Of a stretch of 64,000 nt of DNA, positions 1 to 64,000 are shown piece after piece. The position numbers and the translations under genes are program-made. This DNA is from Parasphingorhabdus flavimaris (GTDB lineage Bacteria; Pseudomonadota; Alphaproteobacteria; Sphingomonadales; Sphingomonadaceae). The stretch covers positions 434,001-498,000 of the forward strand of contig NZ_JABWMH010000002.1 of assembly GCF_013371215.1 (NCBI RefSeq), given 5' to 3'. A model generated the notes under the pieces. That model was not told the DNA's origin. It searched no databases and was given only the letters and a program-made list of their open reading frames with translations. Position 1 is the stretch's first letter. Every line of letters begins with the position of its first letter.

Positions 1-312
1 CTTGCGGGCGAGGGGATTGAAGCCGAGGTTATCGATCTCCGCACCTTGCGGCCGCTGGACACCGAGACCGTGCTCAAGAGCCTTGCGAAAACCAATCGTC
101 TGGTTGTTGCAGAGGAAGGATGGCCGACCTGCTCGATCGCCAGTGAAATCATCGCCGTCTGCATGGAACAGGGTTTCGACGATCTCGACGCCCCGGTGAT
201 GCGGGTGACCAACGAGGATGTGCCTTTGCCTTATGCAGCCAATCTCGAGAAAGCGGCACTGATCGACAGCGCGCGGATTATCACGGCGGTGAAGAAGGTC
301 TGCTATCGTTAG
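1..312 (+). CDS. pdhB: Pyruvate dehydrogenase E1 component, beta subunit (C-terminal end only)
   Basis: The reading frame is open from base 1 and ends at TAG 310-312, so only the last 103 residues are in the window. They match the C-terminal domain of the transketolase-like E1 beta subunit: the stretch [11 protein letters not shown] near residue 15, then [15 protein letters not shown] and [11 protein letters not shown], which are typical of PdhB. The subunit pairs with E1 alpha to decarboxylate pyruvate and reductively acetylate the lipoyl group of E2 in the cytoplasm. Family membership is clear from the motifs; the choice of pyruvate rather than branched-chain substrate follows from the PdhB-type ending and is an inference. 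E2 and lipoyl genes are not visible here, and the next gene is on the opposite strand. Confidence 0.9.
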
Positions 313-387
313 GTCGGCAATGGACGCGATAATAGCACCCGCTCAAGCGGCCCGGCACGCCGGCTTGTTTGCCGGCAGGGCAATGTC

Positions 388-1095
388 CTAGCTCGGCGGA
401 TTGTCAATCGTGGCGTAGGTGCTGCATTTCCACAGCTCGTTATCCGGAATCTTGCTTGCGTTTTTCATCGCGTGGTCGTCACGCTCACGGGCCACGAAAG
501 CGCTTTCATAGCGGATCACGGTCTCCCCGAAAAACCGGTCTGAAACCAGCGGTTTATAATCATATATGACTTCCGCAAAATTGATTGCGGTTGATCCGGC
601 TGCCGATATTTTCTTGCCCGGTCGGCCGATACCGCCGTTGAGACTGGAATTATATCTGCCATCGCCTTCCGCGCCGTGCGAGGATGAGAAATTCGTGTTG
701 CCGCCGTAACAGCGCTGCCAGCGTATCCATTGTCCCTTGTCGGACCCGGTTCTGCCGTTGGTTTCCAGACTGGAAAGTATGATCCGTGCGTTGGGCGAGA
801 AATCGATCGCGTCGCCGGTGAGGTCGGCACCGGTGAATATTTCGCGAATATCAGCCTCGTCGATCGACTCCCGCGCGCGGGAAGCATTATCTGCGACCAG
901 CATAGCAATCTGGCTAACCTGGAGATGGGCGATCGCAAGATTTGCGGTTTCCATCCCGGCCATGCCGATCAGCAGCATCACCGGCGCGGTAAAGGCAAAT
1001 TCGAGCAGTGCTAGACCGCTGGTATCTTCAACGATCGGCAGATTCTTGAACCTGTCGATCATGGCGGAGGCATTGTTTTTCAGAATATTGTTCAT
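388..1095 (-). CDS. TadE-like pilus assembly protein
   Basis: A 235-residue protein with a short basic N-terminus followed by one hydrophobic segment, around residues 24-46, that starts ...SGLALLEFAFTAPVMLL. This is the TadE-type prepilin-like signature (a Glu a few residues into the hydrophobic stretch). I chose the start at 1095 because GGGAGG lies just upstream; a longer frame to 1161 would run into the preceding gene. It is the third gene of a minus-strand trio (vWA protein, TadE-like, this one) with only a 16-base gap before it. TadE-like pseudopilins are processed by the TadV peptidase and help assemble Flp pili on the surface. The secretion ATPase and Flp pilin genes are not in the window, so the role is inferred from the family. 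Confidence 0.8.
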   Translation of the reverse strand: MNNILKNNASAMIDRFKNLPIVEDTSGLALLEFAFTAPVMLLIGMAGMETANLAIAHLQVSQIAMLVADNASRARESIDEADIREIFTGADLTGDAIDFSPNARIILSSLETNGRTGSDKGQWIRWQRCYGGNTNFSSSHGAEGDGRYNSSLNGGIGRPGKKISAAGSTAINFAEVIYDYKPLVSDRFFGETVIRYESAFVARERDDHAMKNASKIPDNELWKCSTYATIDNPPS

Positions 1096-1111
1096 TTTCT
1101 TTTGCCTCCCT

Positions 1112-1717
1112 CTAATCCAGCGTTGAAACACAGGTTTCGACGAGATCGACCTGCGCGCCAAATGGCTGGTTTCGTACCGCCGTACTGTTTGAAATGGTCA
1201 TGATTTCGTCCATCCCCATCATCGACGCCAGCGGGAAGAGCCGTGGCGACGTGATCTCGATGGTGTAGCTGACGATATCGTCGGGACCACCAGTGCCTTC
1301 GATGCCGTAATCGATATCGAACACATCATTGTTGTTATTGTCGATGTAGCAGTCGCCCGGATCCACTTCACCGTTACCGTTCTTGTCGGTGGTGAGCTTT
1401 TCCGGTTTGCCGATATTGGTAAAATCGAAATAGCTTTCGGTCTTCACCTTGACGACTGCGTCGTTGAGGACGAGATCTTCCAGCCCACTGTTTACCTGCT
1501 GCTTGATCTCTGCAACCGTCATCTCGCCGGTCGACGCGTCGCGTGCCACCTTGTGCAGAACCGACTTGGACACCGTATCGACATAGCCCCGATATCCCAG
1601 GTCCATAATGCCCATGAGCATCAGGATGAACGGTCCGGCGACAAGTCCGAATTCGACCAGGGTCGCGCCGTTTTCATCCGACAGAATGCGCGCTTTTTTC
1701 ATTGCTGACCGGATCAT
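1112..1717 (-). CDS. TadE-like protein with a calcium-loop insertion
   Basis: A 201-residue protein. Residues about 12-40 (ENGATLVEFGLVAGPFILML) form the TadE-type hydrophobic segment with the conserved Glu. The middle carries an insertion, about residues 110-137, rich in Asp, Asn and Gly (DKNGNGEVDPGD, then DNNNNDVFD), which resembles EF-hand or dockerin calcium-binding loops. The start ATG overlaps the TGA of the upstream vWA gene by four bases, so the two are probably translated together. It is likely an exported pseudopilin of a Tad/Flp apparatus; the calcium-binding role of the insert is inferred from loop spacing only. Confidence 0.8.
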   Translation of the reverse strand: MIRSAMKKARILSDENGATLVEFGLVAGPFILMLMGIMDLGYRGYVDTVSKSVLHKVARDASTGEMTVAEIKQQVNSGLEDLVLNDAVVKVKTESYFDFTNIGKPEKLTTDKNGNGEVDPGDCYIDNNNNDVFDIDYGIEGTGGPDDIVSYTIEITSPRLFPLASMMGMDEIMTISNSTAVRNQPFGAQVDLVETCVSTLD

Positions 1718-3687
1718 TTCGACAACCTCAGTCCGCCAATAGTCTTCGCGATATCACCGAAAGCGTCCTGTAGCGCGGTGTTGCTGGTGGCAGCCGCGGC
1801 ATGACTTTCGCTCGTCGCACAATTTTTCAGATGCGTCTGGACCGTGCTGCTGTTGGTGAACTGGATTACCCAGATCGTCGTGCCCTGAGCCTTGACCGCA
1901 TTGCACATCAACTGGAAGCGCTGGGCCTGGATTTTCTCATAGTCCGACTGGCCGGTGCCCGTCGGGGCCAGACGACCATCCAGCTGGTTGTAGCCATAGA
2001 CGTTATATCTGTTCGGAAAGACGTTCAAATCACCATCGGTCATGAAGATGAGATGACGCGAGATATTGAATCCGTTTTTGGATTTCGAGTTTTCCGTAGC
2101 AAACAAACCGGTGGGTGACAGGAAGCGCGCGCCCCAAATCATACCGATTGTGTGGTTGGTATTGCCATTCGGGCTAAGCGAACTGATGTAGCTCTTGAGA
2201 GTGCCCGGATAGATCGTGCTCCCTGCCGAATTGAGGCCGGGATTGGAATCATAGCTGGCATATTCCGCAAGCCGTCTGCCTGCTGTCGGACATGATGAGT
2301 CGCTTGCCGACGATCCGTTGCGGAGATATTCAACACCGGTCCAGTAAGGCCGCCAGCGCGTTGCCTTGGATTCCGGAATAAGATCGATATCCAGATCGTA
2401 GGCATTTGCCGGAATGGCATTGGTCGTGGCGGTGATATCCGCGTAGCTGTCGCGTTCCTCGATGCATCCATCCCAACGGTCGTTTGGACCGTTCGTGTTG
2501 CTGGTGGGAGTGTTGTACAGAGTTGGTCGCAACGCGGACGGGTTGGATGACTTGATCGACTTCACATATTTGGAAACATCGTGGTCGAATTCGTCATATT
2601 CCCAGAAATCAAAAACAGCACCCGGCTGCCAGGTCGTCGTTTTTACCGGTGGTGAATCATATCTTTCGACCTTCCGCTTGCAAACTTTGTTATTTTTGCT
2701 TTTGCGGTCATAGCTGTAGAAGCTGAATTCATAGTAATAGCCGTTCTGGGTGAGCGGCGTGCCGGACCCATATCCGCTATTGCCTGGTGACCAAACCGGA
2801 GGCGTGGATTTATTCTGCCCGAACTTGAATTCGCAGGCATCGCGATCATTGCCGTCGGCGCCTGCAACGTTGATTTGTTCGTAGGTTCTTCTCAAGCCGG
2901 TCCCGGGGACTTTCCAATGGGCTCTTCGGGTCTGGTAATTCCATTCATCCTCTTCCGCCGTGCCAACGCCGCCGACCAGCCATGACGGATCAGCATCGTA
3001 CAGGGTCTCGCCCACGTTAATCATCGCATTATAGGGCATGAAGCCATAGCGGATCTGGCTGCCTTGTGCGCCTCCGCCGGATCCGAGAATGTTGTAGAAA
3101 TCCTCTACCGCATTTTTCAGACCGGTGATTTTCTTCAGCGACTCGTTGCTGGTGCTGCTGCCATCGGGTTTCCAGTTCATCGAACCGGTAACGTCTAGCA
3201 CCATCATCACATCGACATTGCCGATGTCGAGGCGGCTCGAGCAATCGACCTTCAGATGCATTTTATCGTATCCGAAGATCTTCATCAGCGACGTGTTTAT
3301 TGTGGTTTCGGCGAAGCCATTGACGGTTTTGTCTCCGGGACCATCAACGAACCGGGGATTGGCTTTACCGTCGACAGGTAAGAAGGGGTCGGTATCGAAA
3401 GAGCCTTCCGGAAAGTTGAAATCGAAGAATTTGCGGGCTTCAGTGGCGTCAGCGGAGGACATGGTCGCTCCCGACATCGAACGTCGTCCGGCCAGAACGC
3501 CGGCGTCACATGCTTGCTGCAAACGAGCCTGGGCCATATAGCCGCGGCCGATGTCAATGCCGCCGCCAATGATGCCGACAATCGGGAACAATGCTGCGGC
3601 CGCCATTGCATAGACATTACCTGCATTGTTCGATCGCAATGCCCTCAAGATGGCTCGCGTGGATTTTCTGTTTCTCTTGCCAAGCAT
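1714..3687 (-). CDS. TadG-like protein with von Willebrand factor A domain
   Basis: A 657-residue protein with a basic start, a hydrophobic segment near residues 25-50 (VYAMAAAALFPIVGIIGGGIDIGR), and the usual TadG sequence ARLQQACDAGVLAGRR right after it. The vWA fold begins with VMMVLDVTGSM, a DxTxS metal-ion-dependent adhesion site, and has the later FMTDGD loop. I placed the start at 3687 because CAGGGGG precedes that ATG; a longer in-frame ATG at 3723 has no visible ribosome binding site. The long middle (roughly residues 230-510) is rich in Tyr, Ser, Asn and Trp, as in surface adhesins. It heads a three-gene unit with two TadE-like proteins. A role in pilus assembly or surface attachment is inferred from the family. 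Confidence 0.82.
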   Translation of the reverse strand: MLGKRNRKSTRAILRALRSNNAGNVYAMAAAALFPIVGIIGGGIDIGRGYMAQARLQQACDAGVLAGRRSMSGATMSSADATEARKFFDFNFPEGSFDTDPFLPVDGKANPRFVDGPGDKTVNGFAETTINTSLMKIFGYDKMHLKVDCSSRLDIGNVDVMMVLDVTGSMNWKPDGSSTSNESLKKITGLKNAVEDFYNILGSGGGAQGSQIRYGFMPYNAMINVGETLYDADPSWLVGGVGTAEEDEWNYQTRRAHWKVPGTGLRRTYEQINVAGADGNDRDACEFKFGQNKSTPPVWSPGNSGYGSGTPLTQNGYYYEFSFYSYDRKSKNNKVCKRKVERYDSPPVKTTTWQPGAVFDFWEYDEFDHDVSKYVKSIKSSNPSALRPTLYNTPTSNTNGPNDRWDGCIEERDSYADITATTNAIPANAYDLDIDLIPESKATRWRPYWTGVEYLRNGSSASDSSCPTAGRRLAEYASYDSNPGLNSAGSTIYPGTLKSYISSLSPNGNTNHTIGMIWGARFLSPTGLFATENSKSKNGFNISRHLIFMTDGDLNVFPNRYNVYGYNQLDGRLAPTGTGQSDYEKIQAQRFQLMCNAVKAQGTTIWVIQFTNSSTVQTHLKNCATSESHAAAATSNTALQDAFGDIAKTIGGLRLSK

Positions 3688-3819
3688 TTCGTCCGGCCCC
3701 CTGAAATAACGCAATTTGAACATGTCAATTACGTGGAAAAGGGTTAGCGGCTGGCCAATGGGCTTGGTTAAAGCGATCTTTACCTTGATTTCGGGGGGAA
3801 AACTGGCAACCGCTGCACC

Positions 3820-4491
3820 ATGATTGATGCGTTGAAAGAGCTGGAACCTCTCCAGAGATTGATTGCGGCCTATGCAAAATCGACGGATCGTGACCGTTAT
3901 GCGCTGTTGTTTGCGCTCGATGCCCGATTCGCGGAAATAGTCCGGTCAACGTCGGAAATTTTGATTGGACAGATGCGGTTAACCTGGTGGCGGGATATTT
4001 TAACCAAAGCCGCGTCCGAGCGACCCGTTGGCGAACCTCTGATCGAACATATCAATCTGCTCGAGGCCAAAGGGGACTCGCTTGAGCCGCTGCTGGCCTT
4101 GCTTGACGGCTGGGAAGTGATGCTCGACGACTTTCCGTGGGATGATCGCCAGTTCCAGACCTATGCCACAGCGCGGGGGACGGGATTTTTCGGATTTGCT
4201 CTGGCCGGTGCGGAGCCGCTGACCGAAGATCAGGTCGAACTGGCCCGGGCATGGGCCTTGTGGGACTTTGCCCGGCATTGTTCCGACGCGAAAATGCGGG
4301 CCTCGGCCTTCGAGCGTTGCTCGGCGATCGTGAAGTCGCAGGCGCGCGCGGATTTTGACAGAAGCGGACGACCGCTCTCTATCCTTTGCGGGCTGATGAC
4401 CCGCGATGTTAGGAAAGGGCAACTGGCTGCCGATCTATATACTCCGGCCAGCGCCGCGCGGATCATATGGCACGGCATCGCTGGTCGCTAG
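3820..4491 (+). CDS. Squalene/phytoene synthase-family protein (short form)
   Basis: A 223-residue protein with hallmarks of the trans-isoprenyl synthase-like family: DRDRYALLFALDARFAEI near residues 23-42 and the very typical IGQMRLTWWRD near residues 49-59. True squalene and phytoene synthases are nearer 270-300 residues and carry two Asp-rich diphosphate motifs; here the first is degenerate and I do not find a clear second. It therefore resembles the NDUFAF6-like branch, which in eukaryotes assists complex I assembly, more than a carotenoid enzyme. No other carotenoid or hopanoid gene is nearby. It is divergent from the Tad genes and 31 bases ahead of the EF-hand gene. The function is uncertain. 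Confidence 0.7.
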   Translation: MIDALKELEPLQRLIAAYAKSTDRDRYALLFALDARFAEIVRSTSEILIGQMRLTWWRDILTKAASERPVGEPLIEHINLLEAKGDSLEPLLALLDGWEVMLDDFPWDDRQFQTYATARGTGFFGFALAGAEPLTEDQVELARAWALWDFARHCSDAKMRASAFERCSAIVKSQARADFDRSGRPLSILCGLMTRDVRKGQLAADLYTPASAARIIWHGIAGR

Positions 4492-4522
4492 GGCGGTAGT
4501 CGCTGATCTGCGGATAGCGCTT

Positions 4523-4990
4523 ATGAAGAAATTCGCCGCCGGGGCTGCCGGCATGATGTTGATGCTGACGGCCGGCCTGTTCATCTGGATCGGTGCGGAG
4601 GGTCAGGATATGCCGATCCCGGCTGCACCGCCGGTCCCCGAACCTGCCGAGGCCGAAAGCCTGCCGGTGGTCGAACTGGATCCGGACCTCGTCGGGCCGG
4701 CCCCGCCAGTACCGCCCAGTGCCTACAAGGCGTCGCGTGAGGAAAGGCGGTTCAATCGCTATGACCGCAACCGCGATGAAATTGTCACCCGTCTCGAGAT
4801 GATGAGCAGTCGAACCGATTCCTTCAAAAAGCTCGACACCGATGGCAATAATTATCTCTCGTTCGAGGAGTGGGCGATCTCGACCAGCGAACGATTTGCG
4901 GGCGCCGACGCCAATGGCAATGGTCAGCTGACCCGTACCGAGTTTCGCAGCACGAGGCCCAAGCGCTCGCCGCCGCGCTGCAAATGCTAG
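4523..4990 (+). CDS. EF-hand domain protein, exported or membrane-anchored
   Basis: A 155-residue protein. Residues 1-28 are a signal peptide or anchor, residues 31-67 are a Pro/Ala/Glu-rich linker, and three 12-residue EF-hand loops follow: [12 protein letters not shown] (81-92), [12 protein letters not shown] (105-116) and [12 protein letters not shown] (129-140), each with acidic or Asn ligands at positions 1, 3, 5 and a final Glu. The last 15 residues are basic. The start at 4523 is the only ATG that opens the signal-like segment; the open frame extends further upstream inside the previous gene. It is likely a periplasmic calcium-binding protein with no known partner. Its TAG stop shares CTAG with the stop of the convergent trmFO. 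Confidence 0.8.
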
Positions 4991-6339
4991 GCTATTTGCA
5001 GGCCTTTTGACGACAGCGGTTGCAGCCAGGAGGCGAAGTCTTCCCGGGCTCGCGCGGTATAGGCTTCCTTGCGCTCTTTCTTTTTGACCCGCTGCTCGAA
5101 CGGCGGGAAGAGTCCGAAATTGACGTTCATCGGCTGATAGTCGCGGGCGTCGGCACCGCCGGTGATATGCGATAGCAAGGCGCCGAAGGCAGTAGTCTGC
5201 GGGGGCAGGGTGAAAGGCTCGCCACGAATCTCGGCAGCGACCATCCGGCCCACCATCAGGCCGACGGCGGAGCTTTCGACATAGCCCTCGCAACCGGTGA
5301 TCTGGCCGGCGAAGCGGATATGCGGTGCTTTCTTGAGGCGCAATTGCGGATCGAGCAATTTGGGTGCGTTGATGAACGTGTTGCGATGGAGGCCACCCAT
5401 CCGGGCGAATTCGGCATTTTCAAGACCGGGAATGGTCTTGAGCAGATCGGCCTGCGCGCCATATTTGAGCTTGGTCTGGAATCCGACCATATTCCACAGC
5501 GTGCCAAGCGCATTGTCCTGGCGCAACTGGACGACCGCATAGGCCTTGCCGCCAGTATGGCTGTTGGTCAGACCGACCGGCTTCATCGGACCGAAGCGCA
5601 GGGTTTCGGGACCGCGCGAGGCCATAACTTCGATCGGCATGCAGCCCTCGAAATAAGGCGTGTCCTTTTCCCACTGTTTGAAGTCGGTCTTTTCGCCGTC
5701 GAGCAGGCCCTGGATGAAGGCCTTATATTGCTCCTCGTCCATCGGGCAGTTGATATAGTCCTTGCCGTCGCCTTCCGGCCCGACCTTGTCCCAGCGCGAC
5801 TGCATCCAGGCGATGTCCATGTTGATGCTGTCTTTATAGACGATAGGGGCAATGGCATCGAAGAAGGCCAGCGAGTCCTCGCCGGTCGCCGCGCCGATGC
5901 TTTCCGCCAGAGTCATCGCGGTGAGCGGTCCGGTGGCGACAATCGTCAGGCCGCTTTCGGGAAGCTGGTCGATGCGCTCGCGGACAATCTCGATATTGGG
6001 ATGTTCCGTAAGCCGCTTGGTCACGCCTTCGGAAAAATGATCGCGGTCGACGGCGAGCGCCGATCCGGCGGGCAGGCGGTGCTTGTCGCCTTCGCCGATG
6101 ATGATCGAATTGAGGTCGCGCATTTCCTGGTGTAAAAGTCCGACGGCGTTTTTCTCCGCATCATCGGAGCGAAAGCTGTTCGAGCAGACCAGTTCGGCGA
6201 GGCCTTCGGTCTGGTGGGCAGGCGTCATTTCGCCGCTTCCCCGCATCTCGGACAGGCGGACTTTCACGCCCTGTTCCGCGAGTTGCCATGCTGCTTCCGA
6301 CCCGGCGAGTCCGCCACCAATAATATGTACATCTGTCAT
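4987..6339 (-). CDS. trmFO: Methylenetetrahydrofolate-tRNA-(uracil-5-)-methyltransferase
   Basis: A 450-residue flavoprotein that makes ribothymidine at position 54 in the T-loop of tRNA, using methylenetetrahydrofolate as carbon donor and reduced FAD. The N-terminus [19 protein letters not shown] is the GxGxxG dinucleotide site; CSNSFRSDD at about residues 52-60 and [15 protein letters not shown] further on carry the two conserved cysteines of TrmFO. The end GFxTKLK...[12 protein letters not shown] is also diagnostic. I set the start at 6339, where homologues begin; a longer frame to 6432 adds residues unlike the family. It is convergent with the EF-hand gene, sharing the stop bases CTAG. 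Confidence 0.95.
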
Positions 6340-6436
6340 GGGCGCCTTAGTGTTGTGGTAAGACTCTAATGTCAATCTGGCAGTCGAGCCCGTTGCATGA
6401 TACAGGCGATGAAGAATAGGGGACGATGACATTCCG

Positions 6437-7117
6437 ATGAAAAGCGCATTTGCCGAATCCCGACCGTTTTTGCTGCTCAGCCTGCTGTTCGGGATCAGCT
6501 ATTTCTTTGTAAAAGATAGCAATATTCCCGGCCTCTACCTGATGGCGTGGAAAGGTGCCGGCGTCGGGTTTCTCGCCATTTATGCGCTGGTCCGTCTGCA
6601 TCGGCTGGACGGAAAGATTGTCGGCGCGATCATGGCCCTCGGTGCGATCGGCGATATGGCGCTCGAATATGACCTGATTCTCGGCGCCGGTGCCTTCATG
6701 GCCGGACATCTCGTCGCGATTGCTTTCTACTCCCGCTTCCGCCGCCATCAACTGGGGTTCAGCCAGAAAATATTCGCGATCATGCTCGTGCCGCTGTCGG
6801 TGCTGATCGCCTGGGCATTGCCGTCGGTTCGGGCGGATGCCGCCGGTGTCGCAGTCTATTGCCTGTCAGTCGCGGCCATGGCGGCCATGGCATGGACCAG
6901 CCGCTTTTCACGCTATCAGGTTGGCGCCGGCGCGGTGATGTTTCTGGTCTCGGACTTGCTGATTTTCGCCCGGATGGGCCCGATGGAAAACAGTGTCATT
7001 CCGGAATTGCTGATCTGGCCGCTATATTATTTCGGCCAGTTCATGATCGCCACCGGAATTGTCAGGACGCTGAGGCACGAATTGGCAGCCGAAAGCGCAG
7101 ACCCGGTTCACGCCTGA
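6437..7117 (+). CDS. Lysoplasmalogenase (YhhN family) membrane protein
   Basis: A 226-residue integral membrane protein with about eight hydrophobic helices, matching the YhhN/TMEM86 family in length and pattern. Recognisable features are the early GxxxK-type helix [16 protein letters not shown], the acidic [11 protein letters not shown] stretch near residues 74-84, and [12 protein letters not shown] further on, where conserved Asp and Ser residues face the membrane. Characterised members cleave the vinyl ether bond of lysoplasmalogens; whether this one does so is unknown, because the family is broad. Its last ten bases overlap the end of the convergent TauD-type gene. It is divergent from trmFO. 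Confidence 0.8.
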
Positions 7118-7944
7118 TAAGCGGCGATCGTCGTACGGTGCAGCAGGCGGTCGTGGCCGTCATAACCCCCGGTCGCGCAGTGCAGCACCGAGCGATTGTC
7201 CCACATAATCAGCATATTTTTCTGCCACTGGTGGCGATAGACAAATTCGTCACGGCTTTGCCAGGCATATAATTGCTGGAGCAAGGGCAGGGCTTCTTCT
7301 TGCGCCATGCCTTCAAAGCCGATGATATAGCCCATGCAGCTGAACAGTCCGGGGCGACCGGTCTCCGGATGTTCGCGGATCAAGGGGTGAGTCTCGATTG
7401 CGCGGGCCGATTCGTCGGGACGGATCGCCATGCTGCGGCCCTCGTCCTTTTCACCATAGGCGCCATCCGGCGCATAGGCGAGACCTGCGCTGTGGATCGC
7501 GGTCAGGCCTTCATATTGGGCGCGCATTTCGGATGGCATGGCGTCGAGCGCAGCGTGCTGGTTGGCGAATAATGTATCGCCGCCGACGGGAGGAATGGTG
7601 ATCCCGAGCAGGCAGGTGCCGGCTGGCGGATGCGCCTGGAAACTCCAGTCGCTGTGCCAATTTTCGGCAAATAGCGGGCTTTTCTCTTCGGCATCGCGCC
7701 GGATGGCAGCAATATGTCGGCGGCCTTCTATCGGGTCGAAAAACGGGTCATGGCCGAAGTCGCCGAAATATCTTGTGAACCGTTCCAGATCGTCATCGTT
7801 CATCGTCTGGTCCGGGAAGGACAATACATGATGGTCGAGCCAAGCGGATCTGAGGGCGGAGACTTCGTCAGTCGAGAGTGGCTGCCTGAGATCGATGCCG
7901 GTCACTTCGGCGCCGCAGGCTTGCCCGGATGGACTGATCTTCAT
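7108..7944 (-). CDS. TauD/TfdA-family Fe(II)/2-oxoglutarate dioxygenase
   Basis: A 278-residue protein with the full fold of this family: an N-terminal GAEVTGIDLRQPLS, iron ligands His97 and Asp99 in ENWHSDWSF, and the distal His and Arg in SVLHCATGGYDGHDRLLHRTTI near the C-terminus. Such enzymes couple 2-oxoglutarate decarboxylation to hydroxylation of substrates such as taurine, alkyl sulfates or aryloxyacetates; the substrate here cannot be read from the sequence and no sulfonate transport genes lie nearby. GGAGGGG lies upstream of the ATG. A long inverted repeat sits between this start and the end of gyrA, so it is probably transcribed separately from gyrA. Confidence 0.85.
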   Translation of the reverse strand: MKISPSGQACGAEVTGIDLRQPLSTDEVSALRSAWLDHHVLSFPDQTMNDDDLERFTRYFGDFGHDPFFDPIEGRRHIAAIRRDAEEKSPLFAENWHSDWSFQAHPPAGTCLLGITIPPVGGDTLFANQHAALDAMPSEMRAQYEGLTAIHSAGLAYAPDGAYGEKDEGRSMAIRPDESARAIETHPLIREHPETGRPGLFSCMGYIIGFEGMAQEEALPLLQQLYAWQSRDEFVYRHQWQKNMLIMWDNRSVLHCATGGYDGHDRLLHRTTIAAYQA

Positions 7945-7966
7945 CGGCTTTCCCCTCCATGTTTTT

Positions 7967-8054
7967 CCGTTCGTGCCGAGCCTGTCGAAGGGCCTATCGC
8001 CATCGAGAGACCTCTTCCTGCAAGGGGCTTCTTCGACAGGCTCAGGACGAACGG
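7967..8054. repeat. Long inverted repeat with TGTCGAAG core
   Basis: Two 24-base arms, 7967-7990 and 8031-8054, are inverse complements except at two positions, separated by 40 bases. The arms contain the sequence GAGCCTGTCGAAG, a repeat seen widely in sphingomonad and related genomes (established knowledge, recalled rather than searched). It sits between the gyrA stop and the next minus-strand gene, so as RNA it could form a strong hairpin and end gyrA transcription, although there is no clear U-tract. Confidence 0.7.
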
Positions 8055-8061
8055 TATTGGA

Positions 8062-10827
8062 TCATTCGGCTGTATCTTCCGGCGCTTCATCTCCCGATGC
8101 TTCCGGTGTCGCTATGTCACCATCGGAAATGCCCTGTTCGACCATTTCCTCAACCACCGCATCTTCGGCTTCGTTTTCCGATTCTTCTTCCTCGTCAATC
8201 TTGGCGGCGCCGACGACATGTTCGCCCTTCGCAACGTCGAACAATTTGACGCCCGAGCTGTTGCGCCCGATCACCCGCATGTCCGCAACTTTCATGCGGA
8301 TCAGCTTGGCCTGGTCGGTGACCAGCATGACCTGTTCGTCGTCGGTGGCGCGGAAGCTTGCGACAACAGTGCCGTTGCGCTTGATATTGTCGATATTGAG
8401 AATGCCCTGACCACCGCGGCCCGACTGGCGATATTCGTAGGCGCTCGAGCGCTTGCCATAGCCATTGGTACAGACAGTGAGGATGAAGTCCTCCGTTTCA
8501 CTGAACTCGGCCATACGTTCGGCGGAAAGCTCGGGTGCGTTCTCGTTATCCTTCCAGGGAGCCGCTTTCAGATATTGATCGCGTTCCTCGGTCGAGGCTT
8601 CAAATCCGCGCAGAACAGACAGCGATATCACTTCGTCGTCGCCCTTGAGCGCGATGCCGCGCACGCCGGTGGACGTCCGGCTCTGGAACGAGCGGACCGC
8701 GTCACCGGCAAACCGAATGGCCTTGCCATTCTTGGTTGCCAGCAGGACGTCATCATTGTCGCTCAGCAATTCGACGCCAATCAGGCGATCATCGTTGCCT
8801 TCCTCAAATTTCATCGCGAATTTGCCGTTGGACGGTACGTTGGTAAAGCTGTCCATGCTGTTGCGCCGTACGCCGCCTTTGGCGGTGGCGAACATGACAT
8901 GGAGGCTCGACCATTCGGCTTCGTCTTCCGGCAATGGCAATACGGTGGAGATCGTCTCGCCATCGGCCAGCGGCAGCAGGTTGATCATCGGGCGGCCCTT
9001 GGTCTGGGGTCCGCCTTCGGGCAGTTTCCAGACTTTCAGGCGATAGACCTTGCCGTGGGTCGAGAAGAACAGGACCGGCGTATGGGTCGAGGTCACGAAC
9101 AATTCGACAATTGCGTCCTCGTCCTTGGTCGTCATGCCGGCGCGGCCCTTGCCGCCGCGGCGCTGGGCACGGAATGTGTCGAGCGGGGTGCGCTTGATAT
9201 AGCCGCCATGGGTGACGGTCACGACCATCTCGGACCGTTCCATCAGATCCTCGTCTTCGAGGCCGTCCCATGCTGCGGTTATTTCCGAGATGCGCGGGGT
9301 CGCAAATTCGTCGCGAACCTGTTCGAGCTCTTCACGCATTACGGCATAGAGCTTTTCGCGGTCGGCGAGAATCGCGAGATATTCCTCGATCGCTGTGGCC
9401 AGTTCCTTCAGTTCGTCGCCGATTTCCTCGCGGCCGAGCGCGGTCAGTTTCTGCAGACGCAGATCGAGGATCGCTTTGACCTGAACCTGCGAGAGTTTGT
9501 AGCTGTCGCCTTCGACATCGGTTTCGGTCGCCTCGACCAATCGGATATAGCCGGCGATCTCGGCAATCGGCCACTCGCGCCGCAGCAGGGATTCGCGGGC
9601 TTCAGCCGGGGTCGAGGACCCGCGAATGATCCGGACGACTTCGTCCATATTGGTAACCGCCACAACCAGACCCAGCAAGATATGCGCCCGTTCACGGGCT
9701 TTGTTCAGCTCGAACTTGGTGCGGCGGGTGATGACTTCTTCGCGGAACTTGACGAAGGACTCGATGATGTCGCGCAGATTGAGAACTTCGGGACGTCCGC
9801 CGCGAATGGCGAGCATGTTGGCCGGGAAGCTCGACTGGGCCGGGGTGAAGCGCCAGATCTGGTTGAGCACGACATCGGCGGTTGCATCGCGCTTCAGCTC
9901 GATGACCACGCGGACGCCGGCGCGGCTGGATTCGTCGCGGATATCGGAGACACCCTCGATCCGCTTGTCCTTGGCGGCTTCGGCGATCTTCTCGACCAGT
10001 CCGGATTTGCCGACCTGGAACGGAATCGACGTCAGGACGATCGAGCGTTTGTCACCGCGACCTTCCTCGATCACATGGCGAGCGCGCATCATGATCGATC
10101 CACGGCCATCCTTGTAAGCAGCGCGTGCGCCGGACTGGCCCAATATCAGCGGTGCGGTCGGAAAGTCCGGTCCGGGGACGATCTCGATCAGCTCGTCGAT
10201 CGTAATGCCGGGATTTTCGATATAGGCGAGGCTGGCGTTGATCACTTCGCCGAGATTATGCGGCGGGATGTTGGTGGCCATGCCGACCGCGATACCGCCG
10301 GCGCCGTTAACCAGCAGATTGGGGAAGCGGGCAGGGAGCACGCTGGGTTCCTGGAGGCTGCCGTCATAATTGGGGATGAAATCGACGGTATCCTTGTCGA
10401 GATCGTTGAGCAGGAAATTGGCGACCTTGTTCAGCCGCGCCTCGGTGTAACGCATCGAAGCGGGCATGTCGGGATCCATCGAACCGAAATTGCCCTGACC
10501 GTCGATCAGCGGCACGCGCATCGACCAGTCCTGGGTCATCCGGGCAAGCGCCATGTAAATCGCGCTGTCGCCATGGGGGTGATAGTTGCCCATCACGTCA
10601 CCGACGATCTTCGCGCATTTGCGATAGGGTCGTCCGGCGACCATGCCGCCTTCCTGGGCGGCGAATAATATACGACGATGAACCGGCTTCAGGCCGTCAC
10701 GGACATCGGGCAGCGCACGGCTGACGATGACCGACATGGCATAATCCATGTAGCTGGTTTTCATCTCGTCGACGATGTCTATCGGTTCGATATTGGACGG
10801 CGACGGTGGAGTGGTTTGTTCGTTCAC
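8062..10827 (-). CDS. gyrA: DNA gyrase subunit A
   Basis: A 921-residue protein, the breakage-reunion subunit that with GyrB introduces negative supercoils. The N-terminal domain has the catalytic Tyr127 in [10 protein letters not shown] (E. coli Tyr122). The C-terminal domain carries the GyrA box QRRGGKG near residue 553, which separates gyrase from ParC, followed by the beta-pinwheel repeats. The tail (last 45 residues) is highly acidic. In the quinolone-resistance region the sequence reads [12 protein letters not shown]: Ser88 matches E. coli Ser83, but Met92 occupies the position of E. coli Asp87, an unusual change. The frame starts at ATG 10827 and is of normal length for Alphaproteobacteria. 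The SDR gene lies upstream on the same strand, 106 bases away. Confidence 0.97.
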
Positions 10828-10933
10828 AAACAGGCCTTTTTAATAGGTTTTTTCTTGCCGGTTCTTCTAGGGGAACGGACAGGCAAAAGCCAGCCTTTCG
10901 GGCCAGTTTTGCAATAATATTACAGTGTCGAAA

Positions 10934-11638
10934 TCAGGGTTGGATTTCCGCACCGTCCCACGCGAAAATCTTCCCGCTGTCGGCGGGTTTCAGGGCATCC
11001 AGAACAGCCAGCAGCTGGCGCGCGGCGCGACCGGGATCAAATAATTTTCCGGGCGGAACATTGCCCTGAAACGGGACGCTCAGCCCCGTGTCGACGGTGC
11101 CCGGATGCAGGGCGACTATTATCGACCTGTCGTTCTTGCGCGACCATTCTATCGCCAGGTTGCGGATCATCATGTTGAGCGCGGCCTTGGATGCGCGGTA
11201 GCCGTACCAGCCGCCGAGGCGATTGTCCGAGATGCTGCCGACCCGGGCGGACAGCGCCGCGAATTTGCCACCCTCCTTCCGGCTCATCAGCGGCAGAAAA
11301 TATTTGGCGACAAGGGCAGGGCCGATTGCATTGACCTGATAGTTTTCCATCAGCCAGTCCGGGTCAAGCTGACGCAGGCTTTTCTCCGGACCTTTTTCGC
11401 CGTCGTGGAGCAGGCCGGTGGCAACGAACACCAGTGATGGCGAAATATTTTGCGCTTTCAGCCATTTGGCGGCCACTTCAATGCTCGCTTCGGATGTCAG
11501 ATCGACCGCAACCGGACTATTGCCGGTGCGGGAAAATCGCACGACTTTGTGATATCTGCTGTCCGCTTCGAGAGCATCGGCGACAGCAGCGCCAATCCCG
11601 CCGCTGGCACCGATAACGACAGCGGTCTGTCCCGTCAT
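10934..11638 (-). CDS. Short-chain dehydrogenase/reductase (CsgA-like SDR)
   Basis: A 234-residue SDR. The Rossmann signature GASGGIGAAV is at residues 10-19, followed by the catalytic Ser near 130 (ALSARVGS) and YRASK at 147-151. The sequence between the cofactor site and the active site (VATGLLHDG...KSLRQLDPDWLMENYQVNAIGP) and the C-terminal LHPGTVDTGLSVPFQ resemble the C-factor/CsgA group of SDRs. The substrate is unknown. Its ATG overlaps the TGA of yaaA by four bases, so the two are probably co-expressed. It is unlikely to be secreted. Confidence 0.82.
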   Translation of the reverse strand: MTGQTAVVIGASGGIGAAVADALEADSRYHKVVRFSRTGNSPVAVDLTSEASIEVAAKWLKAQNISPSLVFVATGLLHDGEKGPEKSLRQLDPDWLMENYQVNAIGPALVAKYFLPLMSRKEGGKFAALSARVGSISDNRLGGWYGYRASKAALNMMIRNLAIEWSRKNDRSIIVALHPGTVDTGLSVPFQGNVPPGKLFDPGRAARQLLAVLDALKPADSGKIFAWDGAEIQP

Positions 11639-12393
11639 GAGCGCAGGAAGCGAAGACTGTCTGCGGTGCTGCTTTCAGGGTCATAACGATAGCCGTCATA
11701 ATCAAAGCCCTTGAGCCCCTCTGCGTCTGCCAGATGGTTCTCGCAAATATAGCGCGCCATCATTCCGCGCGCACGTTTGGCTTCAAAGCTGATGAACTTG
11801 GGGCCGTCGGGGCTGTCCTTGCGAAAATCCACTTCGATGACCCGTCCTGGCAGCTTGGCGACATGGGGTTTGACTGATGCCCAATATTCGTTGCTGGCCA
11901 GATTGACGATGGTGTCGCTGCCGCTCTGCTCGAGATCCGCCGCCAGCGCCTTGGCAATCTTGTCGCTCCAGAAGTCGGTCAGCTTGCTGTAACGCGGTGC
12001 CCATCTGGTGCCCATTTCCAGGCGATGGGGCCTGATCGGGTCGAGCGGGCGGAGCAACCCGTAGAGGCCCGAAAGAATACGCAAATGACCTTGCGCGAAG
12101 GTGATTGTTTCTTCGCCGAGGCTGGCCGCTTCGAAGCCGGTATAAACATCGCCATTATAGGCATAGATTGCCGGCCGTTCGGGTTGATTAAAGAAATCGC
12201 TGTAGCGCTGCCGGTTGAGCGCGATGAGATTGTCCGAAACCGGCATGATCGACTTCAGTTTCTTGACCGTCAGATTGTTTATGGCATTCGCCAGCCTTTC
12301 GGTTTCGGCCGGAAAGCGGTTTTCGGTCACGACGACAGGAGGAATGGCGGATTCAAAATCTAGCGATTTGGCGGGGGAAACAATTGCAAGCAC
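11635..12393 (-). CDS. yaaA: Peroxide stress protein YaaA (DUF328/UPF0246)
   Basis: A 252-residue protein that matches the YaaA family along its length: the N-terminus MLAIVSPAKSLDFES, the central YNGDVYTGFEA and ILSGLYGLLRPLDPIRPHRLEMGT, and the ending DYDGYRYDPESSTADSLRFLR. YaaA lowers free intracellular iron and limits oxidative DNA damage during peroxide stress in E. coli; structural work links the fold to DNA-binding helix-hairpin-helix proteins. The gene overlaps the downstream SDR by ATGA. It is divergent from the exported TPR-like protein at 12582. Confidence 0.93.
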   Translation of the reverse strand: MLAIVSPAKSLDFESAIPPVVVTENRFPAETERLANAINNLTVKKLKSIMPVSDNLIALNRQRYSDFFNQPERPAIYAYNGDVYTGFEAASLGEETITFAQGHLRILSGLYGLLRPLDPIRPHRLEMGTRWAPRYSKLTDFWSDKIAKALAADLEQSGSDTIVNLASNEYWASVKPHVAKLPGRVIEVDFRKDSPDGPKFISFEAKRARGMMARYICENHLADAEGLKGFDYDGYRYDPESSTADSLRFLRS

Positions 12394-12581
12394 GCGATTT
12401 TACCTCGTTTTACGATATCGGATGTCTGATACGGTCGTTCAGATGCGACCGTTCAACCTCTATTCAGCGGATTTACCCTAGGAAAGAGTAGAAAGCTTGG
12501 TAATAAGGCCAAGAGCTTATGGTGCAACCATATTCAGGAGAACATGCTTCTCCCAATCAGTAATTTATCCGGAGGATATAC

Positions 12582-13874
12582 ATGCGTTTTTTATCTCATT
12601 TTTCCATGGCGGTAGCCTTGGCAACCGCTGGCACGCTGGCGTTTACGGCATTGCCGCAAGACGCCCAGGCGGCGAAAAAGAAGAAGAAAGAAAAAGAATC
12701 CGCGATCGAAATTAGCAAGGAAATCCGGCCGAAGGTTGCCGAAATCCAGACTGCTCTGGCGAGTGAAACCCCCGAAACTGCAAAGCCGCTGGTCGATGCC
12801 TTGCTAGCTGAAAATCTGGCAGGCGATGACCTCTTTGTAGCGGGGCAACTGGCGATCCAGCTTGGTGGCGCGGTCAAAGATACTTCCTTGCAGGAAAAAG
12901 GCATAATTGCTTCGCTCAACAGCGGACGTACCGGTGCAGAGCAATTGCCCGCTTTTAACTTCTATGCCGGCAATTTTGCCTATTCCGCGGAGCGTTGGGC
13001 AGAAGCTGCGCAGCGTTTTCAGGCGGCTTACGATCTTGGCTATCGACAGGGCAATGTCGAGCCGCTGCTGGCCGAGACTTATTTCAAGCGCAACATGCCC
13101 AAGGAAGGCCTCGCCAAGTGGGCGCAGATCATCGACAACGCCAATGCATCCGGGACCAAGGCACCGGAATCATGGTATAGAATGGTCCGTGACCGCGCGC
13201 TGGCCACAGGCGACAAGAATCTTTATTCAACCTGGGCAGCCAAATGGGCAGCCGCTTATCCTTCAGGAGATTCCTGGGGTGATGCAGTGAGAGCCAGCCG
13301 GATCACGTCGCAATCGGACAGTATCCAGAATCTTGAAGTGTTGCGATTCATGAAAGTGACCGGAGGACTGACAACCGCCCGCGACTATAAGGAATTTGCC
13401 GAGGAAGCGCAGCGCAAAAATCTGTTTGGCGACGTGGTTGCCGTGATCGAGGAAGGCCAGCAAAAGGGTCTTATCACTTCGAGTGATCCGCTCGTTTCCG
13501 AAGTTCTTGCGCCAGCACGGCGGCAGGTGTCGGGTGATCGTGCATCATTGCCCAGCCAGCCATCTGCGGTACGCGGATCTGGCAGCAGCTCGGTGATGAT
13601 GAATTTTGCCGATGTCTGGCTGAGCTACAAGGGTTTCGACAAAGCCGCTGCATTTTACGAAGCGGGACTTACCAAGCCAGGGGCCGATCTTAATCGCGGC
13701 TATATGGGTCTTGGTACAACGCAAGCCTATGCCGGCAATTATGACGCTGCGTTGCAAGCCTTTGCGAAAGTATCCGGAACACGCGCACCATTGGCGCAGA
13801 TGTGGACGACCTGGATAGGCCAGCAAACCAAACCAGCCGCTGCTGCAGCGGTTGCGGCGGAGCCAGCAACCTAG
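12582..13874 (+). CDS. Exported TPR-like protein of unknown function
   Basis: A 430-residue protein with a clear signal peptide (residues 1-31, cleavage after QDAQA) followed by a lysine-rich KKKKKEKE stretch. The body is helical and shows tetratricopeptide-like pairs, for instance around residues 125-160 (FYAGNFAYSAERWAEAAQRFQAAYDLGY) and 360-400 (AAFYEAGL...GTTQAYAGNYDAALQAFAKV). GGAGGA lies just before the ATG. It ends with an Ala/Pro-rich tail and is followed by a strong terminator. It is probably periplasmic and acts through protein-protein contacts. I recognise no named family; similar TPR proteins are frequent in sphingomonads. Confidence 0.75.
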   Translation: MRFLSHFSMAVALATAGTLAFTALPQDAQAAKKKKKEKESAIEISKEIRPKVAEIQTALASETPETAKPLVDALLAENLAGDDLFVAGQLAIQLGGAVKDTSLQEKGIIASLNSGRTGAEQLPAFNFYAGNFAYSAERWAEAAQRFQAAYDLGYRQGNVEPLLAETYFKRNMPKEGLAKWAQIIDNANASGTKAPESWYRMVRDRALATGDKNLYSTWAAKWAAAYPSGDSWGDAVRASRITSQSDSIQNLEVLRFMKVTGGLTTARDYKEFAEEAQRKNLFGDVVAVIEEGQQKGLITSSDPLVSEVLAPARRQVSGDRASLPSQPSAVRGSGSSSVMMNFADVWLSYKGFDKAAAFYEAGLTKPGADLNRGYMGLGTTQAYAGNYDAALQAFAKVSGTRAPLAQMWTTWIGQQTKPAAAAAVAAEPAT

Positions 13875-13899
13875 GTCCGAACGAACCTGAAAATCGAAA

Positions 13900-13930
13900 G
13901 GGGCGCCGTTTCCGGTGCCCCTTTTTTTTT
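13900..13930 (+). terminator. Rho-independent terminator
   Basis: Stem GGGGCGCC (13900-13907) pairs with GGTGCCCC (13914-13921) with one G-T wobble and a six-base loop, followed by nine T. It ends the plus-strand TPR-like gene and lies against the 3' end of the convergent Lrp gene. Confidence 0.88.
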
Positions 13931-14402
13931 ACTGGTCGATCGGAACGCCGGGCTGATGTTTGGCTGACCGGATGGTGAGCGATGTCTTTACGCTGGCGAC
14001 ATTGGGGGCGGCGGTAAGCTGACTGGTCAGAAAGCTCTGGAACTGCTGGAGATCCTTGGCGACCACCTTCAGCATGAAGTCGATTTCGCCGTTGAGCATA
14101 TAGCATTCCCGCACTTCGGGCAGCTTTTGCACATGATCTTCAAAGGCCCGCAAGTCGTTTTCCGCCTGACTTTTCAGGCTGACCATCGCAAAGACGGTGA
14201 TTGTATATCCCATTTTGGCAGGATCAATCGCCGCATGATAGGATTTGATGACGCCTTCGTCTTCCAACGCGCGCATGCGGCGGAGGCAGGGAGGGGCCGT
14301 TAGACCGACGCTATTGGCAAGTTCTACATTGGTTATGCGGCCATCATTCTGCAGCCTTTGCAAGATCTTCAGATCAATTTCATCAAGGTTAGTATCAGCC
14401 AT
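13929..14402 (-). CDS. Lrp/AsnC-family transcriptional regulator
   Basis: A 157-residue protein: an N-terminal winged helix (residues 6-65, LDEIDLKILQRLQNDGRITNVELANSVGLT with recognition helix around PPCLRRMRALE) and a C-terminal RAM ligand-binding domain (about 75-145, VRECYMLNGEIDFMLKVVAKDLQQF). Members bind DNA as dimers to octamers and respond to amino acids. The target and ligand are not evident. It is divergent from the histidine kinase gene at 14464, leaving a 61-base AT-rich spacer that may hold its own binding site. Confidence 0.92.
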   Translation of the reverse strand: MADTNLDEIDLKILQRLQNDGRITNVELANSVGLTAPPCLRRMRALEDEGVIKSYHAAIDPAKMGYTITVFAMVSLKSQAENDLRAFEDHVQKLPEVRECYMLNGEIDFMLKVVAKDLQQFQSFLTSQLTAAPNVASVKTSLTIRSAKHQPGVPIDQ

Positions 14403-14463
14403 AGTGATGTAATATCCGTTCGCGAATCATTTGATCGTTATAATAAAATAAGCCAGCCAAGCA

Positions 14464-16254
14464 ATGCTTTCTCCGATGTCCCACATTGTGACGCGAATTT
14501 TTCCTAGCTTCCCGTTGCTCCGGGAAAGGGTTATTGCCAAGTTAACAACCGTGTATAACAAATCTTATCAGGATCAAATATTGCGCTTCGATGATCGCCT
14601 GAACACCGTGCTGAAAGGGAACCTTCCGGAAGGCTCGGCTGCTGCTACACAATGGCGTCAGGTCATCGATCTAATGGCACAAAAACCGGGCGATCTGGCC
14701 AATCAGGATGTGCAGCAGGGATTGACCCGCTTGCGGGATTTGCACGACCGGGTCAGCGATGCGGACCGGCTGGCGGCCGTACAATCGCTGAACGGCCGTT
14801 TGCGTTCCGCGCCGCTGCTAGTCTATTTGAGCGCCGATAGCGATGCCATTTGTGATGCCGCGGTGGCAGCGGCAGATTTGACACCCGAGATCAGTGCCGA
14901 TGCATTTCCGCGGCTTTCCGAGCGCGCGCAAGCGCAATTGCGATCTCGCGGTTTTCAGGCGGCTGACGAGCAGCCAGTGGATGTCAGCCCGGTAGCCGAG
15001 GATGAGCGGAAATCTGTTGGTCGCGTTTACGAGCGGCCATCCTCAGAAGTTTCCGGCGAGAGTGCGCCCGTTGTCCCCGCGGAGAAGACCGAAGAATCCC
15101 AGATCAGCGCCCTGGTCGAGAAAATCGCTGACTATCAAAAGAACCGTAGCGTAGAAGCGACAGGTCAGCCGGCGGGTGAAACCGGCAACAAGGTCTCCTT
15201 TCTGGAATCGCTCGAGGCGATCCGGTTTGAAACCGATGAATCCGGCACCATCATGTGGACCGAAGGGCCTCCGGTCGGGGCGATCGTCGGTGTCACCATC
15301 GCCCAGCCAGCCTTTGATGACGGACCGGGCCCTGACGCCTATGGCGCGGCCGCCTTTCGCCAGCGGATGCCGATGGAAAATGCGCGGATGCGGCTGTGCG
15401 GGGCCTCGATCGTTGCCGGCGACTGGCGGATGAGCGCCATTCCCTTTTTCAGCGAGGAAACCGGACGGTTCGAAGGCTATCGCGGAATCATGCGGCGGCC
15501 GAATATTGCGGAGGATGCGGGGCATAGCAGTATCGATCTCGAACGCCGCGAACAGCTGCAGCAATTGATCCACGAACTCAGGACACCGCTGAATGCGGTG
15601 ATCGGTTTCAGCGAGATTATCGAGCAGCAACTGTTCGGGCCGGCCTCCTTTGAATATAGATCGCTGGCGCGCAACATCATGGATGAAGCGCGGCGACTGC
15701 TGGCGGGATTTGAAGATCTCGACATCGCGGTGAAGGTTGATTCCGGACAATTGCCGGAATCGGTCGGAACCACCAAGGCTGACTGGCTGTTCGAGCGGAT
15801 GACCCAGCGGCTGCAGGGGCTGACGCAGAGCAAGACGGTTGATCTCAACATCAGCAAGGCCGAGCCGGTTCGGCCCTTCGCCCTCGACGGCGAATCGGTC
15901 GAACGGATTTTTGCCCGTCTGTTGTCGGCGGCGATTATCGCTTGCGAGAATGGCGAGACACTGAAGGGCGAGCTGCGGACGCGGATAGGGGTGCAGCCAA
16001 CCAACCAGTTTACCCTCTCGCGGCCGTCGCGAATAAAGGATATTGCCGAGAGCGTTCTGCTGGATCCATCGCAGGGAATTGATGGCGACGTTGGAGAATC
16101 GTCCTTGCTCGGCCTCGGCTTCTCGCTGCGGCTGGTGCGAAATCTCGCGCAGGCTGCGGGCGGCTCGCTGACGATCAACAAGGACAATATCGCATTGACC
16201 CTTCCCGCCGCAGCGCCCGGCAAAATTAATGTTCGGGAAACGGAAATAGAGTAG
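14464..16254 (+). CDS. PAS-like sensor histidine kinase with a degenerate ATPase domain
   Basis: A 596-residue protein with no transmembrane segment. Residues 1-230 are helical and unrecognised, about 240-350 look PAS-like, and the H-box LIHELRTPLNAVIGFSEII puts the phosphorylated His at about 370. The ATP-binding domain is poor: where an N-box with a key Asn is expected I read RLLSAAIIACENGE, and the G2-like part is LLGLGFSLRLVRNLAQAAGGSL. A kinase that cannot bind ATP normally may act as a phosphatase or scaffold, as some DivL-like proteins do. No response regulator is adjacent. The start at 14464 has no obvious ribosome binding site; an in-frame ATG at 14476 is an alternative. Confidence 0.78.
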   Translation: MLSPMSHIVTRIFPSFPLLRERVIAKLTTVYNKSYQDQILRFDDRLNTVLKGNLPEGSAAATQWRQVIDLMAQKPGDLANQDVQQGLTRLRDLHDRVSDADRLAAVQSLNGRLRSAPLLVYLSADSDAICDAAVAAADLTPEISADAFPRLSERAQAQLRSRGFQAADEQPVDVSPVAEDERKSVGRVYERPSSEVSGESAPVVPAEKTEESQISALVEKIADYQKNRSVEATGQPAGETGNKVSFLESLEAIRFETDESGTIMWTEGPPVGAIVGVTIAQPAFDDGPGPDAYGAAAFRQRMPMENARMRLCGASIVAGDWRMSAIPFFSEETGRFEGYRGIMRRPNIAEDAGHSSIDLERREQLQQLIHELRTPLNAVIGFSEIIEQQLFGPASFEYRSLARNIMDEARRLLAGFEDLDIAVKVDSGQLPESVGTTKADWLFERMTQRLQGLTQSKTVDLNISKAEPVRPFALDGESVERIFARLLSAAIIACENGETLKGELRTRIGVQPTNQFTLSRPSRIKDIAESVLLDPSQGIDGDVGESSLLGLGFSLRLVRNLAQAAGGSLTINKDNIALTLPAAAPGKINVRETEIE

Positions 16255-16336
16255 GCCGTGCCTTCGACTACTTGGCTTTCCTAATTTATCGTGCGAAACG
16301 AAGCCGTCAGAAGTCAATATGCGGGGGCTGCAGTCG

Positions 16337-17323
16337 ATGAAAATCCAGACACCGGATCGTCATGTGAAGTGGCCGAGCGAATTCGGCAGACGTTTTCTGA
16401 TCACCATCGACACGGAAGAAGAATTTGACTGGGATGGCCCGTTCGAACGCCGCGGTCACACCACCATCACGGTGCCGATGCTGGAAAAATACCAGGAATT
16501 TGTCGAGAAATACGGTGTCAAACCGGTTTATTTCGTCGATTACGCGATCGTCCAGGATGACACGGCAGCAGCGTTTCTGAAAACCGTCACCGGTCGGCAA
16601 GGCGCCACGGTCGGCGTTCATCTCCATCCCTGGATCAATCCGCCGTTCGAAGAGGAGATCAACCAGCACAACAGCTTTGCCGGCAATCTGCCGAAAGAGC
16701 TGGAGGAGCAGAAGCTGGTAACGTTGCGCGATGCCATTCGGGAAAAAATTGGCGTGACGCCGACCATCTATCGCGCCGGTCGATACGGGATCGGTCCGAA
16801 TACGACCGAGATATTGCTGAAACACGGTTTTGTCATCGACAGCAGTATCCGGCCGCGCTTTGACTATAGCGGCGAGGGTGGCCCGGACTTCCTGTCGGTT
16901 GGCTCCGAGCCATATTGGTGGGGCGAGGGCGAGCAACTGCTCGAAGTGCCCCTTACGACCGTCTATTCGGGTATTTTGCGCCGGCAATATGGTCTTGCGG
17001 CGACGGTGATGGAAAAATCACCGCTGGCCAACGCGCTATTGTCCCGCAGCAAGATGCTCGAGCGTATCCCGCTGACGCCGGAGGGTATTTCGGCGCGTGA
17101 AACCAAAGAGGCGATCGATGTCGCGCTCGACGACGATTTGAGGCTGCTGGTTTTTTCCTTTCATTCGCCGTCGCTCTCGCCCGGCCATACGCCCTATGTG
17201 CGAAACGAGAGCGATCTCCACGGCTTTTATGACTGGTGGCGGGAGATTCTCGAGCATCTCGATTCACGAAATGTGAAACCGGTCGGTATCGATGATTTGT
17301 TGCAGACCGCCAAAGGCGCCTGA
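16337..17323 (+). CDS. Polysaccharide deacetylase-family protein
   Basis: A 328-residue protein related to the NodB-fold WalW-like deacetylases. Residues about 18-32 (RRFLITIDTEEEFDWDG) hold the first motif with the catalytic Asp; VGVHLHPWINPPF carries the HxxxH-type metal ligands, followed by YRAGRYGIGPNTTEIL. LVFSFHSPSLSPGHTPYV near the end is the last motif with its His. There is no signal peptide, so action on a cytoplasmic or lipid-linked glycan is likely. I chose ATG 16337 because GGGGG precedes it at good spacing; 16319 is possible. It follows the kinase gene by 82 bases on the same strand. Confidence 0.82.
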   Translation: MKIQTPDRHVKWPSEFGRRFLITIDTEEEFDWDGPFERRGHTTITVPMLEKYQEFVEKYGVKPVYFVDYAIVQDDTAAAFLKTVTGRQGATVGVHLHPWINPPFEEEINQHNSFAGNLPKELEEQKLVTLRDAIREKIGVTPTIYRAGRYGIGPNTTEILLKHGFVIDSSIRPRFDYSGEGGPDFLSVGSEPYWWGEGEQLLEVPLTTVYSGILRRQYGLAATVMEKSPLANALLSRSKMLERIPLTPEGISARETKEAIDVALDDDLRLLVFSFHSPSLSPGHTPYVRNESDLHGFYDWWREILEHLDSRNVKPVGIDDLLQTAKGA

Positions 17324-17365
17324 TTGCTCGCTGGTCGCCAGTCTGACGAATTGCGATGATCGGTC

Positions 17366-17395
17366 TTGCCAAATCGTTACAGCTTCCGCTATCGC
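17366..17395 (+). promoter_or_regulatory. Candidate promoter of tRNA-Ile
   Basis: TTGCCA (17366-17371) and TATCGC (17390-17395), 18 bases apart, lie 40 bases before the tRNA. Both boxes deviate from consensus, so this is a weak call. Confidence 0.3.
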
Positions 17396-17435
17396 ACCAT
17401 TCCATTGAGATTTGCCTGACAAAAGCTGCTCATAT

Positions 17436-17512
17436 GGGCCTGTAGCTCAGTTGGTTAGAGCTGGCCGCTCATAACGGCTAGGTCGGGGGTTCGAGTCCCT
17501 CCGGGCCCACCA
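17436..17512 (+). tRNA. tRNA with CAT anticodon, probably tRNA-Ile2
   Basis: A 77-base cloverleaf ending in CCA. The acceptor GGGCCTG pairs with CGGGCCC, the D arm is AGCTCAGTTGGTTAGAGCT, the anticodon loop is CTCATAA (anticodon CAT), and the T arm is GGGGGTTCGAGTCCCTC. The acceptor has C4-G69 and C5-G68, pairs that TilS uses to select tRNA-Ile2 for lysidine at C34. The window also has a second CAT tRNA at 23916 with the sequence usual for elongator Met, so this one is better read as Ile (AUA codons). Automated tools may label it Met. A T-run follows. Confidence 0.85.
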
Positions 17513-17617
17513 TTTTTTCTGCGACGCCGCGAAAAGCTCTCTTGACGAGCAGCGGCAAAAAAGAAGCGTAAAAACCCTTTGCTTTTCGCAAAAGCACCGC
17601 CTAGGGGAAGCGCGCGT

Positions 17618-17694
17618 CGGGGAGTGGCGCAGCCTGGTAGCGCACCTGTTTTGGGTACAGGGGGTCGCAGGTTCAAATCCTGTCTCCCCGACCA
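17618..17694 (+). tRNA. tRNA-Pro (TGG)
   Basis: A 77-base cloverleaf with acceptor CGGGGAG pairing with CTCCCCG, anticodon stem CCTGT/ACAGG, loop TTTGGGT (anticodon TGG), T arm GCAGGTTCAAATCCTGT, and an encoded CCA. A T-run follows directly. It lies 105 bases after the tRNA-Ile; that spacer contains a small perfect hairpin, TGCTTTT-CGC-AAAAGCA at 17580-17596, that may mark processing or termination between the two. Confidence 0.95.
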
Positions 17695-17739
17695 TTTTTT
17701 CCCTCTGTATCTTGCGCTCCAACTTTCGCTGATCGGCGA

Positions 17740-18327
17740 CTAGCTTCCGCTGGCCACGATCTGTCGCCAGAGCCTATACCCCTTATAGACCAGAAAAATG
17801 CACAGGATCAGCATCACCGATGCTATGATTAGAGCGGCTATCGGGTTGGCGAAGGCGAGGAACAGCAAGCCGCCGGTGGCAATATCTTCGCCGGTCGATA
17901 CAACCGCATTGCTGACCGGCTCCGGACTGGTGTTGACGAGGGCGCGGGCGCCGGCTTTTGCGCCGTGGCTCATCAGGGCCGCGCCACCGCCCAGCAGAAA
18001 CACCGCCACCTGCCAGGCCGGGTCGCTGGCGTCGACCACCGCGAGGGCCAGCAGAGCGCCGCCCAGCGGCCGGACCGCTGTATGGATGGTGTCCCAGACC
18101 GAATCGAGCCAGAGAATCTTGTCGGCGAAAAATTCGGCCAGCGCTCCGAGCGCGCTGATCGCCAATATCCAGGGATTGGCGAGCGCATCGAGCATCTGAA
18201 GATTTTCCGGCAGGCTGATCCACTGCAACCGCATCGCGAGACCGGTGACAAACACGGTCAGATATAGTCGCCAGCCCGCGATCAGGCTGACGCTACCGGC
18301 CAATCCCAATAGCTCGACTATTCCCAT
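17740..18327 (-). CDS. DUF4126 membrane protein
   Basis: A 195-residue membrane protein with five to six hydrophobic helices. The pattern LLGLAGSVSLIAGWRLYLTVFVTGLAMR at the start, then LGALAEFFADKILWLDSVWDTIHTAVRPLGGALLALAVV and GGGAALMSHGAKAGARALVNTSPEPVSNAVVSTGEDI, is that of the DUF4126 family. The last helix is followed by a short basic tail. The function of the family is unknown. It is divergent from the Nudix hydrolase gene. Confidence 0.8.
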   Translation of the reverse strand: MGIVELLGLAGSVSLIAGWRLYLTVFVTGLAMRLQWISLPENLQMLDALANPWILAISALGALAEFFADKILWLDSVWDTIHTAVRPLGGALLALAVVDASDPAWQVAVFLLGGGAALMSHGAKAGARALVNTSPEPVSNAVVSTGEDIATGGLLFLAFANPIAALIIASVMLILCIFLVYKGYRLWRQIVASGS

Positions 18328-18431
18328 ATCCCGATCCTGCCACGGCGACGGAAGTTTGGCAAATCCGATTGCGCGGACAGGCGGGAATCAAATCACTTGG
18401 CAAACCAGTCGCTTGCTGTTCATATGATGAT

Positions 18432-19256
18432 ATGATCAAATCAGAGAATAATAGCGGAACGCCGCCCATCGATGCGATAACCGGCAAGCCGATGCCCAAG
18501 CCGATTCCCGCCGCCACATTGGTGATATTCCGCGATCAGCCCGGAAGCGAGGCGCCGGAACTGTTGATGGTCGAACGTTCGGCCAAGATGGTCTTTGCTG
18601 CCGGTGCTGCGGTTTTTCCCGGTGGCAGAATTGATGATGCGGATTTCGATTATGCCAGGGCGCTCGGCCATGATGATTTTGACGAATATGGCGCGCGGAT
18701 CGCGGCGATCAGAGAATCGATCGAGGAAACCGGAATTGCGGTCGCGGTAGATGGTGATCTCGACCCCAGACGTGTTTCGGAAGCACGGGATGCGCTGAAC
18801 AGCGGAACGATCCTTTCCGATATCTGCAACCAGTTCGACTGGCAGCTGGAACTGGAAAAGCTGATACCCTTTACGCGCTGGTGCCCGCCCTTTGCCGAAA
18901 AACGGGTTTTCGACACGCGATTCTACATGATTTCTCATGATGATCACAAGGCAGAGGCCACGGTCGACGAAACCGAGAATTACAATCTGTTCTGGGGCAA
19001 TGCACAGTCCGTGCTCGATCGCGCCGATGCCGGAGAGGTGAAGATCATCTTCCCGACCAAGCGCAATCTGGAAAGGCTGGCGCAATTTGGTTCGTTTGAC
19101 GAGGCGGTTGCCCACAGCAAGGCTCACCCCTCGGTGATGGTCTCCCCCAGTCTCGAGAAACGCGACGGGCTGGTCCATTTGTGCATTCCCGAAGGCATCG
19201 GCTATCCGGTGACGTCGGAACCGATGGACGCGGTCCAGCGCGGTTTCAAGAAATAG
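18432..19256 (+). CDS. Nudix hydrolase (NUDT19-like)
   Basis: A 274-residue protein. The Nudix motif is present but split: FPGGRIDDADFD starts at about residue 62 and the RESIEETGI end comes about 35 residues later, so the loop is longer than in MutT. This spacing is seen in the NUDT19/RP2-type Nudix group, some of which hydrolyse CoA derivatives. The later part (RWCPPFAEKRVFDTRFYM) also fits that group. The ATG at 18432 is chosen; the frame runs further upstream only from a TTG. The actual substrate is unknown. Confidence 0.85.
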   Translation: MIKSENNSGTPPIDAITGKPMPKPIPAATLVIFRDQPGSEAPELLMVERSAKMVFAAGAAVFPGGRIDDADFDYARALGHDDFDEYGARIAAIRESIEETGIAVAVDGDLDPRRVSEARDALNSGTILSDICNQFDWQLELEKLIPFTRWCPPFAEKRVFDTRFYMISHDDHKAEATVDETENYNLFWGNAQSVLDRADAGEVKIIFPTKRNLERLAQFGSFDEAVAHSKAHPSVMVSPSLEKRDGLVHLCIPEGIGYPVTSEPMDAVQRGFKK

Positions 19257-19361
19257 GACAGATGGCGCGGCGGCAGGTCGCAGAGATAACCCTTTGAATC
19301 CCTGCGGAATTCTGGCGCACTTGCCGCTGTGGCCTTGCTGCCGAACGGCGAAATTATTTGC

Positions 19362-19643
19362 TCAAGCCTGGCTGTCTTTGCGATCTTTCAGCGGATAGTC
19401 TTCGGGGCGCACCGTGGAAACATTCGGACGCTCGCTGACCTTTTCGGGCGATTGCCCGCCGGGGGTCAAATCGTCGTCATCATCGGCTGGTGTATTTTCG
19501 GCGTCTCCATATGTCCCTCCGGCCTTGCCCTTGTCCATGCCGTATGAAGTCTCCGGCCTGTGCGGAGTCCCGGGTGCTGCTCCGGGGTTCAAGCGTTCAT
19601 ATTCATGAGAATGCCCGGTTTTCTTGTTATCACTTTTGGCCAT
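19362..19643 (-). CDS. Small acidic hypothetical protein
   Basis: A 93-residue hydrophilic protein with no membrane segment. It has a basic start (MAKSDNKKTGHSHEYERLNPG), a Gly/Pro-rich middle and an acidic run of Asp (about residues 52-58), and is probably largely disordered. Start 19643 is supported by GGAGGA just upstream; longer in-frame starts lack one. I recognise no family, though small proteins of this composition occur in sphingomonads. Its neighbours are unrelated. Confidence 0.65.
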   Translation of the reverse strand: MAKSDNKKTGHSHEYERLNPGAAPGTPHRPETSYGMDKGKAGGTYGDAENTPADDDDDLTPGGQSPEKVSERPNVSTVRPEDYPLKDRKDSQA

Positions 19644-19851
19644 AGCAAATCCTCCATTTTGTGACGTATCAACAGGATTACGCGGCCATGGCGGGATAGT
19701 TCCGGCGGAATTGCTCTGAATATGGGCAGGTCGACGAAAGATATGGGGAGAACGGGCGGGATCAGAGCCGGCCAAGTAAAGCAGTCGCTTGCTATTTGCC
19801 TAACTTTTACCGCCAGACCGGATAGTCCTGTGCATCGGTCATTGGGAAAAA

Positions 19852-19928
19852 TGGTGCGCCCGGCAGGACTCGAACCTGCTGCCTCAAGATTAGAAGTCTC
19901 GCGCTCTATCCAGATGAGCTACGGGCGC
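19852..19928 (-). tRNA. tRNA-Arg (TCT)
   Basis: On the minus strand the 77 bases read GCGCCCGTAGCTCATCTGG... with anticodon loop CTTCTAA (anticodon TCT), T arm GCAGGTTCGAGTCCTGC, acceptor GCGCCCG pairing with CGGGCGC, and an encoded CCA. It reads AGA codons. Confidence 0.95.
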
Positions 19929-20032
19929 GTCATTTCCAAGCGCTTTAGCGTGCTTTTGACCGGCTGCAAACCGTGATGTGCCTGCCGTGCCATAATTGTT
20001 GAATTGTCCTGCGCCGGAGCTAAGGTCCGCCG

Positions 20033-20764
20033 ATGAACGATAGTCCTGTTGTCCGCACCTCCGCTTCCAGCCAGACCGGCCACCGGTTCCGCTATTATGA
20101 TTTCGTGATGGCGGCCTTCGTCACTGTCTTGCTGCTGTCCAATGTCATTGGCGCGGCCAAGCCGACCTTCATCACGATCAGCGGCGAACAGTGGATTTAC
20201 GGCGCTGGCATATTATTCTTCCCGCTTGGCTATGTGATCGGCGACATTCTGACCGAAGTCTACGGTTATGCGCGGGCGAGGCGGGTGATCTGGGCCGGCT
20301 TTGCCGCGCTGCTGTTCATGGCTTTCATGAGCTGGGTGGTGGTTTCTTTGCCGCCGGCAGAGGGATGGGAAGGGCAGGCCGCCTATGAAAGCGTCTTCGG
20401 TCAGGTGCCGCGCATCGTCGCGGCATCGATTGTCGCCTTCTGGGCCGGTGAATTTGTGAACAGCTATGTGATGGCGCGGATGAAGGTCTGGACGCAGGGC
20501 AAGGCGCTATGGAGCCGCACGATCGGCTCGACGGTCGTGGGGCAGGGCGTCGACAGCCTGATCTTCTATCCTCTGGCCTTCTGGGGAATATGGGAGCCTG
20601 CGGTGGTGTTTACCGTGATGGCGACCAACTGGTTGCTGAAGGTGCTGTGGGAGGCGGTGCTGACGCCGGTGACCTATCTGGTGGTCGGCTGGCTCAAGCG
20701 GCGCGAGGGCGTCGATATCTATGATGAAGATACCGACTTTACCCCGTTCAGCACGTCAACCTAG
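20033..20764 (+). CDS. yhhQ: Queuosine precursor transporter (YhhQ/QPTR family)
   Basis: A 243-residue membrane protein with about six helices. Diagnostic pieces are VTVLLLSNVIGAAKPTFI, GAGILFFPLGYVIGDILTEVYGYARARRVIWAGF and FVNSYVMARMKVWTQGKALWSRTIGSTVVGQGVDSLIFYPLAF, the core of the VUT/YhhQ family. In E. coli YhhQ imports preQ0 and preQ1 for queuosine synthesis in tRNA. The C-terminus is acidic and cytoplasmic. It is convergent with the next gene; both stop codons lie in one CTAG. Confidence 0.9.
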   Translation: MNDSPVVRTSASSQTGHRFRYYDFVMAAFVTVLLLSNVIGAAKPTFITISGEQWIYGAGILFFPLGYVIGDILTEVYGYARARRVIWAGFAALLFMAFMSWVVVSLPPAEGWEGQAAYESVFGQVPRIVAASIVAFWAGEFVNSYVMARMKVWTQGKALWSRTIGSTVVGQGVDSLIFYPLAFWGIWEPAVVFTVMATNWLLKVLWEAVLTPVTYLVVGWLKRREGVDIYDEDTDFTPFSTST

Positions 20765-21192
20765 GCGAGAATGGACTGCTTCTCCGCGTTGCGGGCAAAA
20801 AGATAAAAGCCGACTGCAAAGATCGGGATCAGGATCGGCATGATCCATTCGCTGCCGGTCAGGACGTCGGCATATCCCAGGAACAGGAGCAGGCCGCCAA
20901 ACTGGATGAAGACGGCGATCATCGACAGCAGGAACATCCTTACCGCCAGGCGTTTGCGGGCGAGCAGCAGGATCGAGCCGACAAATCCGGCGAACACGGC
21001 GACGGCAAAGGCCGAGGTCAGCCAGACCGGTTGGTTGAGAAGCAGATTCTGCTGTTCCGGCCGGAGCGCTGCAAATGCTTCCGGGCTCATCATGAACTGC
21101 TGGAAATAGGCGGCAAGCCCCATTGTGTTCCATACGAGAGCAAGAATTCCTACGACCCAGAACCCGGTTGGCGCTTTTCGTTTATCCATCAT
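20761..21192 (-). CDS. Small membrane protein, unknown
   Basis: A 143-residue protein with four hydrophobic helices (about residues 11-30, 61-81, 87-110 and 117-136) joined by short loops; the first loop contains FAALRPEQQNLLLNQPVW. I placed the start at ATG 21192 with GGGG six bases upstream; the ATG at 21204 has its only purine-rich site too close. It resembles small four-helix inner membrane proteins common in marine Alphaproteobacteria. I do not recognise a function. It is divergent from the peroxiredoxin gene. Confidence 0.7.
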   Translation of the reverse strand: MMDKRKAPTGFWVVGILALVWNTMGLAAYFQQFMMSPEAFAALRPEQQNLLLNQPVWLTSAFAVAVFAGFVGSILLLARKRLAVRMFLLSMIAVFIQFGGLLLFLGYADVLTGSEWIMPILIPIFAVGFYLFARNAEKQSILA

Positions 21193-21360
21193 TATTGACC
21201 CCATCCCCTGAAACTGAGGCGAGTTTGATATTTTGCCACGGAAGTTTCAAGTCAAACCGGTCATTGAACGATTTTGTGAATAAGTATGGCAGGGTAAATC
21301 AATTTAACCGATAGGCATTTTGCGCCTAACGAGCGCCTTTCAAGTCACAAGGAGTTAATA

Positions 21361-21912
21361 ATGATCGGTCGTAATATCCCCCAGGTTACCCTGAAAACCC
21401 GCGTTCGCGATGAAGCCGTCGATGGCGAGAATCCTTTCCGCTGGCAGGACGTAAACACGGCGGACCTGTTTGCTGGCAAGCGCATTGCCGTATTTTCGTT
21501 GCCCGGCGCATTCACGCCGACCTGTTCGAACGAGCAATGCCCCGCTTTTGAACGTCTCTATGACGAATTCAAGGCGCGCGGCGTCGACGAAGTCTATTGT
21601 ATCTCGGTTAATGACGCCTTCGTAATGTACCAGTGGGGCAAGTCCCTCGGTCTCGAAAAGGTCAAATTGCTGCCAGACGGCTCGGGTGACTTTACCCGGC
21701 GCATGGGCATGCTGATCAAGAAGAACCACCTCGGCTTCGGCGATCGCAGCTGGCGCTATTCGATGATTGCCGATGATGGCGTCGTCAGCGCCTGGTTCGA
21801 AGAGCCGGGCATCAATGACGACGGCGTCGACGCTGACCCCTATGTCGAATCGACCCCCGAGAAATTGCTCAACTGGCTGGATGACGACGCAGCGGCACGC
21901 AAGGCCGCCTGA
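21361..21912 (+). CDS. Peroxiredoxin, Prx5 family
   Basis: A 183-residue peroxiredoxin of the Prx5 (AhpE-unlike, PMP20-like) type. The active site PGAFTPTCSNEQCP gives the peroxidatic Cys at 55, with a second Cys at 60. The rest (YCISVNDAFVMYQWGKSLG, LLPDGSGDFTRRMGMLI) is the standard Prx5 sequence. It reduces hydrogen peroxide and organic hydroperoxides, usually with glutathione or thioredoxin as donor. AAGGAG lies at ideal distance from the ATG. A strong terminator follows, so it is monocistronic. Confidence 0.93.
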   Translation: MIGRNIPQVTLKTRVRDEAVDGENPFRWQDVNTADLFAGKRIAVFSLPGAFTPTCSNEQCPAFERLYDEFKARGVDEVYCISVNDAFVMYQWGKSLGLEKVKLLPDGSGDFTRRMGMLIKKNHLGFGDRSWRYSMIADDGVVSAWFEEPGINDDGVDADPYVESTPEKLLNWLDDDAAARKAA

Positions 21913-21937
21913 GCATTTTCAGCTTATGCAAATGAGA

Positions 21938-21967
21938 CCGCGAGCAAGAAATTGCTCGCGGTTTTTT
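21938..21967 (+). terminator. Rho-independent terminator
   Basis: A perfect 10-bp stem CCGCGAGCAA/TTGCTCGCGG with loop GAAA, followed by six T. It ends the peroxiredoxin transcript just before the next gene. Confidence 0.93.
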
Positions 21968-21988
21968 ATTGTGCGATAGCATCCGCTT

Positions 21989-22507
21989 ATGGACCGTCTC
22001 AACAAACCCATCATCATGACGGCGCAAATGGGCCCGGCGGACTTCGCCTGGGCTGACAGCATGCGCAGGCGCCATTTCCCGCCCGAGCGAAACCAGATCG
22101 GCGCTCATATAACCCTGTTTCATCACCTGCCGCCGCAGGCGCTGGATGAAATAAAATCTGCCGTCGTCGCTCTGACCGGCAATCTGTCGAAGCCGGAGGC
22201 TAGCCTGTCCGGTCTGATCCACCTTGGAAATGGCGTTGCCTATCGGTTGCAGGCGCCCGAGTTGCTGGCTTTGCGGATGGAATTGGCGGACCGCTTTGCC
22301 GGGCTGCTGGTGGCGCAGGACCAGCAAACCCCACGGCTCCACATCACCGTCCAGAACAAGGTGACATCGGGCGAGGCGCGGCGTCTTTTTGACGAGCTGT
22401 CAGCCGCGTTCGAGCCACGCCCCCTGGCGATTCACGGGATCGGCCTCCATTATTATGCCGACGGTCCCTGGCGGGATATCGGCAACTGGCCCTTTCGCGG
22501 CCGCTAG
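21989..22507 (+). CDS. 2'-5' RNA ligase/2H phosphoesterase-family protein
   Basis: A 172-residue protein with the two HxT motifs of 2H phosphoesterases: HITLFHHL near residues 40-47 and LHITVQNKV near residues 117-125. Relatives such as ThpR join or open 2',5' RNA bonds and hydrolyse cyclic phosphates. Length and motif spacing (about 77 residues) fit. The substrate is not evident. It is convergent with the flavoprotein gene, again sharing CTAG for both stops. Confidence 0.85.
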   Translation: MDRLNKPIIMTAQMGPADFAWADSMRRRHFPPERNQIGAHITLFHHLPPQALDEIKSAVVALTGNLSKPEASLSGLIHLGNGVAYRLQAPELLALRMELADRFAGLLVAQDQQTPRLHITVQNKVTSGEARRLFDELSAAFEPRPLAIHGIGLHYYADGPWRDIGNWPFRGR

Positions 22508-23739
22508 CGGACGCCGACTTCCTTGATCGGAATATCTGTGTCGACAAGCTCGTTCTTGTCGAGATTCAATCCTTCAACGACCGCCTTGCGGCCTTGGACA
22601 TAATCCTTGGTGGCGTTGACGCAGTCCAGCGCCACAACCTTGCCATCGCGATAATATATCACCGAGAAGCTGCGCGAATCCGGATCGCCGCGGACGACAT
22701 GGCTGTCGTGGCCGGCCGAAAGGCCGACGGTTTGCAGTTTCAGATCATATTGATTCGACCAGAACCAGGGCACGCTGTCATATTCGGCTTCCTCGCCTAT
22801 GATATCGAGCGCGGCGACCTTTGCCTGGTCATTGGCGTTCTGGACCGATTCGAGCCGGATCATCGCGCCATCGGCAAAGGCATTGCTGTGGGCAGCGCAG
22901 TCGCCGATCGCATAAATGTCGTCGAGACTGGTCCGGCAGTGGGAATCGACGTCGACCCCGTTGCCGGTCGCTGCGCCAGCCGCGACCAGCGGGCCGGTTT
23001 CGGGGATGATGCCGATGCCGACCACAAACATGTCTGCGGCAAGCGTCCGTCCATCGGCGAGGGTCACTGCGGTGGCAATCCCTTCGTCGTTGGTCTCGAA
23101 TCCCGAGACACTGGCCTCCAGTTCGATGGTCACGCCCTGACGGCGGTGCTCGGCCTCGTAAAATCGCGACAGTGGTTCGCCAGCGACGCGCGACAGGACC
23201 CGGTCAAGCGATTCGACGATTGTGACCTGCTTGCCCAATTTGGTCAGGACGGCAGCCGCTTCCAGTCCGATATATCCGCCGCCGACGACAACGGCTTTCT
23301 CGACCGACGGCAGGGCGGCCATGATCTTGTCGACATCGGCGCGGGAACGGACCGCGTGAATATTGCGCGCCTGGCTGCCCGGGCAATCGAGCATGCGCGG
23401 AGAACCACCGGTTGCCCAGATCAGCTTGCCATAGCCGATCTCGTCGTCGGAGGTCAGCGTGACTTTCTTGGCGACCGGATCGATTTTCGATACCCGGTTG
23501 CCGGTAAGCAGATCAATTTCGCGTTCGGGCCAGAAGCTCTCCGGCCGCAGGAGTATCCGTTCAAACGGCTTGTCGCCCGCCAGATATTCCTTGGAAAGCG
23601 GAGGCCGTTCGTAAGGCGGATATTTTTCGTTTCCGACCAGACCGATGGAGCCTTCAAATTTCTTCTGGCGCAGTGCGATCGCCGCTTGCGCGCCGGCATG
23701 GCCAGCGCCAACGATCAAGATGTCGTAAAATGCGTTCAT
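22504..23739 (-). CDS. FAD-dependent ferredoxin reductase-like protein
   Basis: A 411-residue flavoprotein of the putidaredoxin reductase type. It starts DILIVGAGHAGAQAAIALRQ (FAD site), has VVVGGGYIGLEAAAVL near residue 150 (NAD site), and DIYAIGDCAAHSN near residue 275 (second FAD contact). Such reductases pass electrons from NADH to small ferredoxins serving P450 or ring-hydroxylating oxygenases. No ferredoxin gene is beside it, but the window does contain a P450 and a Rieske oxygenase that lack dedicated reductases, so it could serve them. Start 23739 is taken from the FAD site and an upstream GAAGGG; the open frame runs further. Confidence 0.88.
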   Translation of the reverse strand: MNAFYDILIVGAGHAGAQAAIALRQKKFEGSIGLVGNEKYPPYERPPLSKEYLAGDKPFERILLRPESFWPEREIDLLTGNRVSKIDPVAKKVTLTSDDEIGYGKLIWATGGSPRMLDCPGSQARNIHAVRSRADVDKIMAALPSVEKAVVVGGGYIGLEAAAVLTKLGKQVTIVESLDRVLSRVAGEPLSRFYEAEHRRQGVTIELEASVSGFETNDEGIATAVTLADGRTLAADMFVVGIGIIPETGPLVAAGAATGNGVDVDSHCRTSLDDIYAIGDCAAHSNAFADGAMIRLESVQNANDQAKVAALDIIGEEAEYDSVPWFWSNQYDLKLQTVGLSAGHDSHVVRGDPDSRSFSVIYYRDGKVVALDCVNATKDYVQGRKAVVEGLNLDKNELVDTDIPIKEVGVR

Positions 23740-23833
23740 ATATGCCCTTCGCTGCCGCATATCGGCATCAAGGTCGCTGTTAGCGCGAAATCCATTGGCC
23801 GTGCAAGTTTTGCTTATTTCTTGATTCAGCTTG

Positions 23834-23862
23834 TTGACCGGACAGAAGGCTGTGACTATAGC
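23834..23862 (+). promoter_or_regulatory. Candidate promoter of tRNA-Met
   Basis: TTGACC (23834-23839) and TATAGC (23857-23862) are separated by 17 bases and lie about 54 bases before the tRNA, on its strand. Confidence 0.5.
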
Positions 23863-23915
23863 GCCGCCGTCCAGAGAGAGTTTCGTGGTGGCCAAATCGG
23901 TCGCCGGGACTTGAT

Positions 23916-23992
23916 GGCGGAGTAGCTCAGGTGGTTAGAGCAGTGGAATCATAATCCATGTGTCGGGGGTTCGAGTCCCTCCTCCGCTACCA
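23916..23992 (+). tRNA. tRNA-Met (CAT), elongator
   Basis: A 77-base cloverleaf: acceptor GGCGGAG with CTCCGCT (a G-T pair at 1-72), D arm AGCTCAGGTGGTTAGAGCA, anticodon loop ATCATAA, T arm GGGGGTTCGAGTCCCTC, and an encoded CCA. The sequence is that of alphaproteobacterial elongator Met, as I recall it. It lacks the C4-G69 and C5-G68 pairs seen in the other CAT tRNA, and it lacks the unpaired first base of an initiator. Confidence 0.92.
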
Positions 23993-24036
23993 GAAAACAG
24001 CCATTTCCCAATTAGCCACATAGAGCGGTTTACAGT

Positions 24037-24347
24037 TCACCTGTAAACTTTTGGTTTGAGCTTCTGAGCCGAATCAATACGAAACCCAATAGAAGAACGT
24101 TCCCCGAGCAGCTTGGCGGATAGCCGATGGCTTCCGGCAGTGATCAAGGGAGCGTCTCTGCAAAATCGACGACCACGAATGCAAGCGGCGCATTGGAGCG
24201 GCGCATGTCGCCTATGAGGTCGAGAAGAAGTTTCCCTCCAACAATTTTGCAATCAAAGCTGATCGCGGCGCCCCGATATCCCCTCCTTGGAGTGGCTCCG
24301 TTTACGGCACATTGGACCAAATTGTAGCGGAACAAGGCCCATCGCAA
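24037..24347 (-). pseudogene. Possible frameshifted small gene, unrecognised
   Basis: On the minus strand a frame opens at 24347 (MRWALFRYNLVQCAVNG) and ends at 24144 after AFVVVDFAETLP. Another frame then continues with PLITAGSHRLSAKLLGERS to a stop at 24037. One frameshift near 24150 would join them into a protein of about 100 residues. The joined sequence is protein-like, but I recognise no family. It could also be chance. Confidence 0.25.
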
Positions 24348-24528
24348 TGAGCGCTGGATAAGGCGCCACTATGGATGTCAGTTAAATCCCAAGCGGCCAT
24401 CCTAGCCAAACACGAAACCATACCAGCGCCGGCCGCGAGGACCAAAGCACCGGATCAACGCATCACTCCAAAAGACCGCAATTGGGTGGTTTGCGCTCAT
24501 TCGACAGGTCGGATTCTGACGACTGATA

Positions 24529-24599
24529 TTGGGTCGTTTGCGGACTGTCGGCTATTGGATGCTGGGCGGTGGAAAGCGCACCGTCGGCTAACGACCCAA
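24529..24599. repeat. Inverted repeat TTGGGTCGTT/AACGACCCAA
   Basis: A perfect 10-base inverted repeat, 24529-24538 and 24590-24599, with 51 bases between. A near copy of the left arm (TTGGGTGGTTTGCG) lies at 24483-24496. It is probably a dispersed intergenic repeat. Confidence 0.4.
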
Positions 24600-24712
24600 A
24601 TTCGGACGTTCATGTTGTCTGCTCTAGTGTCTCCTTCGAGTGCAACAGAAGACATTGGAATTGAGCCCATCGATTGGATATTGCTCTACAATTGGCAATC
24701 GGACGCAGGGTT

Positions 24713-26611
24713 CTAGTCTTGCAAGACAGATGCTTGCGCAAGCCACAATTTTACTGCGGTACCACCGGAAACCAAATTCTCAATCGTCAAAGCCCCATTC
24801 AAAATCTCAGCGCGTTGATGCATAAACCCCAATCCCTTGCTCCCACTGCGATCCGAAGGATTGAAGCCGATACCATCATCAACAATGCCAATCAGGACCC
24901 CAGACTTATTTTGCCGCATGCTTGACTTGCATGACAGAGTGATCGAACTGGCGTCGGCATGTTGAAGGACATTGCTGAGAGCCTCCTGCAACAGACGCAA
25001 CAGGTGAAGACTGTGTCCGGCATCCATCCAATCAAGCGGGGGGCATTCCTCTACTTGCCAGATGCTGGTTATGCCCGCCTGTGAAAGCTCTCGCTCCATC
25101 CGGTGGCGCAGGTTGGCAAGAAGGGTGACCACATCACCCTCGATCGGTGCCAAAGAATCTACCGTGATCTTAAGATCGCCAATGGCTCTTTGAAGGGTTG
25201 TTATAGTTGACGGCGGGTCTTTGCGTTGACGGGCGACAGCCAGCGCCGTGACGAGACTGGAACCGATCCCGTCATGCATTTCCCGCATCAAACGTTCGCG
25301 CTCTGTCTCGAGCGCCCGTTCGACTTCCATCTTTCGCTGAGCCTGCTGGCTGGCAGCCAACGCATCGGTCGCTTCCTTTACGCTTTTTTCCAAATGGACA
25401 TTGGTTTCTTCGACAAGACTGAGCGCGCTGAGGAAGCGCCCAGCTAGCGACAGCAGAAACACCAGAAAAAGCAAAAACCCGATGTAAGGCTGAAAATGAA
25501 ATCCTGCTCCGGTCCACCAGTTGACATTGGGGATCCGTCCAATGTCGTGAACGCCGGTTAGAGCCGCAAGAGACAGTAAAATGAGCAACAACCAGCTTTC
25601 AGGCGACTGGCCTTTCCATGCATGATGGGCCAAAATCAGCAGAAACGAACCAAAGAGGCCCACCGTCATCAGGTTACTCGCTATGTCCGTATGGTTTGTG
25701 TTGATCAGGAAAAACCGGGACAGGCATAAAAACACTCCGATCCCGAGCATGATAATAATGATGATCTTGCGGTAGCGCAGCTTCAAAAATTCGGCACAAA
25801 AAGCCAACGTGACGGCAACAGCAAAATAGATAGAATAATAGGTAATTTGCTGAAACAGCAGCGGCTCGATGGGAATTGTCTCGGCGAAAAAGTGATAGTT
25901 TCGAACGAACCAGGATATTCCGGTCAGCGACAGCCAAAACAACTCCATTTCCTGTCGGCGCCCTAGCCACATGATAAACACAAAAACCGATAACAAGAGC
26001 ATGGTCCAGTTCAGCGTTTTTGGCGCATCAATCCGGAAAAAATACTGGCTTTCGAAATGCGAAGCCAAGGCGTTGTGGCTCCCCACGGCGATGGTACCGA
26101 TACCTAGCGAATGGTTACGGCCCGATTCAGCCCGGATCACAATCTCGTTTGTACCGGGCTTCAGCAAAGAATTTGATACCGGAATCAAATAGGGATGATT
26201 CCATCCAAGCATCGAATGTCTATCATCAGCATAGTTTCGAAAAATGTCGACTCCATTGATAGAAACCGAAACCCGTTCGCGATTATTCTCGGTGAATATG
26301 GAAATGCTATCCTTTTCGAAAGCTGTGCCGTCAAACCTTACTCTTGCCCAGACCGACAAATCCCCGCCTTGCACCTTGCGCGCCTCGTCTGACAGCCAGA
26401 GTGCAGGTAGTTCTCGACGGATCCAGCTACTGTCCGGGATGTCGCTGATTTCGGAAAAGGAAAAATCTGCATCAACGAAGCGGATGATTTTCCCGGCGTT
26501 TGATGTTTGCACATCAAACTGGTTATTGGAATTGTCATCCTGCGCTTCGACTGGTTGCAAGGCCATCAAAAAAGCAGAAAGCAAGAGCAGCCCAAAAAAG
26601 CGAACCAACAA
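24713..26611 (-). CDS. NarL-type sensor histidine kinase with 7TM sensor
   Basis: A 632-residue membrane kinase. Residues 1-23 are a signal peptide, about 30-190 form a periplasmic domain (beta-sandwich-like, as in 7TMR-DISM sensors), and about 200-400 contain seven to eight helices. A coiled coil follows at about 405-445. The HisKA_3 dimerisation box EREMHDGIGSSLV gives the phosphorylated His at about 446. The ATPase domain has QEALSNVLQHADASSI (N-box), VDDGIGFNP and GSKGLGFMHQRAEILNG. It starts with TTG 26611, whose ribosome binding site GGGGGG lies in the last codons of the response regulator gene, so the two are coupled. The stimulus is unknown. Confidence 0.9.
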   Translation of the reverse strand: MLVRFFGLLLLSAFLMALQPVEAQDDNSNNQFDVQTSNAGKIIRFVDADFSFSEISDIPDSSWIRRELPALWLSDEARKVQGGDLSVWARVRFDGTAFEKDSISIFTENNRERVSVSINGVDIFRNYADDRHSMLGWNHPYLIPVSNSLLKPGTNEIVIRAESGRNHSLGIGTIAVGSHNALASHFESQYFFRIDAPKTLNWTMLLLSVFVFIMWLGRRQEMELFWLSLTGISWFVRNYHFFAETIPIEPLLFQQITYYSIYFAVAVTLAFCAEFLKLRYRKIIIIIMLGIGVFLCLSRFFLINTNHTDIASNLMTVGLFGSFLLILAHHAWKGQSPESWLLLILLSLAALTGVHDIGRIPNVNWWTGAGFHFQPYIGFLLFLVFLLSLAGRFLSALSLVEETNVHLEKSVKEATDALAASQQAQRKMEVERALETERERLMREMHDGIGSSLVTALAVARQRKDPPSTITTLQRAIGDLKITVDSLAPIEGDVVTLLANLRHRMERELSQAGITSIWQVEECPPLDWMDAGHSLHLLRLLQEALSNVLQHADASSITLSCKSSMRQNKSGVLIGIVDDGIGFNPSDRSGSKGLGFMHQRAEILNGALTIENLVSGGTAVKLWLAQASVLQD

Positions 26612-26615
26612 ACCG

Positions 26616-27269
26616 CTACCCCCCTAATATTCCGCGACTTGATGCTTCGAATACGGCCTCGGCGCGAGAATTTACTTCAAGCTTGCGGTATATATGTTTG
26701 ACGTAGGTTGCCACTGTGTGAGCAGAGATATTCATGATTTCGGCAGATTCAGAATAAGAAAATCCGCGCGATAAAAGGTTGAGTGTCTCCAACTCCCGGT
26801 TGGACAGAGCTTCTGCTAATCGGTCTTCGGGCCGGGATTGTGGTTGTAGCTGTTTGAGCACCAATCGAGCGATTATTGGGCTAATTGGCGAGCCGCCAGC
26901 TCGGATTTCTCGTATCGCATCAACACAATTTTCAAGCGGCTGGTCTTTGAGCAAATATCCCCGCGCGCCGGCTCGTATAGCATTCAGGACTTTTTGGTGA
27001 TCGGCAAACATGGTGAGCACCATGATATCTATTTTGTTCTGCCGTTCGGACGCCATCTTGATAAGGTTTGTTCCATCCCCATCCGGCAATCCAAGATCAC
27101 ATACCAGAACATCGAACCCGCCATTCTCCACCAGCTGTTTTCCGGACACGAAGTTGGTAGCGGAATCGACAAGTTCCATATCCTCTGCACGCTCAATCGC
27201 TTTGCAAATGTCGGTAAGAACCGGCGGATCATCCTCCACAACGGCAACTTTGGAATATCCAGGTCGCAT
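26616..27269 (-). CDS. NarL/LuxR-type response regulator
   Basis: A 217-residue protein: a receiver domain (1-120) with acidic pocket EDD at 12-14, phospho-acceptor Asp58 in VLVCDLGLPDGDG and Lys near residue 108 (YLLKDQP), then a LuxR HTH at about 155-210 (LSNRELETLNLLSRGFSYSESAEIMNISAHTVATYVKHIYRKL). It is the partner of the kinase that follows four bases downstream. GGGAGA lies before the ATG. Targets are unknown; the exported protein at 27450 (divergent) and the RND operon beyond it are candidates by position only. Confidence 0.93.
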   Translation of the reverse strand: MRPGYSKVAVVEDDPPVLTDICKAIERAEDMELVDSATNFVSGKQLVENGGFDVLVCDLGLPDGDGTNLIKMASERQNKIDIMVLTMFADHQKVLNAIRAGARGYLLKDQPLENCVDAIREIRAGGSPISPIIARLVLKQLQPQSRPEDRLAEALSNRELETLNLLSRGFSYSESAEIMNISAHTVATYVKHIYRKLEVNSRAEAVFEASSRGILGG

Positions 27270-27449
27270 AAAATATCTCCCAAGTAGCTCAGTTGTGGAG
27301 AGTGACCACTTATGCGGGATAAATCAAATCGTGGGTGTTCGCCCATCCCATGAACTGGGGATGGCGCAACATCCACTCATCGTCCATTTTTCGGTTGATA
27401 GGCAGAAGCTTGGGTCGGGCCTTGTCTTTTTAACGTGAAAGGATTTCTG

Positions 27450-28238
27450 ATGAAGACATGGATGAAAGTTGCATTGGGCATTTTTGCCGGAATTGCAGCC
27501 CTGGTGGGATTCATTTTCTGGCTGACCGGTGATGTGACCAAAGCCGGCGATGATTTTTTTGCAGCAGCGCAAAATGACGATATGGACGCCGCTTATGCGT
27601 TGCTGTCCGAAGACTTCCAGAATGGGACAAGCAAGGAAGGCCTCCGAGCCTATCTCGCAGCCAATGCTTTGGATAATGTGAAAGAAACATCTTGGAGTTC
27701 TCGTGAAATAACCGGCAGTACAGGAGAATTGGAAGGAACGGTAACAACATTAGACGGAAGCGAAATACCTCTCACGCTTCGGCTTATTAACTCTGAAGCC
27801 GGATGGCGCATTAACGCCATTGAGAAGGAAAGCGCGGGGTTCAAGGATAGTAGTGGTGCCCGGCTCGTCCCTTCTGTCGGTGAACAACAGCAATTGTTTC
27901 GCGAAACAGTTGCGGCCTTTGCCGATTCACTGGTCGATGACAGCATGAAGAAACTGTGGGACAGTTCCGCAAATGGTCTTCGTCAAACGGCATCAGTGGA
28001 AGATCTAGACAACGCCTTTAAGACGTTTTTCGACGATGATGATGCCTTTTTGACGATGAGCAAAATAACACCGGTTATTGATAGTGCCAAAATCAATGAA
28101 AAAGCAGCAATCCTCTCTATTAGAGGACATTACGGATTTAAAGATAAGTCAGTCCATTTTGAACAAAGATATATTTATGAAGGCACAAATTGGAGGCTTT
28201 CTGGGTTAGCAGTGCAGGCAGGCTCACCACCCAAGTGA
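27450..28238 (+). CDS. Membrane-anchored protein of unknown function
   Basis: A 262-residue protein with one N-terminal hydrophobic segment (about residues 6-24, VALGIFAGIAALVGFIFWLTG) and a soluble part that looks like two copies of an NTF2-like/DUF4878-type fold: about 30-120 (AGDDFFAAAQNDDMDAAYALLSEDFQNG...SSREITGSTGELEGTVTTLDG) and 145-255. Such domains often bind peptides or act as accessory modules. The ATG at 27450 has AAGGA at good spacing; a GTG at 27435 is also open. GC content seems lower than its neighbours. It is divergent from the response regulator. Confidence 0.7.
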   Translation: MKTWMKVALGIFAGIAALVGFIFWLTGDVTKAGDDFFAAAQNDDMDAAYALLSEDFQNGTSKEGLRAYLAANALDNVKETSWSSREITGSTGELEGTVTTLDGSEIPLTLRLINSEAGWRINAIEKESAGFKDSSGARLVPSVGEQQQLFRETVAAFADSLVDDSMKKLWDSSANGLRQTASVEDLDNAFKTFFDDDDAFLTMSKITPVIDSAKINEKAAILSIRGHYGFKDKSVHFEQRYIYEGTNWRLSGLAVQAGSPPK

Positions 28239-28838
28239 CCGGATAACGCAGCCAAATCCAACACCTGCTATCGGGATATAGCGGAAATCATTGGAAGGTC
28301 CGGAATTGGGGCGCAAAGCCGTCGTTCCGGCCAAGGCAAAATAATAGCGATTGCACCATTCAATCCGGCAGCAAATAACGAAAGGATCAGTACCGTTCAA
28401 AATTGCTTTGGATGACAGGGGAAGCTTGTATTCTTGGCTGGAAAAATGCGGCGTCTCAGTCGAGAACGGTGTCCGTTTAGAGCAGATAGATCATCCCTAA
28501 ACTTCCCAACAGGCTCAAGAAATCGGGAGAACCTGTTCCAGTTGGGGCAGGTTCAGAGGATCAGCGTCCGTTCGATTCAATGCCGGTGCGTGACCAGAGA
28601 AAGAACGGATCGCGGGAAATGTGAATTTTCGGACATTCTCATCATAATGGCTATAGGTAGCATCCGCATGGGCAGTAGACTGCCCCCAAATTTCCAAAAA
28701 ATGACAAAGGCATATGTTTACTCGACTAAAACAATTGTTTTTGCTGCGGTGCACAATGACTATTGCGACGAGGAATCTGTCGGCCTATCCCGCCGAACAG
28801 GCTCATTGCCAACACGCTTGGCCAACAGGAATATGACT
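28239..28838. other. 600-base gap upstream of the RND operon
   Basis: No convincing gene is seen on either strand; a plus-strand frame through its last 400 bases lacks a ribosome site and does not resemble the efflux protein it runs into. It contains a 14-base perfect palindrome (28728-28741). The region most likely holds the operon promoter and a long leader. Confidence 0.55.
28728..28741. promoter_or_regulatory. Candidate operator of the RND operon
   Basis: AAAACAATTGTTTT is a perfect 14-base palindrome about 100 bases before the first efflux gene. Symmetry suggests a dimeric repressor site, but no TetR or MarR gene is adjacent. Confidence 0.35.
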
Positions 28839-30029
28839 ATGATAAAAAATATGCTGGCCGGATTTTGCATTCTCGGTCTGATCGGCTGCTCTGGAGAGAC
28901 AGAAGCTCCTGTCCAGCAAGCCATGCCGGTCGAGATATATACGGTCAACGAATCCGAAATTCCCAATATCATTGAACTCCCCGGCCGTGTCGAAGCGGTG
29001 CGCGTCGCCGATGTCAGGGCGCGTGTGACCGGTATCGTACAGCGGCGCTTGTATGAAGAGGGCAGCAATGTGCGAGCCGGACAGCCGTTGTTCTCGATTG
29101 ATCCTTCGGAATTGCGCGCGAGCACCGCGCAGGTGCGGGCCAGCCTGCAACGGTCCAGAGCCACGGCTGCCAATGCGCAAGCGGTGGTGGATCGCTATCG
29201 GCCACTGGTAGCGGAACAGGCCATCAGCCGGCAGGAATATGATGCAGCAGTAGCGGCCTCGCGCGAAGCCCAGGCCAGCGTAGCCCAGACCAAGGCCGAA
29301 CTTGATGCCGCCAATCTGCAACTGGGCTACACCACGGTCCGCGCACCCATCGCGGGACGGGTGCGCAGCGCCGATGTAACCGAGGGCGCGCTGGTCAGCG
29401 CTACCGAAGCTACTTTGATGACACGTATCGAACAGGCCAACCGGGTATATGTCACGTTCGCACAGTCATCCTCTCGCGTGCTGGACATCAGGCGCGGTAT
29501 CACGGACGGATCGATAATATTGGACGAGAAGGATACGGCCCAGGTCGAGCTTATTTTTGAAGACGGCACCCAATATCCGATCCCGGGTCAAATCGACTTT
29601 CTGGATTTTTCCGTCAACGAAACCACCGGTACGGTTGAGCTGAGGGCAGAATTTGCCAACCCCTCCGGTCTTTTGCTTCCCGGTGAATTTGTCCGTGCGC
29701 GTATATTTGTCGGCAAGAAAAAAGGGGGCTATATGGTTCCTCAGAAAGCAGTGACCGTTAGCGAGGCAGGAGGCACCGTCATGGTTATTGATGGTGACGG
29801 CAAGGCGGCCGCGCGTTCCGTCGAACTTGGCGCGATGTCCGGTGCGATGTGGATAATCGAAAGCGGCCTGAAAGCGGGTGACCAGGTCATCGTCAGCAAT
29901 TTGCAAAAGATTCAGCCGGGCATTCCTGTAACGGCAAAATCGTCCCCGGAAAAATCGGATAGCGCCGGTGCCAAAGCCGCCACGAAAACACCGTCTGTTT
30001 CAAAGCCGAAAACGGAGGCAGTGCGATGA
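28839..30029 (+). CDS. RND efflux membrane fusion lipoprotein (AcrA/MexA type)
   Basis: A 396-residue periplasmic adaptor. The start MIKNMLAGFCILGLIGC is a lipoprotein signal with lipobox LIGC (Cys at 17). The lipoyl/barrel-sandwich halves are VEAVRVADVRARVTGIVQRRLYEEGSNVRAGQPLFSID and LGYTTVRAPIAGRVRSADVTEGALV, joined by a helical hairpin (about 85-150). Beta-barrel and membrane-proximal domains follow, with a Lys/Ser/Ala-rich tail. I chose ATG 28839 since AGGA sits eight bases before it; ATG 28833 is too close to it. It connects the inner membrane pump to the outer membrane channel. Confidence 0.92.
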   Translation: MIKNMLAGFCILGLIGCSGETEAPVQQAMPVEIYTVNESEIPNIIELPGRVEAVRVADVRARVTGIVQRRLYEEGSNVRAGQPLFSIDPSELRASTAQVRASLQRSRATAANAQAVVDRYRPLVAEQAISRQEYDAAVAASREAQASVAQTKAELDAANLQLGYTTVRAPIAGRVRSADVTEGALVSATEATLMTRIEQANRVYVTFAQSSSRVLDIRRGITDGSIILDEKDTAQVELIFEDGTQYPIPGQIDFLDFSVNETTGTVELRAEFANPSGLLLPGEFVRARIFVGKKKGGYMVPQKAVTVSEAGGTVMVIDGDGKAAARSVELGAMSGAMWIIESGLKAGDQVIVSNLQKIQPGIPVTAKSSPEKSDSAGAKAATKTPSVSKPKTEAVR

Positions 30030-30073
30030 TCCTGTCGAGCCCGATATATTTTTCGCGAAAGTTGGATTGAGCC

Positions 30074-33000
30074 GTGCCAAGATATTTTATTGACCGCCCC
30101 ATTTTTGCATGGGTCATTGCGCTGGGCATATTATTGTCCGGCTTCATCGCACTGCGCGAATTGCCGATCGAGCAATATCCCGAAGTCGCGCCGCCATCGC
30201 TGAGTATTTCGGTCGTCTATCCCGGTGCCGATGCGGCGACGCTGGAACAAAATGTCATTCAGTTGATCGAACAGCAGCTGAATGGCATCGAGGGCTTCCT
30301 CTATATGTCCTCGTCCAGCCAATCCAACGGCACCGGGTCGATCACGCTGACATTCGAAGCGGGTACGGACATAGATATCGCGCAAACCGATGTGCAAAAC
30401 AGCCTCAGCACGATCGAGGCCCGCCTGCCGAGCGACGTCACGGCGCAGGGAATCCAGGTGCGGCAAGCCACGAGCGGATTTCTGCAGATTGTCGCGCTAA
30501 CCTCGAAGAGCGGGAATCTGGATTCCACCGATCTTGGTAATATTGCATCGACCCAGATTATCGACGAATTACGCCGGGTTAGCGGTGTTGGTGACGTCAC
30601 CCTGCTCGGATCCGAATATGCCATGCGGATCTGGCTTGACCCGGAACGTCTGGCTTCCTTCAAACTGACTCCTTCAACCGTTCTGGCCGCAATCAGGGAA
30701 CAGAACAGCCAGACCGCTGGCGGCTCCCTGGGTGCGCTCCCTGTTCTGGAAGACACACAGATAAACGCCACGATCACGACGCAAAACCGGTTCACCTCCA
30801 CAGAGCAGTTCGAGGAAATCATATTGCGCGCCGAAACCGGCGGGGGAACGGTCACCCTCGGTGATGTTGCGCGAGTGGAGATCGGGACGCAAAGCTATTC
30901 CACATCGACAACCTTGAACGGCCAGCCGATGGCCGGGATGGCGATACAGCTTGGCACGGGCGCGAATGCACTTTCGGTTGCCGAGGGAGTCGAAGCGCGG
31001 ATGCAGGCAATAGACTCCAGCCTTCCCGATGATGTCGAATGGGCCATACCTTACGACACCACCCCCTTCATCAATATCTCCATCGAGGAGGTTGTAACGA
31101 CGCTGATCGAAGCGATGATTCTGGTTTTCCTGGTCATGTTTCTGTTCCTGCAAAGTTGGCGGGCCACGCTGATTCCGACATTGGTGGTGCCGTTTGCGCT
31201 GGCGGGCGCATGCCTGGGATTGTGGATATTCGGATTTTCGATCAACGTCTTGACCCTGTTCGGCATGGTGCTGGCCATCGGCATTTTGGTAGATGATGCG
31301 ATCATCGTAATCGAAAATGTCGAGCGTATCATGCGCGAAGAAGGACTTGGGCCGGTCGAGGCGTCACGCAAGGCGATGGACCAGATTACCGGCGCTATTA
31401 TCGGTATTACACTGGTGCTGGTCGCCGTGTTTCTTCCGATGGCTTTCTTCCCCGGATCGACGGGCGGCATTTACCGCCAATTCTCGGTAACGCTGGCGGT
31501 ATCAATTCTGTTCTCTGCACTGATGGCGCTGACACTGACTCCTGCTCTTTGCGCGACCCTGCTGAAGCCTATCAGGGACGATGAGACAGACTCCTCCAAA
31601 GATGCTGTCGAAACCGATCAGGCACCAGAAACCGGCGTTTCGAAAATATGGGCAGACGTCGTCGCATATATTTCGGTCTGGCTGAACAAGTTCAATATCT
31701 GGTTCGCCAGTATGACGGATCGTTACGGAAGGGCAACCGACTCCATATTGGGTCGTCCCATACGCGGCCTTATAGTGTTCCTGCTACTCGTTTTGGTTGC
31801 AGGTTTATTGTTCCTGCGCCTCCCGACCGCATTTCTGCCGACGGAGGATCAGGGATATCTGATTACGGTCGTGCAATCGCCTTCAGGGGCCACCAAAACG
31901 CGTACAGAAGAGGCCGTCAAACCCGTTTCCGACCATTGGATGAACAAGGAGGAAGTGGCCAATCTGGTCGTGGTACGCGGTTTCAGTTTTTATGGACAGG
32001 GCCAGAATAATGCGATGATGTTCTCTCCCTTGACCGACTGGAGCGAACGCGCCGCCGATGAAAGCCAGGCCGATGCGTTGTTGAACGAAGCCATGGGACA
32101 ATTTGCGCAGAATGACGATGCCATCATATTCGTAATACAACCGCCAGCAATACAGTCGCTGGGCAACGCCAGCGGGTTCAGTGTAAAAATCGAAGATCGC
32201 GGTGGTTTGGGCCGCGCAAAACTGACGGAGGCACGGGACCGGTTGCTCGGCATATTATCGCAAAGCGATGTCGTAACCGGCGTCCGTCCGGAAGACCAGC
32301 AACCCGCACCGCAACTCAAAGTCGATATCGATCGGGTATTGGCGCGTTCGCTTGGCCTGTCCATCACCGACGTGAACACCACATTGTCGATCAATTTCGG
32401 CTCGGCCTTTGCCAATGAGTTCATCCGCGACGGGCGCTCGCTGGAAGTCTATGTCCAGGCGGACGCCCGATACAGAATGACCCCGGATGACGTGATGGCG
32501 CTCCGGGTGCCCAACGATCAGGGCGAACTGGTTCCATTTTCAACATTTGCCACCGCCAAGTGGACGGCCGGAGCGCCCAGTCTCGCTCGCTATAACGGCT
32601 ATCCTGCCATGACCGTCTCGGGATCTGCTGCGCCCGGCATGTCATCCGGTGATGCCCTGTCAGCGGTCGAAGAGGCGATGACGCAAATGCCCGAAGGGAT
32701 CAGCTATGAATGGACCGGTCTCAGCTATGAGGAGAAGCAGTCAGCGGGCCAGATCGGGCTGCTGCTGGGTCTTTCCGTGCTGGTGGTCTTCCTGTTGCTG
32801 TCTGCGCTTTACGAAAGCTGGGCCGTGCCACTGGCGGTCCTGTTGATCATTCCTATCGGCATGTTGGGTGCGGTGGTATTCTCTCTGATGCGCGGATTGT
32901 CGGCCGACATTTATTTCAATGTCGGATTGATAACCATTATCGGACTGGCGGCGAAAAACGCCATCCTGATCGTGGAATTCGCCATTGAGGAAGAGGCGGC

Positions 33001-33298
33001 GGGCAAGTCGACTATCGATGCGGTCAAAACCGCTGCAATCTTGCGCCTGCGCCCGATCATCATGACATCGCTCGCCTTCATTCTGGCGATGGTGCCGCTG
33101 GCAATCGCGACGGGTGCCGGAGCAAACAGCCGTATAGCGGTGGGAACCGGCGTGATGGGCGGCATGGTCAGCGCAACCGCCATCGGCATATTCGTCATAC
33201 CGTTGCTCTACTTGCTGGTACGGCAGAAATTGAGCCGGAAGGCTCCGATGGCGGCCGGTTCGCTCGATGAAGAACAGGCGGAAGGGAAAAGCGCATGA
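30074..33298 (+). CDS. RND multidrug efflux pump (AcrB/MexB, HAE1 family)
   Basis: A 1,074-residue inner membrane pump with 12 helices and two large periplasmic loops. It starts with GTG as MPRYFIDRPIFAWVIALGI, the standard HAE1 opening. Helix 4 holds MVLAIGILVDDAIIVIENVER with the proton-relay Asp pair, and helix 10 holds GLITIIGLAAKNAILIVEFA with the relay Lys. There is an acidic cytoplasmic linker at about residues 495-530. It exports drugs, dyes or aromatic toxins using proton flow, as a trimer with the adaptor and the NodT protein. It overlaps the next gene by ATGA. Confidence 0.95.
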   Translation: MPRYFIDRPIFAWVIALGILLSGFIALRELPIEQYPEVAPPSLSISVVYPGADAATLEQNVIQLIEQQLNGIEGFLYMSSSSQSNGTGSITLTFEAGTDIDIAQTDVQNSLSTIEARLPSDVTAQGIQVRQATSGFLQIVALTSKSGNLDSTDLGNIASTQIIDELRRVSGVGDVTLLGSEYAMRIWLDPERLASFKLTPSTVLAAIREQNSQTAGGSLGALPVLEDTQINATITTQNRFTSTEQFEEIILRAETGGGTVTLGDVARVEIGTQSYSTSTTLNGQPMAGMAIQLGTGANALSVAEGVEARMQAIDSSLPDDVEWAIPYDTTPFINISIEEVVTTLIEAMILVFLVMFLFLQSWRATLIPTLVVPFALAGACLGLWIFGFSINVLTLFGMVLAIGILVDDAIIVIENVERIMREEGLGPVEASRKAMDQITGAIIGITLVLVAVFLPMAFFPGSTGGIYRQFSVTLAVSILFSALMALTLTPALCATLLKPIRDDETDSSKDAVETDQAPETGVSKIWADVVAYISVWLNKFNIWFASMTDRYGRATDSILGRPIRGLIVFLLLVLVAGLLFLRLPTAFLPTEDQGYLITVVQSPSGATKTRTEEAVKPVSDHWMNKEEVANLVVVRGFSFYGQGQNNAMMFSPLTDWSERAADESQADALLNEAMGQFAQNDDAIIFVIQPPAIQSLGNASGFSVKIEDRGGLGRAKLTEARDRLLGILSQSDVVTGVRPEDQQPAPQLKVDIDRVLARSLGLSITDVNTTLSINFGSAFANEFIRDGRSLEVYVQADARYRMTPDDVMALRVPNDQGELVPFSTFATAKWTAGAPSLARYNGYPAMTVSGSAAPGMSSGDALSAVEEAMTQMPEGISYEWTGLSYEEKQSAGQIGLLLGLSVLVVFLLLSALYESWAVPLAVLLIIPIGMLGAVVFSLMRGLSADIYFNVGLITIIGLAAKNAILIVEFAIEEEAAGKSTIDAVKTAAILRLRPIIMTSLAFILAMVPLAIATGAGANSRIAVGTGVMGGMVSATAIGIFVIPLLYLLVRQKLSRKAPMAAGSLDEEQAEGKSA

Positions 33299-34710
33299 CC
33301 AGACAATCCCGTCTTGCTTTAGCCGTTGTTTTGGCCTGCTCCACTATGCTCAGCGGATGCGTCAATCTGGCGCCCGAGGACCGGCGTCCAGAGCTTCCTA
33401 CCGCGCCAGACTATGATGGCGAGTACCGTCCTGATGGCGGCGTTGTCGCCTCGCAATTGGGCTGGAGCGACTATTTCAACGATCCGCAGCTCAAACTGCT
33501 GCTCGCTGCCGCGGTCGAAAACAACCGCGACCTTGTGGCGGCTACGGCGCGCATCGAACAGGCGCGCGCACAATACCGGATCCAGGACAGCCAGCGCCTT
33601 CCGCAAGTCGACGCCAGCGGCAGCGCGGTTCGCACGCGCACACCTCTTGATACGAACTCCGGCGGGAGCGGTTCGGTCACATTCGACAGCTATAATGCCG
33701 GCGTGGCCGTCACCTCTTTCGAACTGGACTTCTGGGGCCGCGTCCGCAATCTAAGCGACTCTGCGCGCGCCAACTATCTGGCAACCATATCGGCCCAGCG
33801 CGCCTTCTATCTTTCGCTGATCGGCGACGTCGCCTCGACCTATCTCGACCTTCTCGAAACAGGGGAGCAGATCGCCTTCGCCGAAGCGACCCTGCAAAGC
33901 CGGACCGAAGGCTTGCGGATCGCCAAATTGCGGCTGGATGCCGGTGTCACATCGGCTCTCGATTACCGGCAAGCCGAAGTCCTGTTGACGCAAGCGCAAC
34001 AGACCTTGGGGGCACAACGCCTGTCTCAGGCTCAATCCCGCAACCAGTTGACGGTATTGGTGGGGGGGCGACTTCCCGCCGATCTTCCCGACAGTCTTCC
34101 GCTGGAGAGACAGGAATTTGCCGGGCCTCTCGACGCCGGCCTTCCTTCCGACCTGTTACTCTCCCGTCCCGACATTGTCGCAGCGGAGCAAAGCCTGAGC
34201 GCAGCGCGCGCCAATATCGGCGCAGCGCGCGCGGCATTTTTCCCGCGCATATCATTGACTGGTTCCGGCGGGCTGACGTCCGGCAGTCTGGATGATTTGT
34301 TCAGCGAAGACAGTTTCACCTGGAGCTTCGGTCCGTCGATCAGTCTGCCGATATTCGACTGGGGCGCGCGCGATGCCGATCTCGGCCTTGCCCGGGCTCT
34401 CGAAACCGAAGCGGTGGCCACCTATGACAAGACGGTCCAGACGGCATTTCGCGAGGTTTCCGATGCTCTCGCCGGTCGCCGCTGGCTTGGCGAACAGGTC
34501 GATACGGCCCGGCGAACGGTTGCGGCGCAGGAAGCGACCGCACGGATAGCCCGTCTGCGATACCGCGAGGGCGTCGTCAGTTATCTCGAGGTTCTGGACG
34601 CAGAGAGAAATCTGTTCAGCGCCCAGCAGTCTCTGCTGGAACTGATCCGCGCGAATGACCAGAACCAGGTGTCACTTTTCATCGCTCTCGGCGGTGGAGT
34701 AAGGCCATGA
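33295..34710 (+). CDS. NodT/OprM-type outer membrane efflux lipoprotein
   Basis: A 471-residue outer membrane factor. The signal ends in lipobox LSGC (Cys22). The body has the two OEP repeats of the TolC fold: about 60-250 (FNDPQLKLLLAAAVENNRDLVAATARIEQARAQYRI) and 280-465 (RPDIVAAEQSLSAARANIGAARAAFFPRISLTGSGG), each giving two strands and long helices. ATG overlaps the pump stop, so the three genes form one operon. It completes the tripartite channel. Confidence 0.94.
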   Translation: MTRQSRLALAVVLACSTMLSGCVNLAPEDRRPELPTAPDYDGEYRPDGGVVASQLGWSDYFNDPQLKLLLAAAVENNRDLVAATARIEQARAQYRIQDSQRLPQVDASGSAVRTRTPLDTNSGGSGSVTFDSYNAGVAVTSFELDFWGRVRNLSDSARANYLATISAQRAFYLSLIGDVASTYLDLLETGEQIAFAEATLQSRTEGLRIAKLRLDAGVTSALDYRQAEVLLTQAQQTLGAQRLSQAQSRNQLTVLVGGRLPADLPDSLPLERQEFAGPLDAGLPSDLLLSRPDIVAAEQSLSAARANIGAARAAFFPRISLTGSGGLTSGSLDDLFSEDSFTWSFGPSISLPIFDWGARDADLGLARALETEAVATYDKTVQTAFREVSDALAGRRWLGEQVDTARRTVAAQEATARIARLRYREGVVSYLEVLDAERNLFSAQQSLLELIRANDQNQVSLFIALGGGVRP

Positions 34711-34956
34711 TTTCTTCGGATTGCCGGCGGATCTACTGTGGGTCCGCTTCTGCTGCGAGTCCGACCAAAGGCCGATAGACGACTGTCGGCTTCGAGGATC
34801 CTTGGCGGATGCGGGCACCGCAATCAGAGTTCTCGAAATGACCGCTGCGTCCCGAATAGTCGACGTTCGCGCTGGTCCGGATCAGAATTCTCTCTAGACA
34901 TAAAGGAAGCCCTTACGCTTTTCGATTTTTCGAGGCAGTGTTGACCACCGTCTCCG

Positions 34957-35856
34957 CTACCTGAGCGTGGCCAGGCTTTTGATCTGCTCCCGCAGCCAGG
35001 TGAGACCTGGATCCTTTTCGCGCGTCGCGTGAAACTGAAGCATCTCGCGCATGGGTGGAACCTCGAAGGGAAGGTTCGCAATGCGCAGTGGCAGTCGCCC
35101 TGCCAGTGATTGAGCCAGCCGTTCATGCATGAGGCAAACACGGTTTGTTTCCAGTACCAGAAATGGTGCCTGAAGGAACGATGGTGCGCGTACTTCTATC
35201 CGGCGCTCGATATTTGTCTCGCGCATCCAGGCATCGATATAAGTGTCACCGCCTGAAATCGAGACACCTACATGGCCAAGTTCTGACAGGCGCTTGATCG
35301 TCATTTGTTCGTTCATGTGCGGGTTTCCGGACCATCCCACCACGACATGCCGTTCTTCGAAGATCAGTTCGGAGGGATGGTCTGGATGGGTGAAGGTTTC
35401 TGGGCCCAGGAACATGTCGAGTTCGCCGTCGGCCAACGATTTGTTGGTATTGGAATATGGCAAGGCGATGTCCAGTTTGACGAAAGGTGCTATCGTTGAA
35501 ATCGCACCCAGCAAAGGCACGAGCAAGACCGTTGTGATATAGTCCGATGCGACAATTTTGAATTCACGTTCGGAAGTCGCCGGATCAAATTTGCCCTTGC
35601 GGGCGATCAGGGCACGCAAAGAGGCAATTGTTTCGGTAATTTCCGGATGCATCGCCAGGGCATATGGTGTCGGCACCATCTTCTTGCCTTGCTGTGCGAG
35701 TATCTCGTCCTGAAAAGCTTCGCGAAGACGCTTGAGCTGTGCGCTCATCGCTGCCTGCGTCACATGCGCCCTGGCTGCCGCCTTGGTGACATTTTTTTCC
35801 TGCAGCAGAATGTCGAAAGCCACGAGTAAATTGAGATCGAAATTGTCGAGCCGCAT
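34957..35856 (-). CDS. LysR-family regulator, divergent from the aromatic operon
   Basis: A 299-residue LysR regulator of the NodD-like branch: an HTH at about 6-65 (FDLNLLVAFDILLQEKNVTKAAARAHVTQAAMSAQLKRLREAF) and a ligand-binding domain beyond residue 90 with VLLVPLLGAISTIAPFVKLDI. It lies divergent from the TonB receptor with 170 bases between, and a long palindrome sits in that spacer; this is the usual arrangement for a LysR activator of the neighbouring operon. The inducer is presumably a substrate or intermediate of that pathway. Confidence 0.92.
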   Translation of the reverse strand: MRLDNFDLNLLVAFDILLQEKNVTKAAARAHVTQAAMSAQLKRLREAFQDEILAQQGKKMVPTPYALAMHPEITETIASLRALIARKGKFDPATSEREFKIVASDYITTVLLVPLLGAISTIAPFVKLDIALPYSNTNKSLADGELDMFLGPETFTHPDHPSELIFEERHVVVGWSGNPHMNEQMTIKRLSELGHVGVSISGGDTYIDAWMRETNIERRIEVRAPSFLQAPFLVLETNRVCLMHERLAQSLAGRLPLRIANLPFEVPPMREMLQFHATREKDPGLTWLREQIKSLATLR

Positions 35857-35897
35857 CTTGTATCTATCCCTGAGTCATCCCGCGGACGTTCGGCCCG

Positions 35898-35928
35898 ATG
35901 CATCAACATATAAATATAATTGATGCAT
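35898..35928. promoter_or_regulatory. Palindromic operator with embedded TATAAT
   Basis: ATGCATCAA (35898-35906) and TTGATGCAT (35920-35928) are perfect inverse complements separated by 13 AT-rich bases. A perfect TATAAT lies at 35915-35920, reading toward the TonB receptor gene; no good -35 box is placed 17 bases before it, which fits an activator-dependent promoter. Probably the LysR site for the operon. Confidence 0.65.
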
Positions 35929-36026
35929 TACAACAAAAACAAAAAATTATATCTTTTAAACGGGCGGTTCTATCGCCTTTCTAGAAGCACCGGTAAATCC
36001 GGGCACACGTTTATGGGAGAGGACAC

Positions 36027-38642
36027 ATGCGCCGTAATTTCAATGGATCAACTATTTCCAGAACTGCACTGTCAGTAGCCTGCTTTGCCGCCTTTGCAGC
36101 GACGCCGGCTTACGCAGGAGAAGTCGCAGATGCAGCAACAGCGGCTGAGTCAGCGCAAACAGGCGGTGATTCGCAGTCTGCGGGCGAGGCAGAGCAGTCT
36201 GGTGGACTGGGCGTAATTGTCGTGACGGCGCAACGCAAAGCAGAGTCGCTGCAGGATGCTGCGATTCCGATCAATGCCGCCACGGGGGCTGACCTGACGC
36301 GGGCCGGTGTTGCCGATGCCACAACTTTGAATGCGGTTGCTCCCGCACTTTACGTCACCGCAGGCGGTGGCGCGAATGCCGGATATTTTGTTCGCGGGGT
36401 CGGCAATTTCACGAACAACGGTTACACCAGCCCCGCAGTCGCCTTCAACGTCGACGGCGTTTACATCGGACGGCCTTCATCGACCATTGCTTCGTTTCTG
36501 GATGTCGCGGGTGTCGAAGTATTGAAGGGGCCGCAAGGCACATTATACGGACGTAACGCAACCGGCGGCGCCATCAACGTGATCCCGACCAAGCCAATTC
36601 CTGGCGAAACGAGCGGCTATGTCTCCGGTTCCTACGGCAATTATAACGCTTTCGGGATCGAAGGCGCTCTTAACCTTGCTGTGGGCGACGACGGCGCGAT
36701 CCGCATCGCCGCTGCGGTCAACGAACATGATGGCTACAATACCGATGGCACATTTGACGCCAAGGATGTCGCATTTCGTGGCCAGTTCTATGCCGAACCA
36801 GCCCCCGGATTTGATATCCGCTTCACGGTCGATTATTCCACCCAGAAGGGCGCGGGTCCCGGCACAGATGTCTTTGGTGCCTATGGCCTGATTCCTCCTG
36901 GAACGCCGGGACGCGAAGATCCTCCGGTACCGGGATGGAATTTCATCTCCGCTCCGGCTGCCGTGGCCGAGCCGTTTACCGGTCTCCATACTCCCGAAGC
37001 GCTCGCCTTTCTCGCAACGGTCGCGACCGCTCCGCTTTTCTCGCCTTTTCAGGACTTCGCCTATCCATCGCGCGATGACGAATATCTTGGGGTGAGTGCA
37101 GAAATGAACTTCGAACTCGGCGATGTCGATCTCGTGGTGATCCCGGCCTATCGCCAGTCCAAGCTCGATAATATATTCAACGGACCTCCGTTCAAGGCCG
37201 CGATCAACAAGGACACTGCCGAACAGTGGAGCATCGAGGCACGATTCTCGGGTTCGACGGGGCCAGTCGACTGGATCGCGGGCGCATATTATTTCGACGA
37301 ACGTGTCGAGGGCGTGAATGCTTTCAACCAGTTTGGCACCGTCTCGAACAACGCATTTGATTCACAGTCGGACTCGCTGGCCTTCTTTGGTCGTGCGACA
37401 TTCAACCTGTCCGACGATCTGCGCCTTGTCGGCGGTATACGTCACACAACCGAAAATCGCTCGATCGATGCCAGCGCTACGGCAGCAGCAGGGGTTTGCC
37501 TCGAGGATCCGGTTGGCCGGGCTCCGTTTTGTGGCCATGTTCCAACCTTGCCAGTCGGCCTGACTCTGCAGGATGTGCTCGGCGGCCTAGACCCGGCATT
37601 GTTCCCGGTTCCCGGCAGAAATCCGCAAACCGCCTTTAATCCCAATGGAGCAGATGGTGTGGGTCAGGTATTTCCTTATGGTCCGTTCAATATCTTTGCT
37701 CCGGCACAATTCGGACCGGGCGCGCTGTTGATCATCACGCCCAACACCATCCAGCGTTCCGCCAGTGACAAGGAATTCACCTATCGGGCTGCGGTCGAAT
37801 ATGACATCACGCCGGAGAATCTGGTCTATGCCAGTTTCGAAAACGGCTTCCGCGCCGGCGGCTTTAACCTCGCACGGGGCCGGGAAACCTATGATCCGGA
37901 GTTCATCGACGCCTTCACCATTGGTTCGAAAAACCGCTTCTTCGACAACCGCTTCGAGCTGAACGCAGAGCTGTTCTACTGGAAATATAAGGGCCAGCAA
38001 TTGGCGGCTCTGGGCGTCGATGTGGACGGCAACAACGCCTTCTACACCCGCAATGTCGGCAAATCCTCGATCAAGGGTGTCGATATCGACTTCCAGTTCC
38101 TGGTTACCGAAACGACCAAATTGCGCGGGGGCATGCAATATCTCGATGCCAAATATGACGAATATTCGTTCGATCAGGTCGATCTGGCCGATCCGGGCGA
38201 TCCACCAAACTTCCTGCGCCCTGTCACCAGTTGCGATACCACACAGCAGCCGATCGATCCGGTCAGCGGCAAGGGGTCCTATATCGTTGACTGTTCCGGC
38301 AAACAGGCTCTGAACTCTCCGAAATGGTCCGCCAATCTTGGACTGGAGCAGACAATCGAGTTCAGTGCGGTCAAACTTGTCGGCACCTTGGACGGACGTT
38401 ACCGTGGCAGCCGTGAGGTCGGATTCAACTATATTCCGGAGAGCCGGGTCGGAAGCGACGTGACGTTGGACGCCTCGCTCACCCTGGCCGAACTGGATGA
38501 CCAGTGGGCGATTACTGCCTTCGCCCGGAATATTACCGACGAAGCTGTTTCGACAACTGTTCAATTGGGCTCCGGCAACGTCGTCGGTGGAACCTACCAG
38601 CCACCGCGGACCTATGGTGTGCGGGCGAAGTTCAATTTTTAA
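36027..38642 (+). CDS. TonB-dependent outer membrane receptor
   Basis: An 871-residue receptor with a signal peptide (residues 1-30, ending AYA), a plug domain starting IVVTAQRKAESLQDAAIPINA, the plug sequence VEVLKGPQGTLYGRNATGGAINV near residue 165, and a 22-strand barrel ending in VRAKFNF with the terminal Phe. GGAGAGG precedes the ATG. In sphingomonads such receptors import aromatic compounds as well as siderophores (DdvT in SYK-6 is a known example). Being first in a catabolic operon and having no siderophore genes nearby suggests uptake of the operon's aromatic substrate. Confidence 0.93.
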   Translation: MRRNFNGSTISRTALSVACFAAFAATPAYAGEVADAATAAESAQTGGDSQSAGEAEQSGGLGVIVVTAQRKAESLQDAAIPINAATGADLTRAGVADATTLNAVAPALYVTAGGGANAGYFVRGVGNFTNNGYTSPAVAFNVDGVYIGRPSSTIASFLDVAGVEVLKGPQGTLYGRNATGGAINVIPTKPIPGETSGYVSGSYGNYNAFGIEGALNLAVGDDGAIRIAAAVNEHDGYNTDGTFDAKDVAFRGQFYAEPAPGFDIRFTVDYSTQKGAGPGTDVFGAYGLIPPGTPGREDPPVPGWNFISAPAAVAEPFTGLHTPEALAFLATVATAPLFSPFQDFAYPSRDDEYLGVSAEMNFELGDVDLVVIPAYRQSKLDNIFNGPPFKAAINKDTAEQWSIEARFSGSTGPVDWIAGAYYFDERVEGVNAFNQFGTVSNNAFDSQSDSLAFFGRATFNLSDDLRLVGGIRHTTENRSIDASATAAAGVCLEDPVGRAPFCGHVPTLPVGLTLQDVLGGLDPALFPVPGRNPQTAFNPNGADGVGQVFPYGPFNIFAPAQFGPGALLIITPNTIQRSASDKEFTYRAAVEYDITPENLVYASFENGFRAGGFNLARGRETYDPEFIDAFTIGSKNRFFDNRFELNAELFYWKYKGQQLAALGVDVDGNNAFYTRNVGKSSIKGVDIDFQFLVTETTKLRGGMQYLDAKYDEYSFDQVDLADPGDPPNFLRPVTSCDTTQQPIDPVSGKGSYIVDCSGKQALNSPKWSANLGLEQTIEFSAVKLVGTLDGRYRGSREVGFNYIPESRVGSDVTLDASLTLAELDDQWAITAFARNITDEAVSTTVQLGSGNVVGGTYQPPRTYGVRAKFNF

Positions 38643-38655
38643 GGGAGTTCAGGCA

Positions 38656-39669
38656 GTGCGCTCAACATTTTCACTTTCGGTGGGCGCACTGCTGCTTTCC
38701 GCTTCTCCGGTCCTTGCGCAAGCGGGACCGGCCACTCCCGCTCAGCAGGATGAAAACAGCCAGACTGTTGCCGACAGCAAGGGCAAATGGATTACCCTGG
38801 GCACAAGAGGCGGGCCGGTAACCAGCCCGACCCGTTCGCAGCCTGCCAATCTGCTGGTGTTCAACGGCAAAAAATATCTTGTCGATGTCGGGGATGGTGC
38901 TTCGGGCCAGTCGGGCAAGGCCGGCGTCCAGACCGCAGCGCTGGACGGCATATTCATCAGCCATCTGCATTTTGACCATACGGCCGGGCTTGCCGGCATA
39001 TTGGGGCTTCGCTTCCAGACCAACGCGCCGAAGACTTTTACCATCTACGGCCCTCCTGGCACACAGGAAATGGTTGACGGGCTGCTCGCCTCCATGACGC
39101 CAGGCGCGACCGCCAATTACGGCGTGCCGGGTGCCCCGGTCCAGGACCACCGGACTGGTATCGAGGTGGTCGAGTTTCGCGACGGTGCCAAGACAAATGT
39201 GAACGGAATGAATGTGTCCGTGCGCAGCAACAGCCACTATAGTTTTGTACCGGGCAGTGATCTGGAAAAACGCTTCCAGTCCCTCTCGTTCCGCTTCGAT
39301 TTGCCCGGGCGTTCGATCGTCTATACCGGCGACACCGGACCAAGCAGCGCGGTTGAGGAACTGGCCAGGGATGCCGATCTGCTCGTCGCAGAAATGATGG
39401 ACGTGCCACTTATCGTTGCTACGGTACGGCGCAACAATCCCAGAATGCCCGAGCAAGCGGCAAAGGGCATGGAAGCCCATCTCACCAAACATCATCTGCT
39501 GCCCAAGGATGTCGGGCAATTGGCGGCTCGCGCTGGCGTGAAGGCAGTGATCGTCACCCATTTTGCCGGCGCGGAGACGGACACGCCGGACTATTTCGAA
39601 TATCTCCGGACAATCGCGGACCATTACGATGGACCTGTGATTATCGCCAATGACATGGATGTTTTCTAG
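38656..39669 (+). CDS. Exported metallo-beta-lactamase-fold hydrolase
   Basis: A 337-residue protein starting with GTG 38656 (AAGGGAG upstream). Residues 1-22 form a signal peptide (VLAQA cleavage). The metal site is ISHLHFDHTAG (His103, His105, Asp107, His108), followed by NSHYSF, the Asp in VYTGDTG and a C-terminal VTHFAG. The pattern resembles the RNase Z/arylsulfatase-type part of the superfamily. It is placed 13 bases after the receptor gene, so the periplasmic enzyme may unmask the substrate (for example hydrolyse an ester or lactone) before uptake. This role is inferred. Confidence 0.85.
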   Translation: MRSTFSLSVGALLLSASPVLAQAGPATPAQQDENSQTVADSKGKWITLGTRGGPVTSPTRSQPANLLVFNGKKYLVDVGDGASGQSGKAGVQTAALDGIFISHLHFDHTAGLAGILGLRFQTNAPKTFTIYGPPGTQEMVDGLLASMTPGATANYGVPGAPVQDHRTGIEVVEFRDGAKTNVNGMNVSVRSNSHYSFVPGSDLEKRFQSLSFRFDLPGRSIVYTGDTGPSSAVEELARDADLLVAEMMDVPLIVATVRRNNPRMPEQAAKGMEAHLTKHHLLPKDVGQLAARAGVKAVIVTHFAGAETDTPDYFEYLRTIADHYDGPVIIANDMDVF

Positions 39670-39671
39670 CC

Positions 39672-40787
39672 ATGAACGATCGCAATATTCTTGTCATCGG
39701 CGGCGGCATAGGCGGGTTGACCGCAGCGATTGCCCTGCGTCAGAAAGGCCACCGGGTCACGGTCATCGAAAAAGACCCGGACTGGTCCGTCTATGGTGTC
39801 GGTATCATCCAGCAGTCCAATGTCATCCGGGCAATGTCGGAGCTGGGCCTGCTCGACGATTATCTGAGCGCCGGTGTGCCGTTCGACACGATCGCCATCC
39901 ATATGCCCGACGGCACCAAGGTGGCCGAAATTCCGGCACCGCGCCTGGCGGAGAATTATCCGGCCAATGTCGGCATCGGCAGGCCCGCACTGCACAGGGT
40001 TCTGGGTGACCGGACCAAGGCATCGGGCGCAGAAATCCGCTTGGGCGTTGTTGCCGACGCGATCGACGATTCGGGCGACAAGGTTCGCGTCATTTTTTCA
40101 GATGGGAAGACAGAAGAATTCGATATCGTGGTGGGCGCAGACGGGGTCTATTCCGACACGCGGCAGAAAATCATGCCGGATGCCGAGAAACCGGAATTTA
40201 CCGGCCAATCGGTCTGGCGCTACAATTTCCAGCGTCCCGACGATCTCAATGCGCTGCATGTCTATAACGGTCCGACCGGCATCGGCCTGGTGCCGATCAG
40301 CAAAGAGCTGATGTACATGTATGTGACAACGCCGGAACCGGACAAGCCGGTCTATGAGACAGCGGGCATGGCCCAGACCATGCGCGAAAAATTGTCCGCC
40401 GCGCCGCCGCAAATTCAGAAGCTGGCGGCTGAAATTACCGATGACGAAGGCGTTGTCTACCGCCCGCTGGAGCAGATGATGCTCTATGGTGCATGGCACA
40501 GTGGCCGGGTCGTATTGCTCGGTGATGCGGTCCATGCGACCACGCCGCATCTGGGGCAGGGCGCTGGCATGGCAATCGAGGACAGCCTTGTTCTGGCCGA
40601 TGAACTTTCCAATCACGATACGCCGGAAGCCGCCTTCCAGGCCTATCGCGCCCGTCGTTTCGACCGTTGCAAATATATTGTCGAAAAGTCTCTGGCGATT
40701 TGTCACGGCCAGCTCGGCAAGGGACCGCCGGTCGATAACGCCGAGGCCACCCACGAGATGTTCGCGATTGTCTCCCAACCCATTTGA
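39672..40787 (+). CDS. FAD-dependent aromatic monooxygenase
   Basis: A 371-residue group A flavin monooxygenase. GGGIGGLTAAIALRQ (residues 10-24) is the FAD-binding site, VGADGVYSDTR the DG motif, and VVLLGDAVHATTPHLGQGAGMAIEDSLVLA the GD motif. Closest in character to salicylate, 3-hydroxybenzoate and 6-hydroxynicotinate hydroxylases, which add an OH to a ring already bearing one. It is only two bases after the metallo-hydrolase gene. Likely it prepares a catechol for the extradiol dioxygenase encoded next. Confidence 0.9.
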   Translation: MNDRNILVIGGGIGGLTAAIALRQKGHRVTVIEKDPDWSVYGVGIIQQSNVIRAMSELGLLDDYLSAGVPFDTIAIHMPDGTKVAEIPAPRLAENYPANVGIGRPALHRVLGDRTKASGAEIRLGVVADAIDDSGDKVRVIFSDGKTEEFDIVVGADGVYSDTRQKIMPDAEKPEFTGQSVWRYNFQRPDDLNALHVYNGPTGIGLVPISKELMYMYVTTPEPDKPVYETAGMAQTMREKLSAAPPQIQKLAAEITDDEGVVYRPLEQMMLYGAWHSGRVVLLGDAVHATTPHLGQGAGMAIEDSLVLADELSNHDTPEAAFQAYRARRFDRCKYIVEKSLAICHGQLGKGPPVDNAEATHEMFAIVSQPI

Positions 40788-40811
40788 TAGAACAAGATTA
40801 AGGACTAAGTA

Positions 40812-41714
40812 ATGAGCCGAGTAACCGAAATTCGCTACGTCGGATACGGCGTCAAGGACTTTGACACCGAACGGAAATTCTATGCCGATGACTGGGGCCT
40901 GACGGAAGTGCAGGCCACCGATGACATGGCCTGGTTCAAGACCCATGGCCATGACGAGCATCACGTGGTCCGCCTGCACAAGCGCGACAGCGATTGTGTC
41001 GAGGTAATTGCTCTGGCGGCCGGCAGCCGCGCGGACGTCGACGCCCTGCGTGCGAAGGTCGGAGATGCCGGCTGCAAGATCATTCACGAGCCGCGCGTCC
41101 TCGATGCTCCGGGCGGGGGCTATGGCTTCCGCTTCTTCTCTCCCGATGGAATGCCGTTCGAAATTTCCTCGGATGTCGAACGCGGAGAACAGCGGGTGAT
41201 GAAACGCTGGGAAGGCATGCCACTCAAAATCAGTCACATCGTTCTGCATTCCCCCGATCACAAAGCAGCGGTCAAATTTTTTACCGAAGTGCTCGGGTTC
41301 AAGGTTTCCGACTGGCTGGGCGATTTCATGTGCTTCCTGCGCTGCAACGAAGCGCATCACCGGATTGCACTATTGCCCGGGCCACCCTGCCTCAACCATG
41401 TCGCTTATGATATGCTGACGCTGGATGACATGATGCGTGGCGCCAGCCGTTTGCGCAAGCGCGGCACCGACATTCGCTGGGGCCCTGGCCGCCACACCGC
41501 GGGGAACAATACGTTCAGCTATTTCTGCACACCCGCCGGTTTCGCGGTGGAATATACATCGGAGCTCGAAGAGGTCGATTTCGAAAATCATCAGGAAATG
41601 GTACACGAACCTGGTCCGCAGGTGATGGACCAGTGGGAAACCGGTATAGGCGGGCCGCAGACCATGCCGAAACCGGCAGCCGACCCTTGTCTCTTCCAGC
41701 CCTCGGAGGTCTGA
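40812..41714 (+). CDS. Type I extradiol ring-cleavage dioxygenase (VOC family)
   Basis: A 300-residue two-module vicinal oxygen chelate protein. The second module carries the iron ligands His142 (KISHIVLHS), His196 (LNHVAYD) and Glu247 (FAVEYTSE), plus GPGRHTAGNNTFSYF with catalytic His228, as in BphC-type 2,3-dihydroxybiphenyl dioxygenases. It cleaves a catechol next to a hydroxyl (meta cleavage). The long C-terminal tail (about 40 residues after Glu247) is unlike BphC. The C-C hydrolase gene follows by four bases. The true substrate is unknown. Confidence 0.9.
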   Translation: MSRVTEIRYVGYGVKDFDTERKFYADDWGLTEVQATDDMAWFKTHGHDEHHVVRLHKRDSDCVEVIALAAGSRADVDALRAKVGDAGCKIIHEPRVLDAPGGGYGFRFFSPDGMPFEISSDVERGEQRVMKRWEGMPLKISHIVLHSPDHKAAVKFFTEVLGFKVSDWLGDFMCFLRCNEAHHRIALLPGPPCLNHVAYDMLTLDDMMRGASRLRKRGTDIRWGPGRHTAGNNTFSYFCTPAGFAVEYTSELEEVDFENHQEMVHEPGPQVMDQWETGIGGPQTMPKPAADPCLFQPSEV

Positions 41715-41718
41715 ATAT

Positions 41719-42876
41719 ATGGCTCTTTTTGAATATTTTCCCAATTATATCTGGAACCTGTCGGTCGCAATAGCAATGGAAAGCGGCGGCCAGATTGGTG
41801 AAATCATCGACATGTGCCAGCCGATCAAGGAAGCGGCAGCGGCGGGCGATGATGCCGGCGTTCCGCAGTTCATGAAACAATGGGCCGCGATGGGGGACAA
41901 GCTGCAGGAACTCGCTGCGGAGGACGAAGCCAGGGGGCGGAACTTCTCTGCTTCGAACAAGCTGGAGCGCGCATCGCTTTATCTGTTCACCGCGGAACGC
42001 ATGATGGGACATGGCCATCCGGGTCGCACCGAAACTTTCGCCAAAGCGCGCAATGCTTTTGACCGGTCGACCAAGCTCGGATCGATCAACCGTGAGCGGG
42101 TAGAAATACAGCTCGACACCGGCACCATGCCGGCGATCTGGACCAAGGCTCCCGGCTCCGGGAAAAAGCCGGCTGTCGTCTTCTGCAACGGTCTCGATAG
42201 CAACAAGGAACTGCTCTACTGGACGCGCCTTCCCGAAGAACTGGCGCGACGCGGAATCTCGACGCTTTGCGTAGACCAGCCCGGTTCGGGCGAAGCATTG
42301 CGGTTGCAGAATCTTCCGGTCGATCCGCATAGCGAAAGCTGGGCCTCGAAGGCTGTCGACTGGCTCGAAACGCAGGACAATGTCGATGCGTCGAAACTGG
42401 GCATGACCGGTATTTCGCTCGGCGGCCATTTTGCGCCGCGCGCTGTAGCCTACGAACCACGGTTCGCCAGCGGAGCGGTCTGGGGTGCCAATCATAATTG
42501 GCGCGAAGTGCAGGACAAGCGCATGAAGCGTGAAGGGGAAAACCCGGTTCCGCATTATTGGGCGCATGTGATGTGGGCATTTGGTGCGGAAGATATGGAA
42601 GATTTCCTGGCGAAATCGACCGATATGAACCTCAACGGCCATATGGACCGGATCACGGTTCCGTTTCTCGTCACCCACGGGTCCAATGATCGTCAGATCA
42701 GTGTGGATTATGCTTCGGATCTCTATGACCAGCTGGTCAACTCGCCGCGCCGCGAAAAGGTTATCTTCACGCAGCGCGAAGGCGGTGTCGAGCATGTTGG
42801 CGCGGACAATATGGCCTATGGTCGCGATCTGCTGTCCGACTGGTTTGCCGAAACATTGGGCGGGAATGCCGGGTGA
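41719..42876 (+). CDS. Alpha/beta hydrolase with N-terminal helical lid (C-C hydrolase-like)
   Basis: A 385-residue protein: a helical N-terminal domain (1-120), then the alpha/beta core with PAVVFCNGLDSNKELL, the nucleophile elbow TGISLGGHFA (Ser233), acid within THGSNDRQI, and catalytic His in GGVEHVGADN. This layout is that of the DUF1100/FrsA-like group, which includes 2,6-dihydroxypseudooxynicotine hydrolase, an enzyme cutting a carbon-carbon bond next to an aromatic ring. It is probably the step after ring cleavage, but it could act on a side chain. Typical meta-cleavage hydrolases (BphD) lack this N-terminal domain. Confidence 0.87.
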   Translation: MALFEYFPNYIWNLSVAIAMESGGQIGEIIDMCQPIKEAAAAGDDAGVPQFMKQWAAMGDKLQELAAEDEARGRNFSASNKLERASLYLFTAERMMGHGHPGRTETFAKARNAFDRSTKLGSINRERVEIQLDTGTMPAIWTKAPGSGKKPAVVFCNGLDSNKELLYWTRLPEELARRGISTLCVDQPGSGEALRLQNLPVDPHSESWASKAVDWLETQDNVDASKLGMTGISLGGHFAPRAVAYEPRFASGAVWGANHNWREVQDKRMKREGENPVPHYWAHVMWAFGAEDMEDFLAKSTDMNLNGHMDRITVPFLVTHGSNDRQISVDYASDLYDQLVNSPRREKVIFTQREGGVEHVGADNMAYGRDLLSDWFAETLGGNAG

Positions 42877-43199
42877 AATATATCGCAGAAGCCCAGGTGC
42901 CGACCGACAACGCAAAAAAATATGCAGCACAGCTTGGCAAGCATTGGGCGCATAACCTCGCCGTAGAGGAGAGGGGAGAGGCTGTTCTTATCACTTTTCC
43001 AAAAGATGCGCGCGGGGCCGCCTGGCCCGCCGATGCAGTTGTGACCTTGGCACCGGAGGGCGGTACCTTGCGCTGCTGCATCGAGGCGTCATCGGAAGGG
43101 CAGCGCGATGGTTTGAAGGGCGCTGTTGAACGGCACGTTGATCGTTTTGCTTTTCGCGAAGCGCCGCTGAACTATAAATGGCGGGATAGCGAAGACTAA
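42873..43199 (+). CDS. DUF2218 domain protein
   Basis: A 108-residue protein starting with GTG that overlaps the TGA of the hydrolase gene. The sequence VPTDNAKKYAAQLGKHWAHNL...LITFP and the ending LKGAVERHVDRFAFREAPLNYKW fit the DUF2218 family. The family has no firm function; members sit beside siderophore or oxidoreductase genes. Within this operon it may be an accessory factor. Confidence 0.8.
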   Translation: MKYIAEAQVPTDNAKKYAAQLGKHWAHNLAVEERGEAVLITFPKDARGAAWPADAVVTLAPEGGTLRCCIEASSEGQRDGLKGAVERHVDRFAFREAPLNYKWRDSED

Positions 43200-43247
43200 G
43201 AAGAGCTGACCCAAAAAATGGGCTGCGAACACAGGAGGGATGCGAGC

Positions 43248-44444
43248 ATGGCGGAAACAGGTGTTGGAAACGCAGCGCGCCAAGCTGGTACACGCCAGGG
43301 CATCATCATATTGGCAGCGTCGGTCATGCCGATCATGGCGATCATATCATTGGTTCCGGTCTTGCCCTTGCTCATGCGCGAATTCGCTTCCGTCGAAGGG
43401 AGCGAATTTCTGGTCCCGATGGCGCTTACGATTCCCGCTCTTTGTGTCGCGCTCTTTTCGCCAGTGGCGGGCTGGCTGTCCGACCGGTTGGGGCGAAAGA
43501 CATTGCTGGTAGCAGCGCTGCTGCTTTACGCCGCCTTCGGTATCATCCCGTGGTTTCTAGACGATCTTTTCCAGATTATCGGTGCGCGGGTTGCACTCGG
43601 CATCGTCGAAGCCATCATCATGACGGTCGCGACCGCTCTTATCGGCGATTATTTTGTCGGTGAGCGGCGCGAGAAGTGGATTGCGCTGCAGGTCGCCGTG
43701 GGCAGCATCGCCGCCATTGCGCTGATCGCCATCGGCGGCGGGCTTGGCGAACTGTTCGGCTCGCGCGGACCGTTTCTGCTGTACCTTGTCGCCATACCGA
43801 TCGCGCTCGCCGCAGCCACGATCCTGTTCGAACCAGAGGTGAAGGCGAATGATGCCGGACTCGCAAAGCCGGGCTTTCCATACCGCGCAATTCTCCCGCT
43901 GGTTTTCACGACATTGGGTGTGGGAATCGTTTTCTATACCGTCATCGTGCAACTGGGTCCGATTCTGGAACTGTCCGGTGCCGTATCACCCGGTATCATC
44001 GGACTGATCGGTGCCGGGACCAATTTGGGCGTCGGGCTGGGGACATTCGTGTTTGACAGGCTGAAAGACAAAGCGGGTCCTCTGCTGCTCGCGCTGGGTC
44101 TGGCCGTTGCCGCCATCGGTTATATCGGCATAGGACTTTCTTCAGTCCTGCCGATGATTGGGGCATTCGCGATTTTGGCCTGCATCGGCAGCGGGATCCT
44201 GCTGCCCAATATGTTGACCTGGACCATGCGCCGTCTGCCCGCCGAAATGCGGGGCCGGGGTACCGGAATGTGGACAGGCGCATTTTTCCTGGGGCAGTTT
44301 CTCGCTCCGATCGTCGCGGCTTCGGCTATGCAGGCAACAGGCGGGCTCGCAAATGCACTGACCGTCTATGCGGGGCTCATCGCAATTGGCGCCATCGCTG
44401 CACTGCTGTTTGCGCGCAAACCAACCTTTGAGGCAACAACATGA
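43248..44444 (+). CDS. MFS transporter
   Basis: A 398-residue transporter with 12 helices. Motif A GWLSDRLGRK lies between helices 2 and 3, and FGSRGPFLLY and GRGTGMWTGAFFLGQF are further MFS features. The start at 43248 has AGGAGG upstream; 43218 is also open. The family includes aromatic acid importers and drug exporters. In this operon it most likely moves the aromatic substrate or a product across the inner membrane, complementing the TonB receptor. Confidence 0.88.
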   Translation: MAETGVGNAARQAGTRQGIIILAASVMPIMAIISLVPVLPLLMREFASVEGSEFLVPMALTIPALCVALFSPVAGWLSDRLGRKTLLVAALLLYAAFGIIPWFLDDLFQIIGARVALGIVEAIIMTVATALIGDYFVGERREKWIALQVAVGSIAAIALIAIGGGLGELFGSRGPFLLYLVAIPIALAAATILFEPEVKANDAGLAKPGFPYRAILPLVFTTLGVGIVFYTVIVQLGPILELSGAVSPGIIGLIGAGTNLGVGLGTFVFDRLKDKAGPLLLALGLAVAAIGYIGIGLSSVLPMIGAFAILACIGSGILLPNMLTWTMRRLPAEMRGRGTGMWTGAFFLGQFLAPIVAASAMQATGGLANALTVYAGLIAIGAIAALLFARKPTFEATT

Positions 44445-45634
44445 TGCCAAAGCAAATAACCAAAATGGACATGGACCCGTTCGCAGAAGAATTTCTCGCC
44501 GATCCCTACGCGCATCATGCCGCGCTGCGCGATGCCGGTCCGGTTGTGTGGCTGGAAACATTGGGCGTCTATGCAATGGCCCGCTTTGATGAAGTTCAAA
44601 CCGCGCTGCGCGATCACGAGACCTTTTGCTCCTCGCGCGGTGTTGGTCTGGCCGATTTTTCGAAAGAAGAACCGTTCCGTCCGCCGTCGTTGCTGCTCGA
44701 GGCGGACCCCCCGCTACATGATCGAACACGGGCCATCGTCAACAAGATTGTTTCGATGAAAGCGCTGAAGGAACTGCGTCCGGTCTGGCAGGAAAAGGCG
44801 GATGCATTGGTTGCCTCTTTGGCCGGGAAGAGACGCTTTGACGCGGTGCCTGATTTATCAGAAGCCTTTCCGCTGATGATCTTTCCCGACACGATCGGAC
44901 TGCCTGACGAGGGGCGGGAGCATTTGATCGATTATGCAACGATCGTGTTCAACGCCTTTGGCCCTCGCAATCGTGTTTTCGAAGAAGGCAATGCTGGCAA
45001 GGAAGCGGCGATCGAATGGGTGGGTGAAGTCTGCAAGCGAGAGAATCTGAAGCCCGGTGGCTGGGGTGCGGCCTTGTATGAGGCAGCGGATCGCGGCGAT
45101 TGTACTGCAGACGAAGCCGAGCGACTGGTACGATCGTTTCTGTCCGCCGGCGTCGACACGACGGTGAACGGTATCGCTCACATGACCCTGGCCTTGGCTG
45201 AAAACCCCAACGAATTTCAAAAGCTTCGGGAGAATCCAAAACTTGCACTGCGAGCATTTGAAGAAAGCCTGCGGTGGGATTCCACCGTGCAGACCTTCTT
45301 TCGAACGGCTTCAAGAGATACCGAAGTTGCCGGAATCAAAATTCCCGAAGGATCAAAAGTTCTGCTGTTCCTGGCGTCCGCCAATCGCGACCCGCGCAAA
45401 TGGGATGATCCCGATCAATTCCGGATAGACCGCAATGTCAGTGGCCATGTTGGTTTTGGATTTGGTATCCACCAGTGTCTTGGCCAAATGGTCGCGCGTC
45501 TCGAAGGCGAACTGATCGGCGCTGCTCTGGCCCGGCGGGTTTCCTCCATTCGCCTGACCGGAAAACCCGAACGGCGGCTTAACAACACGCTCCATGCATT
45601 GGCTTCGCTGCCAGTGGAAATGACAGTGGCATGA
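44441..45634 (+). CDS. Cytochrome P450
   Basis: A 397-residue soluble P450. The heme-binding loop FGFGIHQCLGQ puts the thiolate Cys at 346; the I-helix is FLSAGVDTTVNG with the AGxDTT oxygen-activation site; ExxR is FEESLRW. It resembles CYP199-type enzymes, which O-demethylate or hydroxylate para-substituted benzoates (inference). No ferredoxin or reductase gene adjoins it; the flavoprotein at 22504 is a candidate partner. It overlaps the MFS gene by ATGA and the GST gene by ATGA. Confidence 0.93.
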   Translation: MMPKQITKMDMDPFAEEFLADPYAHHAALRDAGPVVWLETLGVYAMARFDEVQTALRDHETFCSSRGVGLADFSKEEPFRPPSLLLEADPPLHDRTRAIVNKIVSMKALKELRPVWQEKADALVASLAGKRRFDAVPDLSEAFPLMIFPDTIGLPDEGREHLIDYATIVFNAFGPRNRVFEEGNAGKEAAIEWVGEVCKRENLKPGGWGAALYEAADRGDCTADEAERLVRSFLSAGVDTTVNGIAHMTLALAENPNEFQKLRENPKLALRAFEESLRWDSTVQTFFRTASRDTEVAGIKIPEGSKVLLFLASANRDPRKWDDPDQFRIDRNVSGHVGFGFGIHQCLGQMVARLEGELIGAALARRVSSIRLTGKPERRLNNTLHALASLPVEMTVA

Positions 45635-46317
45635 CCGAAAACAAACCAATTCTCTATTTTGCTCCTTCGACCTGTGCTCGCGTCACGCTCACTGCGCTGG
45701 AAGAAATCGGGCAACCCTATGAAACGCGGCTTGTCGCTTTCATGGCGGGTGAGCACCGCAAGCCGGAATATCTGGCAATCAATCCCGCGGGCAAAGTTCC
45801 GGCGATTCAAACAGAGGCAGGCGTTCTCACACAAAATGGTGCGATCCTGTTCTATCTGGCGCAGACATATCCCGAAGCAGGCCTGTTGCCGCTGTCCGGT
45901 GATCCCCAGGCCGATGCGTCCGTCCTGTCCTCATTGTTCCGCATGTCGGCTGACTTGCACCCGTTGGTGACGCGTTTCGTGATCCCGGGCATGATCCTCT
46001 CCGACCCGGCATCTTCCGCGCATGTGCGCGCAAAAGCCGAAGAGGTTTTGAAACTGCAACTGGAACCTATTGCGACCCAACTGGGCAAACAGCCTTGGTA
46101 TCTCGGCGATCGCTGGTCGATCCTCGACGCCTATCTGGCCTGGATCTGGTTCCGGATCACCGGAGCCGGTTTCGATCCCGCGACCTTCCCGGCAATTGCC
46201 GATCATTATGACCGGGCGAGCGAGCGTCCCTCTGCCAGGGCCGCGCTCCAGCACGAAGCGCGCGCGCAGCAAGAACTCACCGAACGCGGGCTGGCATTCA
46301 CGCCGCCAAAGCTCTGA
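45631..46317 (+). CDS. Glutathione S-transferase
   Basis: A 228-residue GST: an N-terminal thioredoxin fold (PILYFAPSTCARVTLTALEEIG, with VPAIQTEAGVLTQNGAILFYLAQTYPE, the glutathione-binding part) and an all-helical C-terminal domain (about 85-215, GDRWSILDAYLAWIW). In catabolic operons GSTs act as cis-trans isomerases of ring-cleavage products (maleylpyruvate isomerase) or as ether-cleaving enzymes (LigF type). Either role would fit; the FAH-family hydrolase downstream favours isomerase. It is fused by ATGA overlap to the P450 gene. Confidence 0.9.
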   Translation: MTENKPILYFAPSTCARVTLTALEEIGQPYETRLVAFMAGEHRKPEYLAINPAGKVPAIQTEAGVLTQNGAILFYLAQTYPEAGLLPLSGDPQADASVLSSLFRMSADLHPLVTRFVIPGMILSDPASSAHVRAKAEEVLKLQLEPIATQLGKQPWYLGDRWSILDAYLAWIWFRITGAGFDPATFPAIADHYDRASERPSARAALQHEARAQQELTERGLAFTPPKL

Positions 46318-46350
46318 ATGAAACCCAATTGAAACGAAGGAAATGAAACT

Positions 46351-46920
46351 ATGAGCGAGAGACCCGTCCGCCGCGTTGTTACCGGCCATAATGCGCAAGG
46401 TCAGGCGATCATACAGGAAGACGGCAGCGTGCCGCGCACCCAGAAAATTGGTGGCGAAACCGGACCGCTGTTCCACGAAGTCTGGAACACCCGCGCGACG
46501 CCCGCGCCGATTGACGCCGCTTCGGGAGAGCCTCCGGAAGAGGGGATCATCCTGGCCCCGCCGGCAAACGGCACGAGAATACGGGTTCTCGATATCCCGC
46601 CCGACGACGACAGCTTCTCGGAAATGACTCCCGAACAGGCGAAAGCCCATTTTGCCGAAATCGGGGCGGCGGACGCTTCCTCCTTTGAAGGAGAAGGCTC
46701 GCGCCATGCCCATATGCACCGCACCGAAACGATCGACTACGGAATCGTGCTCGAAGGCGAGCTGGTCCTCATCATGGACGAAGGCGAAACCACCGTGCGC
46801 GCTGGCGATATTGTCGTGCAGCGCGGCACCAACCATGGCTGGGCCAACCGCAGCAGTGAAAATTGCCGGATCGCCTTCATCCTGATCGACGGCGCATTTG
46901 ATGAAAGCCTGAAACAATGA
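46351..46920 (+). CDS. Cupin-domain protein
   Basis: A 189-residue single-cupin protein. Metal ligands are in SRHAHMHRTETIDYGIVLEGELVLIMD (about residues 121-147) and the second motif VQRGTNHGWANRS (about 151-165). It is too short to be gentisate dioxygenase (two cupins, about 350 residues). Members near aromatic pathways act as small dioxygenases or isomerases of ring-cleavage products. The role here is unknown. AAGGAA is upstream; ATGA overlaps the next gene. Confidence 0.85.
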   Translation: MSERPVRRVVTGHNAQGQAIIQEDGSVPRTQKIGGETGPLFHEVWNTRATPAPIDAASGEPPEEGIILAPPANGTRIRVLDIPPDDDSFSEMTPEQAKAHFAEIGAADASSFEGEGSRHAHMHRTETIDYGIVLEGELVLIMDEGETTVRAGDIVVQRGTNHGWANRSSENCRIAFILIDGAFDESLKQ

Positions 46921-47885
46921 GACTGGCAACCCTCAAAGACGGCACACCCGACGGCGCTCTGGCTGTCGTTTCGGACGATGGCACGCGCTGTCTGAAAATC
47001 GGGGACCGGCTGCCAAATTTGCTGCAGCTGATGGAAGGCTGGGATGCCGGCCAGGCGATCCTTTCAGAGGCACGGCAGAAGCTGGCTGCGGGGCAGGGGG
47101 AGCCTGCCACAGCCGAGGCATGCGCCGCCCCCCTACCGCGCAGCTGGCAGTGGCTCGACGGCTCGGCTTTTTCCACCCACGGCGATTTGATGCAGGTCGC
47201 GTTCGGGCTTGACCCGATCGAAAGTGACCGGCCGCTGATGTATCAGGGCGTCTCCGATCGCTTCTTCGGCCCGACCGAAGATGTGCCCTTGCCGAGCATC
47301 GAACATGGCATCGATTTCGAGGGTGAATTTGGCGTGATCGTCGATCATGTGCCGATGGGCACGTCCGCCGAGGATGCGATGGCCCATATAAAGCTGATCG
47401 TCCAGATCAATGACTGGTCGCTGCGCGCGATCGCCCCGATCGAGATGAAGACCGGTTTTGGCTGGGTCCAGGCAAAACCGGCCTGTTCAATGGCGCCCTT
47501 TGCAGTGACACCCGATGAACTGGGCGACGGCTGGAAAGATGGTCGGGTCTGTCTCGATCTCGAGATTGACTGGAATGGTAAGCGTTTCGGCGCGGCCAAT
47601 GGCGCGGCGATGGATTTCGGCTTTCACGATCTCGTCGCCCATGCGGCTCTGACCCGCGATCTGGTGGCGGGGACTATTATCGGCTCGGGCACGGTATCGA
47701 ATCCCGATTATGCGGAAGTCGGTTCCAGCTGTATCTCAGAAGTCCGCGCGATCGAGATGATCCGCGACAAGGCGCCGGCGACAACAGGTTTCATGGGTTT
47801 TGGCGACCATATCCGGATGGAAGGTCGCGGTGTCGATGGTTCGTCACCATTTGGCGTGATTGATCAGCAGGTTGTAAAGGGTTGA
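46917..47885 (+). CDS. Fumarylacetoacetate hydrolase-family protein
   Basis: A 322-residue FAH-fold enzyme. Metal ligands are Glu135 and Glu137 in GIDFEGEFGVIVD, and Asp in VQINDWSLR; the ending IEMIRDKAPATTGFMGFGDHIRMEG is typical. Such enzymes hydrolyse or decarboxylate 2-oxo, 4-oxo or enol acids from ring cleavage. It is the last gene of the operon; the PobA gene that follows is convergent, 29 bases away. With the GST it suggests a final isomerise-then-hydrolyse step. Confidence 0.88.
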   Translation: MRLATLKDGTPDGALAVVSDDGTRCLKIGDRLPNLLQLMEGWDAGQAILSEARQKLAAGQGEPATAEACAAPLPRSWQWLDGSAFSTHGDLMQVAFGLDPIESDRPLMYQGVSDRFFGPTEDVPLPSIEHGIDFEGEFGVIVDHVPMGTSAEDAMAHIKLIVQINDWSLRAIAPIEMKTGFGWVQAKPACSMAPFAVTPDELGDGWKDGRVCLDLEIDWNGKRFGAANGAAMDFGFHDLVAHAALTRDLVAGTIIGSGTVSNPDYAEVGSSCISEVRAIEMIRDKAPATTGFMGFGDHIRMEGRGVDGSSPFGVIDQQVVKG

Positions 47886-47914
47886 ATCCCTGACAATAGC
47901 ATAATGGCGTCACT

Positions 47915-49084
47915 TCAAAGCGGCAATCCGACATAATTTTCGGCGATTGTCTTTTGCGCCGCTTCGCTTCCGGAAATATAATCCAGTTCAGCCATTTGCA
48001 TCCGTCGTTCGAAGGGCCCGTCTTCGGGAAAGCGGTGCATCAGTTTTGTCAGCGACCAGCTGAAGCGTTCGGACTTCCAGACCCTTGCCAATGCCTTTTG
48101 TGAATAGGCCGCGATGCCGTCATTGTCGATGTGGTTGAAAAAGCCGGCAAGGGCTTCCGACAGATAATGCACGTCGGATGCAGCCAGATTCAGTCCTTTG
48201 GCCCCCGTGGGCGGAACGATATGGGCTGCATCTCCCGCGAGAAAAAGGCTGCCGTGGCGCATGGGCTCAAACACAAAACTGCGCAGCGGCGCGATGCTCT
48301 TTTCAATTGCTGCGCCGCGGGTCATATTGGCTGCGGCCTGAGGACCCAGCCGGACGGCAAGCTCATCCCAGAGCCGATCGTCATTCCAGTCTTCGACGTT
48401 CTCTGTGACCGGAACATCAATATAATAGCGGCTGCGCGTCTTGCTCCGCATCGAAGCCAGCGCAAAGCCGCGCTCGTGATTGGCGTAGATCAGTTCGTCA
48501 TGGCAGGGCGGCACATCGGCCAAAATACCAAGCCAGCCAAATGGATATTCGCGCTCGTAGGATTGTGCGACACTTTTCGGAATGGCTTGCCGCGACGGAC
48601 CATGATAGCCGTCGCATCCAGCGATGAAGCGCGCATCGATTCGGTGCTCGCAGCCGTCCTTGCGATAAGTAACATACGGCGCATTACCGTCAATATCATG
48701 CAAGTCGACATCATTTGCTTCATAGATGATGTCCAGTCCCCGTTCGGGCGCTGCATCCATCAGGTCGCGCGTGACCTCGGTCTGGCCGTAAACGGTGACA
48801 TGTTTGCCTGTCAGGCTGTAAGTATCGATCCGGATCAGTCTCTCGCCATCGGCAAGGCAGAAGCCCTCTTCGAGCAGCCCTTCGCTATTCAACCGGGCAT
48901 CAATGTCGAGCCGGTGGAGCAGATCGGTCGTCGTCTGCTCAAGGACGCCAGCACGAATCCGGCCCAGCACATACTCCGCCGACGCGCGCTCGACGATGAT
49001 GCAGTCAATGTCTTCGGCGCGCAACAAATGGCCGAGCAATAATCCGGCGGGGCCAGCGCCAATAATGACGACCTGTGTTTTCAC
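47915..49084 (-). CDS. pobA: 4-hydroxybenzoate 3-monooxygenase
   Basis: A 389-residue flavoprotein that turns 4-hydroxybenzoate into protocatechuate with NADPH and oxygen. The FAD site IIGAGPAGLLLGHLL is at the N-terminus; GRIRAGVLEQTTTDLL, YGQTEVTRDLM, FIAGCDGYHGPSR and LAGDAAHIVPPTGAKGLNLAASDV are all hallmarks of PobA. Its length matches. The start is GTG 49084, overlapping the ligC stop by GTGA. It is the last gene of the minus-strand lig unit and supplies the substrate for LigAB. Confidence 0.95.
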   Translation of the reverse strand: MKTQVVIIGAGPAGLLLGHLLRAEDIDCIIVERASAEYVLGRIRAGVLEQTTTDLLHRLDIDARLNSEGLLEEGFCLADGERLIRIDTYSLTGKHVTVYGQTEVTRDLMDAAPERGLDIIYEANDVDLHDIDGNAPYVTYRKDGCEHRIDARFIAGCDGYHGPSRQAIPKSVAQSYEREYPFGWLGILADVPPCHDELIYANHERGFALASMRSKTRSRYYIDVPVTENVEDWNDDRLWDELAVRLGPQAAANMTRGAAIEKSIAPLRSFVFEPMRHGSLFLAGDAAHIVPPTGAKGLNLAASDVHYLSEALAGFFNHIDNDGIAAYSQKALARVWKSERFSWSLTKLMHRFPEDGPFERRMQMAELDYISGSEAAQKTIAENYVGLPL

Positions 49085-50019
49085 CCGAGCTGCTGTTCGA
49101 GATCATGCAGCACCTTGTAGCAAGGCAACACCTGGGCAACACTGCTATTGGGTTCCCGCCCTTCTCGGATTGCGGCAATGAATTCGCGGTCCTGCAATTC
49201 GATTCCGTTCATCGAAACATCGACCTTGCTCACGTCGATCACTTCTTCCTTGCCGTTCACCAGATCATCATAGCGCGCGATATAAGTCTCGTTGTCGCCG
49301 ATGTAGCGGAAGAATGTGCCCAGCGGGCCGTCGTTGTTGAACGAGAGGGAAAGCGTGCAGATCGCGCCGCTCTGCGCTTTCAACTGTATCGACATATCCA
49401 TCGCGATGCCCAGTTCCGGGTGGATCGGCCCCTGGATCGCATTGGCCTGAATGATCGGCCCGGCCTGATAGGCAAAGAGATCCACCGTATGCGCGGCATG
49501 ATGCCAGAGCAGATGGTCGGTCCAGCTTCGTGCCTGCCCCTTGGCGTTGATATTCTTACGGCGGAAGAAATAGGTCTGCACGTCCATTTGCTGGATATTA
49601 TAGTCGCCAGCCTTGATCCGGTTATGCACATATTGGTGCGACGGATTGAACCGGCGGGTGTGCCCGACCATGCAGACAAGCCCGGTTTCCTTCTGCTTGG
49701 CCATCACAGCTTCGCAATCGGCCCAGCTGTCTGCCAGGGGAATTTCCACCTCGACATGCTTGCCGGCGTCCATCGCGGCGATCGACTGGGCCGCGTGCAT
49801 CTGCGTTGGCGTTGCCAATATGACCGCATCGACATCCTCGCGCGCGAGCATCTCGTCATAGTCGGTGGTGGCAAAACCGACACCATATTTGTCAGCCATA
49901 GCCCGGGTTGGTTCCAGCGTCCGGCCAACCAGCGCGGTCACTTCGACGCCGTCGATATTCTTCAGGCCATCAAGATGTTTTTCACCAAAGGCGCCGCCGC
50001 CTGCGAGTGCGATTCTCAT
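49081..50019 (-). CDS. ligC: 4-carboxy-2-hydroxymuconate-6-semialdehyde dehydrogenase
   Basis: A 312-residue Gfo/Idh/MocA-fold dehydrogenase. MRIALAGGGAFGEKHLDGLK is the NADP-binding start; HVEVEIPLADSWADC and the WTDHLLWHHAAHTVDLFAY stretch near residue 165 match LigC of SYK-6. LigC oxidises the product of LigAB (as its hemiacetal) to 2-pyrone-4,6-dicarboxylate. AGGAG precedes the ATG. It lies 18 bases after ligB and overlaps pobA. Confidence 0.93.
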   Translation of the reverse strand: MRIALAGGGAFGEKHLDGLKNIDGVEVTALVGRTLEPTRAMADKYGVGFATTDYDEMLAREDVDAVILATPTQMHAAQSIAAMDAGKHVEVEIPLADSWADCEAVMAKQKETGLVCMVGHTRRFNPSHQYVHNRIKAGDYNIQQMDVQTYFFRRKNINAKGQARSWTDHLLWHHAAHTVDLFAYQAGPIIQANAIQGPIHPELGIAMDMSIQLKAQSGAICTLSLSFNNDGPLGTFFRYIGDNETYIARYDDLVNGKEEVIDVSKVDVSMNGIELQDREFIAAIREGREPNSSVAQVLPCYKVLHDLEQQLG

Positions 50020-50037
50020 GGGATATTCTCCTAATAT

Positions 50038-51285
<1,248 letters not shown>

Positions 51286-51289
<4 letters not shown>

Positions 51290-52311
51290 TGGCCGCTCTC
51301 CGACTTTATGATTTTGCTGATCATCTGACGCGCGCGCACGCCGCCCTGATCGATATTATAGGACTGCATTGATAGATGAGGATTGGCCGCCAGCGATTTT
51401 TGCTGGGCCTCCAATATGACAATATCCTCATCGAAAACGCCATTTTGCTGCTGCCGGAAACGTGCCCCGAAACCGGGGTCGTCAACGCGGAAATCGCGCG
51501 CCATGCCCCAGAAATAATGACAATTTTCTTCGTCTTGCGGGGTCATGAAATCGACGACAAAGCCGCGAACGCCCTGATCATGTTTTTCCAGTGTCGCGCC
51601 TGCCTCGATCGGGGCCACTCCGACGTCGATCATCACCGCTGCCGGCGCGATAAATTCGCAGATTTGCCAGCGGTCCACCTGACCCTCTTTGCCCAGAGCG
51701 CCCTTCCAGAATGGAGGCGGATCAATGTCCGGTATCCAGCGTTCGACAAACACGCGATCTTCCGTTTTGCGAGTATTCAGCGGCGTTTCCATCAATTCCT
51801 GCTGCCCGATTGAACCCCCGTGGACATAAGTTTCATGGGTAAGGTCCATCAGATTGTCGATGAGCAACCGGTAGTCGCACTGGATGGGATTATAACCGCC
51901 ATCGAAGCTCCAGCCATCTGCTGAGCAGGGCCATAGATCGGGGATATCGGCTGGATCGCCTTTCTCCTCGCCCATCCATATCCACACGAACCGGTGTTGT
52001 TCGTGTATCTGGAACGTTTGCGTGCAAATCCGTTTGTTCACCGGATCGGATTTCAATGGCATCTCTTCGGCAATTCCGTCAGGCCCGATTTTCAAGCCAT
52101 GATAGGTGCAGCGAATGGAATCGCCTTCCTTGATACCCATGGACAAAGGCAGCATGCGGTGCGGGCATGCGTCGCGCATGGCCACCACTTCGCTATCGAG
52201 TTTGCGCCAGAGCACGACCGGCACGCCCAATATCGTCCGCGCCAGCGGTTGCGGGCCGACTTCATAATCCCATCCGGCGACATACCAGGCGTTTTTTATC
52301 CAGGTTGTCAC
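51286..52311 (-). CDS. vanA: Rieske aromatic oxygenase, vanillate O-demethylase type
   Basis: A 341-residue Rieske oxygenase alpha subunit. The [2Fe-2S] ligands are Cys49, His51, Cys68 and His71 (CPHRMLPL...CTYHG). The non-heme iron site is in DNLMDLTHETYVHGG near residues 153-167. The sequence NAWYVAGWDYEVG and the SYNIDQGGVRARQMI end fit VanA of vanillate demethylases, which yields protocatechuate, the LigAB substrate. GTG start overlaps ligJ. No VanB reductase is in the window. Substrate choice is inferred from family and position; a related aryl O-demethylase is possible. Confidence 0.8.
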
Positions 52312-53330
52312 AGCCCTCGCTCCTTCAACTGCGCATCCAGCCGCGGGAAGACACGACGGGCATTGCCTTCAAATATGGCATGGCGTTCTGCATCGGATAT
52401 ATCGAGCGCATCGACATAGCGTTTGGTGTCGTCGAAATAATGGCCGGTTTGCGGATCGATACCGCGCACAGCGCCGACCATCTCGCTGCCGAACAGGATA
52501 TTCTTGTTGTCGATGACATCAGCCAGAAGATTGATGCCTGGCTGGTGATAGACACAAGTGTCGAAATAGACATTGTTCATCAGGTGGGTCGAAAGATCGG
52601 GCTGCTTCAGCATGTCGGCAAGCCCGCGATACCGGCCCCAGTGATAGGGAACCGCGCCGCCTCCGTGCGGAATGATCAGGCGCAATCCCGGAAAGTCCCT
52701 GAACAGGTCGCCTTGAATGAGCTGCATGAAGGCGATTGTGTCGGCTGCGATATAATAGGCACCGGTTGCGTGCATTGCCGGATTGCAGCTGCCCGAGACA
52801 TGGATCATTGCCGGCATGTCCAGTTCGACCATCTTCTCGTAAAAGGGATACCAGAATTTGTCGGTCAAAGGCGGATGCTCGAACTTGCCGCCGCCCGGAT
52901 CGGGATTGAGATTACAGCCGATAAAGCCCATGTCGACGCAACGTTCGAGCTCGGCGATACTCGATGTCATGTCCGCTTCGGGCGATTGCGGCAGCATGCA
53001 AACGCCAGCAAAGGTCTCGGGATAAAGCCCGACCACTCGGGCAATAAGGTTATTGCAAGCTTGCGCCCACGGCACAGCGACTGACTGATCTCCAACATGC
53101 GGTGCCATGGCAGAGGCGCGGGGGGAGAATATCGTCATATCCGCGCCGCGCTCTCTCAGCAGGCGGAGCTGGTTCGCTTCGATCGTTTCGCGGATTTCAT
53201 CATCCGAAATTTCGGGGTAGGGCGGCGCGTTCCCGCCAGCCGCAAAGGCGGCCTTCTGCGCTTCACGCCATTCGTCATGCGCTTTTGGCAGGACAGTATA
53301 ATGACCGTGGCAGTCGATAATCATCGTCAT
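52308..53330 (-). CDS. ligJ: 4-oxalomesaconate hydratase
   Basis: A 340-residue amidohydrolase-fold protein with the metal motif DCHGHYTVLPK at the start, HVSGSCNPA and IPHGGGAVPYHWGRYRGL further on. It matches LigJ of SYK-6 in length and sequence: it hydrates the keto-enol product of LigU to 4-carboxy-4-hydroxy-2-oxoadipate, the LigK substrate. It overlaps the gene on each side by four bases, so it is translationally linked to the DUF1932 and vanA genes. Confidence 0.93.
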   Translation of the reverse strand: MTMIIDCHGHYTVLPKAHDEWREAQKAAFAAGGNAPPYPEISDDEIRETIEANQLRLLRERGADMTIFSPRASAMAPHVGDQSVAVPWAQACNNLIARVVGLYPETFAGVCMLPQSPEADMTSSIAELERCVDMGFIGCNLNPDPGGGKFEHPPLTDKFWYPFYEKMVELDMPAMIHVSGSCNPAMHATGAYYIAADTIAFMQLIQGDLFRDFPGLRLIIPHGGGAVPYHWGRYRGLADMLKQPDLSTHLMNNVYFDTCVYHQPGINLLADVIDNKNILFGSEMVGAVRGIDPQTGHYFDDTKRYVDALDISDAERHAIFEGNARRVFPRLDAQLKERGL

Positions 53331-54148
53331 TGGGCAAGCGCTTTCAATTTTGCATTCAGTCCATCCGGAGGAGGATTGAGGCCAAGTTCGCCGAGCGCCG
53401 CCTGCCGTGCAACCGTCGCGCGGGTCAGATCCGGTTCAACGCCCAACATTTCGAGCGTCTTGACTGCTTCCGCCATTTCTGCAGATCTCCGGGTGCCGTG
53501 AACCAGCATCCGGTCGAGCCGGTAATCCGCCTGGGCAGACCAGTCATTGTTAAAACTGCCGAGAACCTCATCGATCACGCCTGCCTTCTCGCAGGCGATC
53601 AGACATTCTGCGGTCAGTGCCTCAACACCTTTATACATGACCGAACGCAACATCTTGATGGTCGACGCACGGCCGACATTTTCGCCGACAATCCGGACAT
53701 TGGTGAATCCAAGCGCGCTCAGAGCCTCCATCCCGTCCTCGCAATGCGGGCCGGAGATGAGCAAGGGAACTGCTATACCAGCCGGATCAACCGGAGACAT
53801 GATGGCGGCATCAATATAATGACCGCCAGCGGCTTCGATAGCGTCCGCTGCAGCGCGTTTGGTATCGGGCGCGACGCTGTTCATGTCAAAGAACAGCGTC
53901 CCCGATGCGATTGTGGTTGCCACATCCTGTGCGACAACGAGCGCCTGATCGGCCGTGACCACGCTGATGGCATAATTGCTGCCGAGCAGAGCTTCCGCCA
54001 GCGTTGAACAGCCGCAAACCCGGTCTTCGGCAAAAGCATCGTCGAGATTCTGCATGTCGAACACATGCGCCCGTGACTGCCAGCCAGCGGCCCGCGCAAA
54101 GGTCCGTCCCGCTTCACCATAACCGACAAGAGTGATCGATTGATCCAT
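53327..54148 (-). CDS. NAD(P)-binding dehydrogenase with DUF1932
   Basis: A 273-residue protein: an N-terminal Rossmann domain of the 6-phosphogluconate/3-hydroxyisobutyrate dehydrogenase type (ITLVGYGEAGRTFARAAGW; FFDMNSVAPDTKRAAADAIEAAGGHYIDAAIMSPVDPAG) and the C-terminal DUF1932 helical domain. The ATG at 54148 is preferred to an upstream TTG at 54157. It is first of the minus-strand lig unit. A dehydrogenase of this kind often accompanies ligJ; its step is unknown, as the known pathway is complete without it. Confidence 0.85.
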   Translation of the reverse strand: MDQSITLVGYGEAGRTFARAAGWQSRAHVFDMQNLDDAFAEDRVCGCSTLAEALLGSNYAISVVTADQALVVAQDVATTIASGTLFFDMNSVAPDTKRAAADAIEAAGGHYIDAAIMSPVDPAGIAVPLLISGPHCEDGMEALSALGFTNVRIVGENVGRASTIKMLRSVMYKGVEALTAECLIACEKAGVIDEVLGSFNNDWSAQADYRLDRMLVHGTRRSAEMAEAVKTLEMLGVEPDLTRATVARQAALGELGLNPPPDGLNAKLKALAQ

Positions 54149-54220
54149 GGCTGGCAAGCTATCCTGCGCATTACATTCACGCCAATTGGAAGCTTGAATT
54201 TGTTATAAGTTTTTGAGAAT

Positions 54221-55387
54221 TCAATCTGATTTGGATACAGCTTCCAAAATCGTGATAAACTTGGCCTGCATGGCCGTTGGTCGCCAGTCCATGCGCGTTG
54301 TCATCCCGATATTGCGGATAAACTCTTTGGGAATTTCGGCAATTTTGGTGAGCCATCCTGCCTCCAGTTCCACAGCCACCTGATCGGGTGATAAGAGTGT
54401 CAGAAAATCGCTTTCGATCAATATCTGCCGAATGGTGATAACCGAACCGCATTCAATAGGTACTTCCGGCAGCGGGATGGAACGCGCGGCGAACATCTTT
54501 GTCCAACCATCGCGCAATGGCGTGCCTGATGCTGGAATCGTCCAGGGATATTGTGCAAGCGCTTCCAGCGAAGGTTCGTTGTCGGCAGCAGGATGGTCTT
54601 TCCGGCCGATCACGACCGGACGATCTTCAAACAGCGGCTGTTGGGTGATGTCCGGTCCGGGCGAGGGATCACGCAAAGCCCCGATCATCACGTCAATGTC
54701 GCCGTCGCGCAGTGGCTCGATCAGTTCGTGAAACGCACCCTCGACAATATTAATCGAGACATCGGGATGCATCCGGTGAAACGCCGCCACCGCCGCTGGC
54801 AATATCCGCGCCCTAGATAGCGGCATTGCACCAATGGTAATCTTCCCCGTCTCGCGCCCGAGCAAGGCGGAGAGCTCGCTTAATCCTGCGTCCAGCTCCG
54901 CCCTGGCGAGACGGAACCGCCGCACGGTGCGGCGACCTTGCTCGGTCAGTGTAACCCCCTTGCCGCGTCGCTCGACCAGCTTTCGCTTGAGCGCAACCGA
55001 CAGATCACCGACCGCGCGGTGCAACGAAGGCTGTGCCAGTCCGGTTGCCGCCGACGCCTCGGCATAGCTGCCCGCACTGGCGAGCGCGATCAGGGCGCGG
55101 AGCTGTGTCATCGTAACCCGGGGTGATGCGATCTGCGCCAATGCTGCTTCGATGCGCGGGAAGAGCAGGTGTCCCGCATCGGTCGGGATCATCCCGTCGG
55201 TTCTGCGTTCAAATAGCGGCTGTCCAAGCTGCGCTTCGAGTTTTACAATCCCCTGTGTGATCGCCGGTTGGCTGATATGGATCGCCTGTGCTGCTGCAGA
55301 AATGCTGCCCAAGCGTCCGATAGAGACAGCAGCGCGCAGGTGGCGCAAGTTGAAATTCCAGATCTCCATTTCCTGAACAATTAGCAT
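54221..55387 (-). CDS. LysR-family regulator with two tandem HTH domains
   Basis: A 388-residue regulator, about 90 residues longer than a normal LysR protein. Residues 13-72 are one winged HTH (HLRAAVSIGRLGSISAAAQA...ITQGIVKLEAQLGQPLF) and residues 94-152 a second (MTQLRALIALASAGSYAEAS...LHRAVGDLSVALKRKLVERR). The ligand-binding domain follows from about 175. It lies between the two arms of the lig cluster, the natural position for the LigR regulator that activates protocatechuate genes. I give no symbol because I cannot check the architecture of SYK-6 LigR. Confidence 0.88.
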   Translation of the reverse strand: MLIVQEMEIWNFNLRHLRAAVSIGRLGSISAAAQAIHISQPAITQGIVKLEAQLGQPLFERRTDGMIPTDAGHLLFPRIEAALAQIASPRVTMTQLRALIALASAGSYAEASAATGLAQPSLHRAVGDLSVALKRKLVERRGKGVTLTEQGRRTVRRFRLARAELDAGLSELSALLGRETGKITIGAMPLSRARILPAAVAAFHRMHPDVSINIVEGAFHELIEPLRDGDIDVMIGALRDPSPGPDITQQPLFEDRPVVIGRKDHPAADNEPSLEALAQYPWTIPASGTPLRDGWTKMFAARSIPLPEVPIECGSVITIRQILIESDFLTLLSPDQVAVELEAGWLTKIAEIPKEFIRNIGMTTRMDWRPTAMQAKFITILEAVSKSD

Positions 55388-55469
55388 ATTATTATATCCA
55401 TTGCATAGTTCCGACTTGCGTCGCGCCGCGGAAACTTCGTAAACTTTGAACAGTCAAAGGAGCCTGATC
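55388..55469. promoter_or_regulatory. Divergent control region of the lig cluster
   Basis: 82 bases between the tandem-HTH LysR gene and ligK. The left half is AT-rich (TATAATAATAT reads toward the regulator). A direct repeat AAACTTCGTAAACTT lies at about 55431-55445, and AAAGGAG is the ligK ribosome site. Candidate LysR binding region. Confidence 0.5.
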
Positions 55470-56136
55470 ATGTCCAATATCGTTGTCCAGAATATCGAGC
55501 GCGCCGATCTGGCCGTGGTCGATGGCCTTGCCAAATGCGGCGTCGCAACGGTGCACGAAGCGCAGGGCCGAACCGGCCTGATGGCCAGCAATATGCGGCC
55601 AATTTACCCGGGTGCGCGGATAGCAGGAACAGCGGTTACAATCTCGGCCGCGCCGGGCGACAACTGGATGGTGCATGTCGCCATCGAGCAATTGAAAGAG
55701 GGAGATGTGCTGGTACTGGAACCCACCAGTCCATGCGAGGATGGATATTTTGGCGATCTCCTGGCGACATCGGCACAAGCGCGCGGATGCCGGGGGCTGA
55801 TCATCAATGCCGGGGTGCGGGATGTCCGCGACTTGCAGGAAATGAAATTTCCCGTCTGGTCGAAGGCGATATTTGCTCAGGGAACGGTCAAAAACACGCT
55901 GGGTTCAGTCAATGTGCCAGTGGTTTGCGCCGGAGCTTTGGTAAATCCCGGTGACGTGATCGTTGCGGATGATGATGGCATATGCGTCGTTAAACGGGAG
56001 GAGGCCGCCAGCGTGCTCCTGAAAGCGCAGGAGCGCGAAGCCAAGGAAGAAGAAAAACGGCAGCGGCTGGCGAGCGGTGAGCTTGGCCTCGATATGTATA
56101 AGATGCGCGAACGGCTTGAGAAAGAAGGCCTGAAAT

Positions 56137-56144
<8 letters not shown>
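55470..56144 (+). CDS. ligK: 4-carboxy-4-hydroxy-2-oxoadipate aldolase/oxaloacetate decarboxylase
   Basis: A 224-residue RraA-like class II aldolase. The sequence [44 protein letters not shown] and [29 protein letters not shown] is that of the LigK/GalC family, with the metal-binding Asp in NAGVRD. It splits the last pathway intermediate into pyruvate and oxaloacetate. The start at 55470 has AAAGGAG upstream. It overlaps ligU by eight bases. Confidence 0.95.
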
Positions 56145-58133
<1,989 letters not shown>

Positions 58134-58256
58134 TGGCCGCGATCCACGAAAATCAAATCTTATGCTCAATTTATGTAGCTAGTGTCGGGTTCTTAGACCT
58201 GGTGCCTCCCTTTAATGGTATATGCGTGCGCCGAGAATGACACCTTTTAGAGTCTG

Positions 58257-58483
58257 CTAAAACGATGCAACTCCTGACGTAGCTCTCATGAAACACAGCA
58301 AAGCTTGTGTGCATAGCGCTATGGCGCTCGCAACCCTTTGTCCTTCAGAATTTTCTAATGCTGCTTTGTGTAGGTCTTCTAGCAGGTCGGCTAATGAACC
58401 AGATTGGAGTTTCTCAGGATATTGACCCTGGAACGCGCTGGCGTTAATTGCACGGCGCGGCGACCACGTTCCCGTCCCCGAAG
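58257..58483 (-). pseudogene. Possible gene remnant, minus strand
   Basis: From a stop at about 58486 down to TAG at 58257 the minus strand is open for about 75 codons with no ATG, GTG or TTG usable as a start near its beginning. The predicted sequence is protein-like, for example LADLLEDLHKAALENSEGQ followed by RVASAIALCTQALLCFMRA. Its third-codon bases are AT-rich, unlike nearby genes. I recognise no family. It may be the tail of a lost gene, or chance. Confidence 0.25.
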
Positions 58484-58526
58484 GGGTTCAAGTCCGGGAC
58501 GGCCCGGCGACCTGACGGAGGTTGCC
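58472..58526 (+). promoter_or_regulatory. Structured leader of gdx, guanidine-II-like
   Basis: Hairpin A: CCGGG-ACGG-CCCGG (58494-58507), with the ACGG tetraloop (ACGR) that defines guanidine-II (mini-ykkC) hairpins. Hairpin B right after: CGACCT-GACGG-AGGTTG (58508-58524), also containing ACGG and enclosing the ribosome site GGAGG (58517-58521). An alternative pairing exists: CCGTCCC (58472-58478) with GGGACGG (58496-58502). The gene is a guanidinium exporter, the classic target. Hairpin B has an extra loop G and no linker, so the match is imperfect. Confidence 0.45.
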
Positions 58527-58847
58527 ATGGCGTGGATCTTGCTCATATTTGCCGGTTTGTTTGAAATTGTCTGGGCGACTGCGATGAAGCAGTCGCACGG
58601 GTTTTCCCGGCTCTGGCCGAGCATCATAACCGTGATCGGGATGATCGTCAGCTTTGGATTACTGACCTGGGCGATGCGGACGCTGCCGCTTGGTACCGCC
58701 TATATGATCTGGACGGGTATCGGCGCGGTCGGAGCCTTTGTGATCGGGATGCTGTTCTTTGGAGAGTCGGTGAGCATGATGAGAATTGCCGCGGCGCTGC
58801 TGATCGTCAGCGGACTGGTACTGATGAAACTTGCAACGCCGTCCTGA
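58527..58847 (+). CDS. gdx: Guanidinium/quaternary ammonium exporter of the SMR family (Gdx/SugE)
   Basis: A 106-residue four-helix SMR transporter. The proton/substrate Glu13 is in FAGLFEIVWATAMKQSHGFSRLWPS, and TWAMRTLPLGTAYMIWTGIGAVG is the Gdx-type signature, very close to E. coli Gdx (SugE) rather than EmrE. It is active as an antiparallel dimer and exports guanidinium ions for two protons. The start is ATG 58527 with GGAGG five bases upstream; a longer frame has no support. The leader resembles a guanidine sensor, in line with this function. Confidence 0.92.
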   Translation: MAWILLIFAGLFEIVWATAMKQSHGFSRLWPSIITVIGMIVSFGLLTWAMRTLPLGTAYMIWTGIGAVGAFVIGMLFFGESVSMMRIAAALLIVSGLVLMKLATPS

Positions 58848-59010
58848 TTCATGGTGATTTCCGCTATAGAAGCCGGGCGGTCGACGGCTTGCGCAAAGCA
58901 GCTATCACCGCCCAAAATAATTCTTCGCCACCCGGGTCGGCAATAGGCCTTGCCTACCGGCCTCCGGCATCCCTATTTGCAATGAACAGAATCATCAGCG
59001 GGAATCGAAC

Positions 59011-59976
59011 ATGGCCGAAACACATCGCACAAAAATGCTCATTCTGGGCTCGGGACCTGCCGGACTTTCGGCGGCGATATACGGCGCTCGGGCGGGAATG
59101 GAGCCGATTGTGGTTCAAGGGCTGCAGCCCGGTGGCCAGCTGACCATCACCACCGACGTCGAGAATTATCCCGGCTTCCGCGATGTTATCCAGGGGCCCT
59201 GGCTGATGGAAGAAATGCAGTTGCAGGCCGAAAAAGTCGGCACGCGGTTCATATTCGACACGATCGTCGACGTCGACTTTTCCAAGCGGCCGTTCCGGAT
59301 GACCGGCGATGGCGGTGATATTTATGAAGGCGATACGCTGGTAATAGCGACCGGTGCGCAGGCCAAATGGCTCGGACTGCCGGGTGAAGAGGAATTGTCG
59401 GGGAAGGGCGTTTCGGCGTGCGCGACCTGCGACGGATTCTTCTATCGCGGCAAGAAGGTCGCGGTGATCGGCGGCGGCAATACCGCGGTCGAAGAAGCGC
59501 TTTACATGACCAATCACAGCGACGACGTGACCCTGATCCATCGCCGCGACAGCCTGCGTGCGGAGAAGATCCTGCAGGACCGTCTGTTTGCCAATCCCAA
59601 GATATCGGTGCTCTGGAACACGAACGTCGAACGCTTTGTTGGTGGCGGTGACCCTGTGGGGCTGGTGGGACTGGATCTTGTCGACACACAGACTGGCGAG
59701 AAGAGCCATATGAGCGTCGACGGCGCCTTTGTCGCGATCGGCCACGCGCCGGCAACCGAGATTTTCAAGGGCCATCTCGATCTGATCGACGGCGGCTATA
59801 TCGAGGTCGAGCCGGGCACGCCCAAGACCAAGATTCCGGGGCTGTTCGCCTGTGGTGACGTCATGGACCATGTCTATCGCCAGGCGGTGACCGCGGCCGG
59901 GACCGGCTGCATGGCGGCGCTCGATGCCGAGCGTTTTCTGGCAGAACAGGAATTTGAACTGATGGCGGCCGAATGA
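59011..59976 (+). CDS. trxB: Thioredoxin-disulfide reductase
   Basis: A 321-residue flavoprotein. FAD site ILGSGPAGLSAAIYGARAG, redox pair CATC at 137-140 in GVSACATCDGFFYRGKKVAVIGGGNTAVEEALY (also the NADPH site), HRRDSLRAEKILQDRL, and the final GLFACGDVMDHVYRQAVTAAGTGCMAALDAE are textbook TrxB. It reduces thioredoxin with NADPH in the cytoplasm. It is convergent with the hydrolase gene; the two stops sit in the palindrome TGATCA at 59974-59979. Confidence 0.96.
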   Translation: MAETHRTKMLILGSGPAGLSAAIYGARAGMEPIVVQGLQPGGQLTITTDVENYPGFRDVIQGPWLMEEMQLQAEKVGTRFIFDTIVDVDFSKRPFRMTGDGGDIYEGDTLVIATGAQAKWLGLPGEEELSGKGVSACATCDGFFYRGKKVAVIGGGNTAVEEALYMTNHSDDVTLIHRRDSLRAEKILQDRLFANPKISVLWNTNVERFVGGGDPVGLVGLDLVDTQTGEKSHMSVDGAFVAIGHAPATEIFKGHLDLIDGGYIEVEPGTPKTKIPGLFACGDVMDHVYRQAVTAAGTGCMAALDAERFLAEQEFELMAAE

Positions 59977-60798
59977 TCAGGCTGAGCGCAACGCTTCGAG
60001 CAATTTCCCGACAAGCCAGTCTTTAGCGGTCGCATCGGCAAAGCTGTGCGACGCGCTATCGAGCGTTTCGAGAGTGATGTCGGTGCTGTCACGCAAGCTT
60101 GCAAAGTCGCTGCTGTTCCACGCAGCGAGAAAGGCACGGGCCGTCGTGTCGCGCTTGGCCAGCAATATCCGGCTGTTACCGTCAATATTGACGAGGGCAT
60201 CGCGCAACCGGATCGAAAGCGCGCTATTCTCTTTCACCTTTGCGGCCTGTTTCAGGCCCCTTAGCAATTTTCGCAAATCAATCTTGCCCGACAGCAAATC
60301 GATGATGGTGCGCGGATTCCTGATCCGGTCCCAGTAGCGGGACCGGATCGCCGCAGAGGAAATCGTCGGCTCTTCGTTCTCCGGTTCGCTGGACTGTTCG
60401 ATCACCCAGGGGTTGGCGAGCATATAGCCGTCCAGTCCCGCATCAGGGCCATAGAGCGCCAATGCAGTTGCGGCGTCGCAATTGCCGAAAGCGATGATCT
60501 TGCCGATCTGGGGCTGTTGCTGCCGGAAAAACCGGGTGGCGGCCGCTATCTCTTCCGCGCTGCTCAGAAAATCACGGTTTTCGCCACTGCTGTCGCCAAT
60601 CCCGCGCCGGTCATAGCGCAAGACGGGAAAGCCGTGCGCGGATATCCGCAAGGCCAGTTGAGCCATGCCGCCATGGGCTCCGGAGCGGATTTCATTGCCG
60701 CCGCTGACAATCATCAAGGAGGTGGGGCTGTCTCCCGAATCCAGCGTGGCGGCGAGCGTTTCGCCTTCGCAGGAAATCTGGTGAAAACTCCGCGTCAT
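59977..60798 (-). CDS. Exosortase A-associated alpha/beta hydrolase 1
   Basis: A 273-residue alpha/beta hydrolase-fold protein: FPVLRYDRRGIGDSSGENRDF, then the nucleophile elbow IIAFGNCDAATAL with Cys107 in place of Ser, and NPWVIEQ. This layout is that of hydrolase 1 of the exosortase-A system (TIGR03100), encoded beside EPS genes in sphingomonads and others. The start at ATG 60798 gives a four-base overlap with the previous gene; 60810 is also possible. The substrate is unknown. It is last of the four-gene minus-strand set. Confidence 0.85.
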   Translation of the reverse strand: MTRSFHQISCEGETLAATLDSGDSPTSLMIVSGGNEIRSGAHGGMAQLALRISAHGFPVLRYDRRGIGDSSGENRDFLSSAEEIAAATRFFRQQQPQIGKIIAFGNCDAATALALYGPDAGLDGYMLANPWVIEQSSEPENEEPTISSAAIRSRYWDRIRNPRTIIDLLSGKIDLRKLLRGLKQAAKVKENSALSIRLRDALVNIDGNSRILLAKRDTTARAFLAAWNSSDFASLRDSTDITLETLDSASHSFADATAKDWLVGKLLEALRSA

Positions 60799-61502
60799 TG
60801 CCCGATCCATCCTGCAATATCCTGCGCGAATGCTGCGGACATTGCGAGATCGTCATCCGGCTCGGCGCGGAGCCACAAGGCCGATCCGGCGATTTGAACG
60901 TCACTAGGCTTGCTGTCGGATTCGAGGCGCACGATCCGCTGGTCGGGCATGGTCGTGATGTCAGCGGCACTGAGCTGGGCGAACAGGTCGGGGCTGATGA
61001 CATTGCCGGCGAGTTCAAGCGGTCCGGTCTCTGCTCGCGCGGTCAGTTCGGCGAGGCTCGTGGTCAACCCGGATTCCCGATCCGATGCAATCCTGGTCCG
61101 CAACATCGTCCTGATCAAGGTCGCGCCTTTTATCGGGCTGAATAGCCAGTGACTGGCAGCTGCTATGTCCGCGACGGCCAGTGTGCCGCCCCGGAATGAT
61201 GCTATATGCGAAATGTCATGCTGCTCTGCGCAGGCCTGGACGGCCGCTTTCCAGTCGGCCAGCGTGACCCGCTCGAGAGCGATCAGACTTTCATTGGTGC
61301 CGGGCAGATCGGGGAGCAGGCTACTGATATTCAGCGCGTGCAGCGAACGCATGACGTCGACCAGCATCTTCCGCATCCGGTTCATCTCGTCGAACAGCGG
61401 AGGCACAAGCATCACCCTGCGGGAAGACGAGGCCGCAAATGACAGGCAAAATTCTTTGCGGTCCGCAAATTCGTAGGAGACGAATGCGGGGGCGAGAGTC
61501 AC
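60795..61502 (-). CDS. Exosortase A-associated alpha/beta hydrolase 2, probably non-catalytic
   Basis: A 235-residue alpha/beta fold protein: VMLVPPLFDEMNRMRKMLVDVMRSLHALNISSLLPDLPGTNES at 30-72, a strand-turn-helix HIASFRGGTLAVADI around 99-113 where the nucleophile Ser is replaced (SFRGG, Arg104 at the elbow), and no clear catalytic His near the end. It matches hydrolase 2 of the exosortase-A set (TIGR03101). The start is GTG 61502, overlapping the ACP gene by GTGA. It probably acts as a partner of hydrolase 1. Confidence 0.8.
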   Translation of the reverse strand: MTLAPAFVSYEFADRKEFCLSFAASSSRRVMLVPPLFDEMNRMRKMLVDVMRSLHALNISSLLPDLPGTNESLIALERVTLADWKAAVQACAEQHDISHIASFRGGTLAVADIAAASHWLFSPIKGATLIRTMLRTRIASDRESGLTTSLAELTARAETGPLELAGNVISPDLFAQLSAADITTMPDQRIVRLESDSKPSDVQIAGSALWLRAEPDDDLAMSAAFAQDIAGWIGQ

Positions 61503-61774
61503 CCTGTGACTTTCATCTCGGCAAAGACGACAAGATTGCCAAAGGTTTCAAACAATTCGCCGTCTACTTCGTCATCGTCGATCATGATGTCGAGACGGTC
61601 TTCAAGCTCGGTGAGCAATCCCGCCACAGCCATGCTGTCCAGCTCGGGAAGCGCTCCGAAAAGCTCGGTTTCCGCGGTGAATCCCGCGACCTGCTCTTCG
61701 CTCAGCCCCAGAATATCCCGCATGACGGCGCGCACGGCGGCTTCCGGCGTCAATTCAACCTCATTCTGCATCAA
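61499..61774 (-). CDS. Acyl carrier protein of the exosortase A-associated cluster
   Basis: A 91-residue acidic ACP. PELDSMAVAGLLTELEDRLDI holds the phosphopantetheine Ser47 (DSM rather than DSL). Residues 8-30 and 45-90 form the usual four helices. It sits with the AMP-dependent ligase of the same cluster, which likely loads an acyl group on it, for EPS decoration or a surface metabolite. GTGA overlap with hydrolase 2. Confidence 0.88.
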   Translation of the reverse strand: MMQNEVELTPEAAVRAVMRDILGLSEEQVAGFTAETELFGALPELDSMAVAGLLTELEDRLDIMIDDDEVDGELFETFGNLVVFAEMKVTG

Positions 61775-61804
61775 AACCCCCGAATCCCGGATAAGGCCGT
61801 TTCC

Positions 61805-62833
61805 CTAAAGGGAAGCGCGCTTTCCGGCAAGGCCCGAGGCATAATGACGTAAAATTGGCAACCAGGACAACGGGTTATTCGGCCAGTAGAATTCGAGCCG
61901 GTAACGATCACGGACCTCTTCCATCCACTCGCGTTTATAACCGTCATTGCCGGTGCCAAAGTCGATCAGGTCGACATGGTCGATATCGATGACATGCTGG
62001 AACATCGCGACGGACAGCAATGTGCCGGGCGACGATTTCGTCGCATCCTCGATATGGGCCAATTTGTGGATCAGGGCTTCGCCATTCTCTACGGTCCAGA
62101 ATTGCGCGGCAACCGGCTCCCCGTCAATATAGGCCAGGCCGAGACGCATGCAGCCCGCCGCCGCTTCATGCTCGGCCAATTTCTTCAGGAAATCGGGATT
62201 GCCCTCTTCGGGCTTCCAGCTGCGTTCGTAAACCGAGACATAATCATTCCAGTCTTCTTCGGAAAACTCCTTCTCAATCCTGACCGATACGAGGTTTTTC
62301 TTGGCCTTGCGCCGAACGGTGCTGCGCAGCTGCCCGGGGCGATCGGCCCAATATTGGTCAAAGGTGCGACCGTTGACGTTGAGGATATGATTATCATCGG
62401 CCTTCGACCGGAACACGATCCAGCCAGCTTGTTCAAACGCACGCTCGGTCAGGCTGGCGGCGGAATCCTCGTCGGGAACCGGCGTAATTTCTATGCGGTG
62501 GGAGCTGGACTTGAGCTGCTTGGCGAGTTTGGCGAGCAGGGCCAGCTTGGTCACCTCGTCATAGTCGGCGAGAAAAATCGGGCGGAAGGTGAAATTATAC
62601 CAATTGGCGAGCGCAGCATGGCGCCCGAGTCCGGTTTTCATCAGGAACATCCAGGCTTCGGCTTCGCCTTCGCTACTGTGAACGATCAATGGAGACTTGT
62701 CCGGCAGACAAAGCTCGTGCAGCTGTCTGAGCCAGTCGATCCGGTCGAACAACGATTTCTGGACCGAGCGGCCCAGTTTTTCTCCGGCAATGGCTTGCAC
62801 GGATTGAAAATTGCTATGATATTCGCTGCTCAT
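61805..62833 (-). CDS. FemAB-like GNAT protein of the PEP-CTERM/exosortase system
   Basis: A 342-residue protein of the FemAB-like GNAT fold. FDRIDWLRQLHELCLPD, YNFTFRPIFLADYDEVTKLALLAKLAKQL, then QLRSTVRRKAKKN and FVSVYERSWKPEEGNPDFLKKLAEH with RLGLAYIDGEPVAAQFW at the end are features of the PEP-CTERM-associated FemAB protein (TIGR03019). Family members transfer amino acids or acyl groups. I placed the start at ATG 62833; GTG 62854 or ATG 62920 would extend the protein into the divergent promoter. Function in the cluster is inferred. Confidence 0.8.
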   Translation of the reverse strand: MSSEYHSNFQSVQAIAGEKLGRSVQKSLFDRIDWLRQLHELCLPDKSPLIVHSSEGEAEAWMFLMKTGLGRHAALANWYNFTFRPIFLADYDEVTKLALLAKLAKQLKSSSHRIEITPVPDEDSAASLTERAFEQAGWIVFRSKADDNHILNVNGRTFDQYWADRPGQLRSTVRRKAKKNLVSVRIEKEFSEEDWNDYVSVYERSWKPEEGNPDFLKKLAEHEAAAGCMRLGLAYIDGEPVAAQFWTVENGEALIHKLAHIEDATKSSPGTLLSVAMFQHVIDIDHVDLIDFGTGNDGYKREWMEEVRDRYRLEFYWPNNPLSWLPILRHYASGLAGKRASL

Positions 62834-62886
62834 GGTTAAGGTCGTATCTGTCACAAATCTGCTCTTTTTCCCATAGGTCAAACCAA

Positions 62887-64000
62887 TTGAATATTGAATC
62901 AGAAAACGCTGCATTCCCACTCGACCATCTGGCGATAGGCAAGGATCCGGATGCGGACGCTCTCGTCATGCGTTCGGGGACTCTTAGCTACAAGATGTTA
63001 AATCATCGTGTTGGCCTGCTGGCGGCATGGCTGCTGGGGCAGGGCCTTGTCAAAGGAGACCGCGTCGGAACCTGGCTGGCCAAGACCGAACTGGCCTGTA
63101 TCATGCCGCTGGCTTCGGCCCGGGTCGGACTGATCCACGTGCCGGTCAATCCGTTGCTCAAACCGGCTCAGGTCGCTCATATCATGTCCGACAGCGGTGC
63201 CAGGCTGCTGATCAGCAATTCCGGGCGTCTCAAATCGCTCGAGGATAGCGATGTCGACTGTGGCCTGTTCGAAGACAAGGCCATTGCATCCGCTCTGGAA
63301 CTGCTCGGGGAGCCGGTGGCACCCAGCCCGTCCACGACCGATACGGATGATCTGGCCGCCATTCTCTATACCAGCGGTTCGACGGGCCGTCCCAAGGGTG
63401 TGATGCTCAGCCACGCCAATCTGACACTGGGCGCGCTCAGCGTCGCGGAATATCTCAAGCTCTCGGCAGACGACCGGACTATTTGCGTGCTGCCGCTGAG
63501 CTTTGACTATGGCCAGAACCAGCTGTTTTCCGCCTGGGCTGCTGGTGGATGTGCGGTGCCGCTGGATTATCTGACTCCGCGTGACGTCATGAAGGCATGC
63601 GCGCGGGAAAAGATAACCACATTGGCCGCTGTACCGCCGCTCTGGGTGCAACTGGTCGAACAGGATTGGCCGGAAGACGCCGTGGCGTCAATGCGGCGTC
63701 TGACCAACAGCGGTGGCGCGCTGACCCCGAGTCTGGTCAAGCAGTTGCGGGCGATATTCGGGGCAGGTACCGACATCTACGCGATGTACGGCCTGACCGA
63801 AGCCTTCCGATCCACCTATCTCGACCCTGCGCTGATCGACGACAACCCGACCAGCATGGGGACCGCGATACCCTTCGCCGAAATCCTGGTGGTCGATGAG
63901 GCAAGGGCCGTCGCCGGTCCCGATCAGGCGGGCGAACTGGTCCATTGTGGACCGCTGGTGGCCCAGGGCTACTGGAACGATCCCGAGCGGACCGCGGAAC
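62887..64000 (+). CDS. Acyl-CoA ligase (AMP-forming), exosortase A-associated; truncated by the window end
   Basis: The frame is open to the last base, so 371 residues are seen. A TTG at 62887 begins LNIESENAAFPLDHLAIG, with no ATG nearby; 53 bases separate it from the FemAB-like gene. The AMP-binding motif is ILYTSGSTGRPKGVMLSH (about residues 158-175). It resembles the acyl-CoA ligase of the exosortase-A gene set (TIGR03098), which together with the ACP activates an acyl or amino acid group. The real start could also be GTG or ATG downstream. Confidence 0.85.
   Translation, partial: MNIESENAAFPLDHLAIGKDPDADALVMRSGTLSYKMLNHRVGLLAAWLLGQGLVKGDRVGTWLAKTELACIMPLASARVGLIHVPVNPLLKPAQVAHIMSDSGARLLISNSGRLKSLEDSDVDCGLFEDKAIASALELLGEPVAPSPSTTDTDDLAAILYTSGSTGRPKGVMLSHANLTLGALSVAEYLKLSADDRTICVLPLSFDYGQNQLFSAWAAGGCAVPLDYLTPRDVMKACAREKITTLAAVPPLWVQLVEQDWPEDAVASMRRLTNSGGALTPSLVKQLRAIFGAGTDIYAMYGLTEAFRSTYLDPALIDDNPTSMGTAIPFAEILVVDEARAVAGPDQAGELVHCGPLVAQGYWNDPERTAE

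Follow-up and report, generated by a model that had tools for sequence, protein, structure and literature searches.

In the window, a 64,000-nucleotide stretch of Parasphingorhabdus flavimaris DNA, we describe an operon that is probably a sphingomonad variant of the fde-type operons for meta-cleavage of the A ring of polyphenols. It probably serves to hydroxylate a flavonoid-like polyphenol on its A ring and to open that ring by meta-cleavage, a role for which we infer the substrate and every reaction. The observed basis comprises the gene content, the kinship of six genes to those of fde-type operons, the absence of a Rieske gene from the cluster and conservation. The cluster is best read as a known gene set for plant flavonoid breakdown in which parts have been swapped and added, and a pathway of this kind has already been described. 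Flavonoids are abundant plant phenolics of soil and the rhizosphere. Few genes for their oxidative breakdown have been described, and in the literature surveyed the A-ring cases are fde and ifc.

The initial annotation had proposed eleven head-to-tail genes with four-base overlaps and a divergent LysR gene, and this layout was borne out: eleven genes lie on the plus strand, with four such overlaps (hydrolase/DUF2218, MFS/P450, P450/GST and cupin/FAH hydrolase) and gaps of 2 to 33 bases at the remaining junctions. A profile search recovered all 12 genes at their annotated coordinates, with labels that agree with Pfam (Table 1). Pattern scans of the run found no excess of promoter-like sites (7 against 5.5 expected) or of terminator-like sites (11 against 13.6 expected). 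Judged by gene layout, the eleven-gene run is genuine and probably forms a single operon. The listed open reading frame of the MBL-fold gene starts at 38497, within the TonB gene; the GTG at 38656 is the more plausible start, with AAGGGAG just ahead of it and a stretch resembling a signal peptide after it. The inverted repeat between the LysR and TonB genes is exact in the window and is possibly, if weakly, a candidate regulator site; it is given little weight because no perfect 9-base repeat occurs upstream of the 31 other LysR genes examined, several of them from the same genomes. For the DUF2218 protein, a predicted model (pLDDT 87.6) has only one fold match with an E value of 0.001 or lower, PA4090, whose function is not stated.

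Table 1. Features of the operon and of the adjoining stretch, in window coordinates
Feature	Position	Strand	Basis
LysR regulator, FdeR-like	34957..35856	-	PF00126/PF03466; 36.7% to R position of fde-type operon L219
Perfect inverted repeat ATGCATCAA-N13-TTGATGCAT between LysR and TonB genes	35898..35928		Possible regulator site
TonB-dependent receptor	36027..38642	+	PF00593, PF07715
Exported MBL-fold metallo-hydrolase	38656..39669	+	PF12706, PF00753; start codons and ribosome site
FAD monooxygenase (FMO), FdeE-like, proposed A-ring hydroxylase	39672..40787	+	PF01494, NF005313 above cut-off
Type I (VOC) extradiol dioxygenase, 3b59 family, at FdeC place	40812..41714	+	PDB 3b59, E 8.2e-153
DHPON/FrsA-type alpha/beta hydrolase, FdeB-like	41719..42876	+	PF06500, PDB 2jbw; 54% to L219 B position
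DUF2218 protein	42873..43199	+	PF09981
MFS transporter	43218..44444	+	PF07690
Cytochrome P450	44441..45634	+	PF00067
GST	45631..46317	+	Nearest maleylacetoacetate isomerase (maiA), far under cut-off: 73.9 of 171
Small cupin (189 aa), FdeH-like	46351..46920	+	PF07883; 46.5% to L219 H position
FAH-family hydrolase, FdeI-like	46917..47885	+	PF01557, PF18288; 54.9% to L219 I position
Adjoining genes, outside operon: PobA, LigC-like, LigB, LigA, Rieske demethylase-like	47915..58133 (whole stretch)
Same stretch: amidohydrolase, reductase-like gene, LysR (-), 4-oxalomesaconate tautomerase and LigI-like hydrolase (+)	47915..58133

fde-type loci were recognised from gene order and gene families, and the window was compared with two of them, L219 and L242, rather than with the SmR1 operon itself. 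In L219, from Burkholderiaceae, a divergent LysR gene (R) is followed by genes for a PF13557 protein, hydrolase, VOC protein, Rieske protein, FMO, MFS transporter, cyclase, cupin, FAH hydrolase and epimerase (A to J), an order in keeping with published accounts of fde (PMC8552027, PMC9422121, PMC11303751, PMC11069340), among them its ten open reading frames and the natures of FdeA, FdeC, FdeD and FdeE. Window proteins match those at the B (54% identity), I (55%), H (47%), E (38%), R (37%) and C positions (32% over 122 residues), and the A, D, G and J proteins have no match in the window. An MFS gene also occupies the F place of fde-type operons, with no BLAST match between the transporter there and that of the window. 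The Rieske protein FdeD had no match at E 1e-5 in the window or in 80 named loci (of which 11 span less than 17 kb), and the cluster lacks the Rieske partner that marks the fde operon proper. A plasmid of Burkholderia anthina from the sorghum rhizosphere carries a copy of the fde-type operon with one extra gene, 88–98% identical to L219.

The window FMO finds its best match inside the fde-type operon in all 5 of the Burkholderiaceae genomes searched, which were chosen for having that operon, and in the reverse search the L219 enzyme matches only this FMO in the genome of the window. In a tree of 62 rows, 51 operon FMOs are split with 95/94 support from the other 11, which are 10 paralogues from Burkholderiaceae and PobA of the window. 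Inside the operon set the sphingomonad enzymes branch apart from the fde-type and ifc-like enzymes, and the ifc-like FMOs, 35–37% identical to the L219 enzyme, form a branch of their own. The window enzyme can be assigned by sequence to the group A FAD monooxygenases of the FdeE/IfcA clade; enzymes that, like it and the E-position protein, are 38% identical can have different substrates.

The extradiol dioxygenase appears to be only distantly related to FdeC and to come from another branch. BLAST aligned its C-terminal half alone with the C-position protein (122 of 300 residues), and its H, H and E positions align with those of FdeC-type enzymes, with which it shares a superfamily. Structure 3b59, which we take to be from Novosphingobium aromaticivorans, aligns with residues 1–299 of 300, so that the long C-terminal tail singled out in the initial annotation is not peculiar to the window enzyme. 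The four extradiol dioxygenases of Novosphingobium PP1Y, considered as possible orthologues, are described in passages of PMC9892492 as catechol, biphenyl and naphthalene/phenanthrene types. The hydrolase had been placed in the DUF1100-like, DHPON type rather than with BphD, and rightly: it scores 27.6 bits against PF06500 (FrsA/DUF1100; cut-off 22), matches PDB 2jbw at E 3.6e-16 and matches no BphD-type model. Residues S233, D324 and H359, invariant across 11 sequences, would form its Ser-Asp-His triad, judging by motif positions. In Variovorax, daidzein degradation was unaffected when the DHPON-type hydrolase gene was lost (PMC11069340), so that the part proposed below for the window hydrolase is tentative; the products of the Variovorax cupins are predicted only (PMC11069340). 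The FAH hydrolase corresponds to the ninth gene of fde-type operons, and is the best match of the L219 I protein in the genome of the window. Hydrolase, cupin and FAH hydrolase can all be assigned to the same families as the enzymes of fde-type clusters.

Considering these parts together, the TonB receptor would import a flavonoid-like compound to which the LysR regulator would respond. The FMO would put a hydroxyl on the A ring beside an existing phenol, at the position that is C8 in fde and ifc; the hydroxylated ring would then be opened by the extradiol dioxygenase, the DHPON-type hydrolase and the cupin would cleave the opened chain and the pyranone-like remainder, and the FAH hydrolase would convert a diketo acid to central metabolites, while the GST may isomerise a double bond. 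An acid left over from the B ring would be handed on to the adjoining PobA–LigAB genes, and the genes at 47915–58133 are proposed as its sink. PobA, LigA, LigB and the tautomerase exceed their curated cut-offs; the names LigC-like and LigI-like are presumptive, given on Pfam families and on matches below cut-off. In 11 of the 80 named loci, a PobA or Lig gene stands no more than 10 kb away.

The initial annotation was right to see an operon for aromatic catabolism and, in it, a hydrolase of the DHPON type, and flavonoids, listed there among the candidate substrates, are the class favoured by the fde-type kinship. That the operon is self-contained is doubtful, because the aromatic acid from the B ring would require the adjoining 4-hydroxybenzoate/protocatechuate genes. 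The statement that no described pathway has exactly this gene order holds for the order alone; the monooxygenase, extradiol dioxygenase, hydrolase and cupin are of types already described in fde and ifc. No description of this sphingomonad cluster was found in the open PubMed Central literature, and the main text of a 2025 paper on LigR of N. aromaticivorans lacks the terms flavonoid, cupin and glyoxalase.

Among the 69 named loci that span 17 kb or more, 55 have the five-enzyme core; the 11 shorter loci were left out. Qipengyuania citrea CGMCC 1.8703 (L078) carries the complete set of operon genes. A phylum-wide search gave 12 stretches, six of which (L171–L176) hold core pieces; none were found in L177–L182, where a VOC gene matches at 36–39%. 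When genes within 7 kb of the hydrolase and of 60% identity or more were counted in the 69 loci, 42 had only the cyclase, 23 only the cupin, none had both and 4 had neither (Fisher p 1.5e-14, uncorrected for kinship of the loci); in three of those four (L105, L107 and L115) a cyclase lies beyond that distance. The exclusion is confined to the window-type cupin, because L116 and L123 have both genes within their flanks, seven loci (L097, L126, L147, L148, L149, L152 and L156) have a cupin of 36–38% alongside a cyclase of 77–81%, and both genes occur in 7 of 13 fde-type stretches. Two of the seven (L097 and L148) have a cyclase 75–77% identical to the G protein of B. anthina and an epimerase 38–40% identical to its J protein. 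C-glycoside deglycosidase genes lie beside the core in 18 of the 80 named loci, a clue that comes from relatives only, because the window genome has no match at E 1e-60.

The same enzyme logic could serve another resorcinol- or phloroglucinol-type plant phenolic, such as a xanthone, anthraquinone, chromone, stilbene or coumarin. The divergent dioxygenase would suit such a substrate, as would the TonB, MBL, DUF2218, P450 and GST genes, which have no counterpart in L219, and the deglycosidases of the kind beside relatives, for which passages of one paper give a panel including carminic acid and mangiferin, with some acting on non-flavonoids (PMC8563793). However, monooxygenase, hydrolase, cupin and FAH hydrolase all indicate fde-type operons, the adjoining PobA–Lig genes suit a 4-hydroxyphenyl or 3,4-dihydroxyphenyl B ring, and we consider this alternative unlikely.

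A gentisate-like lower pathway, with the FMO yielding gentisate, the cupin cleaving the ring, the GST acting as maleylpyruvate isomerase and the FAH protein as fumarylpyruvate hydrolase, would fit the nearness of the GST to maiA, the 3-hydroxybenzoate 6-monooxygenase among the lesser matches of the FMO and the compatible FAH family. It was rejected because the cupin, FdeH-like and of 189 residues, matches no gentisate 1,2-dioxygenase NCBIfam model at E up to 1; the GST falls far below the maiA cut-off and is present in just 9 of the 69 long loci, and the dioxygenase and C–C hydrolase would be left unexplained, which makes this reading highly improbable. Sphingomonads are known for the catabolism of man-made and polycyclic aromatics, and 12 plasmid records hold the hydrolase at 80–90% identity, as might be expected of an operon for a compound of the biphenyl, dioxin or estrogen type. 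Yet the run has neither a ring-hydroxylating dioxygenase nor a BphD-type hydrolase match, on which ground a biphenyl/PAH pathway was rejected, and the hydrolase occurs in plant-associated and marine sphingomonads and, at ~50–60% identity, in other Proteobacteria and Deinococcus; we give such a substrate very little credence.

Returning to the fde-type variant, we suggest tentatively, and with rather less than even confidence, that the flavonoid A-ring pathway has in sphingomonads a modular lineage of its own. Its members would have a dioxygenase of another branch and an FMO that works without a Rieske partner. A cupin and a PF04199 cyclase would stand in for each other at one step of ring opening, and the front end would vary between TonB with MBL, as in the window, and the oxidation and deglycosylation of C-glycosides, so that a single linked gene set would carry C-glycosyl flavonoids to central metabolism. 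If true, a widespread lineage, marked by its separate dioxygenase branch, its cluster without a Rieske partner and its linked C-glycoside deglycosylation genes, would extend A-ring chemistry to a major soil, plant and marine bacterial group, and its defined gene set would bear on the substrate, the C–C cleavage step and the roles of cupin and cyclase.

Among known systems, the window hydrolase resembles in sequence the 2,6-dihydroxypseudooxynicotine hydrolase of 2jbw, a C–C hydrolase, but that enzyme serves nicotine breakdown and the alignment covers only residues 51–258. The window dioxygenase and 3b59 are of one family over 299 residues, though the entry names only the glyoxalase/dioxygenase family. 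Homologues of the C-glycoside deglycosidases CarBC, DgpBC and DfgAB adjoin the core in other sphingomonads. The ifc cluster of Variovorax sp. V35 (IfcA, IfcB, IfcD1/D2) acts on isoflavones and, as described in PMC11069340, has an FMO, a VOC dioxygenase, a DHPON-type hydrolase and cupins in common with the window; the printed IfcA–FdeE identity is 36.3%, and IfcA homologues are reported in Sphingopyxis (PMC11069340). In ifc, a product with O2 added is followed by a 2-hydroxy-5-aryl-4H-pyran-4-one. V35 has two cupins, and the ifc-like loci found here contain a Rieske gene; the naming of these four stretches as ifc-like is weak, because each has a single cupin and none has a match to the window-type hydrolase within 20 kb. 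In Herbaspirillum seropedicae SmR1, the fde operon serves naringenin, with FdeE as 8-hydroxylase, and dioxygenation is by FdeC (PMC11069340); passages of PMC8552027 give FdeD as the Rieske protein, FdeE as the monooxygenase and FdeA as akin to a ‘phenol degradation protein’. The core order is fmo-edo-abh in the window but abh-edo-rieske-fmo in fde-type operons, and the window adds TonB, MBL, DUF2218, P450 and GST genes. In the passages drawn on (PMC11069340; PMC8552027), both fde and ifc include a monooxygenase, an extradiol dioxygenase, a DHPON-type hydrolase and a cupin. With the fde-type operons L219 and L242 the window has in common a divergent LysR gene together with genes for an FMO, an extradiol dioxygenase (of another branch in the window), a DHPON-type hydrolase, a small cupin, an FAH hydrolase and an MFS protein.

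The operon in the window is probably a variant of a pathway type that is already known. The initial annotation knew of no described pathway with its gene order; searches of the open literature indeed turned up no account of this gene set, yet known pathways of its type include the naringenin (fde) operon of Herbaspirillum seropedicae and the isoflavone (ifc) cluster of Variovorax sp. V35. The genes listed for the run are present, with four junctions overlapping by four bases and the remaining gaps measuring 2 to 33 bases if the MBL gene is taken to start at 38656; its listed start, 38497, falls within the TonB gene. The run is bounded at the FAH side, since 29 bases separate the end of that gene from the stop of a convergent neighbour. 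Sequence and structure-database matches place the hydrolase among the FrsA/DHPON hydrolases, as had been claimed, while the long dioxygenase tail is no peculiarity, the same tail being present in the solved protein 3b59. The predicted DUF2218 structure resembles one uncharacterised protein only. The gap between LysR and TonB contains a perfect 9-base inverted repeat with a 13-base spacer. The window has a single copy, none of 100 shuffled versions has any, and no perfect repeat of that length was found in the relatives' stretches examined upstream of LysR genes.

Features of the operon and its surroundings, in window coordinates
Feature	Position	Strand	Basis or content
RND efflux set	28434-34710		HlyD-type fusion protein, AcrB-type pump, outer membrane factor
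LysR gene, divergent from the run	34957-35856		
Inverted repeat	35898-35928		
Eleven-gene run	36027-47885	+	gene calls and domain families
Neighbouring convergent and divergent genes, 4-hydroxybenzoate 3-hydroxylase and protocatechuate 4,5-cleavage	47915-58133		PobA, LigA, LigB, LigC-like, 4-oxalomesaconate tautomerase, LigI-like

Matches to the DHPON-type hydrolase at E 1e-40 or better are present in 31 of 296 Sphingomonadales genomes, the window genome counted, and 12 plasmid records from Novosphingobium, Sphingobium, Croceicoccus and Sphingomonas carry it at 80-90% identity. Among named genomes we took the best 80 of 581 relatives, of which 69 loci span at least 17 kb. Within these 69, the dioxygenase gene lies directly upstream of the hydrolase gene in 64, and a core of five (monooxygenase, dioxygenase, hydrolase, cupin or cyclase, FAH hydrolase) is found anywhere in the stretch in 55; the window's entire gene set is found in one, from Qipengyuania citrea, and again in two loci of the Sphingomonadales survey, L046 and L047. 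The search for the gene set in other sphingomonads, proposed at the outset, thus revealed a broad core with narrow additions. L046, from the window's own genus, matches most operon genes at 86-99% identity (monooxygenase, cupin, P450, GST and FAH at 91-99%), whereas the TonB receptor (41%), DUF2218 (56%) and MBL (64%) are far less alike, which suggests that this front end has been exchanged. Plasmid pNL2 of Novosphingobium aromaticivorans carries a paralogous set (15710-36861; hydrolase 43%, FMO 39%, cupin 40%, FAH 62%) with several VOC genes and an adjoining MhpA-like hydroxylase. In five loci from other Proteobacteria (L036, L172, L174, L175, L244) the core adjoins DUF1302, DUF1329, YCF48-like and MMPL genes, a set known from the uptake of hydrophobic compounds. 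The RND efflux set immediately precedes the LysR gene in the window; such a pump is rarely close to the core in relatives (1 of 126 stretches).

By analogy with ifc, a hydroxyl would be added beside a phenol, the A ring would be opened by extradiol cleavage, C-C cleavage would leave a hydroxy-pyranone, and the cupin would act on this product; we infer that the FAH enzyme would then hydrolyse a diketo acid. The window FMO has the GxGxxG and GDAxHxxxPxxxxG motifs, and alignment with FdeC-type enzymes shows that the dioxygenase keeps the H, H and E positions, presumably the iron ligands. In Variovorax, IfcA carries out the 8-hydroxylation of isoflavones, IfcB is the dioxygenase acting after it, and the substrate of the cupins IfcD1/D2 is a pyranone; the cluster, whose genes are similar to the Herbaspirillum fde genes, includes a DHPON-like hydrolase gene, and loss of the DHPON-type hydrolase left daidzein degradation unaffected (PMC11069340). 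Two further sources give FdeE as an FAD monooxygenase with FdeD as its Rieske partner (PMC8552027) and ten ORFs for fde (PMC9422121).

Kinship to fde and ifc offers one clue to the substrate; two more are deglycosidase genes in relatives and the 4-hydroxybenzoate/protocatechuate genes beside the operon. In other sphingomonads, a TIM-barrel and DUF6379 gene pair, present in 18 of the 80 named loci (best 80 of 581), matches solved proteins including DgpB, DfgB and AgCarC2, the C-glycoside deglycosidases of PMC8563793. The larger deglycosidase subunit was found at E 1e-60 in 10 of 296 Sphingomonadales genomes; each of these 10 belongs to the 31 that have the hydrolase, and the remaining 265 have no match (Fisher p 3.6e-11, uncorrected for kinship, with both surveys presumably covering the same 296 genomes). 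In 6 of the 10, coordinates place subunit and hydrolase no more than 10 kb apart. Some deglycosidase loci also have GMC oxidoreductase, sugar isomerase and GH3 genes, and the TonB gene is absent from 18 of 19 loci with such sugar genes as against 20 of the remaining 50 (from the best 80 of 581). At E 1e-60 no deglycosidase of that kind was found in the window genome. Our boldest reading would be a modular sphingomonad lineage coupling C-glycosyl flavonoid deglycosylation to A-ring meta-cleavage. Next to the operon, the window apparently encodes a large part of the 4-hydroxybenzoate/protocatechuate 4,5-cleavage route: PobA, LigA, LigB and the tautomerase exceed curated cut-offs, and two neighbours are named LigC-like and LigI-like from Pfam families and matches below cut-off. 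In 11 of the 80 loci (best 80 of 581), several of them mutually close relatives, the core has a PobA or Lig gene no more than 10 kb away.

An outward search from Massilia and Azospirillum plasmid clusters led to a Burkholderiaceae operon, L219, with the order LysR, PF13557 protein, hydrolase, VOC, Rieske, FMO, MFS, PF04199 cyclase, cupin, FAH, epimerase, which fits all the published facts given above; a named copy, with one additional EthD gene, lies on a Burkholderia anthina plasmid. At E 1e-60 the Azospirillum VOC protein has counterparts in 28 of 299 Burkholderiaceae genomes. Among 18 stretches taken around such matches, labelled by gene order and families rather than by authenticated sequence, 13 have the order hydrolase-VOC-Rieske-FMO (7 with cyclase and cupin together), one (L228) is of the Massilia kind, and four (L225, L226, L227, L229) are ifc-like: each contains a single cupin besides FMO, VOC and Rieske, but no match to the hydrolase within the stretch.

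The window FMO finds its best match inside an fde-type operon in all five Burkholderiaceae genomes selected for having one. Conversely, the L219 FMO has the window FMO as its sole match at E 1e-5 in the window genome, and the L219 FAH protein has the window FAH as its top match. In an FMO tree of 62 rows, 51 operon enzymes fall on one side of a split with 95/94 support, and 10 paralogues of Burkholderiaceae together with the window PobA fall on the other; the join carries some risk because the outgroup branches are long. Sphingomonad rows (100/99) and ifc-like rows (99/95) each form a single group; fde-type rows do not. L219 proteins A, D, G and J have no match within the window, and the two MFS proteins do not match each other; identity is 36.7% for LysR, 38.4% for FMO, 32% across 122 residues for the dioxygenase, 54.2% for the hydrolase, 46.5% for the cupin and 54.9% for FAH. 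Kinship of whole clusters, rather than of single genes, would be the simpler reading of these sequences, because three relatives (L097, L117, L148) add an epimerase 38-40% identical to the B. anthina J protein, and two of them (L097, L148) a cyclase 75-77% identical to its G protein.
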